Shown piece after piece: positions 1 through 64,000 of a DNA stretch of 64,000 nt. The notes beneath the pieces were generated by a model. That model saw nothing but the letters and a program-made list of their open reading frames with translations, was not told the origin of the DNA and ran no database searches. This stretch comes from Candidatus Zhuqueibacterota bacterium. Lineage in GTDB: Bacteria; Zhuqueibacterota; Zhuqueibacteria; Residuimicrobiales; Krinioviventaceae. The DNA lies in NCBI GenBank assembly GCA_016934825.1, contig JAFGSB010000070.1, positions 1 through 64,000 of the forward strand. Direction: 5' to 3'. How positions within the stretch are numbered: the first letter of the stretch is position 1; the number at the start of each line of letters is the position of its first letter. The position numbers were made by a program, and so were the translations under genes.

Positions 1-73
1 CGGTGTTTTTAATAGTATATAAACATAAGAACCTGATAATATTATCTCCGTTTAATTATTTAAAGGGAAAAAT

Positions 74-2455
74 ATGTTAGTAAATAAAAAATGGTTCTTC
101 AATTCCAGTTATTACACATCCACATCTTTCAAAACCTTTATTTTAATTATTACTATTTTGTTATTCGGACATTATCCGGGATATGCAAATAAAACTCCTG
201 GGGAAATGCAGAATAAAGTTGTTTCATTCAATCTGCACGTACCAGCCTCAACACAACCGGTAATCATTTCGAACGCCGATGTACAAATAAAAAATAACTG
301 GGCCTCTCCTCTAACCAATTTACCCGTTTCGAAAAACAACGAATGGAAACATACAAACCGTGAAGAAATACCGAAAGTACTGGCAAAAACGCCGGGCACG
401 TTAATTCGTGATGTTTTTGTAACGGAATCACTTTCCCTGACAAGAGAAGTCTGGATTTCATCGGCGAAAGATGAAATAAGCACAAGACAACGACTGCATA
501 ATATTTCACAAAAGCCTGTGTACCTGAAATCGTTGTTTCCGGTTTTACTTGCCGGCCGCAACAGTTTACAATTTCAGGGGGAATCCGACGCCGGTAACTG
601 GGACATAATGATACAGGAACGGTTAAAAAACGGTCATCCCCGTGTTGTACATCCGGGTGAAAATGATAAATTCGAGATTGATCCGTTCTGTCTTATCCAT
701 CCCGAAAAAAGCAGGGGAAATACCGTACTACTAATCGGATACCTGAGCCAAACCGGACACTGCGCCCGGATCAATCTACAATTTGAACAAGAACAACCAA
801 TTGTTTTAAAAGAATTACTCGCCGAATGTGAATTTGACAGTTGTCTGGTTCCTCCAGACGGGGAAAGAACATCTCAATGGGTTTTTATCAAACTGGCGGC
901 GGACCCCAATCGATTAATCAAAGATTACGCCGATAAAGTCGGGCTTTATCACGGGATTAAGGAACCGCCCCGTTCCGCTCCTTCGGTTTTTTGCAGTTGG
1001 TATTTTCACGGTCCCCAATATAATGAAGAATATTTTTATAATGATTTAAATGATTTGAAAAAAGAGCACATGCCATTTGATGTATTTTTGATTGACGAAT
1101 GCTGGGGCATCAAAAGATGGGGTGATTTTACGGCAATTGAAACCTGGACAAGAGGTATGAAGGACGCGGCGGACCGTATTCGCGCTCTCGGTTATATACC
1201 CGGAATATGGAGCTGTCCATACCTGGTTGACTTTAACTCAAATCTTGCCGCACAACATCCGGAATGGCTGTTAAAGGATAAACACGGGGAAAGAATTTTA
1301 TTCAGGATGAATGACCTTGATCACTGGGTGCTCGACACAACATTTCCGGGTGTTTGTGACTATTTGGAAGAAGCCTACAGAAAACTGTCGGATGACTGGG
1401 GTTATGAATACTTTAAATTCGATTTTATGAGGGCTATCTTTTTGGATAAAGGTCAACGGTTTTTCGATCCATATGCTACACGTCTTGAAGCGTATCGAAT
1501 GGGATTGGAAGCGATCCGGCGGGGCGTCGGCCCGGACGCCTATATATCCGTATGCGGCGGGCATTATGGCGGTTCTCTTGGATTGGCCAATTCACAACGA
1601 AGCGGCAGCGATGTGGTATCAATCTGGCGGTCCAATGAAATACCCAAATTCCGACAAAACATCCTGCGTACATGGATGAGCCGCCTCTGGCATGTTGACG
1701 CCGATGCCATGATGGTAAGACGACGGGAGGAAAAATTCCATTCCGACAGGGAGCTCTCCCTCGGCCTGTTAACCGATCAGGAAGCGAACACCATTGCCCT
1801 CAATCAGTATATCGGCGGCGGACTAGTCACTTTTTCAGAGTATCTATGCGAACTTGACGCCGACAGGAAAGCATTGTACCGCCATATAATTCCATCGATC
1901 AATTCTCCCTCCGATCCAATTGATGCTTTCAATCTGAATTGCCCAACACAAATGCTGACCCGGATTGAACCTGTGTGTAACCAGTTGGACTCCTGGGTAA
2001 CTCTCTCCGTGGTTAATTGGTCGGATGATCCTAAAACTTTTAACATAGTTCTTTCGGAAGAATTTTTGAAAACATTAAACGGGGAACGGTTTTTAATATT
2101 TGAATTTTTTGAACAAAAGTTAACAGGACTTTATAAAAGAGGAGATACAATCGCAATAAATGATATCGCACCACACACAAGCAAACTTTTGCGTATTGCC
2201 GCCTGGGATGGCAATAATCCTATACTGGTCGGAACAGACCTGCATTTTTCCGGGGGAGGTGTGGAAATATCCCGATGGAATGTAAAAAATAATTATATCG
2301 AAGGCGCCATTGACACACAATGGTTGTATCCTGTGACGGTGTCGGCAGTCTTTCCCGCACGCAATGCCGACGAATTTATTTTACAAAAAATAACCGTTCA
2401 ACCCGGACAAAGAAATTTCCGAATCGATTATCCACAGAACATTGATACCCTGTAA
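74..2455 (+). CDS. Secreted GH36-family alpha-galactosidase
   Basis: A 793-residue protein that should hydrolyse terminal alpha-galactosides (clan GH-D, retaining). An N-terminal hydrophobic signal spans about residues 20-38. A beta-sandwich region runs to about residue 300, then a TIM barrel, then a C-terminal beta domain. The family nucleophile is visible in FKFDFMR (D450) and the acid/base in RSGSDVV (D513). The barrel also shows FLIDECWG and GYIPGIWSCPY, typical of the family. The start is the ATG at 74, preceded by AAAGGGA. It is the only plus-strand gene in the first 39 kb and converges on the minus-strand cluster. Family assignment is strong; the exact substrate (raffinose-type sugars, galactomannan or host glycans) is not visible. 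Confidence 0.88.
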   Translation: MLVNKKWFFNSSYYTSTSFKTFILIITILLFGHYPGYANKTPGEMQNKVVSFNLHVPASTQPVIISNADVQIKNNWASPLTNLPVSKNNEWKHTNREEIPKVLAKTPGTLIRDVFVTESLSLTREVWISSAKDEISTRQRLHNISQKPVYLKSLFPVLLAGRNSLQFQGESDAGNWDIMIQERLKNGHPRVVHPGENDKFEIDPFCLIHPEKSRGNTVLLIGYLSQTGHCARINLQFEQEQPIVLKELLAECEFDSCLVPPDGERTSQWVFIKLAADPNRLIKDYADKVGLYHGIKEPPRSAPSVFCSWYFHGPQYNEEYFYNDLNDLKKEHMPFDVFLIDECWGIKRWGDFTAIETWTRGMKDAADRIRALGYIPGIWSCPYLVDFNSNLAAQHPEWLLKDKHGERILFRMNDLDHWVLDTTFPGVCDYLEEAYRKLSDDWGYEYFKFDFMRAIFLDKGQRFFDPYATRLEAYRMGLEAIRRGVGPDAYISVCGGHYGGSLGLANSQRSGSDVVSIWRSNEIPKFRQNILRTWMSRLWHVDADAMMVRRREEKFHSDRELSLGLLTDQEANTIALNQYIGGGLVTFSEYLCELDADRKALYRHIIPSINSPSDPIDAFNLNCPTQMLTRIEPVCNQLDSWVTLSVVNWSDDPKTFNIVLSEEFLKTLNGERFLIFEFFEQKLTGLYKRGDTIAINDIAPHTSKLLRIAAWDGNNPILVGTDLHFSGGGVEISRWNVKNNYIEGAIDTQWLYPVTVSAVFPARNADEFILQKITVQPGQRNFRIDYPQNIDTL

Positions 2456-2462
2456 AGGACAT

Positions 2463-2502
2463 AAAAAAAAACCGGGAAATTTAATATCTCCCGGTTTTTT
2501 TT
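2463..2502. terminator. Two-way rho-independent terminator
   Basis: An A-run followed by ACCGGGA, an 11-nt AT-rich loop and TCCCGGT followed by a T-run form a stem of about 14 bp. Because the stem is flanked by A on one side and T on the other, it can work in both directions. It sits between the convergent alpha-galactosidase and PQQ-propeller genes. Confidence 0.9.
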
Positions 2503-2526
2503 ATCGTTATATTTAAAATTTACCTG

Positions 2527-5500
2527 TTACTCCCGGATCAATTCGATTCCGCACAGCAGGGGTAAACTGTCAGTGTCCATATTCGACGGCACACAAGATA
2601 TTTTCAACGTACCGGCTACATTCACGTCCCTGAAAGTCTTAATGATGGTCTTATTTTCAATTCCGGCTTCTTTGACAATATCAAAATCATTCAGCACATT
2701 TTTGTCCTGAATAAATACATCAAAAATCCGATCGCCGGGTGCTTTATTTTCCAATTCGGCAAATAACAAATGTACGGTATAGGTTGATGATTTTACCGGT
2801 TCCTTTTCAAGCGTAAGCATCAAATCCAAAGGACCGGTTAATGCGGAAGAACCCACCCATTTATATTCGTTTCCCTGCATATTAAATACATGCCGCCGTA
2901 ATCCGTTTGTATTTGTAGAATCATATTTTATGGGGATATCGGGAGATTTTCCACCTACACTCGGAAAATCCAGCCACAAAGTACCGTCCTCCGAGATACG
3001 ATCACCCGGAGCGTTTAAATTTACACCGATATGCCGGACGGGCTCACCGTTCCAGTCAAAATCATTGGTGGTCCAGTAATCCAGTTCAGGCATATGAATA
3101 AATGCCAGGGATGTTTGATTCTGGTAGGAACACTGGCATGTCCGGGTATAATCGGGAGCATTGAGCACGCCCCCTGCGGCAATGAGATTTGAGGTACACC
3201 CTGATTTGAATCCTCCCAAATTTCCGGTTCCGCCTTCATTCATAAAATCATAAAATCCTGCCGCAGCCGAACGAAATGAAAGCAAATTTTCACTTGCAAT
3301 ATTATAATTACATCCATAGGTACGTGAATATGTCCATTGGAAATTTGTTTCTGTTATCGGATCAATGCGGAATATTGCTTCACCGTTTTCAAGGTCGTAA
3401 GCGCTGTTATCGGTAATGATCTTTTTGTTATGTAATATGGGGGGATTATTATATTTTAAAGGTCTGTCCCAGATTAATTCTCCGGTTGTTGCATTATATA
3501 CAGACATCCTTTTACCAACCTCATCAGTGACCATGTCACGTGAAGGCCGGGTAGCCTGCAATAATCGATTATATTCTTCGGAATAACTCAGCCAGCTTCC
3601 GAAAATTCCCGTCGTGACAGCCCATAGTTCCTGTCCTGTGTCAATCTTTAATGCCATTAACCGGTAATCGGTAGGTATATCCAATCCCCGTCTCTCACGT
3701 TTTCTTTCAATTGAAGGAGGCATCTTGTCCAGACAATACAATATATCCTTTGAGGCGGTTATAGCATTATGAATAAATCCATATTTTGCCTCAATTTCCC
3801 ATTTAACTTTACCCGTATAACGATTCATTACAACGAGCTTTTGACTGGAATTATTATCAAAATTATTAAAAATTTTATATTTATGCTGATCTTTTGAGGA
3901 TAATTCCTTTATCTGTTCTGTTTCTGCAATTGATTCGAGAAGTGAAAACGGTACAAATCCTGAACCGGCGATCAGCAAACTGTCCTGCACACCTATATAC
4001 GCCCATTCCGGTATCTTATCTCCCTGTATCGGCGGCAGTGACAAACTCTTAACAGGTTTGCCGGTAACGATATCCAGAACTTTGCATTCACTCCCGACAA
4101 TAATGTATACATAATCGGTTGTCGCCACAAAATTTGTCCCTCTTGAGTTAGCGCCTGGTAGATGTTCCTGGTTGCCGCTCGGATCGAGGGGTGCATATTC
4201 ATAGGTTTCATTAAAATAGTCGCCAAATGTATCCAGGCTGTCGATCCGGGTTTGCCACAGTACACGCCCGGTATAGACATCACGGGCGCTTAAACAATCC
4301 ATACCTTCGATTATTAGACGTCCGTCAACAATCTGTTCGGGCGGTCCATGACCATGGCGGGGTAAAACATCCTCATTTGAGTTTCCGCCAAACCACAACA
4401 AACCCAATGGCAGTTTAACCACTTCATCTTCGGATTTCACGGTATTGGCAATATTGCCATACTGGTGCGTCCAATTTGCGGCGCCTTTTAATTTTCCGTC
4501 CTTTGCTATAATTATGTTTTTATCCTGAGAAAAAACCGACAGTTCCGTCGCCAAATAACCAGCAGCCAAATTTTTGAAATAATTAATATCGTGTTTTACT
4601 GATGCCAGCCAGAGTTTGCCGCCATAGGGTCTTAACGCTTTAAAAACAATCTGCAAATCAGTTTCACCCTTTAGCATGGGGTTCGGTACTGTTTCCTGCA
4701 TTACGATCAATGAGGCCATATACGGCGGCGCCGGAAAATCTGAATATGTCCCCTGTAATATACTGACCCGCAGTCCCAATAATCCCAGGCGGTCAAACCG
4801 TTTTCTTAGATCATTTACCTTGACCGGATCGGATTCTACTGCGATAAAATTCAATTTTGAATTCATAGCCAGAGCGGCCAACAGATCACCGTTCCCCGGG
4901 CCATACAACAGGGCATAACCTTCCGAGACGCCTGTCGTTTCAAGAATAGTATTAGCCGAGTTTGTCGTTGTTAATGAAGGAATCCATTTATCGGGTTTGT
5001 CGATATATATAAACGGTTTTTTTTGTTTTACGCCATACGCCATAATGCGGCCGTCCAGCGTTACGGCAAACAACTTTCCGTCCGCGGCGCACAATCGTCT
5101 GACATGGCCGTCAATTTGAGTTGACCATTCCACAGTGGCAGCCTGGTTGGCGTCATTAATTTTGATTGACGTTATTTGATGTTCCCCACCGGCGTACAGT
5201 CTGGAACCGGCTTTGATCAAATCGCCGCTCGCGTCGACTTTAACGACGGAAATCACATTTTGCGGCTTTTTGGCATCCCTGATGATAATGGAATCTCCTG
5301 ACATGTAAAAAGCGTCTTTTGCCAGCACCGGATATTCTCCCATCCTTCTTTCTACAATATCCCCGGTTTTGACATCAAACACATTCGTATCCCGGTCTCG
5401 GAAATAATTGAAAAAGAATTCATCGTTAGCGCAGACGAATGCTCCGCCGGTTTTGTTATATTGTGCCAGATGGTAATACAACATCTCGCCGGTGAAACGG

Positions 5501-6270
5501 TTAAAACAGGCCGGGACCGAACGCCCGCCAGGTACGAGTACATAATCGCCGCTTATAACAAATATTCCCTGCGGGGCTACTCCCGCAAATGCGGGTGAAT
5601 TATGCGGCTGAAGCATATATTTGGAACCGGTCGCTTCATTACGCCAGATAATCGCGCCTGTTTCCGCGTTCAGAGCATAAATAAAAGTTCCCATAAACGG
5701 CCAGATACTGGCGGCAAAATAAATCGTATCATCTTTTAATACCACACCGCCGCGCGCCGGCCATGTGGAAATAAGTCGTTTATTACCGAGTATTTTCCTG
5801 TCCTTCGGACCGCCACGGAATTTCCAGATTAACTCGCCCTTTTCCGCTGACAAACAATACAGATATCCATCGTCACTGGTGAAATAGACTTTGTTTTTAG
5901 CTGCGGCAAACGGCAACCTAACCGGGCCATCCGTATAAAAGGTCCACTTTTTTCCCCCCGTATCCGTATTCAGGGCAACCACTTTGTCCTTATCATTAAA
6001 GCCGACAAATAATGTTTTACCCATAATAACGGGTTCAAAAACCTGATCAAACGGCATCATGTCCTGGTTCAGTGGATCATCCCAGACAGTTTCCCGTTGA
6101 GAAAACTGCCATGTCCAGATTGGTTCCAGTTTTGCCGGTAATTCTTCCGGTGAACAAGCACTGCGCCCTTCGTCAAAACGCCACATGGGCCAGTCTGCGG
6201 AAAATACTGGAAGCGAGAATTGAATGAGAATTAAAATAATCAATAATAATAATTTAGTTCTTTTTTCCAT
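2527..6270 (-). CDS. PQQ-type beta-propeller protein with embedded methyltransferase-like and C-terminal malectin-like domains
   Basis: A 1247-residue exported protein with signal peptide (hydrophobic residues about 7-25, ending VFSA). Residues about 30-430 are BamB/PQQ-like propeller repeats (for example VVALNTDTGGKKWTF, YCLSAEKGELIWKF, FIYALNAETGAIIW). Residues about 440-575 look like a class I methyltransferase Rossmann fold: YGPGNGDLL resembles the glycine-rich SAM loop and IAVESDP the following acidic strand. A second propeller block follows (YTGRVLWQTRID, YTGKVKWEIEAK, ATGELIWDRPL). From about 1075 to the end is a malectin-like carbohydrate-binding region (HIGVNLNAPGD). I chose the second of two adjacent ATGs because GGTGG lies 5 nt before it. 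It is the last gene of the ABC-transporter cluster, 20-odd nt after the ATPase. Function unknown; an exported dehydrogenase-like or sugar-binding role is a guess. Confidence 0.75.
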   Translation of the reverse strand: MEKRTKLLLLIILILIQFSLPVFSADWPMWRFDEGRSACSPEELPAKLEPIWTWQFSQRETVWDDPLNQDMMPFDQVFEPVIMGKTLFVGFNDKDKVVALNTDTGGKKWTFYTDGPVRLPFAAAKNKVYFTSDDGYLYCLSAEKGELIWKFRGGPKDRKILGNKRLISTWPARGGVVLKDDTIYFAASIWPFMGTFIYALNAETGAIIWRNEATGSKYMLQPHNSPAFAGVAPQGIFVISGDYVLVPGGRSVPACFNRFTGEMLYYHLAQYNKTGGAFVCANDEFFFNYFRDRDTNVFDVKTGDIVERRMGEYPVLAKDAFYMSGDSIIIRDAKKPQNVISVVKVDASGDLIKAGSRLYAGGEHQITSIKINDANQAATVEWSTQIDGHVRRLCAADGKLFAVTLDGRIMAYGVKQKKPFIYIDKPDKWIPSLTTTNSANTILETTGVSEGYALLYGPGNGDLLAALAMNSKLNFIAVESDPVKVNDLRKRFDRLGLLGLRVSILQGTYSDFPAPPYMASLIVMQETVPNPMLKGETDLQIVFKALRPYGGKLWLASVKHDINYFKNLAAGYLATELSVFSQDKNIIIAKDGKLKGAANWTHQYGNIANTVKSEDEVVKLPLGLLWFGGNSNEDVLPRHGHGPPEQIVDGRLIIEGMDCLSARDVYTGRVLWQTRIDSLDTFGDYFNETYEYAPLDPSGNQEHLPGANSRGTNFVATTDYVYIIVGSECKVLDIVTGKPVKSLSLPPIQGDKIPEWAYIGVQDSLLIAGSGFVPFSLLESIAETEQIKELSSKDQHKYKIFNNFDNNSSQKLVVMNRYTGKVKWEIEAKYGFIHNAITASKDILYCLDKMPPSIERKRERRGLDIPTDYRLMALKIDTGQELWAVTTGIFGSWLSYSEEYNRLLQATRPSRDMVTDEVGKRMSVYNATTGELIWDRPLKYNNPPILHNKKIITDNSAYDLENGEAIFRIDPITETNFQWTYSRTYGCNYNIASENLLSFRSAAAGFYDFMNEGGTGNLGGFKSGCTSNLIAAGGVLNAPDYTRTCQCSYQNQTSLAFIHMPELDYWTTNDFDWNGEPVRHIGVNLNAPGDRISEDGTLWLDFPSVGGKSPDIPIKYDSTNTNGLRRHVFNMQGNEYKWVGSSALTGPLDLMLTLEKEPVKSSTYTVHLLFAELENKAPGDRIFDVFIQDKNVLNDFDIVKEAGIENKTIIKTFRDVNVAGTLKISCVPSNMDTDSLPLLCGIELIRE

Positions 6271-6293
6271 CATTCCACCTTTAAAGTATCTTC

Positions 6294-6932
6294 TTATTTT
6301 AAATATACTATTCGATCTGCCTTGCCGGCTGTTTGTGAATCATGCGTAACCAGCAGGATTGTTCCGCCCTTTTTTTTATATTCCTGTAGATAATGAATAA
6401 CAAGTGCCGTATTATCATCATCCAGATTACCGGTAATTTCATCGGCAAACAAAATTTCCGGTTGATTGAGCAGGGCTCGCGCCAGAGCGGTTCGCTGTTT
6501 TTCACCGACGCTGAGTTCGCCGGGGACGTGGTTTATCCGGTCCTGGAGTCCCAAATACTCCAGCAACTCTATACCTTTTTCACGGGTTATTTTCTTTGAA
6601 TCCGCTAAATTCAGGGTCAATACATTTTCAAGAACAGTTAAATAAGGAATAAGGTGATATTGTTGAAACACAAAACCGACATGGTTAGCACGATATACAG
6701 CCCGCTTATCAGGATTCATCGCGTAAAAATCTTTTTCCCGAATCAAAACCTGTCCTTTTTCCGGCTGCATCAGTCCGCCTGCGGTCAACAACATCGTTGT
6801 TTTCCCGCATCCGCTTGGTCCCTGCACGGCAATAAATTCTCCCGTTTTAACGGACAGTGAAAAATCATTCAATACCTGTACAGCTTTATTGTCTTTGGTA
6901 TAACTCTTGTAAATATTTTTTAGTTGCAGCAT
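6294..6932 (-). CDS. ABC transporter ATPase, LolD/MacB type
   Basis: A 212-residue cytoplasmic ATPase that would power the adjacent FtsX-type permease. Visible motifs: Walker A GPSGCGKTT, Q-loop FVFQQYHLIPYLTVLENV, signature LSVGEKQRTALARALL, Walker B ILFADEITGNLD and the switch His in LLVTHD. The C loop reads LSVGEKQ rather than the usual LSGGQ/E, a common variation in this family. A TTG start at 6941 would add three residues and abut the permease stop; the ATG at 6932 is preferred, although the GAGAGG Shine-Dalgarno sits closer to the TTG, so the start is uncertain. Length matches the family (about 220). MacB/LolCDE/FtsX-type systems move lipoproteins or substrates from the periplasmic side rather than importing nutrients. 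Confidence 0.9.
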   Translation of the reverse strand: MLQLKNIYKSYTKDNKAVQVLNDFSLSVKTGEFIAVQGPSGCGKTTMLLTAGGLMQPEKGQVLIREKDFYAMNPDKRAVYRANHVGFVFQQYHLIPYLTVLENVLTLNLADSKKITREKGIELLEYLGLQDRINHVPGELSVGEKQRTALARALLNQPEILFADEITGNLDDDNTALVIHYLQEYKKKGGTILLVTHDSQTAGKADRIVYLK

Positions 6933-6941
6933 AATAAACAA

Positions 6942-8207
6942 TCATTCCTCTCTGAGTACAATAGCCGGGTCCTGCTGTGAAGCAAGTAACGCGGGAATCC
7001 AACTGGCCAATAATGAAAGTAAAGTCGATAAAACAATTGCTAATAGCAAAAAACGAAAATCGACAATGGAAAGAACAAGGCGAAGATCCAGGAAAACGAT
7101 CCCGGAAAATATACCGATAATAAATCCAAGGAATCCGCCGATAAGCCCGATAAGCAAAGCTTTTAATAAAAATATTTTCAGGATACCACTCGCCCGAACA
7201 CCAATTGCCCGGAATATCCCGATCTCGCTTTGACGGTCCCGGACATTCGATAGGAACAATAAAAATATCCATACACCGCATGCGATTAAAACCAGGGGAA
7301 CCATTATGGAAGCGTAGGTTTCCCGTTCTTTTTTCAACTTTTCACGGTTCTGGATTTCAGCCCCTATGGCTTCCTCCGCTTCCTGAGCCGCCCGCTCCCG
7401 TGCTTCAGCCCTTGTGATCACCTTTGTTCCCTGTTCTATGACCTGGGTTCCGGGAAGTATTGCCGTGATTTCTTTCCGTATTAGAGAAATATCGTCACCG
7501 GCGCAAATACATTTCAAAGCCAGGATTGCGTTTACCTGATCCGGACGGTTCAGTATATCCTGGGCCTGTTTGAGATCAATCCAGATTGAAATATCATCTT
7601 TTGATCCGCGTTCTTCGTTACATTGATGAACCATAAAATCCTGACCGAAAAACCGTACTTTATCTCCCTGCTTCAGATTCAAACTCTGGTGAAGTTCATA
7701 ACCCAGCACCATTGTGCCTTTGGGAACGGCGACCAGCATGGGTTCTTTGGGATCTCGGTGTAAAAACGGAACCTCGCCGCGCGTTCCTATGAGAATGATG
7801 GTTCTCTGTTTTTCCGGCCACTTGATTTTTTGCTGCAGGCTCGGCAATAAATGCCGGATTGACATGATTTTGGATGCTGATAAAGCAGATACATAATCTT
7901 CAGGCATATATTTTGACGCGTAATCGTTGGCGTATAGATCCGCCAATTGCTGGTCTTTAGGCAGGATCAGCAGATTAAATCCCAATTTTTTCATGATCTT
8001 GCGGTAATCATCCTGCATTAACACCATGCGTTGTTTTGTCTCCTCTTCTTTCTGCGCAACAATCTGTTCCGTTCTTACATCATGGGCCCTTAACAAGATC
8101 AACGCCCCCATAAGCGTTGTAACCGCAATGACAACTGAAACAAGTCCCAGGCTAAAATTCATTTTTCTGCGACTTATTTCCTTTACAACCAATTGCCAGA
8201 TATTCAT
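6942..8207 (-). CDS. FtsX/MacB-type ABC transporter permease
   Basis: A 421-residue inner-membrane protein. A first membrane segment spans about residues 19-41, then a large periplasmic domain (about 45-290) with a charged, probably coiled-coil stretch before the second segment, and three C-terminal segments (about 298-318, 340-368, 380-408) containing the FtsX-like signature DRQSEIGIFRAIGVRAS. It ends in GGAATGA, directly next to the ATPase start, so the two are co-translated. The topology (1+3 with a big MacB_PCD-like domain) fits mechanotransmission or lipoprotein-release transporters. Substrate unknown. It is separated by 263 bp from the upstream CNVPVF protein; that gap holds no ORF and no clear terminator that I can see. 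Confidence 0.85.
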   Translation of the reverse strand: MNIWQLVVKEISRRKMNFSLGLVSVVIAVTTLMGALILLRAHDVRTEQIVAQKEEETKQRMVLMQDDYRKIMKKLGFNLLILPKDQQLADLYANDYASKYMPEDYVSALSASKIMSIRHLLPSLQQKIKWPEKQRTIILIGTRGEVPFLHRDPKEPMLVAVPKGTMVLGYELHQSLNLKQGDKVRFFGQDFMVHQCNEERGSKDDISIWIDLKQAQDILNRPDQVNAILALKCICAGDDISLIRKEITAILPGTQVIEQGTKVITRAEARERAAQEAEEAIGAEIQNREKLKKERETYASIMVPLVLIACGVWIFLLFLSNVRDRQSEIGIFRAIGVRASGILKIFLLKALLIGLIGGFLGFIIGIFSGIVFLDLRLVLSIVDFRFLLLAIVLSTLLSLLASWIPALLASQQDPAIVLREE

Positions 8208-8470
8208 ATCACTCCAATTTATTTTCTTAAATCTCTTTTACTCACTGGTGTCCGGTCAACGGGAACCTCTTCCTGAACCGGTTTATACTTTCATTATAAT
8301 TAATATAATTATAAAATTTCAATGTTTATATACAAGCTAAATATTACTTTAATATCTGAAAACTTTAGTAAAAATTGTAAAGAATGCCGTGTCAGGGTTT
8401 AACCGGACACCGGTATCCTTTGACAATTACTTCAATTTTTATTAATCGATACGAATATTTTTGTGTTATT

Positions 8471-9676
8471 CTATTGTTTACGCCTTTTTTGTAACAAAAA
8501 TAAAGTAAGACCGGTCATAAAGATCAATCCGAATACAAAAACCAGTATTATATTTCTTATTAATGGACGCGTTATTTTTTTATTCCCCGATTCAAGAGAA
8601 TTATCATCAGGTGGTGTACTCGTTATTTCGGGCGTTCTCACGGAATCCGATAATAGTAGAGTATCTGGTTTTTGTTCACCTATATTTTGTTCGGATTTTG
8701 TTTTTTCTTTTAAAGTATCATTTTCAATAAACGCGGATACACCTGTCAGGGGCGGAAGTTCTTCGTTTTTGACCATTTTGCCGCCGGCAGGATTCGACCA
8801 GTCATTTTCCAGCAACAGATCCACTCCCGGATTCAAGGCCTTGACTTCACATGAACACCAGCCGATGACGGACTGACAGGCATGGGAAATTGTTTTCCCG
8901 TTTAAACCCGCGCCTATTAAACCATAAAGTGCGCGTCCCCTGCCAAATACCGGAAAAGCGATGGGTTCGTTATAATACACCAGGTCCTCCTCCGATCCGA
9001 GCAGCATGCTGACAAATATTTCTTCCTGCGGATTTTCCCGCGATAATCGGATCATCGAAAAGTGGACGTCATAATCATGAAAATCTTCCACACGGATCAG
9101 ATTACCGTTGATATCAAAACCCGTTTCGGGTATCTTTAGTTCATTGGATAATTTTTTCAAATACTCGACTAACAGAGCTTCGGCGGCGCGATCCTTTTCA
9201 TTATCTCCGCTTTCTAAAAACAGCCAGACTGCCGCTTCACCCGCGGTTAAACGTTCCGCCAATGCCGAACGTGCCGGGGATGTTATCAGACGCCGTATAT
9301 TATCCTCTGTAAAAGGTCCCGACCATATAACACCCCTGATCCCGGTTGTCTCGGGAAAGTACAATTCCATCCACGGATATTGCGGGAAAGACTTTGTCGC
9401 GGAATCACTTACATTCAATATTTTTAATGTTAAATTTATTAAAGAATCATCTTGGGTTCTTTTTAAAAGTTGATTTAATAATTTTTCAGAATCCGCATCA
9501 AATGATTGATCATAATAAATTTGCAGCACAAAAAAATCGGCGGGCCATCTTTCCAGAGCATATCTGAAAACAGGAACGTTACAGGCAAAACTTTTCCCGA
9601 CAATAATAACAAAATACAGCAAAACCGGAAAAATAACCCGACGGGAGTATAAAAATAATTTAAATTTCTGTTTCAT
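8471..9676 (-). CDS. Membrane-anchored periplasmic protein of the CNVPVFRYALERW type, function unknown
   Basis: A 401-residue protein with an N-terminal signal segment (about residues 12-31), a first mature-like motif CNVPVFRYALERW beginning at C32, and a C-terminal transmembrane helix (about 374-394) followed by the basic tail QKRRKQ. It is therefore probably held in the inner membrane with most of it in the periplasm. A second cysteine group, C-x6-C-x-C, lies near residues 266-275, within GWCSCEVKALNPG. The stretch before the final helix (about 310-370) is polar and low in complexity. I recognise no enzymatic domain; the motif is familiar to me only from uncharacterised proteins near ABC permeases. 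It lies between a TonB receptor and the FtsX/ATPase pair on the same strand, so it is likely a partner of that transporter. Confidence 0.7.
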   Translation of the reverse strand: MKQKFKLFLYSRRVIFPVLLYFVIIVGKSFACNVPVFRYALERWPADFFVLQIYYDQSFDADSEKLLNQLLKRTQDDSLINLTLKILNVSDSATKSFPQYPWMELYFPETTGIRGVIWSGPFTEDNIRRLITSPARSALAERLTAGEAAVWLFLESGDNEKDRAAEALLVEYLKKLSNELKIPETGFDINGNLIRVEDFHDYDVHFSMIRLSRENPQEEIFVSMLLGSEEDLVYYNEPIAFPVFGRGRALYGLIGAGLNGKTISHACQSVIGWCSCEVKALNPGVDLLLENDWSNPAGGKMVKNEELPPLTGVSAFIENDTLKEKTKSEQNIGEQKPDTLLLSDSVRTPEITSTPPDDNSLESGNKKITRPLIRNIILVFVFGLIFMTGLTLFLLQKRRKQ

Positions 9677-9720
9677 AATATCATATTTAATTTTAATTCA
9701 TAAATAAAATCTGCTCATTT

Positions 9721-11937
9721 TCACCAGCTTTGTTGCAGCCCGAAATTAAATCTCCTGCCAAAATCCGGATATCCGACAACAGTTGAATATTTTTTATCGG
9801 TAATATTACGCATTTCAATATACAGTCTTAAATTATGGAACGCGAAAGCTCTCCAACCGCAAATGACATCAAGCGTTAAAAATTTACCTAAAGGCTGGGG
9901 AGTTGCAGGATTTTCCGCTGTGGATGCAACAAACCGTTCGCTTTTGAATTCGGAAACATATTTTGCCAGAACAGTCAGATCGATGGATTTATATTTTTGA
10001 TATATACCCGCGTTGGATATGAATGAAGGGTACTCTTCGTTACGAACCATTTCCTGATCTTTCTCGGCCTTTGAGATCATATAAGTTGCGTTAACAAAAG
10101 GCTGTACCCCTTTCCACAGGGAAAACAACCGGCACTCGAATTCAAACCCGATTTGATATTGATCCCTGTTCAGATAAAGCTCCATAACCCGGTCATTTAT
10201 GGTCTGGGTTTTACCGCTCAAGGCAATTGCATCCTTTTGGTTTGTATAAAAAGTTACAACCGACATAAGTCCATTTTCCCCAAAATTCTTACCGGCGCCA
10301 AAATCCATTTTAAACCGGGACTCTGTTAACGGCTCGTTCATATTCTGATCCAGGGTTCCTTCTCTCGGTTCTATTTTCCCAAAGGCGGCATGAAAATTTA
10401 AAAACGTATTCTCACCGGCATGGTAAACCAGCCCAAGAGTACCGTTAACGACCGGGCGCTGCCAGGTATCAACAACGGGAGTCACTTTACCAAAGCCCTT
10501 CGCGCTTCCATCAATGCCGAATGCGCCGTATTCGTTGAGATATGTTCTTTCCCAGCGGATACCGGCATCAATATTCAACCTGCCAATCTGATGTTCATCT
10601 ACAATGACACCGGCAAACGTCTCTGTGTCGCAGGATTTGCCATAGTAAAAACGTTTTCCTTCAGGGGCGACCCAATGATTGTAGAATAGTCCCAAACGCA
10701 ATGTATTGTTTCGAACCGGGGAGACGGCCTGTATCAGATTGACGTTCCACTCATGATCGGCCTCAGTATAACGGGTCGTTTGTTGCGATTGAGTGTCATA
10801 ACTTTCGTACGTGGGTTTTCTGTCGGCATAAGAAAATTTAAGTTCAGTCGAAACTTTGTCGCTTTTGATATACAATCCCTTAAAAGTGAACATTTTTGTT
10901 TCAAGCGGATCAAATTTTTCATGCTGCAGCCAGAATTTCGGATCGGCGGGCGGTACCGCTGTCATAAGCTCCCTGTTGCCATTCAAATAAATAAAACTGC
11001 TTTGCAGTAACAGGTTGTTTAGGGGCCGCCATTTAACTTTACCGAAGAGATTGGATATCTGCTCGGCCGCATGTTTGTTTTCAGGTCCGCTGGTTTTGAT
11101 ATAGCCCAGACCCGCACCGTAGGAAAAATTTTTGATCTTTGCGCCATGCGATAAATGACCGCGAAGTGTATTATAAGACCCATATTCCAATTCATAATTT
11201 GTTTCGTTTCGGTCATATTCTCTGGTTTGAATATTGATCACACCGGCCATTCCCGAAAGACCGGTCAATAACCCCGAACTTGACCGGACTACTTCAATAC
11301 TCTCAATATCGTAAGCTGAAAAGATATACGGCGTTTCGAAAAACTCTTTTTGCCAGATACCGTCAATGGCGAAATCCGGATACGGATATCTTTGTCCTCT
11401 GACGGAAAAAAATTGTTTCACCTTACGCCCTCTGGTTTCGACAAAAGCGCCCGGGACATATTCTACGGCATCAATAATGGTCTTGGCCGCGTTGGCCTCT
11501 ATTTGTGTTCTCGGAACGATACTGGTCGACAATTTTAATGCCGCCGATTCCAGATCCGGTTTTTCTATAACATTTCGGTAAACATCGCCGGTTACAAGGA
11601 CCGACTGCATTTGTATAACTGTCGGGATGAGCATGATATTAAGTTTTTGTGACACTCCCGGACCTACTTTAACATTTATTATCTTGCTTTCATACCCCAT
11701 CATCGAAATGGACAGCGTATATTCTCCCGCCTTTAAACCACTGATGATAAAATCACCATTTGAATCGCTTGAAGTCCCGCTTTCCGTTCCCTTTACGGAA
11801 ACATTGGTACCGCTCAGGGGGGCTAACGATTTTGAATCTTTGACCTGACCAATAATTTCAAAACAAAAACCATTCTTTATACTGAAAAAAATTAAAAAAA
11901 TAACTATACCTGTTAATAAATAAATTTTATCCCGCAT
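9721..11937 (-). CDS. TonB-dependent outer-membrane receptor
   Basis: A 738-residue receptor with a signal peptide (residues about 5-25), a carboxypeptidase-regulatory-like domain (about 28-105, IIGQVKDSKSLAPLSGTNV, GEYTLSISMMGYESK), a plug domain (about 130-235, with FSVRGQRYPYPDFAIDG and SIEVVRSSSGLLTGLSGMAGVINI) and a 22-strand-type barrel ending in the aromatic W expected for barrel insertion. GGAGAAA precedes the ATG at good distance. It starts the cluster that continues with the CNVPVF protein, permease, ATPase and PQQ protein, so the ligand may relate to that system. Length and layout fit siderophore or vitamin-type receptors as well as small glycans; the ligand cannot be read from the sequence. 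Confidence 0.85.
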   Translation of the reverse strand: MRDKIYLLTGIVIFLIFFSIKNGFCFEIIGQVKDSKSLAPLSGTNVSVKGTESGTSSDSNGDFIISGLKAGEYTLSISMMGYESKIINVKVGPGVSQKLNIMLIPTVIQMQSVLVTGDVYRNVIEKPDLESAALKLSTSIVPRTQIEANAAKTIIDAVEYVPGAFVETRGRKVKQFFSVRGQRYPYPDFAIDGIWQKEFFETPYIFSAYDIESIEVVRSSSGLLTGLSGMAGVINIQTREYDRNETNYELEYGSYNTLRGHLSHGAKIKNFSYGAGLGYIKTSGPENKHAAEQISNLFGKVKWRPLNNLLLQSSFIYLNGNRELMTAVPPADPKFWLQHEKFDPLETKMFTFKGLYIKSDKVSTELKFSYADRKPTYESYDTQSQQTTRYTEADHEWNVNLIQAVSPVRNNTLRLGLFYNHWVAPEGKRFYYGKSCDTETFAGVIVDEHQIGRLNIDAGIRWERTYLNEYGAFGIDGSAKGFGKVTPVVDTWQRPVVNGTLGLVYHAGENTFLNFHAAFGKIEPREGTLDQNMNEPLTESRFKMDFGAGKNFGENGLMSVVTFYTNQKDAIALSGKTQTINDRVMELYLNRDQYQIGFEFECRLFSLWKGVQPFVNATYMISKAEKDQEMVRNEEYPSFISNAGIYQKYKSIDLTVLAKYVSEFKSERFVASTAENPATPQPLGKFLTLDVICGWRAFAFHNLRLYIEMRNITDKKYSTVVGYPDFGRRFNFGLQQSW

Positions 11938-12034
11938 CGAAATTTCTCCATGTCATATATAGAATTTTTAGATATTTATTCAATAAAAACTGCATTAACT
12001 GATTAATACAATTTTAAAATGATAACATTTCACC

Positions 12035-14374
12035 CTAACGTACGTCAGGAACGGGTCTTTTCTCCACTTTATTCAACGCCAAAAGAATGACGGCGTTATC
12101 CGGTATAACCTTCCCATCAGAATTTACATATCCTTTTGTTGCTTTTAAATTGATAGAAGTTATGATCTTACCAAAACGTGGATTTTTCCACTCATAGGAA
12201 TAAAACATTTTTGAATCCTGAATGTTTTTTGAACATTCCACGGGATCGGCCAAATAACAATATACATTCTGCGGCGCGCCTGTTCTGCCTTCCTCCCACA
12301 TATCTTTATCACGTTTTATCACATTTATATCCAGGATATTAACGCCATAACGGATCGGAATTGTTTCCACAAAACCGTCCTCGTAATTTACCTCATACCA
12401 GCCCAAAAGATCGGCGGTGTCATCAAAATTATATATTTTTTGATAAGATTTTTGATTCCCTGCCATTCCGGTACAGGCGTGTAAAAAAATCAGGCTGGAT
12501 ACGTCGTCGTCAATACGAATACCCTTGACTTCGCCAGCCAATTCGTTCTGTTGCGATTGACCCAGGCCGACTACAACAGCCGCTTTTCCATCATTTTTCC
12601 GCGGATCTGCAATTTCAAATTTCCTGTCGCCAATTTCTCCCGCTGTTAGATTGTCGAGAGTGACTCCGAGAATCTCCCGATCCGCAAGAATATTAAAATA
12701 AGCAGAAATATCGACAGAAACAAGTTTATTAGGATCATCGCCGGGTAAACTTTCACCACGCAGATACCCGCGGATTCGGGGTACCCGAAGCCGAACAACT
12801 TTACTTAATTTCGCATGGTCAAGATAATGTTCGGACCAGAGCAGGTTTGCGCATCCCAGAAAATCGAACAGGAGGTCTTTGCCGAAATTAAACTCTGTGG
12901 TTGCAGCCCAAGACGAAGGGGCTCCTCCAATAATACTAGCCCATGTACTTCTGTTTTCCCAGTTACTGATGTTGGGTCTGAAATTTCCATAAACCTGCTT
13001 AAAACCGAATTGCTCAAGGGCAAGATCATTTTTTTCATCTCCCCAAAACCAGTTGAATAACAAAATGTCCTTCGGAATATAATTGCTGACCTGCTCGGGA
13101 GTGAGACCGCCGGGTATCCTGTATTCGTAACCACTTTTTGTTTTCCGGTCCCGGTATCCCTTTTCCCTGACGGACTCTAACAGATGATCCCCCCACATAC
13201 CGATACTGATCCCCCTGGAATTCAGATAATTATATATTTCTTGAATATCGCTGACAAAAAGTTCGCGGTAATCTTTTCCCTTGCAGCGTTCGCAGACATC
13301 TACCGGCATTCGCCATTCATCTTTTCCGAGATGTATCATCCGGGGTTGTATGACCTCAATATATTCGTCAAACACATCAAATAACAGTTTATAGGATTCC
13401 GGGTTTGACGGACAAAAGGTATCGGGCCATTCGGCGTCTTTAATTTCTGCTAATTCACGATGCCGGTTCAATAAATAATATGCATGTGTCAGGGATGGAA
13501 TTTCCGGGATCACCTCGATGTGGAACTGACGTATATATTTCATTAACTCCGCAACTTCGTCCTTTTCCAGAATTTGCCCGTCGCCCGCGTCATGATGCGC
13601 TGAATTCTGGAACTGGTTATGCGGGCCTTCCGGACGGCCGCGGCGGGAATAGTTCAATTCATTGGCAAACTCAATCGCTCCGATATTTACTTCGGGATGC
13701 CGATCCAGGCGCATTACACCGTTCACTTCCAGAATCAGTTTATTAAATTTATACAAAGCCATAAAATCCCGCACAAAACGTTTAAAAAAGGGTATATTCT
13801 CCCTTCCGGGTATATACATCCTGATACCCCGGAAGGGCAGTACCGATCGGTCTTTGACCTTTATTTGTGGGATAAAAATTTGATCATTTTGGCTGGAAAT
13901 GATTTGCCGGAGAGACTCAAATCCATACATGGCGCCCTGATCGGTATTGGCGACAATGACTGCTTCATCGCCGGATACATTCAATATGTAACCTTCATCT
14001 CCGAGTTGTTTCAGATCATCGGCCAATTGGTTCAAAGCAATATATTTATTGATCAAATCGTTCGATGGAGTTCCCATAAGAAAATATTTTTTGTCGGAAG
14101 GAAGATCTGACCTCTTTTCCATCGATATCGGCAGCATATGTAATTCACCCAATTCAGCAACAAGTAAACGTGCTAAAAAGAGGTCGTGATCTCCCGAGTT
14201 TTCTGGTAAAAGTATGTTTGTTGATTCATCGGGATAAAACTTTTCACCTGACAAATCCATTTCTTTGGGAATCGGAAAAATTTGAACAGAGTTTTCAGCC
14301 AGGGCGTACTGGACAATCAATAAAAAAACTATAGTTGTAATTATTAATCCAGATAGATTCTTATATAAATACAT
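12035..14374 (-). CDS. Exported GH20 beta-N-acetylhexosaminidase
   Basis: A 779-residue protein with signal peptide (about residues 8-26, QYALAEN). An N-terminal GH20b-like domain (about 30-170, ending in GAMYGFESLRQII) precedes the GH20 TIM barrel. The catalytic Asp-Glu pair is seen in HLGKDEW (D352, E353); the acetamido-stabilising Asp and acid Glu of substrate-assisted catalysis are thus present. VIPEIPSLTHAYYLL is the barrel strand usually read as PEIDxPGHA, here without that exact form, so this is a divergent subfamily. The C-terminal 200 residues form an unassigned beta domain. AAAGGA precedes the start. It opens the 12-32 kb glycan run. Substrate likely a terminal GlcNAc or GalNAc residue. 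Confidence 0.8.
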   Translation of the reverse strand: MYLYKNLSGLIITTIVFLLIVQYALAENSVQIFPIPKEMDLSGEKFYPDESTNILLPENSGDHDLFLARLLVAELGELHMLPISMEKRSDLPSDKKYFLMGTPSNDLINKYIALNQLADDLKQLGDEGYILNVSGDEAVIVANTDQGAMYGFESLRQIISSQNDQIFIPQIKVKDRSVLPFRGIRMYIPGRENIPFFKRFVRDFMALYKFNKLILEVNGVMRLDRHPEVNIGAIEFANELNYSRRGRPEGPHNQFQNSAHHDAGDGQILEKDEVAELMKYIRQFHIEVIPEIPSLTHAYYLLNRHRELAEIKDAEWPDTFCPSNPESYKLLFDVFDEYIEVIQPRMIHLGKDEWRMPVDVCERCKGKDYRELFVSDIQEIYNYLNSRGISIGMWGDHLLESVREKGYRDRKTKSGYEYRIPGGLTPEQVSNYIPKDILLFNWFWGDEKNDLALEQFGFKQVYGNFRPNISNWENRSTWASIIGGAPSSWAATTEFNFGKDLLFDFLGCANLLWSEHYLDHAKLSKVVRLRVPRIRGYLRGESLPGDDPNKLVSVDISAYFNILADREILGVTLDNLTAGEIGDRKFEIADPRKNDGKAAVVVGLGQSQQNELAGEVKGIRIDDDVSSLIFLHACTGMAGNQKSYQKIYNFDDTADLLGWYEVNYEDGFVETIPIRYGVNILDINVIKRDKDMWEEGRTGAPQNVYCYLADPVECSKNIQDSKMFYSYEWKNPRFGKIITSINLKATKGYVNSDGKVIPDNAVILLALNKVEKRPVPDVR

Positions 14375-14466
14375 TATAAAATCCTTTAAATATCATAATT
14401 GCCTCTGGATACATATTTAAAATAAACCGGCGAAAGATTTAATTAACACTTTATAATGCTGATACA

Positions 14467-15444
14467 TTATTTAATATTTTTTACCAACTCTGTAGTTACC
14501 TGACCTGTTGAGTAAACTATTATTTTATCTTCTGTGAATTTTAATAAACGCCAGTTACTGGAATCCTGAGCAAAACCGGCGGTTTCTGTCTGTAAAATTT
14601 GATGTCCGGCAGGGAACGGCAATAACTCACTGATACTGTTATGTCCATGCCCCACAAACAGGGCTTTGATGTTTTTATTTTCATTCAAAGTTTTGAGAAA
14701 GCCTTTGGAACACTTTTCGCTGTTGATATCAAGAGTTGTTGTTGCCGAAAAAACGACTCCGTCGCCGTTATAGTCCCGGACAGGCAGGTATTTGTGCGTA
14801 AAAATAACAACCGGATCATCCGCTGCTTTTTGGACCTGAAAATTCAACCAGTCAAGTTGCGGCTTGTCCAAATACTCTCCATTACCCAGACTATAACCGT
14901 TATCTAAAAAAATAAAATGGTACCTGGTTTGTCCGACATGAAAAGTTCGGGTATAATACGTACCGTCCTGAAAACTTGCTAAATTTCTAATCCAGCACGC
15001 CCGGGCTTTTTGAGCATGAATCTGATAAGACATAACCTTGTCCGGTTGTTCAATCCAATATGAAGTAATATCATGATTCCCCAATGTTAGAAACATTGGT
15101 ACCGGGCAATCTTCGCACAACCGTTCAAACTGCTCTATTTGTGTATCAAGGTAAGGGCCTTTTTCCGTTTCGGCCTCATAATAATCGATTAAATCGCCGG
15201 TTATAATTACGGCATCTGCCTTTAAGTTTTGAGGTACCATGTTAAAAAAAGTCTTCAACGGGTCCTTTCCTTCCCCATAGTGCTGTCGGGCCTTTATGAA
15301 TTCCGGCTGGTATCCCACAAGATTACAAAAATGAATATCAGTAATTTGCACAACTGTTAGCGTGTCTGTACCAGCTTTTACCGGGCTCCATAGTAAAACC
15401 AGAATAAAATTAAGAATTAGAATTTGTTTTCCTTTTTTTGACAT
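14467..15444 (-). CDS. Exported calcineurin-like metallophosphoesterase
   Basis: A 325-residue secreted enzyme with signal peptide (about residues 7-24). The binuclear-metal motifs appear in order: ITDIHF, ITGDLIDYY, LGNHDIT, FTHKYLP and GHGHN, which together define an intact active site. The family cleaves phosphomonoesters or diesters, often in nucleotides or sugar phosphates. AGGAAGG precedes the ATG. It lies between a GH20 enzyme and a beta-helix protein on the same strand, and a phytase lies further along the run, so release of phosphate from organic sources is plausible; the natural substrate is unknown. Confidence 0.85.
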   Translation of the reverse strand: MSKKGKQILILNFILVLLWSPVKAGTDTLTVVQITDIHFCNLVGYQPEFIKARQHYGEGKDPLKTFFNMVPQNLKADAVIITGDLIDYYEAETEKGPYLDTQIEQFERLCEDCPVPMFLTLGNHDITSYWIEQPDKVMSYQIHAQKARACWIRNLASFQDGTYYTRTFHVGQTRYHFIFLDNGYSLGNGEYLDKPQLDWLNFQVQKAADDPVVIFTHKYLPVRDYNGDGVVFSATTTLDINSEKCSKGFLKTLNENKNIKALFVGHGHNSISELLPFPAGHQILQTETAGFAQDSSNWRLLKFTEDKIIVYSTGQVTTELVKNIK

Positions 15445-15599
15445 TTTTATATCCTTCCTCTTTTGTCAAATGATTTCGCTTCCGGGCTTTATCAAATTGC
15501 CGGAATTATATTACCCAATTAGCCGAAACAGAATTGACAACTATCAAGTTATTCAAAGATTTACCAAACCGGGATAAAAACAATTGCTTTAACTGTATA

Positions 15600-17516
15600 T
15601 TACTCCCATGGTTGTTGAGCGGCATCCGAGGTGATAAATATTCGATCCCACATCACACCTTCCTCTTCCGCCCTGATTCTTAATGTATAGATACCTTCAG
15701 GAGTTTCATGAAAGACCGCTCTTCGCCAGCTTTCTGTTCCAAAATCAACATCCTGTGCGCCGATTATCTGCTGTTCATTTGCTGATTTATTGAAAGCAAC
15801 ATATAAATTCACCTTTGCCTTCTTATTCCCGCCGCCGTTTATCCAAATATAATAGGTACCCGCCGACTGTGTACTGATTCGATATTCTGCGCAGGCTCTT
15901 TTATTCTGTCCATTTTGAGTCCGGACTACTTTACCACTGGCTCCGGGCATTGAAATCACCTCTACCGTACCAATCAGGTATCGATAATCTTCCGCTTCAA
16001 TAAAAACATCTTTTCCCGCACCTACATTGACAGATCTGTCAACAAAATCTGTTACATAGGAGACTGTAATTTTATCACTTGTCTTGTTTTTACCATTATC
16101 CATGGTCAGCATCAGTTTATAAATGCCCTGCATAGAAAAAACAGCCGTTGTAACCAAACCTGATGCATTGGAAAACTTTACTTCTCCCGGGCCGGAAACC
16201 TTGCTCCATTGCAGATTTATCGAACTTTCACCATTCGGAATAATTCCTGTTATTGTTGCCTTTAAAATCACTTCATTTTTCGGAGCAATAATAATTTGAT
16301 CTTCTCCGGCATTAACTACTGCCAACCGGCCTGTATCCCAATTATCTTTTCCGAATTCCTTTGCTCCAAAGTCAGGGTGAATTCCGGCATAATCCGAAGC
16401 GGGTATTTCCAGAGTCATCCCTTGCTTTGCAAACTGTTCTGTGCCCGCATCTATGGCCGGGCTCCCGGAAAGTAAATTTTGATCCTCGTCAAGCAGTGGA
16501 TCCTTATCCATTATAATGTTGGTTCCAATCCGGATATCCGGGTCATAGTGGACAGGGTTATCATAAAACAAACAAAAATCAATAAATGATAAATCATTGT
16601 CATCATTCACATATTCCCCTCTTTCAATACCCATTGTTTTGAGATGAACAAAAATATTATTCAGTACCGTCAATCCGGGCGATAATGTTAAACCGTAATT
16701 GCATCCGATAAAAGTATTATTATATACATAGGCCTTCTCCTGCATCAGTGAGCCTTTATAAACCTCACTGGTATTATCGATTTCCTGGTACATGCAGCTG
16801 AAACCCGAACCCCGGCAGTCCTGAAATATATTGTGATGGACGTAAAATTCACGATAAGAATTACCCTGGTAATCAATAATTTGTATTCCGCTTTCGCCGG
16901 AACCTATTATTTTATTATATCTGAATATATGCGTGGTCAAGGGCGCTTCTTTATCCTGTAAACGAATCTCGATCCCGTCCTGGTACGCGTTTACGATGGT
17001 ATTGTGCTCAATAATCCAGTTTACAGAGTTATCACAATCGATGCCGTCATCACCCCCATTTTCAAAATAACAATAACCAACATAACCGCCGCCGCGCGAC
17101 ATACTGAGCTGATCTTTTCCGCCGATGAATTTACAACACATTACTTCTGCATAAGAACTGGTAATATTCAAAGTATGAAAATCACTTCCCATCAGTTTAA
17201 ATCCAATGATTCGGGAATTTTGCGCCGACAATTCAATCCATTCTTCCATTTCTTCCGACATCGGTTCTATTATCGTATTATCAATATCCTCTTCATTTTG
17301 GCTGTAAATATAATGAGAGGCAACAGTAACAGGTTTGTTTATATTTAACAGAGCGGCCTGGGTATAGGTTCCCCTTGCAACCAAAACCGTATCTCCGTCT
17401 GACGCCATCTGTATCGCATCAGCAATGGTTGTTTTTTGTCCGGGTACATGAATCACATTGGCATGAACTATTAAACCGAAGCATAAAACATTAAAAAGAA
17501 CAAAAAACTTTTTCAT
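15600..17516 (-). CDS. Secreted right-handed parallel beta-helix protein with PKD-like and carbohydrate-binding domains
   Basis: A 638-residue exported protein. After the signal (about 1-20) comes VIHVPGQKTTIADAIQMA, the usual entry into a pectate-lyase-like beta-helix, which runs to about residue 370 with coil turns such as GGDDGIDCDNSVNWIIEHN and YQDGIEIRLQ. A PKD/REJ-like beta-sandwich follows (about 390-480; LQWSKVSGPGEVKF). The last 140 residues start with VFIEAEDY and resemble a CBM6/malectin-type carbohydrate-binding module (TYYIWINGGG, VMWDRIFI). An upstream ATG at 17531 has no ribosome site; the ATG at 17516 has GGAG 8-9 nt before it and begins the signal peptide directly. Probably a polysaccharide lyase or glycan-binding protein; no catalytic residues can be assigned. 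It has no T9SS tail. Confidence 0.75.
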   Translation of the reverse strand: MKKFFVLFNVLCFGLIVHANVIHVPGQKTTIADAIQMASDGDTVLVARGTYTQAALLNINKPVTVASHYIYSQNEEDIDNTIIEPMSEEMEEWIELSAQNSRIIGFKLMGSDFHTLNITSSYAEVMCCKFIGGKDQLSMSRGGGYVGYCYFENGGDDGIDCDNSVNWIIEHNTIVNAYQDGIEIRLQDKEAPLTTHIFRYNKIIGSGESGIQIIDYQGNSYREFYVHHNIFQDCRGSGFSCMYQEIDNTSEVYKGSLMQEKAYVYNNTFIGCNYGLTLSPGLTVLNNIFVHLKTMGIERGEYVNDDNDLSFIDFCLFYDNPVHYDPDIRIGTNIIMDKDPLLDEDQNLLSGSPAIDAGTEQFAKQGMTLEIPASDYAGIHPDFGAKEFGKDNWDTGRLAVVNAGEDQIIIAPKNEVILKATITGIIPNGESSINLQWSKVSGPGEVKFSNASGLVTTAVFSMQGIYKLMLTMDNGKNKTSDKITVSYVTDFVDRSVNVGAGKDVFIEAEDYRYLIGTVEVISMPGASGKVVRTQNGQNKRACAEYRISTQSAGTYYIWINGGGNKKAKVNLYVAFNKSANEQQIIGAQDVDFGTESWRRAVFHETPEGIYTLRIRAEEEGVMWDRIFITSDAAQQPWE

Positions 17517-17565
17517 TTTCCGTTTCTCCATTATTCGTGGAAGATCGCAGGCAATCTCTTTCCGA

Positions 17566-19398
17566 TTAATTGTGTCCCGATATATAATTTGATATTCTAT
17601 TTAACAAATCTTTACTTTCATTGACTGATTTTGCACATGATACATTCTGGGCGTTATGATAAGAATAGCTGTCCAGATTTCTTTCCAGTTCCAACAATAA
17701 ATTTTCAGCTTCTTTTCCTTTCATCGTTTTTAATTTTTGTTTTACGATTCCAATTTTTTCATAATCCTGGAAACCCTCACGCAGCCTTTTAAAACGTATC
17801 GAACTTCTGGCGCCCGGATAAACGACGAAGCATTCACCTGCGTTCCATTGGATATAACGGGTATCATATAATGGATTTTCGACCCAGCTGTTATATGCCC
17901 AGCGTAGAAATCCTGAAAAACCGTCAGCGGCGGCAAGCCATCCCATCCACGCGCTTTCTGCCGGATTTGAATGCGGGTAAGTGTTAGGTTTAGGTTCAAC
18001 ACAACAGGGATAAAATGTGGATACCAGCCCTTTTTCTCTGCGTTGTTTGATGATTTCCGGTCGTGTATATCTTCCCAGAGACGCGCTATAACTGTGTACC
18101 TGAAGATGCAATTTTTCCTGCCAGTCCTCCGATGCAAGGTTGATTTTAAATTCCGGGTTGACTGATTTGATAAAGCCCAGTATTTCTTTCATCAGTTCAT
18201 AAGGTCTTTCATCCATTGCGATAAATGTTTTACCCAGCCATCCTTTATCTGCAAGATGTTTACTAAAATCAGTTAAAAAGGGTCTCCAATGCTGCTCATA
18301 TTCTTCTGTGCCGGGTTCCGCATGAACAAATTTGTAATCTCCGGCGGCTTCATCATAATAGCGAAAGTTATTGTTCCTGAAACAGATCATGGAATAACAA
18401 CTGATATACTTGTTTATACCGCATTCCATGCATAAATCGACATATTTATCAAAAATTGAGTAATCGAAAGACCAGCTTCCGTCCTTGTTTTTAATCCATT
18501 CCACCATTGTATCGTACGGATCAAAAGTTTGCGCATTCCAGGGGTGATAAATAATAGTCGTTGTTATATATTTCTGCCCGGCATCCGCCAACATTTTCAG
18601 TAACGGTTTCAACAGCAGTATATGTTCATCAGACCAGGGTTTTACATCGTGAAAGCGCGCCACAGACCACGGATTCTGCCACAAGTCCAGTGTAAAAGAC
18701 CAGTCAGCGGGTGCCGGAACAAGTAACGGCAACACTTTTAGATTTATTTTAAATGATAATTTTACGCCATTGTTCGCTTTGACCAATATTTCGCCCTCAT
18801 ATGTGCCCGGATCCGCATCGGGGGGCACACTTATGGTCAGCCAGACCGGGCGGGTGCTTTTTTCAGGCATATCTATAGTTGGAATATTATCAATAATATC
18901 AGCAACAAGAATCGGGGGCTTTTTTTGTGTATTTCTACCGCATGCATAAAATGCATTATCCGCCAAAACATACCTGACAAAATTTGTATGGATATTCTCC
19001 TTATCTATAATTTTATTGTTTTCATTGAATAACGAGGAAGGGTCAACCCTCACATGCTGTAATGCGGTGTTGCTCCAAAGCACGAGCTGGATGTTGATTT
19101 TTTCGCCCCGCCATGCGGTTCCGTTCCAGGATGTTTTACTGCTAAACATCGGCACAATATCCCGTTCGTAACGAATGTCAGTGCTTCCAACCGAACCAAG
19201 CAACCCTGAAGGAATATACGACCATCTGTCCATATCCGGGTGGCTGAGCTGGGTAGGATTGTCCGGTTCGTAAACCGGCGAAACTTTAAATTGCTGGGCA
19301 TCAAGATGATACGGTATGATAAATATTAAAAGTACCGCAAGTATTGTGATGATAAAATTTTTACGGTTGTCAGGGGAAATACATTTTTTTGTTTCCAT
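17566..19398 (-). CDS. Exported GH123-like glycoside hydrolase (DUF4091 type), copy 1
   Basis: A 610-residue protein with signal peptide (about residues 12-34). A beta-sandwich N-terminal domain (to about 215) is followed by a TIM barrel that begins at WSFTLDLWQNPWSVARFH. FIAMDERPYELM near residue 395 holds the Asp-Glu pair used in substrate-assisted catalysis by GH123 N-acetylgalactosaminidases. The C-terminal DUF4091 signature is clear: GFLRWAYNSWVENP and SSIRFKRLREGFQDYEKI. GGGAG precedes the start. A paralogue of the same architecture lies at 22555-24528. Likely acts on terminal GalNAc or a related amino sugar; family membership is firm at the domain level, specificity is inferred. Confidence 0.8.
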   Translation of the reverse strand: METKKCISPDNRKNFIITILAVLLIFIIPYHLDAQQFKVSPVYEPDNPTQLSHPDMDRWSYIPSGLLGSVGSTDIRYERDIVPMFSSKTSWNGTAWRGEKINIQLVLWSNTALQHVRVDPSSLFNENNKIIDKENIHTNFVRYVLADNAFYACGRNTQKKPPILVADIIDNIPTIDMPEKSTRPVWLTISVPPDADPGTYEGEILVKANNGVKLSFKINLKVLPLLVPAPADWSFTLDLWQNPWSVARFHDVKPWSDEHILLLKPLLKMLADAGQKYITTTIIYHPWNAQTFDPYDTMVEWIKNKDGSWSFDYSIFDKYVDLCMECGINKYISCYSMICFRNNNFRYYDEAAGDYKFVHAEPGTEEYEQHWRPFLTDFSKHLADKGWLGKTFIAMDERPYELMKEILGFIKSVNPEFKINLASEDWQEKLHLQVHSYSASLGRYTRPEIIKQRREKGLVSTFYPCCVEPKPNTYPHSNPAESAWMGWLAAADGFSGFLRWAYNSWVENPLYDTRYIQWNAGECFVVYPGARSSIRFKRLREGFQDYEKIGIVKQKLKTMKGKEAENLLLELERNLDSYSYHNAQNVSCAKSVNESKDLLNRISNYISGHN

Positions 19399-19420
19399 TA
19401 AAAAACTCCCGATTGGTTGG

Positions 19421-19457
19421 CGGATGATTTAATATTTGAACAAAAAATATTCATCCG
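19421..19457. other. Intercistronic hairpin
   Basis: CGGATGA and its complement TCATCCG enclose a second paired segment ATATTT/AAATATT, with a 4-nt bulge on one side and a loop of about 7 nt. There is no T-run, so it is not a standard terminator. It lies between the acetyltransferase stop and the GH123-like start on the minus strand; an RNA-processing or stability element is possible. Confidence 0.35.
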
Positions 19458-19527
19458 TCCGTTAATATAGTCTCAATTATGTTTATTATTTCTTTTTTAC
19501 TTTTACAATCATGATAAAAATTTTAAA

Positions 19528-20649
19528 TTATGCTATGAGAAAAATTCGTCTTTTATACATCCAGTACAGTATCAGCCATTCAATAATAATTATTGCCGTA
19601 ACCTCAAAAAGCGGTCCGAAATGCCCAATTTTTGCCGCAATTCCACTTGTAAAGACACCGACTATTTTATTCAAAGGGACAAGCGTACGTCCCATATACA
19701 CAGCCAACGCATTCATACCAATGACAACAAAAGGGAATGCCCACCTGCGATAACCGAGTACTTCAATGATCCAATAAAACAGCAGGAACAGCAGACTCGC
19801 CCAGCCTGCGGTAACGAGCCCGTAAGACGTTGTCCAGAGTTTCATTATGATAGGAACTACAGGGTTCAGGGCATAACCCAACACTAAACAGGAACAGCCC
19901 ACCAGGGCGATGATCATCATTTTATTCTTCTGCGGCCGCTCAGTTTTCAATACTCTGCCGATCAACATACCAAGTATTGTCGTGGATATTATCGGTATGG
20001 TGCTAAGTACGGTGCCCCAGCCATCGGGATGGGTCCTCCCCAGAACGGCGATGTCCACTACAGCAACCAGGTTCGCGCCGATCTCATATGTCCCCGCGGA
20101 TATGCCCGGGGCGGGAACGAGCGCCAGTACCAGCGCATAGATGAAAAGAATTAAAGCCGCGACAACTGCCTGAAAATACCATGTACGTCTTACCAAAAGG
20201 AACGAGACCAGATAGGCAATAGCAATGGGTTGTAATGCGCTGCTCAGTTCGACAAGATAGGGATGCTCCAGATGTACGGATTCCCGCAGCGAACCGAGTA
20301 GAAAAAGGACAAAAAAACGTCTTAAAACACGCAGGGTAATTTGACGATGTGTTTCAGTAAGAGACCTTTTGGCATAAGAAAAAGGTAACGACATTCCGGT
20401 CATCAGCATAAATGAAGGCCAAATGATATCGTAATACCGCAGTCCCTGCCAGGGTGTATGATCGAGATGATAAACTAAAAAATCAATAATAACATTGTGT
20501 CCCAGGGCCGCCAAACCAGCCATCAAACCTCCGCCGCCGACAATCCAAAACATTGTCCAGCCCCGAAATGCGTCAAGGGATACAAGACGTTTTGATGGAG
20601 GCGCAGGTTTTAGTTCTTTATTTTCAGCGGTTTTTTTTAATTTTATCAT
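19528..20649 (-). CDS. Membrane acetyltransferase of the HGSNAT/NagX (DUF5009) type, copy 1
   Basis: A 373-residue inner-membrane protein with about ten hydrophobic segments. It begins RLVSLDAFRGWTMFWIVGGGG, the signature of the heparan-alpha-glucosaminide N-acetyltransferase/COG4299 family. MLMTGMSLPFSYAKRSL and FPFVVIGMNALAVYM are further family-type segments. In the human lysosomal relative, cytosolic acetyl-CoA is used to acetylate the amino group of terminal glucosamine on the other side of the membrane; bacterial NagX is predicted to act in chitin and GlcNAc use. The stop of the upstream deacetylase-like gene lies 3 nt before this start, so the two are translationally linked. A second copy lies at 28222-29364. 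Confidence 0.82.
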   Translation of the reverse strand: MIKLKKTAENKELKPAPPSKRLVSLDAFRGWTMFWIVGGGGLMAGLAALGHNVIIDFLVYHLDHTPWQGLRYYDIIWPSFMLMTGMSLPFSYAKRSLTETHRQITLRVLRRFFVLFLLGSLRESVHLEHPYLVELSSALQPIAIAYLVSFLLVRRTWYFQAVVAALILFIYALVLALVPAPGISAGTYEIGANLVAVVDIAVLGRTHPDGWGTVLSTIPIISTTILGMLIGRVLKTERPQKNKMMIIALVGCSCLVLGYALNPVVPIIMKLWTTSYGLVTAGWASLLFLLFYWIIEVLGYRRWAFPFVVIGMNALAVYMGRTLVPLNKIVGVFTSGIAAKIGHFGPLFEVTAIIIIEWLILYWMYKRRIFLIA

Positions 20650-20652
20650 TGA

Positions 20653-22512
20653 TTATTCCACATTATCAATAAATTTACTCTCTATAACTCGCCGTTCTGA
20701 TCCCTGAGGGACAGTGATAATTTGCTTTTCAGGCATGGTATTCTTGAATTCAGAATTTGTCTTGTCTGAAAGATGTAAAGTCCAGTAAGATTCATGATCG
20801 GAAAAATACCGGCAATAGTGATTATCATAGTTTACCATAAAAGACAAAGAATGATCGTTTTTATCATTCAGCTTAATTTCAGTATGCAAATAACCGCAAT
20901 ATTCATTTGCGGACATATAACGGGTATCATTACCGAGATTTTTTAACAGCCGTCGCATCGCATCAGGGTCCAAAGAGACGTCGCGGTCATGAAAAATAAG
21001 AAAGAAAGGCGCATCAATAGTCCAGGGGATATCAACATCGCTGATTTTCCGGTCGTATTGCCAGGTTGTACGATGGATGACCGGCTCCATGGATGTTATA
21101 ACGATATCCCTCCCTAAATATCCGGGTGTATTGAAATGCCCCAAACCGAAACCCATCTGTGCGGCAATTCGATTACTGTTATTCGGATAAGAGCGGGAAA
21201 TAGCGCCCCCTCCGTTTATAATAAAAAGGGGTACAACTCCAAAATCATTTTGAATATATTCAAGTCCCCGCGACAATAAAAACTTTTGCGTAATGGCCGG
21301 TATTTCCTCCCCGCGTACCGGATCACCAAATTCATAATCGAATCCGAGAGTGCCGGCGCCGTCCATATCGGCCGTCCAGAAAGGTCCGGGGGGAGACTCC
21401 AAATCAGGTAGCATGTGGGTATATCCATGACATTGAATTTCTAACACGCCCTCACTCAAACCGGCGTCCAGGCCGCGTTTGGCCGAAATATAATCGTGTA
21501 CAGTCTTTCCGTCGATTTCATCGATCACTTTTTGTTGCCAGGGGTTAACAATCCTTTCGCTTTTTCTGTCTACAAAACCCGTCAAAACATTCATATTTAA
21601 AACTGCATTGTATTCTTTCAGGGGTTTAATAATATTATTCCTGATGTCGCTTTCATTGAGTGTGCGGTAATGCCAGTAAGGTAAATATGTGCGGTCGGAC
21701 GTTCCAAAATCATCCATGAACAAAATAATACTTTTCGGATACTCCGCATAGAGAGCATAGCCGTTTGCCCACACCAGACTCCTTTTGAACAGATCACGAA
21801 TAATTTGAGTTTGTAATTTATTCTCTTTGCGGTCGGCGTCCAACCAGAGCACCCGGCCCTTATCAGGAAATTCACGTACTGTTAAAAAAGGAAGATGCCC
21901 CCGTTTTGCCAGTACTAACGCACCGGCAGGCAAAACTTTGCTGCCGCGGCTATAATAATCAATTTCATTATTAAATTCCATTTCCCGGCCCAATAGATCG
22001 CGTGTTATAAAATGCTCTCCGGAAAATTTCAGTTTATAATCCAACCTGTATTCACTAACAAATCTAAGACCCGCGAGATCTTCAACCTCCGGCAGAGCGA
22101 CCGAATTTCCAAGTACCACCATATTCATTCCATAATCTTTCACCAGCGAGGGTAAAAGACTCAAATCCTCATTAACGGCGCCACCGGGATCCGCGTCCCA
22201 GATAACGGTACTATAGCGGGGGCTGCCGTTCCTCTCCAGCAAATGGTACCTGTCCAAATTTTGATGATCCAGCCGTAAAATATCAAACGGCAAACCCCAG
22301 GTTTTCAGCAGAGTCAAAAGGACCTTAAATTCGTTGTTTTCATCAACCAGGTAACTTGCCGGATCGTTCCACTGGTCTGATATAACCACCAGAAACCTAT
22401 AGGGTAGAGTACTGTTCTTTTCCTCTGCCTGTACCGATAATGAAAAAAAAAGGGAAACAAAAAAAACAATTATAAAAAAAAGTTGAGTTATAGAATGTGA
22501 AAATCTTTGCAT
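20653..22512 (-). CDS. Exported NodB-like polysaccharide deacetylase candidate
   Basis: A 619-residue protein with a strong signal peptide (about residues 10-29, ending VQAEE). The N-terminal half (PYRFLVVISDQWNDP, TVIWDADPGG) looks like a glutamine-amidotransferase or Rossmann-like domain. From about residue 258 it resembles the CE4/NodB fold: SIILFMDDFGTSD gives the paired Asp (about 267-268) and IQCHGYTHMLPD the metal-binding His-x3-His (about 360-364); FLIFHDRDVS may be the late catalytic-His strand. The classical TFDDG form is replaced by MDDFG. Its start directly precedes the acetyltransferase, which suggests paired removal and addition of acetyl groups. A TTG at 22518 is an alternative start. 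Activity is not proven by sequence. Confidence 0.6.
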   Translation of the reverse strand: MQRFSHSITQLFFIIVFFVSLFFSLSVQAEEKNSTLPYRFLVVISDQWNDPASYLVDENNEFKVLLTLLKTWGLPFDILRLDHQNLDRYHLLERNGSPRYSTVIWDADPGGAVNEDLSLLPSLVKDYGMNMVVLGNSVALPEVEDLAGLRFVSEYRLDYKLKFSGEHFITRDLLGREMEFNNEIDYYSRGSKVLPAGALVLAKRGHLPFLTVREFPDKGRVLWLDADRKENKLQTQIIRDLFKRSLVWANGYALYAEYPKSIILFMDDFGTSDRTYLPYWHYRTLNESDIRNNIIKPLKEYNAVLNMNVLTGFVDRKSERIVNPWQQKVIDEIDGKTVHDYISAKRGLDAGLSEGVLEIQCHGYTHMLPDLESPPGPFWTADMDGAGTLGFDYEFGDPVRGEEIPAITQKFLLSRGLEYIQNDFGVVPLFIINGGGAISRSYPNNSNRIAAQMGFGLGHFNTPGYLGRDIVITSMEPVIHRTTWQYDRKISDVDIPWTIDAPFFLIFHDRDVSLDPDAMRRLLKNLGNDTRYMSANEYCGYLHTEIKLNDKNDHSLSFMVNYDNHYCRYFSDHESYWTLHLSDKTNSEFKNTMPEKQIITVPQGSERRVIESKFIDNVE

Positions 22513-22554
22513 GGGCAATTACCATTTAATAAATTCATTAATAATCGAAACAAA

Positions 22555-24528
22555 TTAATTCACAACTCTGAATGTACGGGTAATTTGCTTACGACCCTGT
22601 TCATTTTCAGCTATGATAACAATTGTATTTGCGGCATAGCCAGCGTAAAAAATTTCACAGAAAAATCCCTGCGACGATACCGGCAGTTGTTTGCCATTTA
22701 CTATAATTTGAGTTCCGGGCTCCGTTAAACCGAATATCTCGATGGGATCACGATCATGTACAGACGTCCATTCAGGCGGATTTGTTTGCACGAGCAAAAG
22801 GGGTGAAATGTCCAGATCCATTATTTCATCAATGACCTGCCTTTTTACCCTGTACAGTGTTTGCGGATCTCTTGAATAATCGGTCATTGATGGGATTACC
22901 TGCGTGGTCAATTCCACTCCTCGTTGACAGGGATCAAATACTTTGAACGCTTCCCCTTCTTTTGATACCAAACCCCTGATTTTTTCTTCAAACAGCCAAA
23001 AATATTCATAGTCCTGGACGCCGTTTCTCAATTGTTCCCATCGAATGGAATTGATCACTCCATCATTTTTGGGATACACCTGCCAGCCGTCCCCTCGATG
23101 AAGCCCCGGTTCCTTGTAAGGATCACCTGTCCATCGATTATATCCCCAATGAAGATAGCCTGTTATGCCGAAACGGTAATTCAACCAGTGCATTATCCTG
23201 GTATCAATCAAAGGCCCATCGACAATTCTATTCGGATATGCACCTCCCTGGTATATGCCGACCGTATAGTACCAAATCTCATTGCCCCTGATCTGGGCCT
23301 CTTTATAAATATCGAAAAACGTATCAAGAAAATTCAGTTTTGGCACCCAGACCTCGAGCCTGTCGTACGCGTGAGTCATTTCGATCGCATCAATGCGTCT
23401 CAGAGACGGGGCATAGCTGTGAACAAAATCCGAGGCTTCTCTCCAGGGCAGAACATTATGAGCGGATGATTCATCGGCAATATGAAAAAGCGTTTTTTTC
23501 AGCCAGCCCTTTTCCTGTAAATGATTTTCAAATGCCGGAAGAAACCGGGGTAAAAATTCTTTGCCGGGTAATTTAATTTCTTCGCCTGAAGGGCTTTTAA
23601 TGACATTAAAATCTAATAATACAATTTCAGTGCTGTACCATTTGCTACCCTCCTGTGATTCTCCGAATGTGGCAACAAACCCGGTTTCAAGATAATCCAT
23701 CACCCCGGTATCCCAAAATACATCACAATGTCTGTCAAATATGGAAAAATCGAATGACAAATTTCCATTCTCATCCATTGTCGACTTTACTGTTCTTAAT
23801 GTCACTCTGAAAACATTTTGCCGGTGCTCGGCCATATTTTGAGCATATGCTCTGAGAATATCGAAATATTTTTCCGAATAAATTTCACCGAAATCATGAT
23901 AATCCGGGTTAACAGTATACCACAAGGTAAAAGGGAAATGTCTTTTCCCCGGCATGGTTAACGGGTAGACAGTCAAATATAAAGGCAGAGTTGCATTGCC
24001 CATATCCGAACTCACCTTAATGGCACCGCTGTAAATACCGGCTTTGGCATCTGCGGGTATTTTTATCGTCAGCCAAATCGCCTGATATTTACCGGCCGAA
24101 ATTGATTTTTCTTTTTCTTCAGACAAATAATCGGGGAACATGGCCGGAGCCGGTCGAAGAAGGTTGCTTGAGATACGGTTCGGCGTATTTTCTTTTATCG
24201 GCACACAACCGACAAAATTCCAGTTAACAATGGTTGAAGGTAATACATCAGATTTATTTTCATGTTTGAGGGGTTCGGCTGAAACCGTAACCTGATCCAA
24301 ATTCATTCCGGCTTTAACGACACATTGAGCGGATACATATTCACCTCTTATTCCATATATATCGATGGCTCTTTCGGGAGGGGGACAGTTATATCCATCC
24401 TGAAAAATATTTACCAGATCGCTGACGGCAAAAAAGTCAAATGCCTTTGTCCGGGCAGATATATTCGAAACAGAAGAAAAAATCAAAATAACCAGTAGAA
24501 ATTGTAAAACAAGCATTGTTTTTTTCAT
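22555..24528 (-). CDS. Exported GH123-like glycoside hydrolase (DUF4091 type), copy 2
   Basis: A 657-residue secreted protein. I place the start at 24528 because CGGAGG lies 7 nt before that ATG and it begins a clean signal peptide (MKKTMLVLQFLLVILIF); longer upstream starts would overlap the previous gene. An N-terminal beta domain (to about 215) precedes a TIM barrel with LFHIADESSAHNVL near residue 350, which holds the Asp-Glu pair, and the C-terminal DUF4091 signature GYLHWGYNRWTGDP and IRWEQLRNGVQDYEY. The last 80 residues form an Ig-like domain (PIEIFGLTEPGTQIIVNG). It differs from copy 1 in this tail. Probable N-acetylgalactosaminidase-like hydrolase. Confidence 0.78.
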   Translation of the reverse strand: MKKTMLVLQFLLVILIFSSVSNISARTKAFDFFAVSDLVNIFQDGYNCPPPERAIDIYGIRGEYVSAQCVVKAGMNLDQVTVSAEPLKHENKSDVLPSTIVNWNFVGCVPIKENTPNRISSNLLRPAPAMFPDYLSEEKEKSISAGKYQAIWLTIKIPADAKAGIYSGAIKVSSDMGNATLPLYLTVYPLTMPGKRHFPFTLWYTVNPDYHDFGEIYSEKYFDILRAYAQNMAEHRQNVFRVTLRTVKSTMDENGNLSFDFSIFDRHCDVFWDTGVMDYLETGFVATFGESQEGSKWYSTEIVLLDFNVIKSPSGEEIKLPGKEFLPRFLPAFENHLQEKGWLKKTLFHIADESSAHNVLPWREASDFVHSYAPSLRRIDAIEMTHAYDRLEVWVPKLNFLDTFFDIYKEAQIRGNEIWYYTVGIYQGGAYPNRIVDGPLIDTRIMHWLNYRFGITGYLHWGYNRWTGDPYKEPGLHRGDGWQVYPKNDGVINSIRWEQLRNGVQDYEYFWLFEEKIRGLVSKEGEAFKVFDPCQRGVELTTQVIPSMTDYSRDPQTLYRVKRQVIDEIMDLDISPLLLVQTNPPEWTSVHDRDPIEIFGLTEPGTQIIVNGKQLPVSSQGFFCEIFYAGYAANTIVIIAENEQGRKQITRTFRVVN

Positions 24529-24557
24529 TACACGCCTCCGTTGACGATATACAGATC

Positions 24558-26219
24558 TCAATATCTTTCCCAGGGCGCCCATTTATCGCTGTTGGCATGA
24601 CGTCCGAATTTTAACGGGGGCCTGTCCACTTCAAAAGCGCCGAGGTCGGGAGCCTGGCCGGTATAATTATCATTGAAATTCGGTAGAACGACTCCGCCAT
24701 CAATAACCGGGTTTGGGATCGTTATAACGGGATCGGTAAGAATTTGTTCAATATCACCAATTTTTACCGGTATTTTCCCCCATTGAATTTTATTTATTGT
24801 TGACGCCGGGTAAAATTCAAGGTAATAAGATTCTATAAACCTGGGGATTTCCTTTATCCCATGAGGTTCTTTGGCATTGCCATATTCCATTCCGGTAAAA
24901 AGATCATAATCATAATCGCCGGGCACATCCACCTCGCCGGAAGGCGCAAGCCGTCCCGCGCAGTGGAAAATGTTATTACGGGTCACGCAATTGGGGTCCG
25001 CGTGTCCGCTGAATACATTCAATGGACCGTCGGGCTGTAGCGCCGTGTTGTGAAAGATATATTTTCGACCGCCGCCAAACTCTCCGCGGTGGCCGGTTTT
25101 GATCATAGATCCGCCCAAATATTTGCGCGAATTTCTGCCCTCCCCGAATATATTACGAAAGATGTAAAAGGGGCCTTTGGATGTGGACGCTGTGGCGATA
25201 AACTGAAAGGTATCATGAATATAGTTTCCCCATATTCTGACATTCATATTGGCGCCCTCGCTCTCTATCGCGTCGTCATGCGAGCTTCTTAATATATTTC
25301 CATAAATATCGGAATCACGGTTGGGACTTCCCATATCGCTAAAGTTACTGCCGCCGCCGAAAATATCGTTATAGCTGTGATCCGGTGTCGATAACAGGTC
25401 ATTATAACGGATGACGTTTTGTCCTGTGGTATTTATCAATGTGATGGCCTGCGGACCGTTCGGGTGTCCTGTATCCCAGTCATTGGAACCGCCGCGGGGA
25501 TTTTCTATCAAATTTCTCTGCAAAATTAAATTACCGGCGCCTTTTTCCGCGTAAATGCCGCTGTCATATCCGCCCATGTTACCGAATGATCTCGGACCGC
25601 CGACCCGGCCCCAGAATGTGACGCGACAATCCTCGATGACGATATGATGCCTGCCGCTTTTGATCAGAATACCGTGGATACCCGCATTTTTAAATTCAAG
25701 TCCCCGGATGATGACATAATCCGCGTCAATAATCGCGGTATACTCTGCCGCATTCCGGACATCAATCGTCACATGTGACTTTTCAGCCGCGGTCACTAAA
25801 TGATATGCATCAACTGTGCCGGATTCATTGACAAGCAGGGGTTCGGTGCCGCTATTGACATATGTGGTTCGACCAACCGGAAAATCTTCACTCATCGTGC
25901 GTGACCGGAGGATGATTTCTTTTTCGTTGTTTACCAGTTTGATCGCATATGATGTATTGGGAACCAGGCCCACGATACTGCCGCGGTATTCCCCGTCTTT
26001 TTCATCATAAATCAAATCAAGCGCAGGACGCCAGTCTTTATTATCCTGTTCCCTGAAAAAAACCTTACAATCACCGGACTTTATTGACGGGTAATAAACA
26101 CTGATACACTCGAAAGTGGAAACGGTATAAGGATCGGCGGTTGCCGCAAACAGCTCAACAAAAATTGATAATAAAAAAATAAAAAACAATATATTACATA
26201 ACTTGTATTTCAAATTCAT
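24558..26219 (-). CDS. Secreted right-handed parallel beta-helix protein
   Basis: A 553-residue exported protein with signal peptide (about residues 6-25). An FN3-like segment (about 30-115; DGEYRGSIVGLVPNTSYAI) leads into a long beta-helix (about 140-480) with coils such as DYVIIRGLEFKNAGIHGIL, HHIVIEDCRVTFWGRVGG and SSHDDAIESEGANMNVRIW. The end (TGQAPDLGAFEVDRP) is the usual closing motif of this family, matching APDIGAFEFE in the T9SS protein at 30635. It lacks a T9SS tail. GGAG precedes the ATG. These folds are common in alginate, pectate and glycosaminoglycan lyases, but no catalytic set can be named. Confidence 0.75.
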   Translation of the reverse strand: MNLKYKLCNILFFIFLLSIFVELFAATADPYTVSTFECISVYYPSIKSGDCKVFFREQDNKDWRPALDLIYDEKDGEYRGSIVGLVPNTSYAIKLVNNEKEIILRSRTMSEDFPVGRTTYVNSGTEPLLVNESGTVDAYHLVTAAEKSHVTIDVRNAAEYTAIIDADYVIIRGLEFKNAGIHGILIKSGRHHIVIEDCRVTFWGRVGGPRSFGNMGGYDSGIYAEKGAGNLILQRNLIENPRGGSNDWDTGHPNGPQAITLINTTGQNVIRYNDLLSTPDHSYNDIFGGGSNFSDMGSPNRDSDIYGNILRSSHDDAIESEGANMNVRIWGNYIHDTFQFIATASTSKGPFYIFRNIFGEGRNSRKYLGGSMIKTGHRGEFGGGRKYIFHNTALQPDGPLNVFSGHADPNCVTRNNIFHCAGRLAPSGEVDVPGDYDYDLFTGMEYGNAKEPHGIKEIPRFIESYYLEFYPASTINKIQWGKIPVKIGDIEQILTDPVITIPNPVIDGGVVLPNFNDNYTGQAPDLGAFEVDRPPLKFGRHANSDKWAPWERY

Positions 26220-26243
26220 ATCAATCTCCGTAATATAATCAAA

Positions 26244-26711
26244 CTATCTTTCCACTCTTTTTTTAAGGAAAAACAACAGAGTCGCTTCTCCTTCTTCATA
26301 ATCATATTGCTTGCCATCCACGACGATGGTTGGCGCGTCAAGCTGTCCCGTACTCAGTTTAAACGGGAAAATATAATCACCGCTCTTCATTTGAATATAA
26401 ATATGTGTATCCGTACGGTGATGAAAAAATCCGTCGGTATTATGTTTTAACACAACTCTTTCATAAAATTGATTAGTTACGGCCCGTTTTCTGATTGCGC
26501 CTTCGGAAGCGGACCGCCGGCTGCTGTCAAAACCATCGGCTATACGATAGAATATCACTTCGCCATTGGTGCGGTAAATATATTTCTCTAAATCGTCATC
26601 AGTAATTCCATACTGCTGAATTATATTTTCATTCAATATTACAAGTGATGAAGTGCAAGCGCAGACCAATATGGACAGACCAAGGAGAATCATGATAACA
26701 TTTTTTTTCAT
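26244..26711 (-). CDS. Small outer-membrane-type lipoprotein, function unknown
   Basis: A 155-residue protein with a lipoprotein signal: hydrophobic residues 6-18 followed by the lipobox LVCAC. The mature part is beta-rich and charged (YIYRTNGEVIFYRIADGF, FHHRTDTHIYIQMKSGDYI) without a known domain. The ATG at 26711 is preferred over a GTG one codon upstream because AGGAA lies 5 nt before it. It sits between a GH27 alpha-galactosidase and a beta-helix protein in the same strand order. Not recognised. Confidence 0.65.
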   Translation of the reverse strand: MKKNVIMILLGLSILVCACTSSLVILNENIIQQYGITDDDLEKYIYRTNGEVIFYRIADGFDSSRRSASEGAIRKRAVTNQFYERVVLKHNTDGFFHHRTDTHIYIQMKSGDYIFPFKLSTGQLDAPTIVVDGKQYDYEEGEATLLFFLKKRVER

Positions 26712-26808
26712 CACGTTCCTGCTTTATTAATCATTTTGAAATCATTAATTTTATTCATGTTCATCTATTGCACACTTTGATGTTTTACAATTCCTGTAAT
26801 TTCTGGAA

Positions 26809-28152
26809 TCAATCCGGGACAATTTCAAATAAACCTGCTCCGTGCGGCGGAATAACCGGGAAAAAATCTTTCCGGTATTTTCCAAGGTCCTTTTGTTTCC
26901 ACAAGTCACGAACCGTACATTCCCCCTCAATTCCGATGTCGCTTAATAATACATATACCGGCGTTTCCGCATCCTCACCCAGATTGAAAAGGGCCAGATA
27001 TTTATTTTCGGAATTCAGGGCATCGGCAATCCATGCGACATGATTACCGCGCCGGAAAAGCTGCCTGTTGCCGGTGCTGTACTGGTTAACGGCTAAAACT
27101 TCCCTGTTACGCAGCAACGACAATGTAAACGGCCGTATCATCGTCAAATCACCGCCCATCATCAGAGGAGAACGAAAGATAGCCCATAACGTCATATGGG
27201 TTATTTGTTCATCAGGGGTAAATCCCGTTTCCCGCTCAACTCCTTCCGGCCCCCTTCTGGATAATCTGCCCAATTGCAGCATGTCCGCGTCCGGCCAATG
27301 ACCCGGCCCAGAATGCTGCGCCCAATTCGCGCATAATTCAAACTGATTTTTGAGTTGCGGCCACTCATCCCAGAAATCCCTGGATATACGCCACAGATTG
27401 GCATGTGTTTTCACATGCTCAGCGGGGTCAAGCGATCTGATCCCGGGCGAAAGACTCAGGACTATCGGACGCCCGCAGTTCCTGATTGCTTTATAAGCGG
27501 CTTCTATTTCTTTCTCATAATACGTTGGCGCAAGCATGTCATCCCATTTTATATAATCGACTCCCCACCCCGCGTATAATTTAAGCAGCGAATCGTAGTA
27601 TTCCTGCGCGCCCGGTTTGTTCATATCCACACCATACATATGATTCAACCAGTTGCAGGTACTTGATGTGTCGGCAATATCGTGCGCGGTCCTGTCGGTT
27701 CCGAGAACAGGAAGCCTGGCCGCAACCGCCTGCCGGGGGATTCCCCGCATCAGGTGAATTCCGAATTTTAATCCTTTGGAATGAACATAATCCGCTAAAG
27801 GTTTAAATCCTTTTCCGTTTTTCGATGACGGAAACCTGTCCACCGCCGGTAAAGGGCGTCCGTATTTATCCAATGACAAAGGTGGCTTAAAATCCTTTGT
27901 CTGCGGTGGATTATTCAGCGCTCCCGGGGTTGGAAAAAACCAGCAATAATCGATGACAACATACTCCCAGCCATAATCCTTGAGGTAAATTTCCATCATA
28001 TCCGCGTTTGCTTTAACTTCATCTTCCGTTACGGTTGCGCCATAGCAATTATAGCTGTTCCAACCCATGGGAGGCTGTTGAGCGGAAAGAACATTTTGGG
28101 CGTTCGAACTGCTTACAATCAGCAATCCGAACAAAAGAACTATACGATACAC
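26809..28152 (-). CDS. Secreted GH27 alpha-galactosidase
   Basis: A 447-residue enzyme with signal peptide (about residues 1-18). The GH27 opening QQPPMGWNSYNCYGATVTE is clear. The nucleophile lies in YIKWDD (D204) and the acid/base in WRISRD (D259), aligned by pattern with Asp170 and Asp231 of human alpha-galactosidase A. DADMLQLG and PLMMGGDL are further family segments, and a C-terminal beta domain finishes the chain. Translation appears to start at GTG (28152), with AAGGG upstream. It is a second alpha-galactosidase in the window, from a different family than the GH36 enzyme at 74. alpha-N-acetylgalactosaminidase activity is the main alternative. Confidence 0.88.
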   Translation of the reverse strand: MYRIVLLFGLLIVSSSNAQNVLSAQQPPMGWNSYNCYGATVTEDEVKANADMMEIYLKDYGWEYVVIDYCWFFPTPGALNNPPQTKDFKPPLSLDKYGRPLPAVDRFPSSKNGKGFKPLADYVHSKGLKFGIHLMRGIPRQAVAARLPVLGTDRTAHDIADTSSTCNWLNHMYGVDMNKPGAQEYYDSLLKLYAGWGVDYIKWDDMLAPTYYEKEIEAAYKAIRNCGRPIVLSLSPGIRSLDPAEHVKTHANLWRISRDFWDEWPQLKNQFELCANWAQHSGPGHWPDADMLQLGRLSRRGPEGVERETGFTPDEQITHMTLWAIFRSPLMMGGDLTMIRPFTLSLLRNREVLAVNQYSTGNRQLFRRGNHVAWIADALNSENKYLALFNLGEDAETPVYVLLSDIGIEGECTVRDLWKQKDLGKYRKDFFPVIPPHGAGLFEIVPD

Positions 28153-28221
28153 ATTATAACCCTTTTTTAAATAACCGATTTAAATCACCTGCTCTATAGC
28201 AGACCATAAATGTCTGTTAAA

Positions 28222-29364
28222 TCACACTTTAATAAACACTCTGTTCTTGTACATTATGTACAAAATCGTCCATATGATCCCAAAGACGACCAGAGAATGA
28301 CAAAAGCTCGACCAGGGTCCCAACCATTTATCCAGACCGCCGATTAGTACATTAGCCGTATGCTCAAATCTGAAAAATTTTTCTCCCATATAAACAGTTA
28401 TGGCGTTCATGCCGATTACAACAAAAACAAAAGCCCATTTTTTATAACCAAGCATATCAACCAGTAAATAAAACAATCCTAAAAGAAGAAAACACCAGCC
28501 GCCTGAATACAATACCATTGAACTTGACCAGATGTATTTTACTATTGGGAAAATGGGGCTCCAAAGCAGACCTGCAATCAATGACCCCGCTCCGATACCA
28601 AAAAGCCAGAGTACTTTACTTTTATCGCTCATATTTTTCCTCACCAGTTGCCCGGCGAAAACTCCAAGCATGATTGTACAGGCAAAGGCCATACTGCTCA
28701 ATATCCATGTATAGGGCAAACCATCTTCGAATCGTCCCAATATTAAATGATCAATATAAAGGGCCAGATTACTGTCCGGCAGGATCACTCCGGCGCCCTT
28801 GCCGGGGACAGGGACAAGCGCCAGCAGCGCCCAGTATAAAAGCAGTAAACCCGAGGTAATGATGATCTGCCAGCGCACATTAAAATTGATAAAAATGATC
28901 GCCGCCAGAAAATAACCAACTCCAATAGCCTGCAATGTATTGCAGTAAATTTGCAGCCTTCCTAAATCTAATAACAACAGGTTACCCTGTTTGATCATAC
29001 CCAGAACAAATAAAAGCAGTGTTCTTCTGATTACTTTAATATATAACTGTTTTTTCGTTTTGCCGCTTTTAAGAAATTTACTGAAAGAATAGGGCATGGA
29101 TGTACCGGAACAAAACAAAAACAGCGGCATGATAATATCCCAAAATGTAAATCCGGCGCCCCAAATTCCATAACCGGTGACCCATGGTCCATGATCGAAT
29201 TGAGGTAGTAATGCTGTTAAAAAACGACTTTTTGTACCTTCAACGAGACCGTGAAAAAGCCTCCCACCCCCGCCGGCGAGAATAAAAAACATGTCAAATC
29301 CCCGAAGCGCATCCAGCGAAACGAGACGCTGTCTAATAACCTGATTGGAGTTCTCTTTTGTCAT
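28222..29364 (-). CDS. Membrane acetyltransferase of the HGSNAT/NagX (DUF5009) type, copy 2
   Basis: A 380-residue multi-pass membrane protein, paralogous to the one at 19528. It begins RLVSLDALRGFDMFFILAGGGG and carries MPLFLFCSGTSMPYSFSKFL and FVFVVIGMNAITVYMGE in the same order. About ten membrane segments are apparent. It is expected to move an acetyl group from cytosolic acetyl-CoA to a sugar on the outer side. It sits between the phytase and GH27 genes in the same direction. The two copies differ enough in sequence to suggest different sugar acceptors rather than a recent duplication. Confidence 0.8.
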   Translation of the reverse strand: MTKENSNQVIRQRLVSLDALRGFDMFFILAGGGGRLFHGLVEGTKSRFLTALLPQFDHGPWVTGYGIWGAGFTFWDIIMPLFLFCSGTSMPYSFSKFLKSGKTKKQLYIKVIRRTLLLFVLGMIKQGNLLLLDLGRLQIYCNTLQAIGVGYFLAAIIFINFNVRWQIIITSGLLLLYWALLALVPVPGKGAGVILPDSNLALYIDHLILGRFEDGLPYTWILSSMAFACTIMLGVFAGQLVRKNMSDKSKVLWLFGIGAGSLIAGLLWSPIFPIVKYIWSSSMVLYSGGWCFLLLGLFYLLVDMLGYKKWAFVFVVIGMNAITVYMGEKFFRFEHTANVLIGGLDKWLGPWSSFCHSLVVFGIIWTILYIMYKNRVFIKV

Positions 29365-29434
29365 TTCATTTTTCTTTCTTTAAGGTTGGACTTGAAATTT
29401 TTCGATATTAAAGAAAAAAAATTAAAAATCCAAA

Positions 29435-30550
29435 TCATTTTAATGTCGTTTGTACACCATTTGGCGCTAAAAGCAGATCGTCGCCGGCAATATCGGACCA
29501 GGAATAATATTGAAAGGTCTTGTTATCGGACATGGCCACAAACATACCATATGGAAATTTTTCGTTCAGCGGGACGTTCGTAACCTCGGACCCGTCACTG
29601 TTATTGGTCGATACTTTAACCACCTTGATTAGTTTATGGTTATGCGGATCGTCCGCCTCGCCTTCACGTTTGAATATATGAAATTCATTCGCCGCCTGGT
29701 CGGAGACCAAAATATAACCCGTTCCGTCATTCACTTTATAAATTGAAATACCTTCGCGATCTTCCTGAAATCCGTCTTTTGCGAATAACGCCAGTTCAAC
29801 ATTGGCGTCGGGCGCATCCGGGTCGGCCGGGTATTTTCGAACACCTACTTTTTCATCCGAATAATATACATAACCAAGTTCATCGTCCACGGCTATCGCT
29901 TCGATCTCCTTTGTGCCGCTCCAGATTCCAAATTCACGTACCTTGGTTCCTTTGACATTTCCGGAGCCGTCGTCCTGTAACAGATACTGCCACAAATAAG
30001 ACCCATCTTCCGGTCCTTCTTTTCTGCCGGCAATGGCGAAAATCGCCCCGTCGGATGGTCTTTTGTACAACGAAATCCCCATCGGAGCGCGCAGGGTTTC
30101 ACCGCTGAACACTTCTATGCCGCCGTTATCTATTGCCTGCATGTCGGGCAGACTGAAAATGCGAATTTTGTTTGTTAATCTTTCCGTCGTCACGGCGATA
30201 TCAACAGGCTTGCCGTTGAGGATCAATCCGTACTCTATATCCACGTTATTCGGGCGTTTCAGATCCAAAACTTTATTGACAATTTTACCGTTCAGGTCAT
30301 ATACATACAATCCGCCATTTTCGTCTTTATCGGTCCCCACTACCAGGCTTAAAGACGTGTCTTCGGGATTGATCCAGATTGCCGGATCATCCGTGTCATA
30401 TACTACCGGTTCCGTTATAACAAGCGGCTTTATTGCATCACCTGCTGTTTGATTTTCCGGGGACTTTTTAGTACAAGCAGAATAAATTAAAAACAGCATG
30501 AAAAATGTCAAAACTAACATGAAAAACCGCTGTTTATCGGTCGTTTTCAT
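29435..30550 (-). CDS. Lipoprotein beta-propeller phytase (3-phytase type)
   Basis: A 371-residue protein with a lipoprotein-like signal (hydrophobic 10-24, then YSACTKK). The beta-propeller phytase opening is well kept: VVYDTDDPAIWINPEDTSLS, then VVGTDKDENGGLYVYDL. Further calcium- and phosphate-binding family segments are NNVDIEYG, GTKEIEAIAVDDELGYVYYSDE and VREFGIW. The enzyme would remove phosphate from myo-inositol hexakisphosphate in the periplasm or at the cell surface. AGGAGG precedes the start. An inositol importer and inositol pathway lie 12-21 kb away (43-51.9 kb), so phytate could supply both phosphate and inositol. Family assignment is strong. Confidence 0.87.
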   Translation of the reverse strand: MKTTDKQRFFMLVLTFFMLFLIYSACTKKSPENQTAGDAIKPLVITEPVVYDTDDPAIWINPEDTSLSLVVGTDKDENGGLYVYDLNGKIVNKVLDLKRPNNVDIEYGLILNGKPVDIAVTTERLTNKIRIFSLPDMQAIDNGGIEVFSGETLRAPMGISLYKRPSDGAIFAIAGRKEGPEDGSYLWQYLLQDDGSGNVKGTKVREFGIWSGTKEIEAIAVDDELGYVYYSDEKVGVRKYPADPDAPDANVELALFAKDGFQEDREGISIYKVNDGTGYILVSDQAANEFHIFKREGEADDPHNHKLIKVVKVSTNNSDGSEVTNVPLNEKFPYGMFVAMSDNKTFQYYSWSDIAGDDLLLAPNGVQTTLK

Positions 30551-30634
30551 TATTTTCCTCCTGTTTATTATTAATATTTTTAATCGAGTTTTTATTAAAA
30601 ATGATATTATAAAATCAAATATTTTAATTATAAA

Positions 30635-32110
30635 TTATTCTATCAAAATCAGTTTTATCGTTTTCCATTCGGAACCCACCTGCAGGCGGCAAAAATAAAG
30701 TCCGCTTGGCAGCGGTTTTTCCCGCCCGTCTTTTGCGTTCCAGGTTACCGAATATTTTCCGGGACTGCTGAACCCGTCAACCAGAGTGGATACACGCCGC
30801 CCCGTAATATCATATATGTCCATTTTCACAAAACCCGCCGCGGGGATTACATAACGAATATTTGTAACCGGATTAAACGGATTCGGATAATTTTGATAAA
30901 GTTCAAGAGTTGTCGGCGTTATGAAATTATCTTTAGTCCCGGTTTGCGAAATTTCAAATTCAAATGCGCCAATATCGGGCGCCAAACCAAGATAATCCTC
31001 ATTGGAAAGATTTAATACCGTATCCCCCTGCCAGACAAAAAAAGCCGTCCCGCGATCTATGCACGGGCTGTCTTGCATCAGTCTGTAATTCTCATCCAAA
31101 AGCGGATTTTCGTTTATAATAACGGGCTGGACATTGCAGGAATCCATATCCGCGCCATTTTCCCAAAAAGCGCCGTATGATACAATCGAATGATTTTTCA
31201 CATTCTTAATCGCTGTGCCGGTATGTTTCAGGAAAATATTATTCAGCGCAACCAGGCTGGCTCCGCCGGTTATGCCGTAATGATTATTGACAAAGGTGTT
31301 GTTAATAACATATATTGGTTCCGGAATTGCCGCGCCTTCATAATTTTCCGTGGTGTTCTGGTTGCCCATACATCCCAAACCGACCATGTCATTATTACAG
31401 ATCAGATTATGTTCAATATAAAATACTCGGTCCGATAATTCTTTATAATCGATAAATTGTATACCATCCTCGCCGTTGCCGGAGATAATATTGTTGCGAA
31501 TGATACACGTCAAAAGCGGACCCGTGTAATCATAAAGTCTTATTTCGATTCCGTCATCCTTATTATTCACGATGACATTCGCTTCGATTTTAATATCCAC
31601 ATTATCGTCAAGGTCTATTGCGTCATCTTTGTTATTTTCAAACACATTATAAGAGCAGACGCCGCCGCTGTTTTTCTCATAATCAATTGCATCCTTACAA
31701 CCCTGAAAGCGATTGTGCAGTATTTGGACCCTGGCTTCACAGGCAATACCGTCATCGGCATTTTGGATGGTCAGGCCGGTGATCAAGGTTAAAGGGCCGA
31801 CATCTTTATCAATATAAATAATTTGACCGCTGTCGTTTCCGTCAATTACGGTTTGACGGACATAACTGGTATCGCCGGTCGTCAAAAACCAGGATGCCAG
31901 GGTAAGGGTCTTGCCGTTCAGCTCGACATGTTCGAAATAATCACCTGGGGCCACAAGTATGGTATCGTTATCCGCCGCCGCGTCGATTCCTGACTGGATT
32001 GTTTCCTGCTCATTCGGAATATGGATAACCTTTGCATACATTGGTGAGGAAAAGATCCCAATTACGATTAAAATTCTGAACAATAAAAAAATTTTAAATT
32101 TAACAAACAT
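30635..32110 (-). CDS. T9SS-exported parallel beta-helix protein
   Basis: A 491-residue protein with signal peptide (about residues 8-27), the opening VIHIPNEQETIQSGIDAAAD shared with the helix protein at 15600, and a beta-helix to about residue 370 with repeated coils (NNKDDAIDLDDNVDIKIEAN, NNKDDGIEIRLYDYTG). APDIGAFEFE ends the helix. Residues about 405-491 are a type A T9SS sorting domain: LYQNYPNPFNPVTNIRY, then GRRVSTLVDG and GLYFCRLQ. It is therefore predicted to be passed over the outer membrane and anchored or released. One copy of the TTAA element lies 92 bp upstream. Cargo activity unknown. Confidence 0.82.
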   Translation of the reverse strand: MFVKFKIFLLFRILIVIGIFSSPMYAKVIHIPNEQETIQSGIDAAADNDTILVAPGDYFEHVELNGKTLTLASWFLTTGDTSYVRQTVIDGNDSGQIIYIDKDVGPLTLITGLTIQNADDGIACEARVQILHNRFQGCKDAIDYEKNSGGVCSYNVFENNKDDAIDLDDNVDIKIEANVIVNNKDDGIEIRLYDYTGPLLTCIIRNNIISGNGEDGIQFIDYKELSDRVFYIEHNLICNNDMVGLGCMGNQNTTENYEGAAIPEPIYVINNTFVNNHYGITGGASLVALNNIFLKHTGTAIKNVKNHSIVSYGAFWENGADMDSCNVQPVIINENPLLDENYRLMQDSPCIDRGTAFFVWQGDTVLNLSNEDYLGLAPDIGAFEFEISQTGTKDNFITPTTLELYQNYPNPFNPVTNIRYVIPAAGFVKMDIYDITGRRVSTLVDGFSSPGKYSVTWNAKDGREKPLPSGLYFCRLQVGSEWKTIKLILIE

Positions 32111-32201
32111 AAAACCTGCCGATTTTTTATGAAATGGAAGTTAATTGCAATGGAAATAAGTCTTTTCTCGAATAAAAATTAAGCATAAAAAATTAAAAAG
32201 G

Positions 32202-32229
32202 GATTAAAATCAAATTAATATTTTTTAAT
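32202..32229 (+). promoter_or_regulatory. TTAA triple-repeat element, site 1
   Basis: Starts with GATTAAAAT and has TTAA at 32204, 32215 and 32225 (spacing 11 and 10 bp). It lies 92 bp upstream of the minus-strand beta-helix T9SS gene. The same layout recurs at 35743, 38842 and 39184. Candidate binding site of the response regulator at 37901. Confidence 0.5.
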
Positions 32230-32332
32230 CTAAAAAAGCACACTCTTATTAAAAGGCTGGAAAAGAATAAATTTTTATCTGAAAATGTAATATACTATAC
32301 CGTTTAATAACCGGTAACAGTAAAACGGATAT

Positions 32333-32365
32333 AAAAAAGGCACAACCGAAACGGTTGCGCCTTTT
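32333..32365 (-). terminator. Rho-independent terminator after the receptor remnant
   Basis: On the minus strand GGCGCAACCG, a 3-nt loop and CGGTTGTGCC form a 10-bp stem with one G-U pair, followed by six T. It follows the stop of the TonB-receptor remnant by about 27 nt and probably was that gene's terminator. In the plus direction the G-U becomes an A-C mismatch, so it should be weaker. Confidence 0.8.
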
Positions 32366-32391
32366 AGGTGATTATTGCATGGTGGTGTGTA

Positions 32392-32545
32392 TTACAGGCT
32401 AAATTCAAAACCGCCGTAAATTTCCGGGCCTCTGAATGCTGTGTTATAAAGGACCATTTTTCCATAATAGTCGTCTCTGAGGCTTTTCCATTTACGGACA
32501 CTGTCTTCACCTAACAGATTTTTGCCCTTGATGAACAAATTGCAA
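32392..32545 (-). pseudogene. C-terminal remnant of a second TonB-dependent receptor
   Basis: The minus strand reads NLFIKGKNLLGED, about 28 unlike residues, then PEIYGGFEFSL and a stop (TAA at 32392-32394). The end of the intact neighbouring receptor is FFLKGKNLLGED, a middle of similar length, then MEIYGGFEFTF. The reading frame has no start and the similarity stops next to the hairpin at 32549. This is what would remain of a tandem receptor gene after deletion of its first 95 percent. The middle is diverged, so it comes from an older paralogue and not from a fresh duplication. Confidence 0.75.
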
Positions 32546-32548
32546 ATC

Positions 32549-32568
32549 GGCGCAGATTACTCTGCGCC
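32549..32568 (-). terminator. Hairpin after the large TonB receptor gene
   Basis: GGCGCAG, a 6-nt loop and CTGCGCC form a perfect 7-bp stem, 38 nt after the receptor stop. The following minus-strand bases are GATTTGCAATTT, a weak T-tract, so termination may be partial. Confidence 0.55.
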
Positions 32569-32605
32569 GGTTTGTTGTAAGGGCAAAACAAAGAACAATT
32601 ACAAA

Positions 32606-35392
32606 TTAAAAAGTGAACTCGAAACCGCCATAGATTTCCATATCATTGTAACTATGACTGTATATAACCTCGTCTCCCAGACCAAGGCCGGCGATACCGG
32701 TATCATAGAGTAATCTGAGTCTGGTATATTCGTCTTCACCCAGCAGGTTTTTACCCTTTAAGAAGAAACGAACATTTTTGGTGAGGTTCTGGCGCAGGGA
32801 AATATCGAGATTGTTTTCGGCGTCATCCCATTCTTCTTCAAATTCACCCAATTCCTTGAAAATTGCCGCTTTGTGCTGAAAGGAAAGACGGCCGGAGAAA
32901 CCGATCCGCGCATTTTCATAACTCAAAGCAAGGTTGTAAACATCTGCTGCCTGATTCGGCAGGTCTCTTTTTGTGCCATCTTCTTCTTCCAGATAGGTAT
33001 CCATCTGGTGGGTCCAGTTTGCAAGGATACCGACTTCCGGCAGACCGAGAAAATCAAGCTGTCTTTGGATCGACAGTTCGATACCCTGGGCTTTCCCTTT
33101 TCCCACATTCTGAGGCTGTTCAACTACGTCTACTTCATAGCCGTGATACATGCGATCATCCGGACTAAAGAAAACAGACTGGATCACATCCGAAATATCT
33201 TTGTAAAAGAAACCAACTGACATGTGAGAGGCCAGCAGCGGTGAATAGTGCTCGAGCAAAAGATCAATGTTTGAAGAACGGGTCGGTACAAGGTCTTTGT
33301 TACCGGTAAAGAGTTCCAGATCTTCACGGTCATAGGAGTTGAATTCCACAAAATACCGGAACGATGGACGCGCAATACCTTTGGAGTAAGACGCACGTGC
33401 GACAAGGGCCATAGGTAACTTGTAACGCAAATGCAGTGACGGGAACAGATCGGTATATTCACCGGTTGCGTCAATCGAGGACTGTGATTCTGCAGTTTCG
33501 GGATTGTTTTTGCGGAAATTGTCCACCAGTCTGGACTCGGTAGTGGTTGATGTTTGTTCCACCCTGAGTCCCGGCAAAACCATGAAATTTTGGCCAAACC
33601 AGACTTCGGCCATGCCATAAGCCGCCGCAATAGTTTCGTTGGCGAGATAGTTCTCATCGATATCGGTACTGGATTCGGACAAGAAGACCATATTCAACGG
33701 CGGATCATATTCGATGATAAAATCCTGGTCTTTGGTAATATACCACGGTTTCGGATATTCAACTCCAAAGTCATCCAGATATTCCTCTGCCGCTTCATCG
33801 GTCAGGTCCAGGTCAAAGGAAGAAATTTCGGAATCCAGTTTCTGGTTCCAGCGGTCTTTGCTTTTATACTTGAAACCGGCTTTAATATAACCGCTTAACA
33901 TATCCGAATAAAACGGTTTTTTCACATTGGCAGCAACAACAATTTCATCTTCTTTAAAGGTTTCGGTTTCAAAATTATAGCTGTCAAAATAGAGTTTCTC
34001 AGTTTTAGGATCCCAATCTTTCCACTTTGTGCGAAAGTTACCCTGAAAATCATGGGATTCCTGGCCGCGGCCGCTGGTGTAACCAATGCTGTAATCGACG
34101 TTCATATCACCCATGATCATGTTTTCACCGCCAAGAGTTATATTCATAACATGCTTGGGCTCGTGTTTGACGTCATTCAGTTTTTCAAAACGTTCACTTT
34201 CATAGTTATGATCGAACTCGAGATCATAATCCGTCAGATTGTAGGCGGAATAGAATGTTCTCAGGGACAGTTTGTTGCCGATAGAGGGCCTCCACACCAG
34301 CGCGGTATTGAATCCGGCGCGGGTTTCGGTGGTTTCGGTCGGTCTCTCACTCCAGTAGCGGTTGCCCGGCGTGACGGCTTTACCGTCAAAGGTTTTGGCG
34401 CCTTCGCCGTCATTCATTTCCTTCATTTCTTCAATGGTGTCGGGATCAAAATCCCAGGCATGACGGTCGGTATATTCCGACATGCGATCGAGTTCATAGG
34501 TACCGGCAATAGAATACGCGAACTTGCCGCCAAAAAAGATGTCGCCAAGAGTGAGACTGGCTTTGGTGGGTCCAAAGCGGTCGAATTGTCCGATGGGAAA
34601 ATCCGCCGTATTACTTCCCGACATCCAACCCTGGTACAGTTTAGCCGTCAGCATTTGCCTGCTCGGTGCGTCCTTTAAAATAAAGTTAATGTTACCGGCG
34701 ATGGCGTCCGCATCCAGATCTGCTGTCTGGCCTTTGGAAACCTCGATGGCCTGGATGAGATCGATGGGGAAAGTCTGCAATGAAGCGTGCCGGTCTTCAG
34801 CAGCGTTTACGGCAGGAATTTTCTGTCCGTTCACGGTGGTCAGGGCCCAGTCTGCAGGCAGACCGCGCATAAGCGCTTCTGATCCGTCTATAATAACACC
34901 GGGAATACGTCCAACAGCTTCCACGGCTTCTTCATCCGGGAAACTACCCATCAAGTCCGCTGAAATAACATTTTTAATATTGGAGGCTTCGAACTGGGCA
35001 TTCAGGGCAGCAGCCTGAGATTGTAACAGACGTTCAGCGGTGACCGTCACTTCCTGTTGTTCGATAACCGATGTGGCCAGTTCAAAATCCAAAGTTGCTG
35101 TCCTGTTCGCCTGTACGGTCACTTCCTTGGTTTCATCGGTGTAACCGATATAACGGACCGTGACCTGGAAAGTGCCGGGAGGCACACTACCGATTAAAAA
35201 TTGCCCCTGATTATCCGTTGCCGTTCCGATATTGGTACCCTCAATCATAACATTGGCGCCGATCATGGCCTGGCCGGTTCCACCTTCAGTGACTGTACCT
35301 GTTAACCGGCCCGCCTGGGCATACAGGCTTCCCGTAAAAAACATGACTAACAATAGAGTTAAGATAAAACCCAAACTTTTTCTTTGTTTCAT
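32606..35392 (-). CDS. Large TonB-dependent receptor
   Basis: A 928-residue outer-membrane receptor. Signal peptide to about residue 25 (GSLYAQAG); carboxypeptidase-regulatory-like domain about 28-112 (LTGTVTEGGTGQAMIGANV, YIGYTDETKEVTV); TonB-box-like VTVTAERL near 125; plug about 135-245 (GRIPGVIIDGSEALMRGLP, IDLIQAIEVSKGQTADLDADAIAGNINF); then a long barrel ending in GGFEFTF with a terminal aromatic. The layout resembles receptors of the FCB group and of Caulobacter/Xanthomonas that take up oligosaccharides or peptides. There is no SusD-like partner nearby. A structured leader at 35469 and a TTAA element at 35743 precede it. Ligand unknown. Confidence 0.88.
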   Translation of the reverse strand: MKQRKSLGFILTLLLVMFFTGSLYAQAGRLTGTVTEGGTGQAMIGANVMIEGTNIGTATDNQGQFLIGSVPPGTFQVTVRYIGYTDETKEVTVQANRTATLDFELATSVIEQQEVTVTAERLLQSQAAALNAQFEASNIKNVISADLMGSFPDEEAVEAVGRIPGVIIDGSEALMRGLPADWALTTVNGQKIPAVNAAEDRHASLQTFPIDLIQAIEVSKGQTADLDADAIAGNINFILKDAPSRQMLTAKLYQGWMSGSNTADFPIGQFDRFGPTKASLTLGDIFFGGKFAYSIAGTYELDRMSEYTDRHAWDFDPDTIEEMKEMNDGEGAKTFDGKAVTPGNRYWSERPTETTETRAGFNTALVWRPSIGNKLSLRTFYSAYNLTDYDLEFDHNYESERFEKLNDVKHEPKHVMNITLGGENMIMGDMNVDYSIGYTSGRGQESHDFQGNFRTKWKDWDPKTEKLYFDSYNFETETFKEDEIVVAANVKKPFYSDMLSGYIKAGFKYKSKDRWNQKLDSEISSFDLDLTDEAAEEYLDDFGVEYPKPWYITKDQDFIIEYDPPLNMVFLSESSTDIDENYLANETIAAAYGMAEVWFGQNFMVLPGLRVEQTSTTTESRLVDNFRKNNPETAESQSSIDATGEYTDLFPSLHLRYKLPMALVARASYSKGIARPSFRYFVEFNSYDREDLELFTGNKDLVPTRSSNIDLLLEHYSPLLASHMSVGFFYKDISDVIQSVFFSPDDRMYHGYEVDVVEQPQNVGKGKAQGIELSIQRQLDFLGLPEVGILANWTHQMDTYLEEEDGTKRDLPNQAADVYNLALSYENARIGFSGRLSFQHKAAIFKELGEFEEEWDDAENNLDISLRQNLTKNVRFFLKGKNLLGEDEYTRLRLLYDTGIAGLGLGDEVIYSHSYNDMEIYGGFEFTF

Positions 35393-35468
35393 AACTCCTC
35401 CATCCTCATTTAATCTACTTTTTGATTAACTTATAGTTCATAAGACAAACAGAAAACTATTCTCTTAG

Positions 35469-35495
35469 CGTCAGGTAATCACTATTACCGTGACG
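35469..35495 (-). promoter_or_regulatory. Inverted repeat in the TonB receptor leader
   Basis: CGTCA-GGTAAT, a 4-nt loop, ATTACC, one extra G and TGACG form an 11-bp stem with a single bulge, 77-103 nt upstream of the receptor ATG. It could be an operator or an RNA stem in the leader. No T-run follows. Confidence 0.4.
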
Positions 35496-35742
35496 ATTCT
35501 TACTATAACAATCCGATTAAATGTTGAAGCCTCTCACCCCCTTTCTAATGTTTATCATTATATACATAAGGTTGGGTTGATTCGAGTTTTATAAAAAAGT
35601 TATTTGTCATCAACATAAATTTTTAAATATCTTTTCTTTATTAGTTATTACAATAAAAATCAAGATTGGGTAGTTAAACCGATATAGACACAATTAAAGA
35701 AGAAAAATTTCATCTGAAATTAAGAAAATAAAATTAACCAAA

Positions 35743-35770
35743 GATTAAAATAAGATTAATTTTTTTTAAT
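35743..35770 (+). promoter_or_regulatory. TTAA triple-repeat element, site 2
   Basis: Starts with GATTAAAAT; TTAA at 35745, 35756 and 35766, spacing 11 and 10 bp, identical to sites 1 and 3. It lies 351 bp upstream of the large TonB receptor on the minus strand, far for a core promoter unless the leader is long. Confidence 0.5.
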
Positions 35771-36088
35771 TTTTCGTGCACGTTATAATGCAAACAATAA
35801 TCAATTATTGCTCCTGCATTGGATTAACCATCATGGATATTTTTTTTCACAACAAAAATTAATCATATACTTTGACAATGCTAAAACAAAGTGAAAAAAT
35901 TTTTTATTCATGAAATTAAATTATCGGACTTTTTGGAGATATTTAGTAACAAATATAAGGTGCTTTGGCTGTTTAGTTAACTTTTTTTTGGGGGGGGGAA
36001 TTTATATCCTTCTTATTCGATTGGATATTTAAAAATATTACACTATTAAAATAATTATCGGATTTCCACAATTATTTTATCTCATGTT

Positions 36089-37888
36089 TTACACGGGTAA
36101 ATTTATCGAAAAAACACTTCCTTTTGATTCTACGCTTTCGACTTTAATTTCTCCATTATGCAAATCAACTATCCATTTCGTTATAGATAAACCCAGACCG
36201 CTTCCACCGGTTTCCCGTGATCTTGAAACATCTACCCTGTAAAATCTGTCAAAAATTTTATTTAACGAATCTTTAGGAATCCCGACACCATTGTCTTTTA
36301 CATTAAACGTTACATATTTGGTGTTTTTATACAATGAAAGTGTTACAGTCCCCCCCGGATTCGAATATTTTATGGCATTATTGACAAGATTTCCCAGAGC
36401 ACGTATTAATAATCCTTCATCGCCTGTGTACTCAAGAATTTCAATTCTATCTATATTTAATTTGATATCATTCTTCGCCGCCAGTATCTGGCACCGGCTG
36501 AGCGTATTCATTAATACTTCATCGAGACGGATATTTTTCTTCTCGATATAGATCTGACCGGCGTCTCCCCTGGCAAGCCATTGCAGATCATCAACAATTC
36601 TGGCCATATGCTCTATTTCCAGGGCCGCCTCTCTCAGGTTCCTTTGCGCTAAAGGTTTATTGATAATGATCTTTGACGCCATTTCAATTTCACCCATTAG
36701 AATACTCAATGGCGTACGCAGTTCGTGTGAGGCGTCGGCGATGAATGTTTTATGCAGCCGGAATGCGGCCGCCAGCCGGTCTAAAAGATCGTTGAAAGTT
36801 ATTACCAGGCGGGCAATTTCATCGTCAATCTCGGGAATGGGCAAACGTATATCGAGATTCTTGCTTGTAATATCATTAACACGCTCTATAACTTTATTGA
36901 CAGGAGTCAGAGCGCGTTTTGTTATAACGATACCGCCTCCCCATGATATGACGATTAAAAAAACGGCGCTTGATAAAATAATGATCCCTTGCTTGAGTAT
37001 TGAAAATTGCACGGACTTGATCGGTACGGCAACATCTACGGTATAGACGCAACCGGGGACCTTGTCATGGATTTCCGTATATTGTTTATATTTATTACCG
37101 AGGGAATCCTGAATATCGGCAAAATAATCCTTATGCGAATATTTTATTGGTAAATAAAGTCCTTTTCTCTCAGTGTCATTTGAAACCCAAAGTACGCTGT
37201 CCTGTTCAAAAAGATAACAATAAGCCCAGGCGTTCCGGTTTTTTAAATAAGCGCCAAGTGAATCCGGTTCATTTATATATAAATCAAACCCATCTCGTAA
37301 CACAGAGTTGGCAACATTATAAACAATATCATTATAATAGTTAAGATCGGATTTCGATTTTATATTGATACCGTTTTCAAAAACAGTTGCCACAAAATAA
37401 TGTGTGTTTATTCGATAACCTAAATAACCCAATCCCTCAAAATTTTTGTTTAAATAAGTAAATTGAAAGGGATTAAATCCCCACAATTCAGGATAATCAT
37501 CTTCAAATTGAAGATGATATTTTTTGACTTCATCCGATTCAAAAAGGGTCCTTCCTGTGTGCAGGTTTCGTATACGAACTAAACCGAAATCCTTTAATTT
37601 ATTATCAATTGTCTCATCGATTATTTCCTGGGCGACTCGATAACGAAATTCTGCAAGCATGTCGTCGGTCCAGTTTATTTCCTCGAAATCTGTTATATTT
37701 AAATCATTTCTGTACAGCGTCACCTCTTCATACATTTCACTGCAAAAAAGGTTCACCGCAAACTGAAAAGTTTCCCATTGATTTTTATATAAATGAATAA
37801 AAGTAAGAGTAGCAAAACTCAATACAATAATGGTTAAAAATATCAGGTACCATTTTGCTAATCTGGATTTTTGACGAAAAATATTCAT
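36089..37888 (-). CDS. Sensor histidine kinase of the OmpR-partner type
   Basis: A 599-residue inner-membrane kinase. First membrane helix about residues 13-32; a large periplasmic sensor domain of about 265 residues with no family I recognise; second helix about 300-323; HAMP about 324-376; HisKA with FIADASHELRTPLS (phospho-acceptor H388); HATPase with N box LGNLVNNAIKYS, G1 KDNGVGIPKD, F box FDRFYR and G2 GGSGLGLSI. It is 12 nt downstream of the response regulator, so they form an operon. The kinase core is closest in pattern to CusS/heavy-metal-type sensors, but the periplasmic domain is longer than theirs. Signal unknown. Confidence 0.92.
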   Translation of the reverse strand: MNIFRQKSRLAKWYLIFLTIIVLSFATLTFIHLYKNQWETFQFAVNLFCSEMYEEVTLYRNDLNITDFEEINWTDDMLAEFRYRVAQEIIDETIDNKLKDFGLVRIRNLHTGRTLFESDEVKKYHLQFEDDYPELWGFNPFQFTYLNKNFEGLGYLGYRINTHYFVATVFENGINIKSKSDLNYYNDIVYNVANSVLRDGFDLYINEPDSLGAYLKNRNAWAYCYLFEQDSVLWVSNDTERKGLYLPIKYSHKDYFADIQDSLGNKYKQYTEIHDKVPGCVYTVDVAVPIKSVQFSILKQGIIILSSAVFLIVISWGGGIVITKRALTPVNKVIERVNDITSKNLDIRLPIPEIDDEIARLVITFNDLLDRLAAAFRLHKTFIADASHELRTPLSILMGEIEMASKIIINKPLAQRNLREAALEIEHMARIVDDLQWLARGDAGQIYIEKKNIRLDEVLMNTLSRCQILAAKNDIKLNIDRIEILEYTGDEGLLIRALGNLVNNAIKYSNPGGTVTLSLYKNTKYVTFNVKDNGVGIPKDSLNKIFDRFYRVDVSRSRETGGSGLGLSITKWIVDLHNGEIKVESVESKGSVFSINLPV

Positions 37889-37900
37889 AGCGCGTATCGG

Positions 37901-38572
37901 TTATTCATCTTTTAACATATAACCCGCTCCGCGAATGGTGTGGATCAATTTAGGCTCACCGGGGATCTCAATCTTTTTCCGTAAATAATTCACAATAACA
38001 TCGATGACATTGCTGCCGGCATCAAAATGGATGTCCCACACATGCTCGGTGATCATGGTTCGGGTGACAATTTTATTCTTGTTTAATATTAAATATTCAA
38101 GCAGTGCAAATTCTTTATTTGTTAACTGGACCTCGTCGCTCCCTCTTTCAACCTTGCGTGTCCGTGTATCCAGTTTCAAATTACTGACCTCCATAACCAG
38201 ATTCATAGTACTATGACTTCTGCGTAAATGGGCACGCACCCGGGCCAGTAATTCATCAAATTCAAACGGTTTGGTAATATAATCATCCGCCCCGTTATCC
38301 AGCCCGCGAATCCGGCTCGAAACCTCACCCAATGCTGTCAACATGATGATGGGAATTTCTATTCCACCGTTACGCAGATTTTCACAGGTTTTCCATCCAT
38401 CCTGTTTTGGCAATAGTATATCCAATAATATTAAATCATAATCATTTGTATGAGCTAAAAATTCGGCTTCTTTACCATCCCCTGCGATATCCACCGCATA
38501 AGATTGTTCCTCAAACCCTTTTTTAATAAAACTTGCCAGACGTTTTTCATCTTCCACTACAAGAATTCTCAT
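37901..38572 (-). CDS. OmpR/PhoB-family response regulator
   Basis: A 223-residue regulator: receiver domain about 1-118 with the acidic pair ED at 7-8, phospho-acceptor D51 in LILLDILLP, T in MLTALG and K in DYITKPFEFDEL; winged-helix DNA-binding domain about 128-223 (LTNKEFALLEYLILNKN, VIDVIVNYLRKKIE, IHTIRGAGYML). All catalytic residues are present. The family binds DNA as tandem dimers on direct repeats about 11 bp apart; a matching repeated element lies 270 bp upstream of this gene and at three neighbouring promoters. It is cotranscribed with the kinase. Confidence 0.93.
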   Translation of the reverse strand: MRILVVEDEKRLASFIKKGFEEQSYAVDIAGDGKEAEFLAHTNDYDLILLDILLPKQDGWKTCENLRNGGIEIPIIMLTALGEVSSRIRGLDNGADDYITKPFEFDELLARVRAHLRRSHSTMNLVMEVSNLKLDTRTRKVERGSDEVQLTNKEFALLEYLILNKNKIVTRTMITEHVWDIHFDAGSNVIDVIVNYLRKKIEIPGEPKLIHTIRGAGYMLKDE

Positions 38573-38841
38573 AAAACACCTTTAAAATAATCTTCGACTC
38601 ACAAAGGGTGAAAAAAAACTATTCCCCTGACTGCCTGATTGTAAAATTTTAAATATCCAGGTACCATATTTACATCATATTTTTTTCAGATCAGATTACC
38701 GGTGACCGGAAAAATCCCGACACCTGTAGAAAATATAATAAATCTTTGTATTGAATCTAAAAAAAATTACATTGAGATACAATAAATTTACAGGCAAGTT
38801 AATATTATTCACTTAAAAATAGTAAACATTTATTAAATAAA

Positions 38842-38869
38842 GATTAAAATCACATTAAAAAAAATTAAT
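38842..38869 (+). promoter_or_regulatory. TTAA triple-repeat element, site 3
   Basis: Starts with GATTAAAAT; TTAA at 38844, 38855 and 38865, spacing 11 and 10 bp. It lies 270 bp upstream of the response regulator, which would fit autoregulation. Confidence 0.5.
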
Positions 38870-39183
38870 AATTTAAACATCATTTATCACGAATTGGCAT
38901 CACTCAAATGCGGATAAAAGACGCCTCCACCTGATTCGAAACACGTGTTCAATTTTATCAACTTACAAAATTAAAATAATTTTATTATTCCGGATAAATC
39001 AGGAAACCACCGATATCCTAATACTCTAATAAAATATATAGTTAGGAGTATCGTGTACGGTTAATAAGCGACATGATTAAATTGAGTTTTTAAATAATTT
39101 GTGAATGTAAACGGAAACCGATTTTTTATTCCATTTTATGTCATCCTCTACTGAAATATTGTTTTAGCGCCGTTTATTTTAAA

Positions 39184-39211
39184 GATTAAATTAAATTAAT
39201 GTTTTTTTAAT
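39184..39211 (+). promoter_or_regulatory. TTAA triple-repeat element, site 4, next to a promoter
   Basis: Begins GATTAAAT; TTAA at 39186, 39196 and 39207 (spacing 10 and 11), with one extra TTAA at 39191. It ends about 13 bp before the -35 box of the MFS promoter, the usual place for an activator. A perfect 10-bp inverted repeat AAAGATTAAA / TTTAATCTTT (39181-39190 and 39217-39226) overlaps both the element and the -35 box. Confidence 0.55.
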
Positions 39212-39223
39212 GATGCTTTAATC

Positions 39224-39251
39224 TTTACATTTTATATTATTAAGATACTAT
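39224..39251 (+). promoter_or_regulatory. Sigma-70-like promoter of the MFS/kinase operon
   Basis: TTTACA (39224-39229), a 16-bp spacer and TACTAT (39246-39251). The start of the coding region lies about 65 bp downstream. Five of six bases in each box agree with the consensus. Confidence 0.5.
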
Positions 39252-39317
39252 TTTAATTTTATTGTTTCTTTTTCTGAAAACAAAACGTTTATCGTGATGC
39301 TAATTAAGGAGATCGTT

Positions 39318-40667
39318 TTGAAATTATTCACATTTTTCGCTACAGGAAAAGATAAACCTCCGATTAAAGATCCTCAGCTCATAAACAAGCTCTTTAAACA
39401 AAGCCGATTGTCCGTGATGCTGGCAATAACCCTTGGATACGGATTTGCCTACACATGCCGGTTGGGATTATCCGTTGTAAAAAAACCGTTGATCGACGGC
39501 AATATTTTCACTGCGGATCAATTGGGAATGATCGGTTCGGGGATTTTTTACGGCTATGCATTTGGCAAATTGATAAACGGTTTTCTGGCCGATCATGCCA
39601 ATGTTAAAAAATATCTGGCTACCGGCATATTCATGTCGGCGTTGATCAACCTGACAATGGGTTGGTCCACCGCACTGTGGGTTTGGATTATATTATGGGG
39701 ATTAAACGGATGGTTCCAGGGATTTGGCGCGCCCTCCGGAATTGTATCTTTATCACAATGGTTTAGCAACAGTGAACGCGGCCGTTATTACGGAATCTGG
39801 AGTACGGCTCATGCGTTAGGCGAAGGACTGACCTTTATCGGTTCGGCCGCGTTGGTCGGCGCTTTAGGGTGGCGGGCAGGTTTTTGGGGACCCGGGATAC
39901 TTTGTATCCTTGTCGCCGTAGCGGTCTATTTATCCATGCGGGACCGCCCGCAAACCATGGGGTTGCCGTCGGTTGCCGAATGGAAAAATGATTTTGCGGT
40001 ATCTCAGAACGCTAAAAGCGACCAGAAAAAAACCGTATGGCAGGCGCAGCGAACTATCCTCAAATTGCCCGCAATCTGGGTGCTCGGACTTTCCAGCGCA
40101 ACCATGTACATGACAAGATACGCCATCAACAGTTGGGGATTTCTGTATCTTCAGGAAGCAAAAGGATATTCGTTTGTGATGGCCGGCAGTATGTTACTGC
40201 TCAATACATTGGCTGGAATAGCCGGATGTCTGGTTTTTGGTTACGCATCCGACAAGTTATTTAAAGCAAAAAGGCCCCCGGTTAACCTGATCTTTGCTCT
40301 GCTGGAAGTTATGGCGCTTTGCGTTCTGTTTTTTGGCCCCGAAGGGAAACCCATTTTAATCATTGGCGCTTTTTTAGTATATGGATTCGGCTTGAACGGG
40401 CTGGTCACATCATTGGGCGGTTTATTTGCCGTTGATATTGCCCCTAAAAGGGCGGCCGGTGCAGCACTGGGTTTTATCGGCGTCTTTAGCTACGTCGCTG
40501 CCGCCATTCAGGAAAGGATTAGCGGTCATTTAATCGAAAAAGGTACCACTATTATTGACGGTGTTCGGCATTATGACTTTAGCACACCTATCATTTTTTG
40601 GATCGGGACGTCGATAGTTTCACTTATTCTGGCAGCTTCTTTATGGCGGGCTGAAACTAGAGATTAA
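39318..40667 (+). CDS. MFS transporter of the organophosphate:phosphate antiporter (GlpT/UhpT) type
   Basis: A 449-residue inner-membrane carrier with twelve membrane segments. The OPA-like region YGFAYTCRLGLSVVKKPLID, the loop GFLADHANVKKYL and WFSNSERGRYYGIWSTAHALGEG match the GlpT/UhpT/PgtP group, which exchanges sugar phosphates or glycerol 3-phosphate for phosphate. I place the start at the TTG at 39318 because AAGGAG lies 6 nt before it; GTG/ATG codons at 39294-39299 lack a ribosome site. It is followed after 18 nt by a PfkB kinase. A substrate that is non-phosphorylated and phosphorylated inside by the kinase is an alternative to sugar-phosphate uptake. Confidence 0.85.
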   Translation: MKLFTFFATGKDKPPIKDPQLINKLFKQSRLSVMLAITLGYGFAYTCRLGLSVVKKPLIDGNIFTADQLGMIGSGIFYGYAFGKLINGFLADHANVKKYLATGIFMSALINLTMGWSTALWVWIILWGLNGWFQGFGAPSGIVSLSQWFSNSERGRYYGIWSTAHALGEGLTFIGSAALVGALGWRAGFWGPGILCILVAVAVYLSMRDRPQTMGLPSVAEWKNDFAVSQNAKSDQKKTVWQAQRTILKLPAIWVLGLSSATMYMTRYAINSWGFLYLQEAKGYSFVMAGSMLLLNTLAGIAGCLVFGYASDKLFKAKRPPVNLIFALLEVMALCVLFFGPEGKPILIIGAFLVYGFGLNGLVTSLGGLFAVDIAPKRAAGAALGFIGVFSYVAAAIQERISGHLIEKGTTIIDGVRHYDFSTPIIFWIGTSIVSLILAASLWRAETRD

Positions 40668-40685
40668 ACTGATGTGGAGTTGATA

Positions 40686-41573
40686 ATGGAAACCAATATG
40701 AAATATGATATCGCGATTATGGGCAATTATACCAAGGATACAATTGTTTCGCCCGCCGGTATAAGAATGGTTGACGGCGGAGGATTTAACTATGGGGCTC
40801 ATGCAGCCGTCCTTATGGGTCTCAAAGTGGCCGCGATAACACGACTTGCTGAAGAAGACAAACGTGTCGTTGAGACGCTCAGGAAATTGGGCGTTGATGT
40901 GTATCCAAAATACACACCGGAATCCACGCATATGCGGTTGTTTTACCCGACGACCAATGTTGATGACCGCGTGCTGAGCGTGACAAGTATTGCCGGGCCT
41001 TTTGAACCGGACCAGGTTAAGGACATCGAGGCAAGGGCTTTTCTTATCAACGCCTCGACCCGGGGAGAGGTCGACCTTGACGTTATCGACGAACTTGTAA
41101 AGAAAAACACCCTCGTTGTCGCGGACGCCCAGGGTTATGTTCGTATTATCAATCCCGAAGGGCAATTAATATATGATTCGTGGGAGGATAAACAATCCGT
41201 ATTATCAAAAATCGACATATTAAAGACAGATATTGTGGAAGCCGAGGCCATGACCGGGGAAAAAAACATGAAAACGGCCGCCAGGTTGTTATCGGAATTC
41301 GGACCGAAAGAAATCGTGCTGACGCACAAGTCCGGAGTGCTGGTTTATGCGGAAGGGCAGTATTACGAAGCGCCGTTCCTGCCAAAGGAACTGATTGGAC
41401 GCAGCGGTCGCGGTGACACCTGTATCGCGTCGTATGTCTCCAAACGTTTGAGCGCGTCTGCCGAAAAAGCCACCGTGTGGGCGGCGGCATTAACAAGTAT
41501 CAAAATGGAAGCGGAAGGACCGATCCGTAGACCGGTGGAGGATGTTGAAGAATTGATCCTGACAAAGTATTAG
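40686..41573 (+). CDS. PfkB-family sugar or inositol kinase, TM0415-like
   Basis: A 295-residue kinase of the ribokinase fold. The C-terminal anion-hole motif is GRSGRGDT with catalytic base D244. ADAQGYVRII, MTGEKNMKTAARLL, THKSGVLVY and SIKMEAEGPIRR closely follow the pattern I recall for the PfkB kinase TM0415, encoded inside the Thermotoga maritima inositol cluster. The start is the ATG at 40686, with GGAG 5 nt before it. It shares an operon with the OPA-type transporter and converges on the inositol operon, from which it is separated by a terminator. Likely substrate: an inositol or an inositol-derived sugar acid; this part is inferred. Confidence 0.8.
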   Translation: METNMKYDIAIMGNYTKDTIVSPAGIRMVDGGGFNYGAHAAVLMGLKVAAITRLAEEDKRVVETLRKLGVDVYPKYTPESTHMRLFYPTTNVDDRVLSVTSIAGPFEPDQVKDIEARAFLINASTRGEVDLDVIDELVKKNTLVVADAQGYVRIINPEGQLIYDSWEDKQSVLSKIDILKTDIVEAEAMTGEKNMKTAARLLSEFGPKEIVLTHKSGVLVYAEGQYYEAPFLPKELIGRSGRGDTCIASYVSKRLSASAEKATVWAAALTSIKMEAEGPIRRPVEDVEELILTKY

Positions 41574-41660
41574 CGATGAAGTAACAACACATTATGATTT
41601 CTAAATTTATATTTCTTATTTTCAATAATTTAAAATTAATTTGCATCGCGTTCCAATCCG

Positions 41661-41707
41661 AAAAGCCACTCGGAAGGGCCAACGGTCTTACAAGAGTGGC
41701 TTTTTTA
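41661..41707. terminator. Two-way terminator between convergent operons
   Basis: AAAAGCCACTC and GAGTGGCTTTTTT pair over 10-11 bp, with a further weaker pairing (GGGCC with GGTCT) inside the 22-nt loop. It separates the plus-strand kinase operon from the minus-strand inositol operon. Confidence 0.85.
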
Positions 41708-41840
41708 TAAATTACAGAATTCTTTATTAAACCAGGTTTTATTCCCCACCGTGCGGCGGGAACACAGTTCTTTATTATATGCAGGAATGAAATTTTTTTA
41801 TGTGAGATGAGATCATCGATAAAAAATTTTCAGACAATTA

Positions 41841-42884
41841 CTATGGCTGCAATACAATTTTCATCGCTTTTTTGGGTATGGATTCCAGCGTATCCAGGTC
41901 CAAACCAAGTTTGGCAAATGCTCCGGGGCCTTCCTCTAACGGAATGACTTCGGTGAAAAAGGGTTTCATATTGATTTTTCCGGCCTCGAAAATTTTTATC
42001 GCCGGTAAACAGGTGTTCTGACCGATATATGTTCCCAAAATTTTTATAGCATTACGGGTGATATAATAAGGCTGAATTGCGGCCCTGCTGCTGTCATCCA
42101 TACCAAAGGCAAGGACTTTACCGCCGGGTGTTACATATTTCAGCGCATTTTCCAGTTGCGTTCCGACAGCGTCGATGACAATGTCCGCCTTTTTACCGCG
42201 GGTCAGTTTAATAATTTCCTCTTCGATGTCACACTCATCCGGGTTAAGCGCCGGAACATTTAGTTGCCGGGCAATGTTCAACCGGAACGGATCAATTTCC
42301 GTAACAATTGCGCGGGCGGCAATGTTTTTCGCCATCGATGCGAATAAATACCCGATGGGGCCGCAGCCAAGAACCAGTACAGTATCCCAGGGCTGCATTT
42401 GCACCGTATTCATTCCGTTTAAAACTGTGCCCAGCGTTTCTACCTGGGTTGCTGTAATATCGTCAATTTCATCCGGCAACTTGAAACACACATCTTCCGG
42501 CGCAACGCAGTATTCCGCGTAACCGCCGTTTTTATAAATGCCCAGTGTCCGGTTTTTCAATTCTACGCACTGGCTGCTGAATCCCATTCGACAAAAATCA
42601 CACAATCCGCAACGGGGATTATTATCCAGGGCGACCCTGTCGCCCACTTTGACGCTTGTTACCGCGGAACCGATTTCATGTACAATACCATTAAATTCAT
42701 GCCCAAGTACGGTATCTTTCTTATATGCGTGTTTACCCTGCATGATTTTCACGTCGGACCCGCAGATACCACACATTTTAACTTTAATGATAACCTGATC
42801 CGGTTGTTCTATTTGAGGCACCGGAATTTCAGTATATTCAATTTTACCGATATCTCGAAAGACCAATGATCTCATCGATTCCAT
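41841..42884 (-). CDS. Zinc-dependent polyol dehydrogenase (MDR family)
   Basis: A 347-residue medium-chain dehydrogenase. Catalytic-zinc ligands: C in MCGICGSDVK and H-E in GHEFNG; structural-zinc cysteines in NPRCGLCDFCRMGFSSQC (four Cys); NAD-binding VLGCGPIGYLF. It resembles sorbitol and galactitol-1-phosphate 5-dehydrogenases. AAGGAG precedes the ATG. It is the last gene of the inositol operon, 170 bp after the binding-protein gene. A redox step downstream of D-tagaturonate or on a related inositol isomer is a reasonable guess; the substrate is not readable. Confidence 0.82.
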   Translation of the reverse strand: MESMRSLVFRDIGKIEYTEIPVPQIEQPDQVIIKVKMCGICGSDVKIMQGKHAYKKDTVLGHEFNGIVHEIGSAVTSVKVGDRVALDNNPRCGLCDFCRMGFSSQCVELKNRTLGIYKNGGYAEYCVAPEDVCFKLPDEIDDITATQVETLGTVLNGMNTVQMQPWDTVLVLGCGPIGYLFASMAKNIAARAIVTEIDPFRLNIARQLNVPALNPDECDIEEEIIKLTRGKKADIVIDAVGTQLENALKYVTPGGKVLAFGMDDSSRAAIQPYYITRNAIKILGTYIGQNTCLPAIKIFEAGKINMKPFFTEVIPLEEGPGAFAKLGLDLDTLESIPKKAMKIVLQP

Positions 42885-43054
42885 AACTTACTCCTTTACA
42901 TCTATTTTGTTTTAATTATTTTTATAATAAAAATATTTACTTTTGCTAAAATTACTTACCGAATATTTCACCGTTCCATTCATTCTACCCTGATACATAA
43001 CACACACATGCCCGTTCCTTGTACCTAACAATCTATGACCGGAATAAACCGGCA

Positions 43055-43984
43055 CTATTTGGTTACAAGTTCAATTTTCACAGGAATATAGTCCGGGATA
43101 GTCTCTTTATTGATCAGATGAAAAGCATTGATAACGGCCAGTCTGCCCATTTCATACGGATTCTGGGCAATTGAACCGATCATTGTCCCGTTATTTATGG
43201 CTTCCCGGGCGTCAGTGGTTGCATCAAATCCCATTACAAAAATTTTTCCACTTTTACCTGCGGCGGCTATGGCTTCCACGGCACCCAATGCCATCATATC
43301 ATTGCAGGCAAAGACCGCCTGAATTTCAGGATGCGCCTGAAGAATATTTTGAAAAACATTAAAACCCTGGTCCCGTTCCCAGTTAGCCGTCTGGGATGCA
43401 ACGATTTCAATACCGGCGACATCGTCGACGGATTTGTGAAATCCTGACAGCCTGGAATCACCGGTTTCGTGACCGGGTATTCCTTCCAGCAGTGCGACTT
43501 TACCCCGCCCTTCAAGTTTATTAACAATAAATTCCCCGGCAATCCGGCCGCCCTCAAAATTATCCGATCCGATAAAAGTGAAGACCCGGCAACCGGCTTC
43601 CTTTAGGGTGGTTTTGTCTACACGGGTGTCTATCGTCAGGACCGGGATACCGGCGCGGTTGGCTTTGCAGATGGCGGGTACAATTTCCCTCGATCCGCTT
43701 GGCGCCACGCAGATAGCATCAACTTTTCGCTGTATGAGGTTCTCGATGATCTGCATTTGTTTCTCCACATCCACCTCGCGTTCGGCTGCCTGGGAAATCA
43801 ACTGGATACCCAGACTGTCGGCAACTTCTTTTGCGCCTTTTTCCATATCGATAAAAAATGGATTGTTCAATGTCTTCATAACCAGTGCTACCGCGGGTCC
43901 TCCTGATTTTTCACTTCTTTGACAGCCCACAACTAATAATAAACAGAAAACAAAAAACATTAAAAAAACTGATAATTTTTTCAT
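43055..43984 (-). CDS. Periplasmic sugar-binding lipoprotein, RbsB type
   Basis: A 309-residue substrate-binding protein with lipoprotein signal (LLLVVGCQRS). The mature chain has the periplasmic-binding fold 1 pattern: VALVMKTLNNPFFIDMEKGAKE, then AICVAPSGSREIVPAI, VLTIDTRVDK, FIGSDNFEGGRIAGEFI and AVFACNDMMALGAVEAI. It delivers the ligand to the RbsC-type permease whose gene lies 16 nt upstream. In Caulobacter an RbsB-type protein (IbpA) with a related ATPase and permease carries myo-inositol; the present operon content argues for the same ligand. That ligand is inferred from context. Confidence 0.88.
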   Translation of the reverse strand: MKKLSVFLMFFVFCLLLVVGCQRSEKSGGPAVALVMKTLNNPFFIDMEKGAKEVADSLGIQLISQAAEREVDVEKQMQIIENLIQRKVDAICVAPSGSREIVPAICKANRAGIPVLTIDTRVDKTTLKEAGCRVFTFIGSDNFEGGRIAGEFIVNKLEGRGKVALLEGIPGHETGDSRLSGFHKSVDDVAGIEIVASQTANWERDQGFNVFQNILQAHPEIQAVFACNDMMALGAVEAIAAAGKSGKIFVMGFDATTDAREAINNGTMIGSIAQNPYEMGRLAVINAFHLINKETIPDYIPVKIELVTK

Positions 43985-44000
43985 AGTTCGTTTTCTCCGG

Positions 44001-44948
44001 TTATTTTTTACTCTTTTTTAAAGCCATATCAATTAATACCGCAAAAATAATAACTGAACCGATAACAGTCTGTTGTACAAAGGACGAAACACCCAGCAGA
44101 TTGAGCCCGTTTCTCAGAACACCCATAATCAGAGCGCCGATCAGAGTACCCACTATTGTTCCCTCGCCTCCGACAAGACTTGTTCCCCCGATAACGGTTG
44201 CCGCAATGGCGTCTAATTCATACATCATTCCGGCAATGGGCTGGGCGGAGTTAAGCCGCGCCGTTAAAATAATGGCGGCAAGTCCGCTCAGCATTCCACA
44301 TAACCCGTATACGATTGTTTTAAACATCCTGACATTAACCCCTGACAATACAGCCGCCTCTTCATTGCCGCCCATCGCGTAGGTATATCGCCCCAGCTTG
44401 GTATGGGTCAGCAGATAATGCGCGACAAAATAAACGAAAATCATAATAATGATCGGCGTCGGGATATATAAAATCTCCCCGTTTGCCAGAAAACGAAATG
44501 TATTGGAAAAACCGGAAATCGGCCTGCCCTGGGTAAATAACAGAGCGGCGCCACGGGCGACACTCATCATACCCAGGGTCGAGATAAAGGGGGGCAGTTT
44601 TCCGAAAGTGATCAATAACCCGTTCACTAAACCGCATACAAGACCGACGAGCAGACCAATTAAAAGAGCCAGCGGAAGCGGTATTCCGACCTGTATGGCC
44701 CAGGCCAGCACAACACCGGAAAAAGCCAGGATAGAACCGACAGACAGATCGATACCCGCGGTAATGATGACAAAGGTCATCCCCACCGCAATGATTGCAT
44801 TTATTGAAGTCTGCTGGGCTATATTAAGCAAATTGGAGACGGTCAAAAAATAGGGTGTCAATATCCATAAAATCGCTGATAACACCAAAAGTCCGATCAA
44901 AGTTCCAAATTGCCGCCCATAATGTATTAAAAAATCCTTTTGCTGCAA
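44001..44948 (-). CDS. Sugar ABC transporter permease, RbsC type
   Basis: A 315-residue inner-membrane permease with eight to ten hydrophobic segments. Family hallmarks are NAIIAVGMTFVIITAGIDLS, VGSILAFSG, GLINGLLITFGKLPPFISTLG and EGTIVGTLIGALIMGVLRNGL. The start is a TTG at 44948 directly after the ATPase stop, with GGAGG 7 nt before it, so translation is coupled. It forms the channel for the binding protein at 43055. Confidence 0.9.
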   Translation of the reverse strand: MQQKDFLIHYGRQFGTLIGLLVLSAILWILTPYFLTVSNLLNIAQQTSINAIIAVGMTFVIITAGIDLSVGSILAFSGVVLAWAIQVGIPLPLALLIGLLVGLVCGLVNGLLITFGKLPPFISTLGMMSVARGAALLFTQGRPISGFSNTFRFLANGEILYIPTPIIIMIFVYFVAHYLLTHTKLGRYTYAMGGNEEAAVLSGVNVRMFKTIVYGLCGMLSGLAAIILTARLNSAQPIAGMMYELDAIAATVIGGTSLVGGEGTIVGTLIGALIMGVLRNGLNLLGVSSFVQQTVIGSVIIFAVLIDMALKKSKK

Positions 44949-46439
44949 TTAATCACCTCCCAGGGCTTTGTGTAATATTTTTTCCTGTGTGGCTTCTTCT
45001 GCGGAAAATTCGCCGGCGATCCGGCCCTGGTGCATCACCAGGATTCGGTCGCTCATTCCCAAAATCTCGGGTAATTCGGATGATATCATTATAATGGCCA
45101 CACCGCCTGCAATGAGTTTATTCATCAATTCATATATTTCGACTTTTGAACCCACATCGATACCCCTTGTGGGTTCATCAAAGATCAAAACATCGACATT
45201 GGTACAGAGCCACTTGCTGATAATGACTTTTTGCTGGTTGCCCCCGCTCAGGTACATTACTTTTTGATACATACCCGGAGTTTTAATGCGGAGTTCATTT
45301 ATATAAAAATCCGCCGCTTCGACTTCTTTTTTCCGATTGACGACTCCCAGTTTCGAAAATCTGTCAACGCTCGGCAGACAAATATTTTCTTTTACGGATA
45401 AATTTAAAATCAATCCCTGGCATTTTCGGTCCTCGGTAAGAAAGCCGATATCCAGGTTAATCGCGCTGCGGGGACCGGTAATTTTCACCTGTTTTCCCTT
45501 TACAAAGATATTACCGGAATCGATCCGTTCGGCCCCGAAAATTGCCCTGGCCAGTTCCGTACGTCCGGAACCCAAAAGACCGGCAATTCCTAAAATCTCA
45601 CCACGATAGAGTGAAAAATTTATATCATGCAGTACCGTATCTTTTTCCACATTTTGCAGGCGGAGTATTTCATCTCCTATTGCCGCTTTCTTTTTCGGAA
45701 ATTGTTCCTTTAGTTCACGATTCACCATCATGCGGATCAGTTCCGGTTTGCTGATGTCGTCAATACGATGGGTCCCGATATACTTTCCGTCCCGCAAAAT
45801 GGTCACCCGGTCGCCGATTTCAAAAAGCTCCTCAAGCCGATGGGAAATATAAATAACGGAGACGCCTTTTTTTAAAAGGTCCCGAATGGTGGCAAACAGC
45901 CGTTCAATTTCCTGTTCGGTGAGGGCGGATGTGGGTTCATCCATGATCAGAATTCTGGCATCCAGGGACAGCGCTTTTGCAACTTCGACCATTTGCTGCT
46001 GCGCCACACCCAGATCTTTTACAAGTGAGCGGGCGTTTATTTCCACTCCCAGATCGTCCAGTATCTTTTGCGCCGAATTGTACAATTTTTTCAGGTTCAG
46101 AACCCCAGGCATCAAAGTGGGTTCCCTGCCGAGGAAAATATTTTCGGCTACCGAGAGATGAGGAACCAGATTAAATTCCTGGTAAATAATACTGATACCC
46201 AGGTCCTGCGCGTGTTTCGGATTTTTGATTTCGATTTCTTTACCGTCAAGAAATATTTGTCCGCTGGTTTTTTGGTACGCCCCGCTTAAAATCTTGACAA
46301 GCGTCGATTTCCCGGCGCCGTTCTCGCCCAGCAGGATATGGACTTCCTCACCAAGTTCAAAATCCACATTATCCAGTGCGACAACACCGGGAAAGATCTT
46401 ACAGATCTTGCGCATTTCAAGTTTAAAATTCTTGTTCAT
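44949..46439 (-). CDS. Sugar ABC transporter ATPase, RbsA type
   Basis: A 496-residue protein with two ABC domains. The first has Walker A GENGAGKST, signature LGVAQQQMVEVAKALSL and Walker B ILIMDEPTSAL; the second has GLLGSGRTELARAIFG, signature LSGGNQQKVIISKWL and VLIFDEPTRGID. The degenerate Walker A of the second domain (GLLGSGRTE) is normal for RbsA-type proteins. It precedes the permease with no gap. Probably powers inositol import. Confidence 0.92.
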   Translation of the reverse strand: MNKNFKLEMRKICKIFPGVVALDNVDFELGEEVHILLGENGAGKSTLVKILSGAYQKTSGQIFLDGKEIEIKNPKHAQDLGISIIYQEFNLVPHLSVAENIFLGREPTLMPGVLNLKKLYNSAQKILDDLGVEINARSLVKDLGVAQQQMVEVAKALSLDARILIMDEPTSALTEQEIERLFATIRDLLKKGVSVIYISHRLEELFEIGDRVTILRDGKYIGTHRIDDISKPELIRMMVNRELKEQFPKKKAAIGDEILRLQNVEKDTVLHDINFSLYRGEILGIAGLLGSGRTELARAIFGAERIDSGNIFVKGKQVKITGPRSAINLDIGFLTEDRKCQGLILNLSVKENICLPSVDRFSKLGVVNRKKEVEAADFYINELRIKTPGMYQKVMYLSGGNQQKVIISKWLCTNVDVLIFDEPTRGIDVGSKVEIYELMNKLIAGGVAIIMISSELPEILGMSDRILVMHQGRIAGEFSAEEATQEKILHKALGGD

Positions 46440-46489
46440 ACAGTTTGTCTGTCGTTTTTTGCCGATCAGATAAAATGATCACTTTTTTA

Positions 46490-47290
46490 TCATATAAATT
46501 TTCGCAAATATTTAATCGTCTCGACTGCCGCCGTATCGGGGTCGGGTAAAGGCATAATTTCTGCGGATACATATCCGTTATACCCGATCTTTTCCAAAGT
46601 TTTGATTATTTGTTCAAAATCAATATGCCCTGCACCCGGATACCACCGGTTTGAATCCGCGACATGAAAATGGAACAGCTTTTCTTTTGCCAGGACAATG
46701 CTGTCTACCATCGAGGGTTCCTCGATATTCATATGAAATGTGTCAAGATGCAGACCGATATTGGCCACCTGAATTTTTTGCACAAAGTTCATACCCTCTG
46801 TTACGGTATTCAGTATATCCGTTTCATACCGGTTGATTAATTCGATAGATAATTTGACATCCGGATTGACCCGGGCGCATTCTGTCAGGGCCTGGATGAG
46901 CCACTCTTCTACCTGTTCATCACTGATTCCGGGACTTTTTTTACCCCGCACCAGGCCGATAATCACCACGGCGTTCAGCTCTGCGGCCAGGTACATTTGC
47001 GATTGAATCCGCTCGACGGCCCGTCTGCGGATATTTTCGTTCGGGTGTGTAAAATAAAGCCCTTCCTCGCCGTAAGCCTGTCCGGTGCCGATTGCCGGAA
47101 CCTGTAAATTATGTTGGCTCAACAGTCTTTGTAATTCTTCCCTGTCCAGCAATTGCGGATCGCGAACGGCCAGTTCAACGCCGTCGTAACCCAGGTCGCT
47201 TATTTTGGCAATATTTTCAGCAAGCCGCCCTTTAAAGGCAACTGCTGAAAATGATGCCGGTTGTGTGGATAAAACCATACTCAATTTCAT
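46490..47290 (-). CDS. iolO: 5-dehydro-L-gluconate epimerase, IolO type
   Basis: A 266-residue xylose-isomerase-like TIM-barrel protein. Segments VELAVRDPQLLD, VPAIGTGQAYGEEGLYFTHP, VVIIGLVRGKK, ELINRYETDILNTV, LDTFHMNIEEPSM and FHFHVADSNRWYPGAGHIDF follow the pattern I recall for TM0416 (IolO) of Thermotoga maritima, which converts 5-keto-L-gluconate to D-tagaturonate. Metal-binding Glu, Asp, His and Glu positions are seen in ELINRYE, LDTFH, H-x-A-D and SAEIMPLP. It starts 3 nt after IolN ends. Other sugar epimerases of this fold are the alternative, but the whole operon supports IolO. Confidence 0.85.
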   Translation of the reverse strand: MKLSMVLSTQPASFSAVAFKGRLAENIAKISDLGYDGVELAVRDPQLLDREELQRLLSQHNLQVPAIGTGQAYGEEGLYFTHPNENIRRRAVERIQSQMYLAAELNAVVIIGLVRGKKSPGISDEQVEEWLIQALTECARVNPDVKLSIELINRYETDILNTVTEGMNFVQKIQVANIGLHLDTFHMNIEEPSMVDSIVLAKEKLFHFHVADSNRWYPGAGHIDFEQIIKTLEKIGYNGYVSAEIMPLPDPDTAAVETIKYLRKFI

Positions 47291-47293
47291 AGG

Positions 47294-48388
47294 CTAAAGG
47301 CCCATCTTGGGAATCGCGTAAATCGGACGCCAGCCTTTGGTAAACGGTTCTTTTAAGTAGGGTTCCAGTTCCTTTTTTGTTCTCATCGTTGTTTTTTCCG
47401 GGTCCGGCAATTGTCCGGGGGGAAAGGCCTCTAAAATATCGTCGTGTACCAGGGTCAGGTAAGATAATATCGCCGCAATGGTTCGTTTCGCTTTATGAGC
47501 CGCGGCAATATTGGGGCTGCCCACAACTCCCTCCGGGATGGAGGCCAGCTCAATCGGTGAATGTCCCTGTCCCTCGGACCATTTGCTTGGCCGGGCAAAG
47601 GGGTCCACAGCTTTATCAAAATGTCCGTCGGGCAGAAAACCTTCGACAGTTGTTTCTTCCGCCAGACCCATTTCAACATATTCAGGGGCCAGCAACAGCA
47701 TAACGGAGGTTTCCGCTTCATCGGCATGTACGAAATCGGTATCCCAGTCGCCTCCGCGGCTTTTCGTGCGGAAGAATTCCCGTACCGCGCGGTGCCAGTC
47801 AATCACCCGAAACATACCCGGGAGATTCCAGGTTTTCTGCAATTCTTGTATGGCGGCTTCCAGCAGCCATTGATGACCGTGATTATTGATGAGTACCTGT
47901 TTACGAAATCCGTCATTCCATAATCCGACCATAACATCAATTAAAACTCGTTTCAAAGCTTCATCTTCCAGGTGGATCGTACCCGGCATACCGATATGGT
48001 GATGCGGATGACCGCCGTAGTTGAGCGGCGTCCAGACCAGGTTAACGGGAGCGCCTCTTTTCGCCGTGTACCGGCGAACGCCTTCCAATAGCTGTGTGAC
48101 CATAAAAGTATCGAGCGCCGTTACCGTATGCCGGCCGTGCAGTTCCGTACAGCCTATGGGTATAAATACAATATCATTCTTTTTCCGGTTCTCTATAACC
48201 TTCTGACGAATGGTGGTTTGAACATATGTTCCGGGTTTGCCCAATTCCGAGTGAGACGGAATTCCATAATCCGCCAGAATCTGGTCGATCTCTTTATCCG
48301 ATGCCTCCCAGATCTTTTTCTTCAATCGCCCGACTCCCGTGTCTTCAAAAAAGAGATCTTTACGATTGGTTTCAAGCCAATTTGACAT
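47294..48388 (-). CDS. iolN: 3-dehydro-scyllo-inosose hydrolase, IolN type (creatininase fold)
   Basis: A 364-residue creatininase-family protein. Metal-binding motifs: IPIGCTELHGRHTVTALDT (Glu, His and Asp), LNYGGHPHHHIGMPGTI, INNHGHQWLLEAAIQEL and ADEAETSVMLLLAPEY. The position between IolM and IolO and the size fit TM0413 of Thermotoga, which opens the ring of the diketo-inositol by hydrolysis to give 5-keto-L-gluconate. AAAGGA precedes the ATG. It is unlike the ring-opening hydrolase IolD of the Bacillus pathway, so the presence of IolN marks the Thermotoga route. Confidence 0.85.
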   Translation of the reverse strand: MSNWLETNRKDLFFEDTGVGRLKKKIWEASDKEIDQILADYGIPSHSELGKPGTYVQTTIRQKVIENRKKNDIVFIPIGCTELHGRHTVTALDTFMVTQLLEGVRRYTAKRGAPVNLVWTPLNYGGHPHHHIGMPGTIHLEDEALKRVLIDVMVGLWNDGFRKQVLINNHGHQWLLEAAIQELQKTWNLPGMFRVIDWHRAVREFFRTKSRGGDWDTDFVHADEAETSVMLLLAPEYVEMGLAEETTVEGFLPDGHFDKAVDPFARPSKWSEGQGHSPIELASIPEGVVGSPNIAAAHKAKRTIAAILSYLTLVHDDILEAFPPGQLPDPEKTTMRTKKELEPYLKEPFTKGWRPIYAIPKMGL

Positions 48389-48445
48389 ATCTATTTCCTT
48401 TCATTCATTCATACTTTAATACTTTTAATACGTTGACCTTCAAAA

Positions 48446-49633
48446 TTACTCTTTCGGGAAAACCGTGATTTTCACTTCATTACGATCGGTTTGCAGTTTA
48501 ACCAGATTTTCCTCAACTTCTTCAAGAACGATTTTTTTGGTAACCATCCGGGTCATATCCATTCTTTTTTCCATAGAACTGATCACCCGCGGAAAAGTGC
48601 CGTGCCCGGAATGTCCCTGGGACCCGACCACGCTTGCGCGGCGTACCTGAAAAACTTCACCGTTCATCGGAATTCTGTCATCGGCGCGGGCAACGATAAC
48701 CACCGCAGTATTTAAGGCCCGTCCTTCCCAGATAATTCTTTCGATATCTCCCCAAACAACACTTGGTAAACCGGTCGCTTCCAGGATAATTTTCGCGCCC
48801 TCGCCCCTTGTTATATCCAGAACAGCCTCCGCAGAATTCACACTGGTCGGATCAATCGCATGGGTTGCCCCCATTTCCAGGGCCATTTTTCGTCGTGATT
48901 CCGAGGGTTCGGAAATAATAACATTGGCCGCACCGGAACGTTTTAACACGGAACACGCGGCAATCCCGACAGGACCGCTGCCCATAATGACCACATTATC
49001 GCCGGCCCGAATCCCGCCGCCCCGTTCGATAACCGCATTATAAGCGACCGAAGTGGGTTCGACAAGACTGCCAAGCAGGTACATTTTCTCCTCGCCGTAT
49101 ATGTCCCGCAAACCTTCAAGACTCCACAGATAACGCGCGTTTACCTTTATATACTTTGCATACGCGCCGTCAATTGAAAACCCGATTTCCTGCAATTCCT
49201 CACAATGGTTCGGAAAACCGTCCGCGCATGGCCGGCAGTGTGAACACCAGGCCATTTCTTCGGCACAAACCGGCTCTCCCGCCTCAAACCTTTTCCCGGT
49301 GCGTTTATTTATGGCCAGAGCACCCGATTCAACCACCTGTCCCGAAAATTCATGACCCAGTGTACATGGGAATGCGGTTAATCCCGGGTAATAAATATAA
49401 CCTTCCTCATCAGTCTGGTACATATGCACATCACTGCCGCAAATGCCGCAGGCTTTCACTTCGATCAATACTTCTTCCGGCCCCGGAACCGGAACGTCTT
49501 TGTCGACAATTTCAAATCGCGGGTTCCGCCATACCTTGCTTCCCAAATAAGTTAATTTTCCGTCAATATCCTTGGCGCCTAACTTAAAATCCGGTTTGGG
49601 GGCCCATTCTGCAAACAGAGTCCCGGTTTTCAT
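48446..49633 (-). CDS. iolM: scyllo-inosose 3-dehydrogenase, IolM type
   Basis: A 395-residue zinc alcohol dehydrogenase-like protein. Catalytic-zinc ligands in KACGICGSDVHMYQTDEEGY and LGHEFSG; a Cys cluster in EEMAWCSHCRPCADGFPNHC; NAD fold VVIMGSGPVGIAACSVL. The distinctive segments AKDIDGKLTYLGSKVWR and VRRASVVGSQGHSGHGTFPRV agree with my recollection of TM0412 of Thermotoga, which has the same length and makes the diketo-inositol from scyllo-inosose. GGAGG precedes the ATG. It lies between IolG and IolN in pathway order. Confidence 0.88.
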   Translation of the reverse strand: MKTGTLFAEWAPKPDFKLGAKDIDGKLTYLGSKVWRNPRFEIVDKDVPVPGPEEVLIEVKACGICGSDVHMYQTDEEGYIYYPGLTAFPCTLGHEFSGQVVESGALAINKRTGKRFEAGEPVCAEEMAWCSHCRPCADGFPNHCEELQEIGFSIDGAYAKYIKVNARYLWSLEGLRDIYGEEKMYLLGSLVEPTSVAYNAVIERGGGIRAGDNVVIMGSGPVGIAACSVLKRSGAANVIISEPSESRRKMALEMGATHAIDPTSVNSAEAVLDITRGEGAKIILEATGLPSVVWGDIERIIWEGRALNTAVVIVARADDRIPMNGEVFQVRRASVVGSQGHSGHGTFPRVISSMEKRMDMTRMVTKKIVLEEVEENLVKLQTDRNEVKITVFPKE

Positions 49634-49715
49634 AACAATACCTCCATTTATACTATTGTATACTTGATTAGATAAATTAAATTATAAAGAACTTTGCTCA
49701 TTCGATTTATCAATC

Positions 49716-50729
49716 TTAAAAATCTTTCACGTTGACTATTTTTTGCTGCTGATGAGATGCCGTCGCCGCAATGGCAACCTGCAATGCCGCGATACCGTCA
49801 TCGATCTTGATCATCGGTTCCCTGTCTTCGCACAAATTATGCAGATAATCGTTCAACTGCGCCACATAAGCCTCGCCAAATCTTTCTGGGAAATAGGGTA
49901 CAACATCATGTGTTACACCCCCGGCAGTCATGACTAAAATGGGCGTATCCCTTAAATATCCCGCCTGGATCGTTCCTTTTGTCCCCAGCACCTCGGCGCG
50001 GATATCATAACCATAAATGCCGTTGCGGCTGACATCTATTTCTCCGAGAGTGCCGTTCTCAAAACTGAGCAGCATGATGGCGTTATCGATATCATCCACA
50101 TCCGCCACTTCCGGGTAGGCCAGTACACCGCCGATGGCATTAACGGTTTTCACGTCACCCATATACCAGCGCGCTATATCGATATCATGAACCGCCATAT
50201 CCAGGATCAGTCCGCCGCTGTTTGCCGGCTTGAGATAGTCAAGGCTGGGCCTGTACGGGTCGCGTGAAGAACCGCGAAATGTCACGGGTGTGCCGATAAC
50301 TCCTTCTTCTATTTTACGCTTAACAGCGGCGAATCCCTTATCAAATCTTCGCTGAAATGCCTGCTGAAAAAAAGTACCCGACTTTTCCAGGGCGTTTTTA
50401 ATTTCACGCGAATCGTCAAGTGTTAAGGTTAACGGTTTTTCACAAAAAACCGGTTTGCCCTGTTCGGCGGCATCTATCACTATTTCTTTATGATTAATCG
50501 TTGTCGCGGTGATAATAACGGCATCCAGTTCTTTATCTGCGCTCAGGTCATGATTATTGTCATACCATTGGGGCACGCCCAATCTTTCAGCGCAGGAGGA
50601 CGCGCGTTCGGGGATGATGTCGGCTACCGCCGCCAGATTGGCCTGCGGTACACGATAAGCCAAAAAATCCGCGTACATATTTCCCAGACGCCCTGTTCCG
50701 ATTAATCCGACATTTAGTTTTGTTTTCAT
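49716..50729 (-). CDS. iolG: myo-Inositol 2-dehydrogenase (Gfo/Idh/MocA family)
   Basis: A 337-residue NAD-dependent dehydrogenase: Rossmann loop GLIGTGRLGN, catalytic-type Lys in CEKPLTLTLDD, and MAVHDIDIARWYMGD with the active-site Asp and His of inositol dehydrogenases. DRNGIYGYDIRAEVLGTKGTIQ is typical of the family. I use the ATG at 50729: AGAGG lies 8 nt before it, whereas the GTG at 50735 is too close. It makes scyllo-inosose for IolM, whose gene follows after 82 nt. Scyllo-inositol or another inositol isomer are possible alternative substrates. Confidence 0.83.
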   Translation of the reverse strand: MKTKLNVGLIGTGRLGNMYADFLAYRVPQANLAAVADIIPERASSCAERLGVPQWYDNNHDLSADKELDAVIITATTINHKEIVIDAAEQGKPVFCEKPLTLTLDDSREIKNALEKSGTFFQQAFQRRFDKGFAAVKRKIEEGVIGTPVTFRGSSRDPYRPSLDYLKPANSGGLILDMAVHDIDIARWYMGDVKTVNAIGGVLAYPEVADVDDIDNAIMLLSFENGTLGEIDVSRNGIYGYDIRAEVLGTKGTIQAGYLRDTPILVMTAGGVTHDVVPYFPERFGEAYVAQLNDYLHNLCEDREPMIKIDDGIAALQVAIAATASHQQQKIVNVKDF

Positions 50730-50766
50730 GTTCACAGCCTCTGATTTTACTATTAGAATTTCAATT

Positions 50767-51858
50767 TTAATTATGAATTGTCCGCACAGAAAAACGTTCT
50801 ACAAGATATGATTTTAATATTACTTTTTGCGGTTCGGAAACATCACCGTTTATTCTCGACATAATCAGTTTCATGCTTTGTTTACCCATTTCATAGATGG
50901 GCTGATGCATGGTTGTCAGCCTTACCGGATGAGAGGATGAACTGGGTAAATCATCATAACCGACCAGGGAAATGTCCTCCGGTATACGAAGTCCCGATTG
51001 GCGTGCAACGGTATAGACCAGATAGGCTATGCGGTCATGCCCGGCAAAGACGGCGGTAATGTTGTTATCATCCAGTAATTTTTTAACATATTTAATATAA
51101 AAATTTTCCAGAAACGGTCCCTGGTCCGCAACAACAATGGACGGATCAAAAGGAATATTGGAATCGGACAATGCCTGTTTATATCCGTCGAATCTCTGTC
51201 GCTCGGTACTAAACAACGTGCTCAGAATAACCGCGATTCTTTTATGTCCTTTGTTAACAAGATATTTTGTCAGTTCATATGCACCCTGGAAATTGTCGGT
51301 TGTCGCGTAATCAACATTCGCGTCCGGTATAACACGGTCTGCCAGGACAACAGGAATATTCTTTCTGGTAAATTTTTCCAGGATCATTCGGTTTTTTTCA
51401 TCCGACGCGGCCGTCGGCACATAAATAACGCCGCTGACATTATGTTCGATCAGGTTATCAGCATGAAAATTCGTTTTGATGTAAAAATCATCCGTATTAC
51501 AGAGAATGATACTGTGTTTGTTGGCGGCAGCCTCGTCGCCGATTCCGCGAGCCAGTTCCGGCGCGTAACCCGTTCTGATATCCGGTACCATCACCCCGAT
51601 AATAGTTTTTTTATTGACATTGAGATTTTGTTTTATGACAAAAGTTCCAAGTCTCCGTTTTCTATACAAATAACCCATGTTGACACAATTTTGTATGGCC
51701 TGACGAATCGTAGCCCGCGCCAGACCGGTCATTTGCGAAAATTCTTCTTCGGTGGGAATTTTTTCATCCGGCTTGAATACACCCTGTTCGATATGCTCGA
51801 TGATCCAGGTTTGCAGTTGAAAATATTGCGGTATCGGACTGTTGCGATCAATGATCAT
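50767..51858 (-). CDS. GntR-LacI type transcriptional regulator of the inositol operon
   Basis: A 363-residue regulator with a GntR-type winged helix at the N-terminus (PIPQYFQLQTWIIEHIEQ, then KIPTEEEFSQMTGLARATIRQAI) and a LacI/periplasmic-binding effector domain (about 85-363: GVMVPDIRTGYAPELARGI, VPVVLADRVIPDANVDYATTDN, AVFAGHDRIAYLVYTVARQSG, VGYDDLPSSS). This arrangement is that of AraR-type regulators. It is the first gene of the inositol operon, with a 12-bp inverted repeat over its promoter, so repression relieved by an inositol or pathway intermediate is likely. Confidence 0.85.
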   Translation of the reverse strand: MIIDRNSPIPQYFQLQTWIIEHIEQGVFKPDEKIPTEEEFSQMTGLARATIRQAIQNCVNMGYLYRKRRLGTFVIKQNLNVNKKTIIGVMVPDIRTGYAPELARGIGDEAAANKHSIILCNTDDFYIKTNFHADNLIEHNVSGVIYVPTAASDEKNRMILEKFTRKNIPVVLADRVIPDANVDYATTDNFQGAYELTKYLVNKGHKRIAVILSTLFSTERQRFDGYKQALSDSNIPFDPSIVVADQGPFLENFYIKYVKKLLDDNNITAVFAGHDRIAYLVYTVARQSGLRIPEDISLVGYDDLPSSSSHPVRLTTMHQPIYEMGKQSMKLIMSRINGDVSEPQKVILKSYLVERFSVRTIHN

Positions 51859-51868
51859 ATAACAGCAC

Positions 51869-51913
51869 CTTTTGTATTATAATTGTTTAATTGTCTATAC
51901 AATAATACAAAAG
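51869..51913 (-). promoter_or_regulatory. Palindromic operator over the inositol operon promoter
   Basis: CTTTTGTATTAT (51869-51880) and ATAATACAAAAG (51902-51913) are perfect inverted repeats. A second palindrome, ATTGT-CTAT-ACAAT, covers 51890-51903. On the minus strand TTGTAT (51897-51902) and TATAAT (51876-51881), 15 bp apart, may be the promoter and lie inside the palindrome. This is the expected place for the GntR-LacI regulator. A related TTGTATAC core sits at about 49656-49665 between iolG and iolM. Confidence 0.6.
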
Positions 51914-52018
51914 GGATTTTTAAAAAGCAACATTTTTTTTTAAAATCGGAATATAAAAATCAGATTTTGAGGCGCTGAAATAAACCGGCTGACATACGAT
52001 TTTTTTATAATAACTTTC

Positions 52019-53626
52019 TCAACGCAGCAACAGCATTTTACCGGTCTGGTATTCTCCGCCAAAATCAAAGCGGTAATAATAAACACCGGTGGCCGCGTTC
52101 CTGGTATTCCATATCAGCAAATGTGAACCCCGGACATAATATGCATCCGCCAATCTGTCGACAACCTGCCCGTATTCGTTGCATATATCCAGACGAACAT
52201 GCCCGCTTTGCGGGATATAAAAGGTGATCGAGGTTGACGCGTTAAAGGGATTCGGAAAATTCTGGTTCAAAACAAATGATTCGGGCTTTTGCGGCTGGAC
52301 CTTTTCAGCAATGGTCGTTTTGTATTCATACGGTTCGTTACATAGATGCCAGTATGGTTCGTCAAAACCATTGTAATCTTTTTGCAGATACATGGTTTTA
52401 AGGAGTGTCCGCTTAAAATCCCCTAACGGTGTCAGTACAGCACTTCCATCCGCTTTCCATTCGTATACCGGTATATCGAAAGGATTCAATACATCGGACA
52501 AACCGCGTTCGATGGCCAAATGGAACAGCCCGAAATTCCCCGGTTCGTGTCCCGCCAGCCAGTGGCCGATGATATCTACATAAAACTGATTTTTACCGAA
52601 AATAATAATATTCGTCATATAATCAGTGGCCAGTTCTCCCGGTCCCGGCCCGGCAATAAAATGACCGTCCCGGCCGCATACACCTTCAACTATATGCAGG
52701 GCGGGTTTTGTTACCGAGTTGTTATCCAGGCAGCGCGAAGCCCATGTTTCCATCCATATTCCGCCGTCATTACCCGGTCTGTCCCAGCGGGGTATCTCAT
52801 CGGCGACGTGTCTGTTGTAATTATTTTTAATGTCCGTTTTGGCCGTTGGATTGATATGACTCGACAACATATCCATACTGCGATGATACTCTGTACAATG
52901 AGCCTGGTAATTATGCACGATTGTTCCCTGTAGATTCTTGGCGCACAGTGTCACACCCATTGCATGGGTTTTAAATTTTGATATGTTTAAAAGCCAGCTT
53001 TTCGGGGCGTTAATCGGCCAGAGATATGGAATCTTTCGAAACCACACGCCATCCGGTACGTCTACCCATTGAACACTGTTTTCGGTTTGTTCGAGCACAT
53101 CCATTCTTGCGCTCATATCACGCAATTCGGCGCCGGTCCGTTCCGCGACTCCGTCATACCCGCCATCGGCAAAATCTTCGGGACAATTGACTTCGCGAAT
53201 GAAAAATTTTTCTCCCGCAACGCCTAATTCCTTTATACTGTTTATAAGTCCTTCAACAAAATATGCGTCGGTAACGACGCCCATGGAACCTTCTACTGTA
53301 TAATTTTTATCCCATTTACCCCGGCAGGTTAAATTTGGTTTTAAAGCAATATTATAGTCGAGTGGATAGCCTGATTTTTCATCATCGACTAATTTGAAAA
53401 CGGATCTGCCGAAATCAAGACCAACCTGTTTTTTGGCCCCGGAATTTTTTTTATTGTCGACATTTGTCCGCATAACAAATACGGCATCGGGATTCAACTC
53501 AATAAAAGGATGTAAACCGATATAATCCGCGGCCAATCCGTAACCCCGCAAGCTCTTATAGGGATTTAACAACACGGCAGCGCCGGAAACGGCGGCGCTT
53601 TTTATAAAATATCGTCGACTAATCAT
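52019..53626 (-). CDS. DUF362 protein with Tat-type signal and T9SS sorting tail
   Basis: A 535-residue protein. The start at 53626 follows GGAGA at a good distance and begins SRRYFIKSAAVSGAAVLL, a textbook twin-arginine signal. A DUF362 domain occupies about 40-400 (NIALKPNLTCRGKWDKNY, FIREVNCPED, WLLNISKFKTHAMGVTLCAKNLQG). The tail (about 445-535) is a type A T9SS domain: LNQNFPNPFNASTSITFYIP, then GVYYYRFDFGG. A protein carrying both a Tat signal and a T9SS tail is unusual, because known T9SS cargo mostly uses Sec. DUF362 proteins are often linked to redox or cofactor chemistry; cysteines in the domain are few here. Function unknown. Confidence 0.75.
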   Translation of the reverse strand: MISRRYFIKSAAVSGAAVLLNPYKSLRGYGLAADYIGLHPFIELNPDAVFVMRTNVDNKKNSGAKKQVGLDFGRSVFKLVDDEKSGYPLDYNIALKPNLTCRGKWDKNYTVEGSMGVVTDAYFVEGLINSIKELGVAGEKFFIREVNCPEDFADGGYDGVAERTGAELRDMSARMDVLEQTENSVQWVDVPDGVWFRKIPYLWPINAPKSWLLNISKFKTHAMGVTLCAKNLQGTIVHNYQAHCTEYHRSMDMLSSHINPTAKTDIKNNYNRHVADEIPRWDRPGNDGGIWMETWASRCLDNNSVTKPALHIVEGVCGRDGHFIAGPGPGELATDYMTNIIIFGKNQFYVDIIGHWLAGHEPGNFGLFHLAIERGLSDVLNPFDIPVYEWKADGSAVLTPLGDFKRTLLKTMYLQKDYNGFDEPYWHLCNEPYEYKTTIAEKVQPQKPESFVLNQNFPNPFNASTSITFYIPQSGHVRLDICNEYGQVVDRLADAYYVRGSHLLIWNTRNAATGVYYYRFDFGGEYQTGKMLLLR

Positions 53627-53656
53627 AAAAATTCTCCGGCAATATTTTTTCAAAAC

Positions 53657-53685
53657 GTACAGGGCGGCTTTCAGCCGCCCTGTAC
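53657..53685 (-). terminator. Perfect 13-bp hairpin between two T9SS genes
   Basis: GTACAGGGCGGCT, a 3-nt loop and AGCCGCCCTGTAC pair without mismatch. On the minus strand a short T-tract (GTTTTG) follows. It lies 5 nt after the stop of the CBM9-like gene and before the DUF362 start; the latter is therefore placed downstream of it. Confidence 0.7.
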
Positions 53686-53689
53686 CTGT

Positions 53690-55564
53690 TTACTTGAGCA
53701 ACATCATTTTATTTGTTAATTTCAGGTTGCCCTGTTCTAAAACGTAAAAATATACTCCGCTGGATACATCCGACATATCCACATTCACTGAATAGGAACC
53801 TGCGGATTTAAATTCATTATTCATCAATGTTTTTACCAATTCGCCGCGGGTATTAAATATATTCAGACTGATACTCCCGTTTTCAACAAGGCTGAATTCA
53901 ATTGATGTTGAGGGGTTGAACGGATTCGGATAGTTCTGGCTCAAATTGAAAGCAACCGGAATCCTATTCGTTTTTTCTTCTACGCCGGTATCGTTCTCCC
54001 ATAACCAGTCCAGTTCCTCGAGCAGACATTTTTCGACAATTTCCACACCGGTCCAACTTCCGTTGCCGGGCCCTTCATAAGGCGGCACGGCAGCATATTG
54101 ATAGCCGTCAAAATCATAAACATCAATATCATCGACATCAAACAAACTATAAGTTGCCGGAAAAATACAACCCACATTGTTAGCAAAATCAAAAGTACGC
54201 TGGCCGGCAACATCCACTCTGTCTGCAATTTCCTGCAACGAAAGTCTGCCTTCTATGGTATAACCATCTTCCATGGGCCATAAAGCACCTTTCAAAGTCG
54301 TAAGCTCGGATTTAATAGACCCGATAAATTCACTGGGATACCACATATAAATATCAACTGTATCCTCGTAAGCATCATAATAGAACCCAAGTTGCACGTC
54401 CAGCGAATCACCCGAGTTCATATAACCCGAGTGGTTCGGAACATTTCCGATTGAACCGATATCATAACTTCCCATATAAAGCTCAGCCGCGTCTTCGCGC
54501 CAGTAATCCGCGGCGCCCGTCATGGTCCCCGGCATATCGTCCATGACTTCAGCGGCAAAATAGAGATAATCGTCATCATACATAAACATCAGCGGGCCCG
54601 AGAGATCGATATTATCCAAGGGGAACCAGCCAAACGCGCGGGAATCCGGCGGGATGGAGGATTGGTTCATATCAACCGGAAAGACGAAATTCCATTCATA
54701 CAAAGAAGCATCCAGGGTAATCTCCCCGTTGGCACGCTTTATATATGGGGACGAATACTCATAAAACGGATAATCGCGTTCTTTTTTCACTTCGATAACC
54801 TGCCAGTTACGACCCGGACCGGCGCTGGGGGGATAAGTATCTTCGGAAAATTGATATCCCTGAAAATCGTTACCTGCTGTTTCATCCACATCAAATAAAC
54901 TCCAGGTGCAGGGCAAAACTTCACCGCCATGTAAAGCGAACACATTACCTTTATCGGATTTAAAATCATCCCACAGGATTTTACCCTCAAGTGTATACCC
55001 ATCTTCATTATCCCAGATATAACCTTTTAAAATCGTACTTTCAGATTTGATTGAACGTTGAACCGGATTCCATTGATAAATATCAAACGTGTCCGCCTGG
55101 GCGTCATAATAACATGCTAACTGAACGGCATATTTACCGTCATCCTTATCCGGGTAACCCGTTGCTGCACCCGCCTGCCAGGGTACGTTACCCACGCTAT
55201 AATTGGCAAGATAAATTTCAATACCATCCTGGCGCCAGTAATCGGTTCCGCCGGTCATCACACCGGGCACATCATCCCTGATATCGGCGGCAAAATAAAG
55301 GTAATTCTCATCCCACATCATCTTAATCCAGCCCGAACAATCATCATTATCAACCGGCAGCCAGGCATGAGCGCGTGAACCTGCCGGTATGGACGATTGG
55401 TTCAGATTAATAGGAAAACAAAAATTCCATTCATCCAGATCAGTATCGACAGTAATTGTTTCAGCCGCTTTGTGCATAAAGGGTAAAAAATAATCATGTT
55501 GGGCAAATAAAACGCTTTGTATGATTATCAAAGCAGAGAAAATGATTAAAATTCTCTTGAACAT
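53690..55564 (-). CDS. T9SS-exported protein with two CBM9-like domains
   Basis: A 624-residue protein. After a signal peptide (about 1-21) come two related beta-sandwich domains of the CBM9/DUF1083 type: each starts with a version of D-x-DLDEWNFCFPINLNQSSIP (about residues 38 and 295 respectively) and has DDYLYFAAEVMDDMPG-like segments, then WSLFDVDE or YSLFDVDD. The C-terminal about 90 residues are a type A T9SS tail (LSQNYPNPFNPSTSIEF, then TRGELVKTL, GVYFYVLEQ). The duplicated domain suggests glycan binding on the surface; no catalytic domain is present. GGAGG precedes the ATG. Confidence 0.78.
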   Translation of the reverse strand: MFKRILIIFSALIIIQSVLFAQHDYFLPFMHKAAETITVDTDLDEWNFCFPINLNQSSIPAGSRAHAWLPVDNDDCSGWIKMMWDENYLYFAADIRDDVPGVMTGGTDYWRQDGIEIYLANYSVGNVPWQAGAATGYPDKDDGKYAVQLACYYDAQADTFDIYQWNPVQRSIKSESTILKGYIWDNEDGYTLEGKILWDDFKSDKGNVFALHGGEVLPCTWSLFDVDETAGNDFQGYQFSEDTYPPSAGPGRNWQVIEVKKERDYPFYEYSSPYIKRANGEITLDASLYEWNFVFPVDMNQSSIPPDSRAFGWFPLDNIDLSGPLMFMYDDDYLYFAAEVMDDMPGTMTGAADYWREDAAELYMGSYDIGSIGNVPNHSGYMNSGDSLDVQLGFYYDAYEDTVDIYMWYPSEFIGSIKSELTTLKGALWPMEDGYTIEGRLSLQEIADRVDVAGQRTFDFANNVGCIFPATYSLFDVDDIDVYDFDGYQYAAVPPYEGPGNGSWTGVEIVEKCLLEELDWLWENDTGVEEKTNRIPVAFNLSQNYPNPFNPSTSIEFSLVENGSISLNIFNTRGELVKTLMNNEFKSAGSYSVNVDMSDVSSGVYFYVLEQGNLKLTNKMMLLK

Positions 55565-55759
55565 TTCAAACCTCCTTGATTATTTATTACTTGACAACCC
55601 AATTATTTGATCAATCACATTCTAACTAAAAGTCAGAATTTTCAATCGTTCACCTCCCTTCTTTATATTTTCAATATTGTACTGTATTTCATTAATAAGC
55701 ACTCTTTCTCATCGAATCGATTAGTAATTAGCTGAAATTCAATAGTATGTCTGGATTCA

Positions 55760-57808
55760 TTATAATTTTTCTGTATAATTCACCAATTTTTTTACAGCGG
55801 ACACGATCATCAGCTCCGTTTGTCCACGAGGTAATTGTGCTTTTTCCAAAAGTTCCTGCCGTGCTTGGATCCAACTTTCTCCGGGTTGTTTTTGTTCTTT
55901 GATATAATTCAACGCCTCCAGACCTGCTTCCGCGCAATCGGACAAATCTTTTGATAACGATTCGATTTCCGTTAAAATCGGTGAGACTTTGATCAACTCG
56001 ACAAGTTTCGAATGATTCGTTTGCCACAAATTCAGATCTTTTTCCAACAGGATCAGGATCGAATTGTTTTTCACATCCGTTAAAAAAATGTCGATATTTT
56101 TTCTAAATTCACGCGCGACCGGCGCATCGGGTCTTGCGGCATCGACAACACGGGTCAATGGAGAATAAGACGTATATTGACGCTGCGAACCGCGGGTATA
56201 AATTTTTACCGGTTCGATAACGTCTATCAATGTTTTTAAAGGTTTGGTGTCGTTATTGGCCGTCAATCGCCGCAGCATCATTTCATAATTTTTTATATGC
56301 AAAAGGCCCAGTTCTTCCAGGCGGAAACTGATAATATCAAGTCTTTTGTACATGCTTTCAACGTCTTTTACATGACCGGGAGACCACAAACGCTCGGCAA
56401 TTGCGGCCGTTCTCGGCCAGATCCTGGAATCGATGGTTTCCGGTGAAATATATTCGGCCCACATGGTTGCCTCGCCGCCAAGGATAAATTTTTTCTGATC
56501 CTCCGTCAACGGCATGTCATCGGGCAGGGGATCGTTCAAATAATGAAAATCTGTCGGCTGGATCAGGTCAATATAATAACCGTTCGACAGCATTGTCTGG
56601 TAGCCCTGTTTTGCCGATTCAATCAAAGATTCCTTTCCCCGCCAGGACTGGATCACGATATTTTTCGGCATGCCGGGATGCAGTATCTCATCCCACCCCA
56701 CCATTTTTTTATCGTATTTTGTTAATATTTTGAGAATTTTGTTATTAAAATAACTCTGCAGCGCATGGTTATCCTTTATATTGTTTTCTTTCATAAAGGC
56801 CTGGATGTCCGGATTGGCGTCCCATTGTTTGCCGTTATTTTCATCGCCGCCGATATGCATATAATCATCAGGGAACAAACCGGTCATTTCGGCAAAAAAC
56901 TTGTCAAAAAACTCATAAGTCTCATCAATGGTCGGATTGAAGGTCGGGTTAAAAATCCCCCATTTCCTCTCAATCGTATATGGTCCGGGCGCGCTGGCCA
57001 GTTCGGGAAAAGCCACAAGCCAGCTTGTGGCGTGCCCCGGGATATCGAACTCGGGTACGACGCGGATGCCGCGGTTCGCGGCATATTCAATCACATCCTT
57101 TATCTGCGCCTGGGTATAATAATAGCCGTCGGAACCAAGCTGGTGCAACCGGGGAAATGTGTTGCATTCCACACGGAATCCCTGGTCCTCGCTCAGATGC
57201 CAGTGCATCACGTTCAATTTCACCGCGGCCATGCCGTCAAGATTACGTTTGATCACGTCTATCGGCATAAAATGACGGCATCCGTCAATCATCAGGCCGC
57301 GCCAGGGAAAGCGCGGTTTATCTGTGATCTCGACCGTATGTAAAAAATATCCTTTATCGTCAACATCCAGTAATTGCAGCATGGTTTCCAGACCCCGCAT
57401 GGCGCCCAGGTCCGTTTCGGAGGATATAGTAATCCCGGAGGCGGTTATGTTCATAGAATATGATTCATCCTCTCCCAACACAATTTTCCCGGGTCTGTCG
57501 ATTTTTATCACACACTGCGGATTTTCCGCTTTTGTCGTTTTGGTGATGAAATCCTGCGACAGGAACAGCCCCGTTCTGCCCGACAACCTTCTCAAAACAT
57601 TTGTCGTATATTGATAAATTCTGTCATCGGGATTTCCGGTAATACCGGCGGTAAAATTTTCATCAATGACAAATTTGTCAAATGTCCGGGTTATCTCCTC
57701 AGGAATTGGTATTAAATTCAATTCTTTATTCATTTGATTCTCCGCCAAAATGGGCAAATTGCTCATAAAAAACAAAATCAAAATCCATAAAAATGTAATT
57801 TTTTTCAT
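55760..57808 (-). CDS. Exported GH20 beta-N-acetylhexosaminidase of the chitin cluster
   Basis: A 682-residue enzyme with signal peptide (about residues 5-22, LPILAEN). A GH20b domain precedes the TIM barrel: FPWRGLMIDGCRHFMPID, LNVMHWHLSEDQGFRVE, RVVPEFDIPGHATSW and catalytic MHIGGDENNGKQW (D322, E323). KMVGWDEILHPG, IQSWRG and FILGGEATMWAEYI complete the classic set, so activity is very likely. A helical tail follows. AAGGAAT precedes the ATG. It sits 12 nt after the symporter, which follows the chitinase, so the order is extracellular chitin cleavage, uptake, then removal of GlcNAc units. It is more canonical than the GH20 at 12035. Confidence 0.92.
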   Translation of the reverse strand: MKKITFLWILILFFMSNLPILAENQMNKELNLIPIPEEITRTFDKFVIDENFTAGITGNPDDRIYQYTTNVLRRLSGRTGLFLSQDFITKTTKAENPQCVIKIDRPGKIVLGEDESYSMNITASGITISSETDLGAMRGLETMLQLLDVDDKGYFLHTVEITDKPRFPWRGLMIDGCRHFMPIDVIKRNLDGMAAVKLNVMHWHLSEDQGFRVECNTFPRLHQLGSDGYYYTQAQIKDVIEYAANRGIRVVPEFDIPGHATSWLVAFPELASAPGPYTIERKWGIFNPTFNPTIDETYEFFDKFFAEMTGLFPDDYMHIGGDENNGKQWDANPDIQAFMKENNIKDNHALQSYFNNKILKILTKYDKKMVGWDEILHPGMPKNIVIQSWRGKESLIESAKQGYQTMLSNGYYIDLIQPTDFHYLNDPLPDDMPLTEDQKKFILGGEATMWAEYISPETIDSRIWPRTAAIAERLWSPGHVKDVESMYKRLDIISFRLEELGLLHIKNYEMMLRRLTANNDTKPLKTLIDVIEPVKIYTRGSQRQYTSYSPLTRVVDAARPDAPVAREFRKNIDIFLTDVKNNSILILLEKDLNLWQTNHSKLVELIKVSPILTEIESLSKDLSDCAEAGLEALNYIKEQKQPGESWIQARQELLEKAQLPRGQTELMIVSAVKKLVNYTEKL

Positions 57809-57820
57809 ATCAAATTCCTT

Positions 57821-59725
57821 TTATTCATTCAAACTTTTAAATCCACGTTTTTTCAAATCAAGATAGATCAGGGCTGCGGAAATTCCGCCAGCCAAAAAGT
57901 ATAACACGGCAGGCAAATAATCGGCAAATAATAATTTACCGATGCCGAACAACGATGAATATACCAAAACAACTCCCAGGAACCAATCCAGGAACAATCG
58001 TCCAAATCCGGAATCACTTTTTACATTCGGGAATTTGTCCGAAATTCTTTTCCAGCCCAGGCCGCCGGGATGTACTTTTTTATAAAAACTCTCCAGTTTT
58101 TTTTCATTTACCGGTTTTGTCAAAAAAGTAACCGTCAGCCAGATAATGGTGGTACCCAGTACAACCGGATATAAAGTAATGGGGGACTGCAATCCGTAAA
58201 CACTTTTCGCCACCGGGTAAATGATCAACGGCGCGATCATTGCCGAAATTTCGGACCAGGCGTTTATTCTCCACCAGAACCAGCGCAGGATCAGCACCGC
58301 GCCCATACCTGCGCTGGCGTTGATGATAAATTCCCACGCCCCGGAGATAGTGGTCAAAAAATACCTGGTGATTATGAGAGAAAAAACGACCATTAAAAAA
58401 ATCCCGAATCTGGAGATCAGCACATAATGTTTTTCGCTTGCCGATTTTTTAATAAACCGCCTGTAAAAATCATTAATGAGATATGAGGTCCCCCAGTTTA
58501 ACTGCGAAGCTATGGTTGACATATAAGCGGCAAGAAAAACGGCGATCAACAAGCCCAAAAGGCCGGTCGGTAAATAACGCATCATGAGTTTCGGGTACAT
58601 CACACCGGGATCGATCGTATTTTCATATTTTTCAAAAAAATCCTGGAAGACACCGTCCTTCATCTCCTGTTGGGTCATAAGGGATTGATCCTTATAAACC
58701 TCGACGACTCTTTCATATAAAACTGGATTTTCCGATTGCAGAACGGTTGTATTTTCCGCACGCGGCAGGATAATCAATGCGGCAAGCGCCACGATGATCC
58801 AGGGCCAGGGACGAACGGCGTAATGGGCGATTGTAAACCATAATGTGGCAAACAGACTGTGCTTTTCATCTTTTGCCGACATCATCCTTTGCGCGACATA
58901 ACCGCCGCCTCCCGGATCAGCCCCCGGATACCAGCTTGACCACCATTGCAGGCCGATATGCGCGAAAAAAGCCCCCGCCGATAAAGCCAACGCGCCGCCG
59001 GTCACTCCGCCAACAGTAAGTTTGCCGATCCTCGGGAAAAAGTCCAGTATCTGCGGCGACAGCTTTGCCTTTAATTGGACCGCGCCGCCAACCTGGGGTA
59101 AGCGGATAACAATAACGGCCAGAATGATACATCCCAGCATGGCAAACACAAACTGAAAGCTGTCGGTCCGGGCCGTGCCGAGCAGACCGGAAGCCGACGC
59201 GTAAATGGCTATGATAAACGCGGCAAAAACGACTAACAGAAAGGAATCAAATCCCGGTATGGTGACATGAAAAATCTTGACCATGGCCTTGTTTACCCAG
59301 CCCATGACAATCGCGTTCATGAACAGACCAAGATAAAGGGCGCGGAATCCCCGCAAAACGGCCGCGGCGTTGCCGGAGTAACGCAGTTCCACAAATTCGA
59401 CATCCGTCATGATGCCCGCCCGCCTCCAGAGTTTGGCGAAGAAAAAAACGGTCAGCATACCCCCGATGGCCATATTCCACCACAGCCAGTTGCCGGCAAT
59501 GCCGTTTTTGGCTACAAGTTCGGTCACGGCCAGGGGTGTGTCTGCGGCAAATGTCGTTGCCACCATTGCGGTCCCCGCCAGGTACCAGGGTAAATTCCTG
59601 CCGGATAAAAAGAATTCCCCGGTATCTTTTCCGGCCCGCTTTGAATAGTAGGCGGCGATCCCGAAAATAATGACAAAAAACAATACGATTACTGCAATAT
59701 CATAATAATATGATTCAATATGCAT
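57821..59725 (-). CDS. Sodium/solute symporter (SSS family)
   Basis: A 634-residue carrier with about fourteen membrane segments. Family segments include FFLSGRNLPWYLAGTAMVATTFAADTPLAVTELV, shown here only in part: GRNLPWYLAGTAMVAT. Sodium-binding-type residues TFAADTP, GTARTDSFQF and FLAAYMSTIASQLNWGTSY are present. It is 9 nt after the chitinase and 12 nt before the GH20 gene. The likely substrate is GlcNAc or a chito-oligosaccharide, judged from the neighbours. Confidence 0.88.
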   Translation of the reverse strand: MHIESYYYDIAVIVLFFVIIFGIAAYYSKRAGKDTGEFFLSGRNLPWYLAGTAMVATTFAADTPLAVTELVAKNGIAGNWLWWNMAIGGMLTVFFFAKLWRRAGIMTDVEFVELRYSGNAAAVLRGFRALYLGLFMNAIVMGWVNKAMVKIFHVTIPGFDSFLLVVFAAFIIAIYASASGLLGTARTDSFQFVFAMLGCIILAVIVIRLPQVGGAVQLKAKLSPQILDFFPRIGKLTVGGVTGGALALSAGAFFAHIGLQWWSSWYPGADPGGGGYVAQRMMSAKDEKHSLFATLWFTIAHYAVRPWPWIIVALAALIILPRAENTTVLQSENPVLYERVVEVYKDQSLMTQQEMKDGVFQDFFEKYENTIDPGVMYPKLMMRYLPTGLLGLLIAVFLAAYMSTIASQLNWGTSYLINDFYRRFIKKSASEKHYVLISRFGIFLMVVFSLIITRYFLTTISGAWEFIINASAGMGAVLILRWFWWRINAWSEISAMIAPLIIYPVAKSVYGLQSPITLYPVVLGTTIIWLTVTFLTKPVNEKKLESFYKKVHPGGLGWKRISDKFPNVKSDSGFGRLFLDWFLGVVLVYSSLFGIGKLLFADYLPAVLYFLAGGISAALIYLDLKKRGFKSLNE

Positions 59726-59734
59726 AGGTTTTTC

Positions 59735-61090
59735 TCACTTTATTAATGCCATTTTACCGGTTTTCGTATAAATTGGTGTTGTCAATCTGAAAAAATAAAT
59801 CCCGGATGGTAAATTATTTGCGTTGAAACGGATTGAATAATGTTGCGGGGGTTGAAACAAATCCACTAACTTTGATACAACTCTGCCGTTCAGGTCGATT
59901 ATATCAAGTTTCACATGGGTCTCATGCAGGATATTGTATGAAATAGTCGTATACCCGTTAAACGGGTTGGGATAATTTTGCTGTAAGGTATAACTCGTCA
60001 CATTTTTCAGGGTGTCAAATATCCCCAAAGAATACTGTCCGATAGTCTCCAGTAATAACTGTCTGGACCCGACCACATCAAATCCAAGCGCCCATATCAT
60101 CACACCGGCGATTTCTTTTTCGAGGGCGTAATTGCACTTTAATCGCACAGATAATGTATCATCAAAGGTAATTAGTTTTGTACTGTCGTTTTTGATCAGG
60201 TAGGGAACCATGGAAATATTGTCCCAATAATATGTCCAACCGTTGTTAATCAGAGGGATAATTTCATTATATTTAAATGTTACATCCCCGCCGGTGCTCG
60301 GACCGTATAATCTGGAAGCGTTAAATTCCTTTCCGTAAAAAGGAATGCCGATAAGTATTTTCTCCTTTGGTACTTTTCGTGTTAAATTCAGATATATTAA
60401 TCCGTCATTGACGGAGCCGCAAAAATCCTTGCTGGAAGAATACAACGGCGAATTATGACCGGCATGTGTGGTCCAACTGCCGTGAAAATCATAAGTCATA
60501 CAACCGAACCAGTCAATATAGTCGATTAATGAAGGGTAATCGATCCATTGACCGTTCCAGGAACCGGCGGTAACGGCCATAGTTATGAGCAAATCCTTTC
60601 CGGATTCGTTAAAAGCCTGCCGGATGTCCTTAACCAGTGTAACCAGGTTCTCCCTGTCTTCAGCATTCGCCGGGTGCTCCCAGTCAATATCGATACCGTC
60701 GTAATTATGCTCAATACAGAATTTTGTTATATTGTTAACAAAATTATCTCTTGATTGACTGTTTACGGCCATTGCGGGAAATCCATCCGAACCGCCCCAG
60801 CCGCCTAAGGCGACCATAATCTTTTTCCCGGCGGCGGAAACAAACGAATTTAACTGCGGGTATATAAAACCGGAATCGTAATTCAAACTTCCGTCGGATT
60901 CCGGTCTCACAAAAGAATGCAGTACATGGGTCAAATTATCGACATTAATATTTTCTGCGGGGAATTCGGCTTTGAGCCATGAGGGGTAATACCCGGCCAC
61001 TATCGTACCGGGACGGGCATAATCAACGCCCATAATAAAAAAGTTTAAAAAGAATAAAAATAAGAAATGATGTTTAATTAAATTGAACAT
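59735..61090 (-). CDS. T9SS-exported GH18 chitinase
   Basis: A 451-residue protein with signal peptide (about residues 6-22). The GH18 barrel runs to about residue 355. It opens with VAGYYPSWLKAEFP, and has IMVALGGWGGSDGF and the catalytic DGIDIDWEHP (E138 is the proton donor; the preceding Asp residues form the DxxDxDxE motif). DWFGCMTYDFHGSW and IPFYGKEF follow. The T9SS tail is LQQNYPNPFNGYTTISY with DIIDLNGRVVSKLVD and GIYFFRL. Substrate: chitin or another beta-1,4-GlcNAc polymer. First gene of the chitin operon. Confidence 0.92.
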   Translation of the reverse strand: MFNLIKHHFLFLFFLNFFIMGVDYARPGTIVAGYYPSWLKAEFPAENINVDNLTHVLHSFVRPESDGSLNYDSGFIYPQLNSFVSAAGKKIMVALGGWGGSDGFPAMAVNSQSRDNFVNNITKFCIEHNYDGIDIDWEHPANAEDRENLVTLVKDIRQAFNESGKDLLITMAVTAGSWNGQWIDYPSLIDYIDWFGCMTYDFHGSWTTHAGHNSPLYSSSKDFCGSVNDGLIYLNLTRKVPKEKILIGIPFYGKEFNASRLYGPSTGGDVTFKYNEIIPLINNGWTYYWDNISMVPYLIKNDSTKLITFDDTLSVRLKCNYALEKEIAGVMIWALGFDVVGSRQLLLETIGQYSLGIFDTLKNVTSYTLQQNYPNPFNGYTTISYNILHETHVKLDIIDLNGRVVSKLVDLFQPPQHYSIRFNANNLPSGIYFFRLTTPIYTKTGKMALIK

Positions 61091-61269
61091 ATTTCAATTT
61101 AAATAATTTATTCATTCATTGAATTAATATATTACATAATACAAAAAAAACGTTCTCTTGTCAAGATTTTTTTTATTTTTATACAAAAATCATTTATTTC
61201 AGTTATGTCCGCTTAACAGCCTCCTCCGCCTTATCAGTTAAAAAATACAAAAGATAAACAAGCTAACAA

Positions 61270-62427
61270 CTATAAAAACATCTTGCGCAAAAATAATGAA
61301 GTCGCTCCCAACGATACCGAATAAATACCGGTCCCGGAAAACCTGATTTCCGGCACGATCACACCGGTCGGGAATTTGTTTTTTAAATTCTTTTTGACAT
61401 TTTGGGTTATATAATCATAAATCAAAAGTTTAGCTTCAGTAATATCACCGCCGATGACAATTAAATTCGGGTTCAGGAATTCAACGATTCGAATGACTTC
61501 ATCAATTATATATTTACTGAAACTTTTTAAAATAAAATTTGAAATACGGCAATTCTGTTTGGCGCACTCGATTATCTTCAATAGCGAGGCGTCGCCGCCC
61601 TCGTTGATAAATTCAATCAACGCCTGTTTTTCCCCGAATTTCTTTTTCCCTTTTTCGATCAACTTGATAATCGACGGCAGAGTAACAAATATCTCTCCCG
61701 CCGTACCCTGGGCCCCTTCATAGAGATTGGTATTCAGGATAAATCCGGCGCCCATCTCCCTGATTTTTTCATTTAACGTCAGAAAAACAACATTCGGCGG
61801 TAAAGGCTCCGCCGAATCGAGATGCCACCAGATTCCAAGCGCCCCGGCATTGGCGTCATTGATGATCTCAACCGGCAGATTCAAATTGTTGGCAAGCAAC
61901 GTTTGCAGGTATACATTATTTAACGACAGCCGACGTGAATAGTGAACAAATCCCTTTTCCCGGTCCACAAGTCCTGGTAAAGCAACCCCGACTCCAATTA
62001 TTTTTTCCTTGGGCAAATTCAGCTTTTTGATCACATCGTTTATAAGAGAAACCGTTATTTTGGCGGTTTTATCACCTTTTAAATCCTTAAAACCGACCTG
62101 ATGTTCCTGATGAATGACATGACAGGCAAAATCCAGTACGGTGATCCGAAATTCGTTGGGTAAAATCTCAACTCCCAATATATAACCCATTTCCGGGTTC
62201 AGGCTCCACAACGTGGGCGGTTTACCCGCAGACCCTACCAGATTCCCGACCCGGCTGACTTTGATAAATCCTTTCTTTTTGAGCGATCTTAAAATATAAA
62301 CCAGGGTTGACGGTTGATATTTGGTTAGCCGCGAAAGCTCCGCGCCGGATACTTCTTTATAAATCCGAATGGTATTGAGTACAATACGATGACTGGGAAT
62401 TTCAATATGAAATAATTCTGATAACAT
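61270..62427 (-). CDS. ROK-family transcriptional regulator (NagC/XylR type)
   Basis: A 385-residue protein: winged helix-turn-helix at about 15-70 (IYKEVSGAELSRLTKYQPST) followed by a ROK domain (about 85-385) with LPGLVDREKGFVHYS and INDANAGALGIWW, where the ROK kinase-like ATP loop (DxGxT) is not intact, as expected for a regulator. The zinc-binding CxCGxxGC site of ROK kinases is absent (EGAQGTAGEIFVT in its place). It precedes the chitinase operon in the same direction, 179 nt away, and probably senses GlcNAc or a phosphate derivative. GlcNAc-responsive control is inferred. Confidence 0.85.
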   Translation of the reverse strand: MLSELFHIEIPSHRIVLNTIRIYKEVSGAELSRLTKYQPSTLVYILRSLKKKGFIKVSRVGNLVGSAGKPPTLWSLNPEMGYILGVEILPNEFRITVLDFACHVIHQEHQVGFKDLKGDKTAKITVSLINDVIKKLNLPKEKIIGVGVALPGLVDREKGFVHYSRRLSLNNVYLQTLLANNLNLPVEIINDANAGALGIWWHLDSAEPLPPNVVFLTLNEKIREMGAGFILNTNLYEGAQGTAGEIFVTLPSIIKLIEKGKKKFGEKQALIEFINEGGDASLLKIIECAKQNCRISNFILKSFSKYIIDEVIRIVEFLNPNLIVIGGDITEAKLLIYDYITQNVKKNLKNKFPTGVIVPEIRFSGTGIYSVSLGATSLFLRKMFL

Positions 62428-62466
62428 ACAGGATTTCCGAAATAATTTAACTTAAAATTTTATTAC

Positions 62467-62494
62467 TTGACACCATAAGCATATTAAATATAAT
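62467..62494 (+). promoter_or_regulatory. Perfect sigma-70 consensus on the plus strand
   Basis: TTGACA (62467-62472), 16 bp, TATAAT (62489-62494), all twelve consensus bases present. It points into the 3' end of the arylsulfotransferase-like gene from the antisense side. No plus-strand gene lies downstream. The same bases also cover the upstream region of the ROK gene, so an operator or chance match is possible. Confidence 0.35.
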
Positions 62495-62507
62495 GAATTT
62501 ATCCAGC

Positions 62508-63899
62508 CTAATACAATGATTCCAGCCGAAGCACCCGGTGAATACGCGCCCGGGTGTTTTCAAAAAATACATTCCAGACGATTTCCCGCGTGGGGCTGAC
62601 TTCAATCAGATAATTTTTTGACGTTGCGATTAATATATTCCCGTTTTCCAAACGATCAACATCGCCTGCGTTGGGAGTAAAAAAGTTTTCGCCGGACAGC
62701 CGGAATTCCCAAACCGGAAGAACCGATTGTCCGTTCCAGTCGAACTGATATTCTATCACCCTGGAAAATTCCACACCCGGTCTGTGATTTCCATTGTCAA
62801 ACAAAAGGATGGTATCATTTTTGAGTTCAGGCGCATGCTGATGATAAAATTTATCCTCTTCCGGTAATTGAAAGTCACTGTGTATACCGCCAAACTCCCA
62901 TAGAATTTGACGGGTCTGCCGGTCAATTTTTATTATTTTATTCAAATGCCGGATAGAAAATATATAACTCTGGTCACTCCCGTCAAAAATCAATTCATTG
63001 GCATGGGTCCAGTCTTTGCCTTTATCGCCATAATAAAAACTCTCGAGGCTTACCGGATCAAATTCATTTGTGTCCAGATAATCAAACGAACTCCAGTTCC
63101 ATATTATCTGTCCGGAAGGATCAATTTCTGTTATTTCGTCACCGACAAAATTGGTTCCGTTTACATCCCGGACAACGGCTTTTATATATGCGATATGACC
63201 GTCCGGCAGCACATAAAAGTCATGATGATAACCGGTAGTTTTTATATCACTGACAATCTGACCGCCCATATTCATTTCGATTATCCGCCCTTCATCGATT
63301 TGAGAATAATCGATCCCGATTATCAGGTTCCCGTTGGGTAATTTTTTTATCGGATCATAGGCCTTATATGTTCCCGGAATTTTATAATACCATACATAGC
63401 GGCCCCGCATGTCAAATGCCAGGATATAAGGGAATACATAGTTCATATTGATCCCATTTTGATATAACAGAGAATCCGACTCTGTAATATTTATCGTCGG
63501 CAGATCATCAGGCAACGATCCGGTTCGAAAAGTACAACTATTACTAAAAACCTCCCGGCCGTTTATTACCGCGGCGCATTTGAAATAATATAAAGTGTCC
63601 GGTAACAGTCCGAGTAATAATACAGTATGCCTTTTTTTCAGTTCCGCTAACTCTACCCGGGAATCATATTCGGTTGTCAGGCCGTAAACAACCATTGAAC
63701 CGGTTTCAATATCAGTTTCCCAGTCGATGTATTGACTGATTGAATTATTTTCATTCGGGCGTGCTTGGATATTCTTTAATTCAACAACGGTGTTATTGCC
63801 GGTTCCAAAATCTTTTTCACAATAAATGAACGTTCCGTAAAGTATACAAATAAAAAAATTTATTACAAATAAATATTTATTTTTTAACAGGAACATCAT
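62508..63899 (-). CDS. Arylsulfotransferase-like (ASST) exported protein
   Basis: A 463-residue protein with an N-terminal hydrophobic segment (about 8-25). An FN3-like domain (about 45-130, VVYGLTTEYDSRVELAELK, LLPDTLYYFKC) precedes a six-bladed-propeller-type ASST domain: AFDMRGRYVWYYKIPGT, GYHHDFYVLPDGHIAYI, WTHANELIFDG, QILWEFGG and HQHAPELKNDTILLFDNGNHRPG. The repeated His and the Asn-Gly turn are those expected in the active site. It would move sulfate between phenols. The adjacent gene upstream ends 13 nt before its start. Actual activity in such distant relatives is unproven. Confidence 0.75.
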   Translation of the reverse strand: MMFLLKNKYLFVINFFICILYGTFIYCEKDFGTGNNTVVELKNIQARPNENNSISQYIDWETDIETGSMVVYGLTTEYDSRVELAELKKRHTVLLLGLLPDTLYYFKCAAVINGREVFSNSCTFRTGSLPDDLPTINITESDSLLYQNGINMNYVFPYILAFDMRGRYVWYYKIPGTYKAYDPIKKLPNGNLIIGIDYSQIDEGRIIEMNMGGQIVSDIKTTGYHHDFYVLPDGHIAYIKAVVRDVNGTNFVGDEITEIDPSGQIIWNWSSFDYLDTNEFDPVSLESFYYGDKGKDWTHANELIFDGSDQSYIFSIRHLNKIIKIDRQTRQILWEFGGIHSDFQLPEEDKFYHQHAPELKNDTILLFDNGNHRPGVEFSRVIEYQFDWNGQSVLPVWEFRLSGENFFTPNAGDVDRLENGNILIATSKNYLIEVSPTREIVWNVFFENTRARIHRVLRLESLY

Positions 63900-63912
63900 A
63901 ACCGGGTCTGTA

Positions 63913-64000
63913 TCATTCGAGATTGGTCACAATTTCTTCATATTCATTGTCCAGCAATGATGCGGCATCCTCATCGACAATCAGGATCGCTTTTCTATGC
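63913..64000 (-). CDS. 3' end of a gene entering from the right
   Basis: An open frame on the minus strand ends at TGA (63913-63915), 13 nt before the ASST-like start. The visible 28 residues read HRKAILIVDEDAASLLDN and EYEEIVTNLE. They are too few to identify a family. Confidence 0.5.
   Translation of the reverse strand, partial: HRKAILIVDEDAASLLDNEYEEIVTNLE

Follow-up and report, generated by a model that had tools for sequence, protein, structure and literature searches.

TTAA arrays with four half-sites as predicted operators of a two-component system in a phytate/inositol island of Candidatus Zhuqueibacterota

Direct-repeat operators of OmpR/PhoB-family regulators

Response regulators of the OmpR/PhoB family bind direct repeats head to tail as tandem dimers, and PhoP of M. 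tuberculosis binds more tightly to four-motif than to two-motif DNA (PMC4832192). SaeR of Staphylococcus aureus binds GTTAA-N6-GTTAA (PMC5083920), the phyC and phyL phytase promoters of Bacillus carry PhoP boxes made of direct repeats TT(T/A/C)ACA (PMC6327384), and the KdpE site of Enterobacteria consists of the 6-bp half-sites TTTATA and TTTACA with a 5-bp AT-rich spacer (PMC3264566).

In a 64,000-nucleotide stretch of a Candidatus Zhuqueibacterota genome, hereafter the window, we found arrays of TTAA half-sites that share some features with each of these systems. Closest in sequence is the SaeR box, with a TTAA core, an 11-bp direct-repeat period, an OmpR/PhoB-family regulator and sites at the system's own genes (PMC5083920); however, perfect SaeR sites are pairs with a leading G, whereas the arrays have four half-sites spaced 10/11/11 and no G, so that GTTAA-N6-GTTAA does not occur in them, and the genes are unrelated and belong to a distant phylum. 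With M. tuberculosis PhoP the likeness lies in the head-to-tail oligomer on direct repeats, described on three- and four-motif DNA (PMC4832192), but the PhoP motifs are 7-bp long with a strict 4-bp spacer, and the four-motif DNA was a test sequence. The Bacillus PhoP boxes are likewise direct repeats bound by a PhoB-family regulator in front of a beta-propeller phytase gene (PMC6327384); in contrast, the array half-site is TTAAT instead of TTAACA, the best profile matches of the local regulator are to CusR/CzcR and not PhoB, and the system proposed here would be island-specific. KdpE sites are AT-rich direct repeats too (PMC3264566), but comprise two half-sites of other sequence and not a four-fold array. 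The arrays are most likely docking sites for the regulator encoded beside them, and are predicted to add a new case to an established type of gene control.

The arrays and the genes they precede

Each copy is a 36-bp array, TTAA-N6-TTAA-N7-TTAA-N7-TTAA, whose four half-sites lie at offsets 0/10/21/32 in gene orientation in all four window copies, thus with a direct-repeat periodicity of about 10-11 bp. A preliminary description of this DNA had placed copies at 32202, 35743, 38842 and 39184, and all of them are present in the sequence, far above chance. It had however counted three half-sites per copy, overlooking the gene-proximal one, and had assigned a deviant spacing to copy four; this copy has the same offsets as the others, and an extra internal TTAA at offset 5 (39191) had been misread into the phase, the true last half-site being at 39218.

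All four arrays are free of mismatches and read toward their own downstream gene. Array 1 (32193..32228, minus strand; TTAAAAAATATTAATTTGATTTTAATCCCTTTTTAA) lies upstream of a beta-helix protein gene, followed by a phytase gene, about 82 bp from the start codon at 32110. Array 2 (35734..35769, minus strand; TTAAAAAAAATTAATCTTATTTTAATCTTTGGTTAA) precedes a TonB receptor gene by about 340 bp (start at 35392), and Array 3 (38833..38868, minus strand; TTAATTTTTTTTAATGTGATTTTAATCTTTATTTAA) stands about 260 bp before the response regulator gene (start at 38572), a position suggestive of autoregulation. Array 4 (39186..39221, plus strand; TTAAATTAAATTAATGTTTTTTTAATGATGCTTTAA) is upstream of an MFS/PfkB operon. 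Distances between array and start codon range from about 72 to 340 bp. The half-sites are mostly TTAA followed by T, without a leading G, and alignment of the four window copies reveals an invariant T at offsets 14, 16, 19, 20 and 25, outside the TTAA cores. The arrays are very AT-rich, with near-homopolymeric spacers in some copies. Likeness between the window copies ends at the array edges, and an Rfam scan of 32000-39600 retrieved no known structured RNA family. From its sequence features, the element is a genuine and well-delimited family of predicted operators.

Directly after Array 4, at 39224, starts TTTACA-N16-TACTAT, the best sigma-70-like match beside this array. The -35 box already noticed behind this copy was thus confirmed, but for this copy only: Array 4 alone has a convincing promoter placement, and sigma-70-like matches in the region (24, versus 22.3 in shuffles) are not in excess.

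The genes around the arrays form a phytate/inositol island. A beta-propeller phytase (29435..30550, minus strand; PF02333, E 5e-49) is encoded about 85 bp beyond the gene for a right-handed beta-helix protein with a T9SS C-terminal sorting domain (30635..32110, minus strand; PF13229 and PF18962), a proposed target, and might be the second gene of the Array 1 operon. The TonB-dependent receptor (32606..35392, minus strand), identified by domain match, and an MFS transporter of the UhpC/GlpT organophosphate group (39294..40667, plus strand), identified by profile matches, are proposed targets as well; a PfkB-family sugar kinase, KDG-kinase-like in its profile matches (40674..41573, plus strand), probably belongs to the MFS operon. 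Then follows an inositol catabolic block (41841..50735, minus strand) with genes for ADH, an RbsABC-like ABC importer, IolO, IolN, IolM and an IolG-like protein, which is without an array of its own; the island also includes a LacI/GntR-type regulator. IolM (496 bits, cut-off 450), IolN (316, cut-off 245) and IolO (357, cut-off 300) all exceed the curated NCBIfam cut-offs, as expected for inositol catabolism of the Thermotoga type, and the IolG-like protein falls just below its own (336 versus 355 bits). Judging from these gene families, the island would lead from phytate to inositol and on to central metabolism, in accordance with the inositol pathway established in Thermotoga, and the array-preceded genes probably serve the bacterium in acquiring plant phosphate (phytate).

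The TonB and MFS genes flank a two-component system. The response regulator (37901..38572, minus strand), our proposed array binder, combines Response_reg and Trans_reg_C domains, that is a receiver and a winged helix, which bears out the earlier view of a regulon-like set of direct repeats adjoining an OmpR/PhoB-family regulator; its best profile is TIGR01387 (262 bits, below the cut-off of 279), making it CusR/CzcR-like. The partner sensor histidine kinase (36089..37888, minus strand) has HAMP, HisKA and HATPase_c domains and a periplasmic domain. No relative of this periplasmic part was found in 81 other genomes of the phylum nor in the genome collection, and its structure predicted from the single sequence (mean pLDDT 36.6) was unusable. 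The sensor kinase offers no hint of a ligand.

Rarity and distribution in the genome and the phylum

In the window, TTAA-N6-TTAA-N7-TTAATC was matched three times against 0 in 100 shuffles, and TTAA-N6/7-TTAA-N7-TTAA 12 times against 0.18 expected. The whole genome (5.39 Mb in 179 contigs) holds six perfect arrays, four of them in a single 7.1-kb part of the window, and the reversed pattern had no perfect match in the same 5.39 Mb; an equal frequency in unrelated AT-rich spacers, which the preliminary description had proposed to look for, was thus not found. Six perfect arrays in total, at most 1-2 per genome, were counted across the 81 other phylum genomes, and no TTAA array was present in 1.2 Mb of sequence from 80 loci that surround MFS relatives in many phyla. 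When two mismatches were tolerated, 83 matches faced 136 in controls; such a scan admits background, so that only perfect or near-perfect arrays are informative. The genome scan with a model of the four sites, also proposed earlier, succeeded in part: the profile recovered those four, while weaker sites were not separable from noise in relatives. Since it was too weak for the latter, fixed-spacing patterns were used.

The earlier statement that no further copy exists holds within the window but not for the genome. A perfect array on contig C16 (C16:30970-31005) stands before the gene of a NagB-like protein, with CBM9, Gfo/Idh/MocA, DegT, SSS-symporter and PIG-L genes downstream; another on contig C174 (C174:4583-4618) precedes a gene for a 767-aa protein with a lipoprotein-like start and no Pfam match; and a near-match on contig C60 (C60:53521), with three perfect half-sites and a degenerate fourth, precedes a DUF5916 gene. 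A matrix trained on the four window sites only, and scored on spacer bases only, gave C16 (z 2.9) and C60 (z 2.6) higher scores than any of the 65 background sequences, while C174 was weaker (z 1.8), 6% of the background being equally high. By the profile model alone the C16 site has an E of 0.5, like noise in relatives, and it stands out only through its fixed spacing together with its spacer similarity. With these sites on other contigs, the predicted regulon extends beyond the window to which it had been limited.

Conservation in relatives, the other check proposed earlier, gave a divided result. In G010, G014 and G018 the phytase, PfkB, MFS and iol genes are 53-82% identical and form one co-directional block, with a more divergent TonB receptor; MFS orthologues are 68-71% identical in the island-bearing relatives, and phytase orthologues 67-71% identical in the island of four relatives. 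Relatives are deposited as candidate division KSB1. Neither a kinase/regulator pair nor an array within two mismatches was found in G010, G014 and G018; compared with them, in the window the two-component pair separates the TonB gene from the MFS gene, and the MFS-PfkB unit is inverted. Arrays and two-component system are also absent from G001, a genome of the same genus, which therefore provides no close footprint. No orthologue of the whole two-component system was found in the 81 other phylum genomes, hence no strict footprint either, and the identity of regulator homologues across the phylum does not exceed about 55%.

On the positive side, arrays occur at regulator homologues in four other genomes. 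Among the upstream regions of 29 homologues, examined together with that of the window's own gene, a chain of four TTAA at 10-11-bp spacing was found in four (G061, G081, G025 and G038), whose regulators are 43-49% identical to the one in the window; these four chains and that of the own gene were each matched in 0 of 200 dinucleotide shuffles, and the remaining homologue upstream regions reach one in the four-TTAA chain test. G061 and G081 have the perfect 10/11/11 form, the array being directed away from the regulator gene, and the G048 homologue has a TTAA/TTAC chain. Of the six perfect arrays counted in the other phylum genomes, two lie just upstream of regulator genes 47-49% identical to ours (chance about 3e-8). 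The genes that come after the regulator gene in G081, G025 and G038 encode an outer-membrane protein, matching Porin_O_P in G081, as well as a small secreted protein and a kinase. In the tree, all five array-bearing regulators, including that of the window, fall in one clade, outside which none has an array (Fisher 0.002), and all five carry the recognition helix N/S-[Y/H]-LR (5/11 versus 0/19, p 0.003), both p-values being optimistic given the kinship of the regulators. About half of the regulators of this clade have no array upstream, and none was found with regulators having an [R/K]R-LR recognition helix. The site is thus conserved with its regulator across genomes through four homologues of one clade, and this tie supports binding by the local OmpR/PhoB-family regulator.

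The regulator of the arrays and the proposed regulon

We consider it probable that the arrays are the operators of the 37901-38572 response regulator and define a phytate-island regulon. Four same-phase arrays facing four transcription units, their rarity in the genome and their association with the regulator clade all argue for this, as does the occurrence of the island in relatives where both the two-component system and the arrays are absent. It is, on the contrary, highly improbable that the copies are a dispersed repeat or a chance likeness in AT-rich spacers devoid of any regulatory role: the DNA is indeed intergenic and AT-rich, with some near-homopolymeric spacers, but the absence of matches in 100 shuffles and in the genome-wide reversed controls, the end of likeness at the array edges, the uniform gene orientation and the lack of a known structured RNA family strongly disfavour it. 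Very AT-rich arrays phased at about one helical turn, next to a sensor kinase without a ligand clue, might instead attract a regulator encoded elsewhere or a nucleoid-type protein favouring helically phased AT tracts. We hold this to be quite unlikely, since phased A/T tracts in general do not call for an intact TTAA at each of the 10/11/11 steps, nor would they explain why, elsewhere in the phylum, perfect arrays are concentrated next to genes for response regulators.

A more specific competitor is a PhoB-like regulator encoded on contig C90, whose gene adjoins those of a kinase and a PHO4/PiT-type phosphate permease and is itself preceded, at 72 bp, by TTAATCTAATATTAATTTAATGTTAAGAAATTGTTAA, with four TTAA at 11/11/11 followed by a good promoter, TTGACA-N17-TAATTT. 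The arrays would then be its Pho boxes, the phytate genes part of the general regulon for phosphate starvation, and the local two-component system no more than one target of it; a phytase is a natural Pho gene, and Bacillus phytase promoters do carry PhoP boxes TT(T/A/C)ACA (PMC6327384). This too appears unlikely, because the C90 spacing differs from the 10/11/11 of the window arrays, its spacers are unlike theirs (z 1.1 versus 2.6-2.9 for C60 and C16), the arrays cluster most tightly around the local regulator, whose gene is itself preceded by one, and array presence in other genomes follows the clade of the local regulator. PhoU, searched as an anchor for pst genes, gave no match above the cut-off and only a weak one inside a 550-aa frame. 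As the C90 regulator has its own chain, TTAA arrays in this genome go with at least two OmpR/PhoB-family regulators, which may cross-bind at them; the likely binder of the arrays, on sequence grounds, is the local 37901 regulator and not the one on C90.

Under control by the local regulator, the kinase at 36089 would sense a periplasmic cue, probably phytate, a product of its breakdown or phosphate scarcity, and would phosphorylate the 37901 regulator. By analogy with its family, the regulator could load as two head-to-tail dimers on the four TTAA half-sites, along one helix face, and recruit RNA polymerase, thus presumably acting as an activator. This would raise the expression of the two-component system itself and of three further units, beta-helix/phytase, TonB receptor and MFS/kinase, and the signal would extend to at least two loci outside the window, C16 and C60, with C174 as a possible third. 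More tentatively, we propose that a clade of CusR/PhoB-like regulators in the KSB1 phylum uses four-half-site TTAA arrays as operators for two tandem dimers, and that a phytate/inositol island took up one member of this clade. Phytate scavenging would thereby have come under a two-component system of its own, distinct from the general PhoB-like one, through a sensor domain that has no known relative.

For phytate use in an uncultured phylum, the arrays supply an operator sequence that can be tested, together with a regulator and a list of targets. They suggest that a sensor of its own, rather than the phosphate-starvation system, can govern the scavenging of phytate. Across the regulator clade the operator code appears to follow the recognition-helix pattern, which may aid regulon prediction in genomes beyond manipulation.

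TonB receptor remnant and kinase sensor domain

Directly downstream of the intact TonB receptor gene lies a 54-aa remnant of a second such receptor, derived from its C-terminal end (nt 32398–32545, minus strand). Sequence comparison showed 43% identity with the end of the intact receptor (E 4e-9), and the remnant is read as the vestige of a duplication. The sensor domain of the kinase encoded at nt 36089–37888 (minus strand) is an orphan, with no sequence relative in the phylum or in the genome collection.

TTAA chains on other contigs of the genome

On contig C90, a PHO4-family phosphate permease gene and a PhoB-like regulator gene are divergently oriented, and a TTAA chain with 11/11/11 spacing, belonging to the regulator gene, was observed at nt 4798–4834 (L171). 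On contig C174, a transposase-like gene (L063, nt 2936–4501) ends ≈81 bp ahead of the perfect array, which may therefore lie on the border of such a mobile insertion element.

Regulators and two-component operons elsewhere

Luteimonas, Pseudoxanthomonas, Rhodanobacter and Caulobacter repeatedly encode an OmpR-family regulator ≈3–6 kb away from a relative of the window MFS transporter (23 of the 80 loci around such relatives, including L205, L213, L218, L223 and L229); this regulator is only 33–37% identical to the window regulator.

Within the phylum, L172, L173, L162 and L161 display a two-component operon in the order regulator, outer-membrane protein, small secreted protein and kinase. The outer-membrane protein of this operon type has a Porin_O_P match in genome G081. 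The operon is present in several families of the phylum, and four-TTAA chains were found close to its regulator in three genomes.
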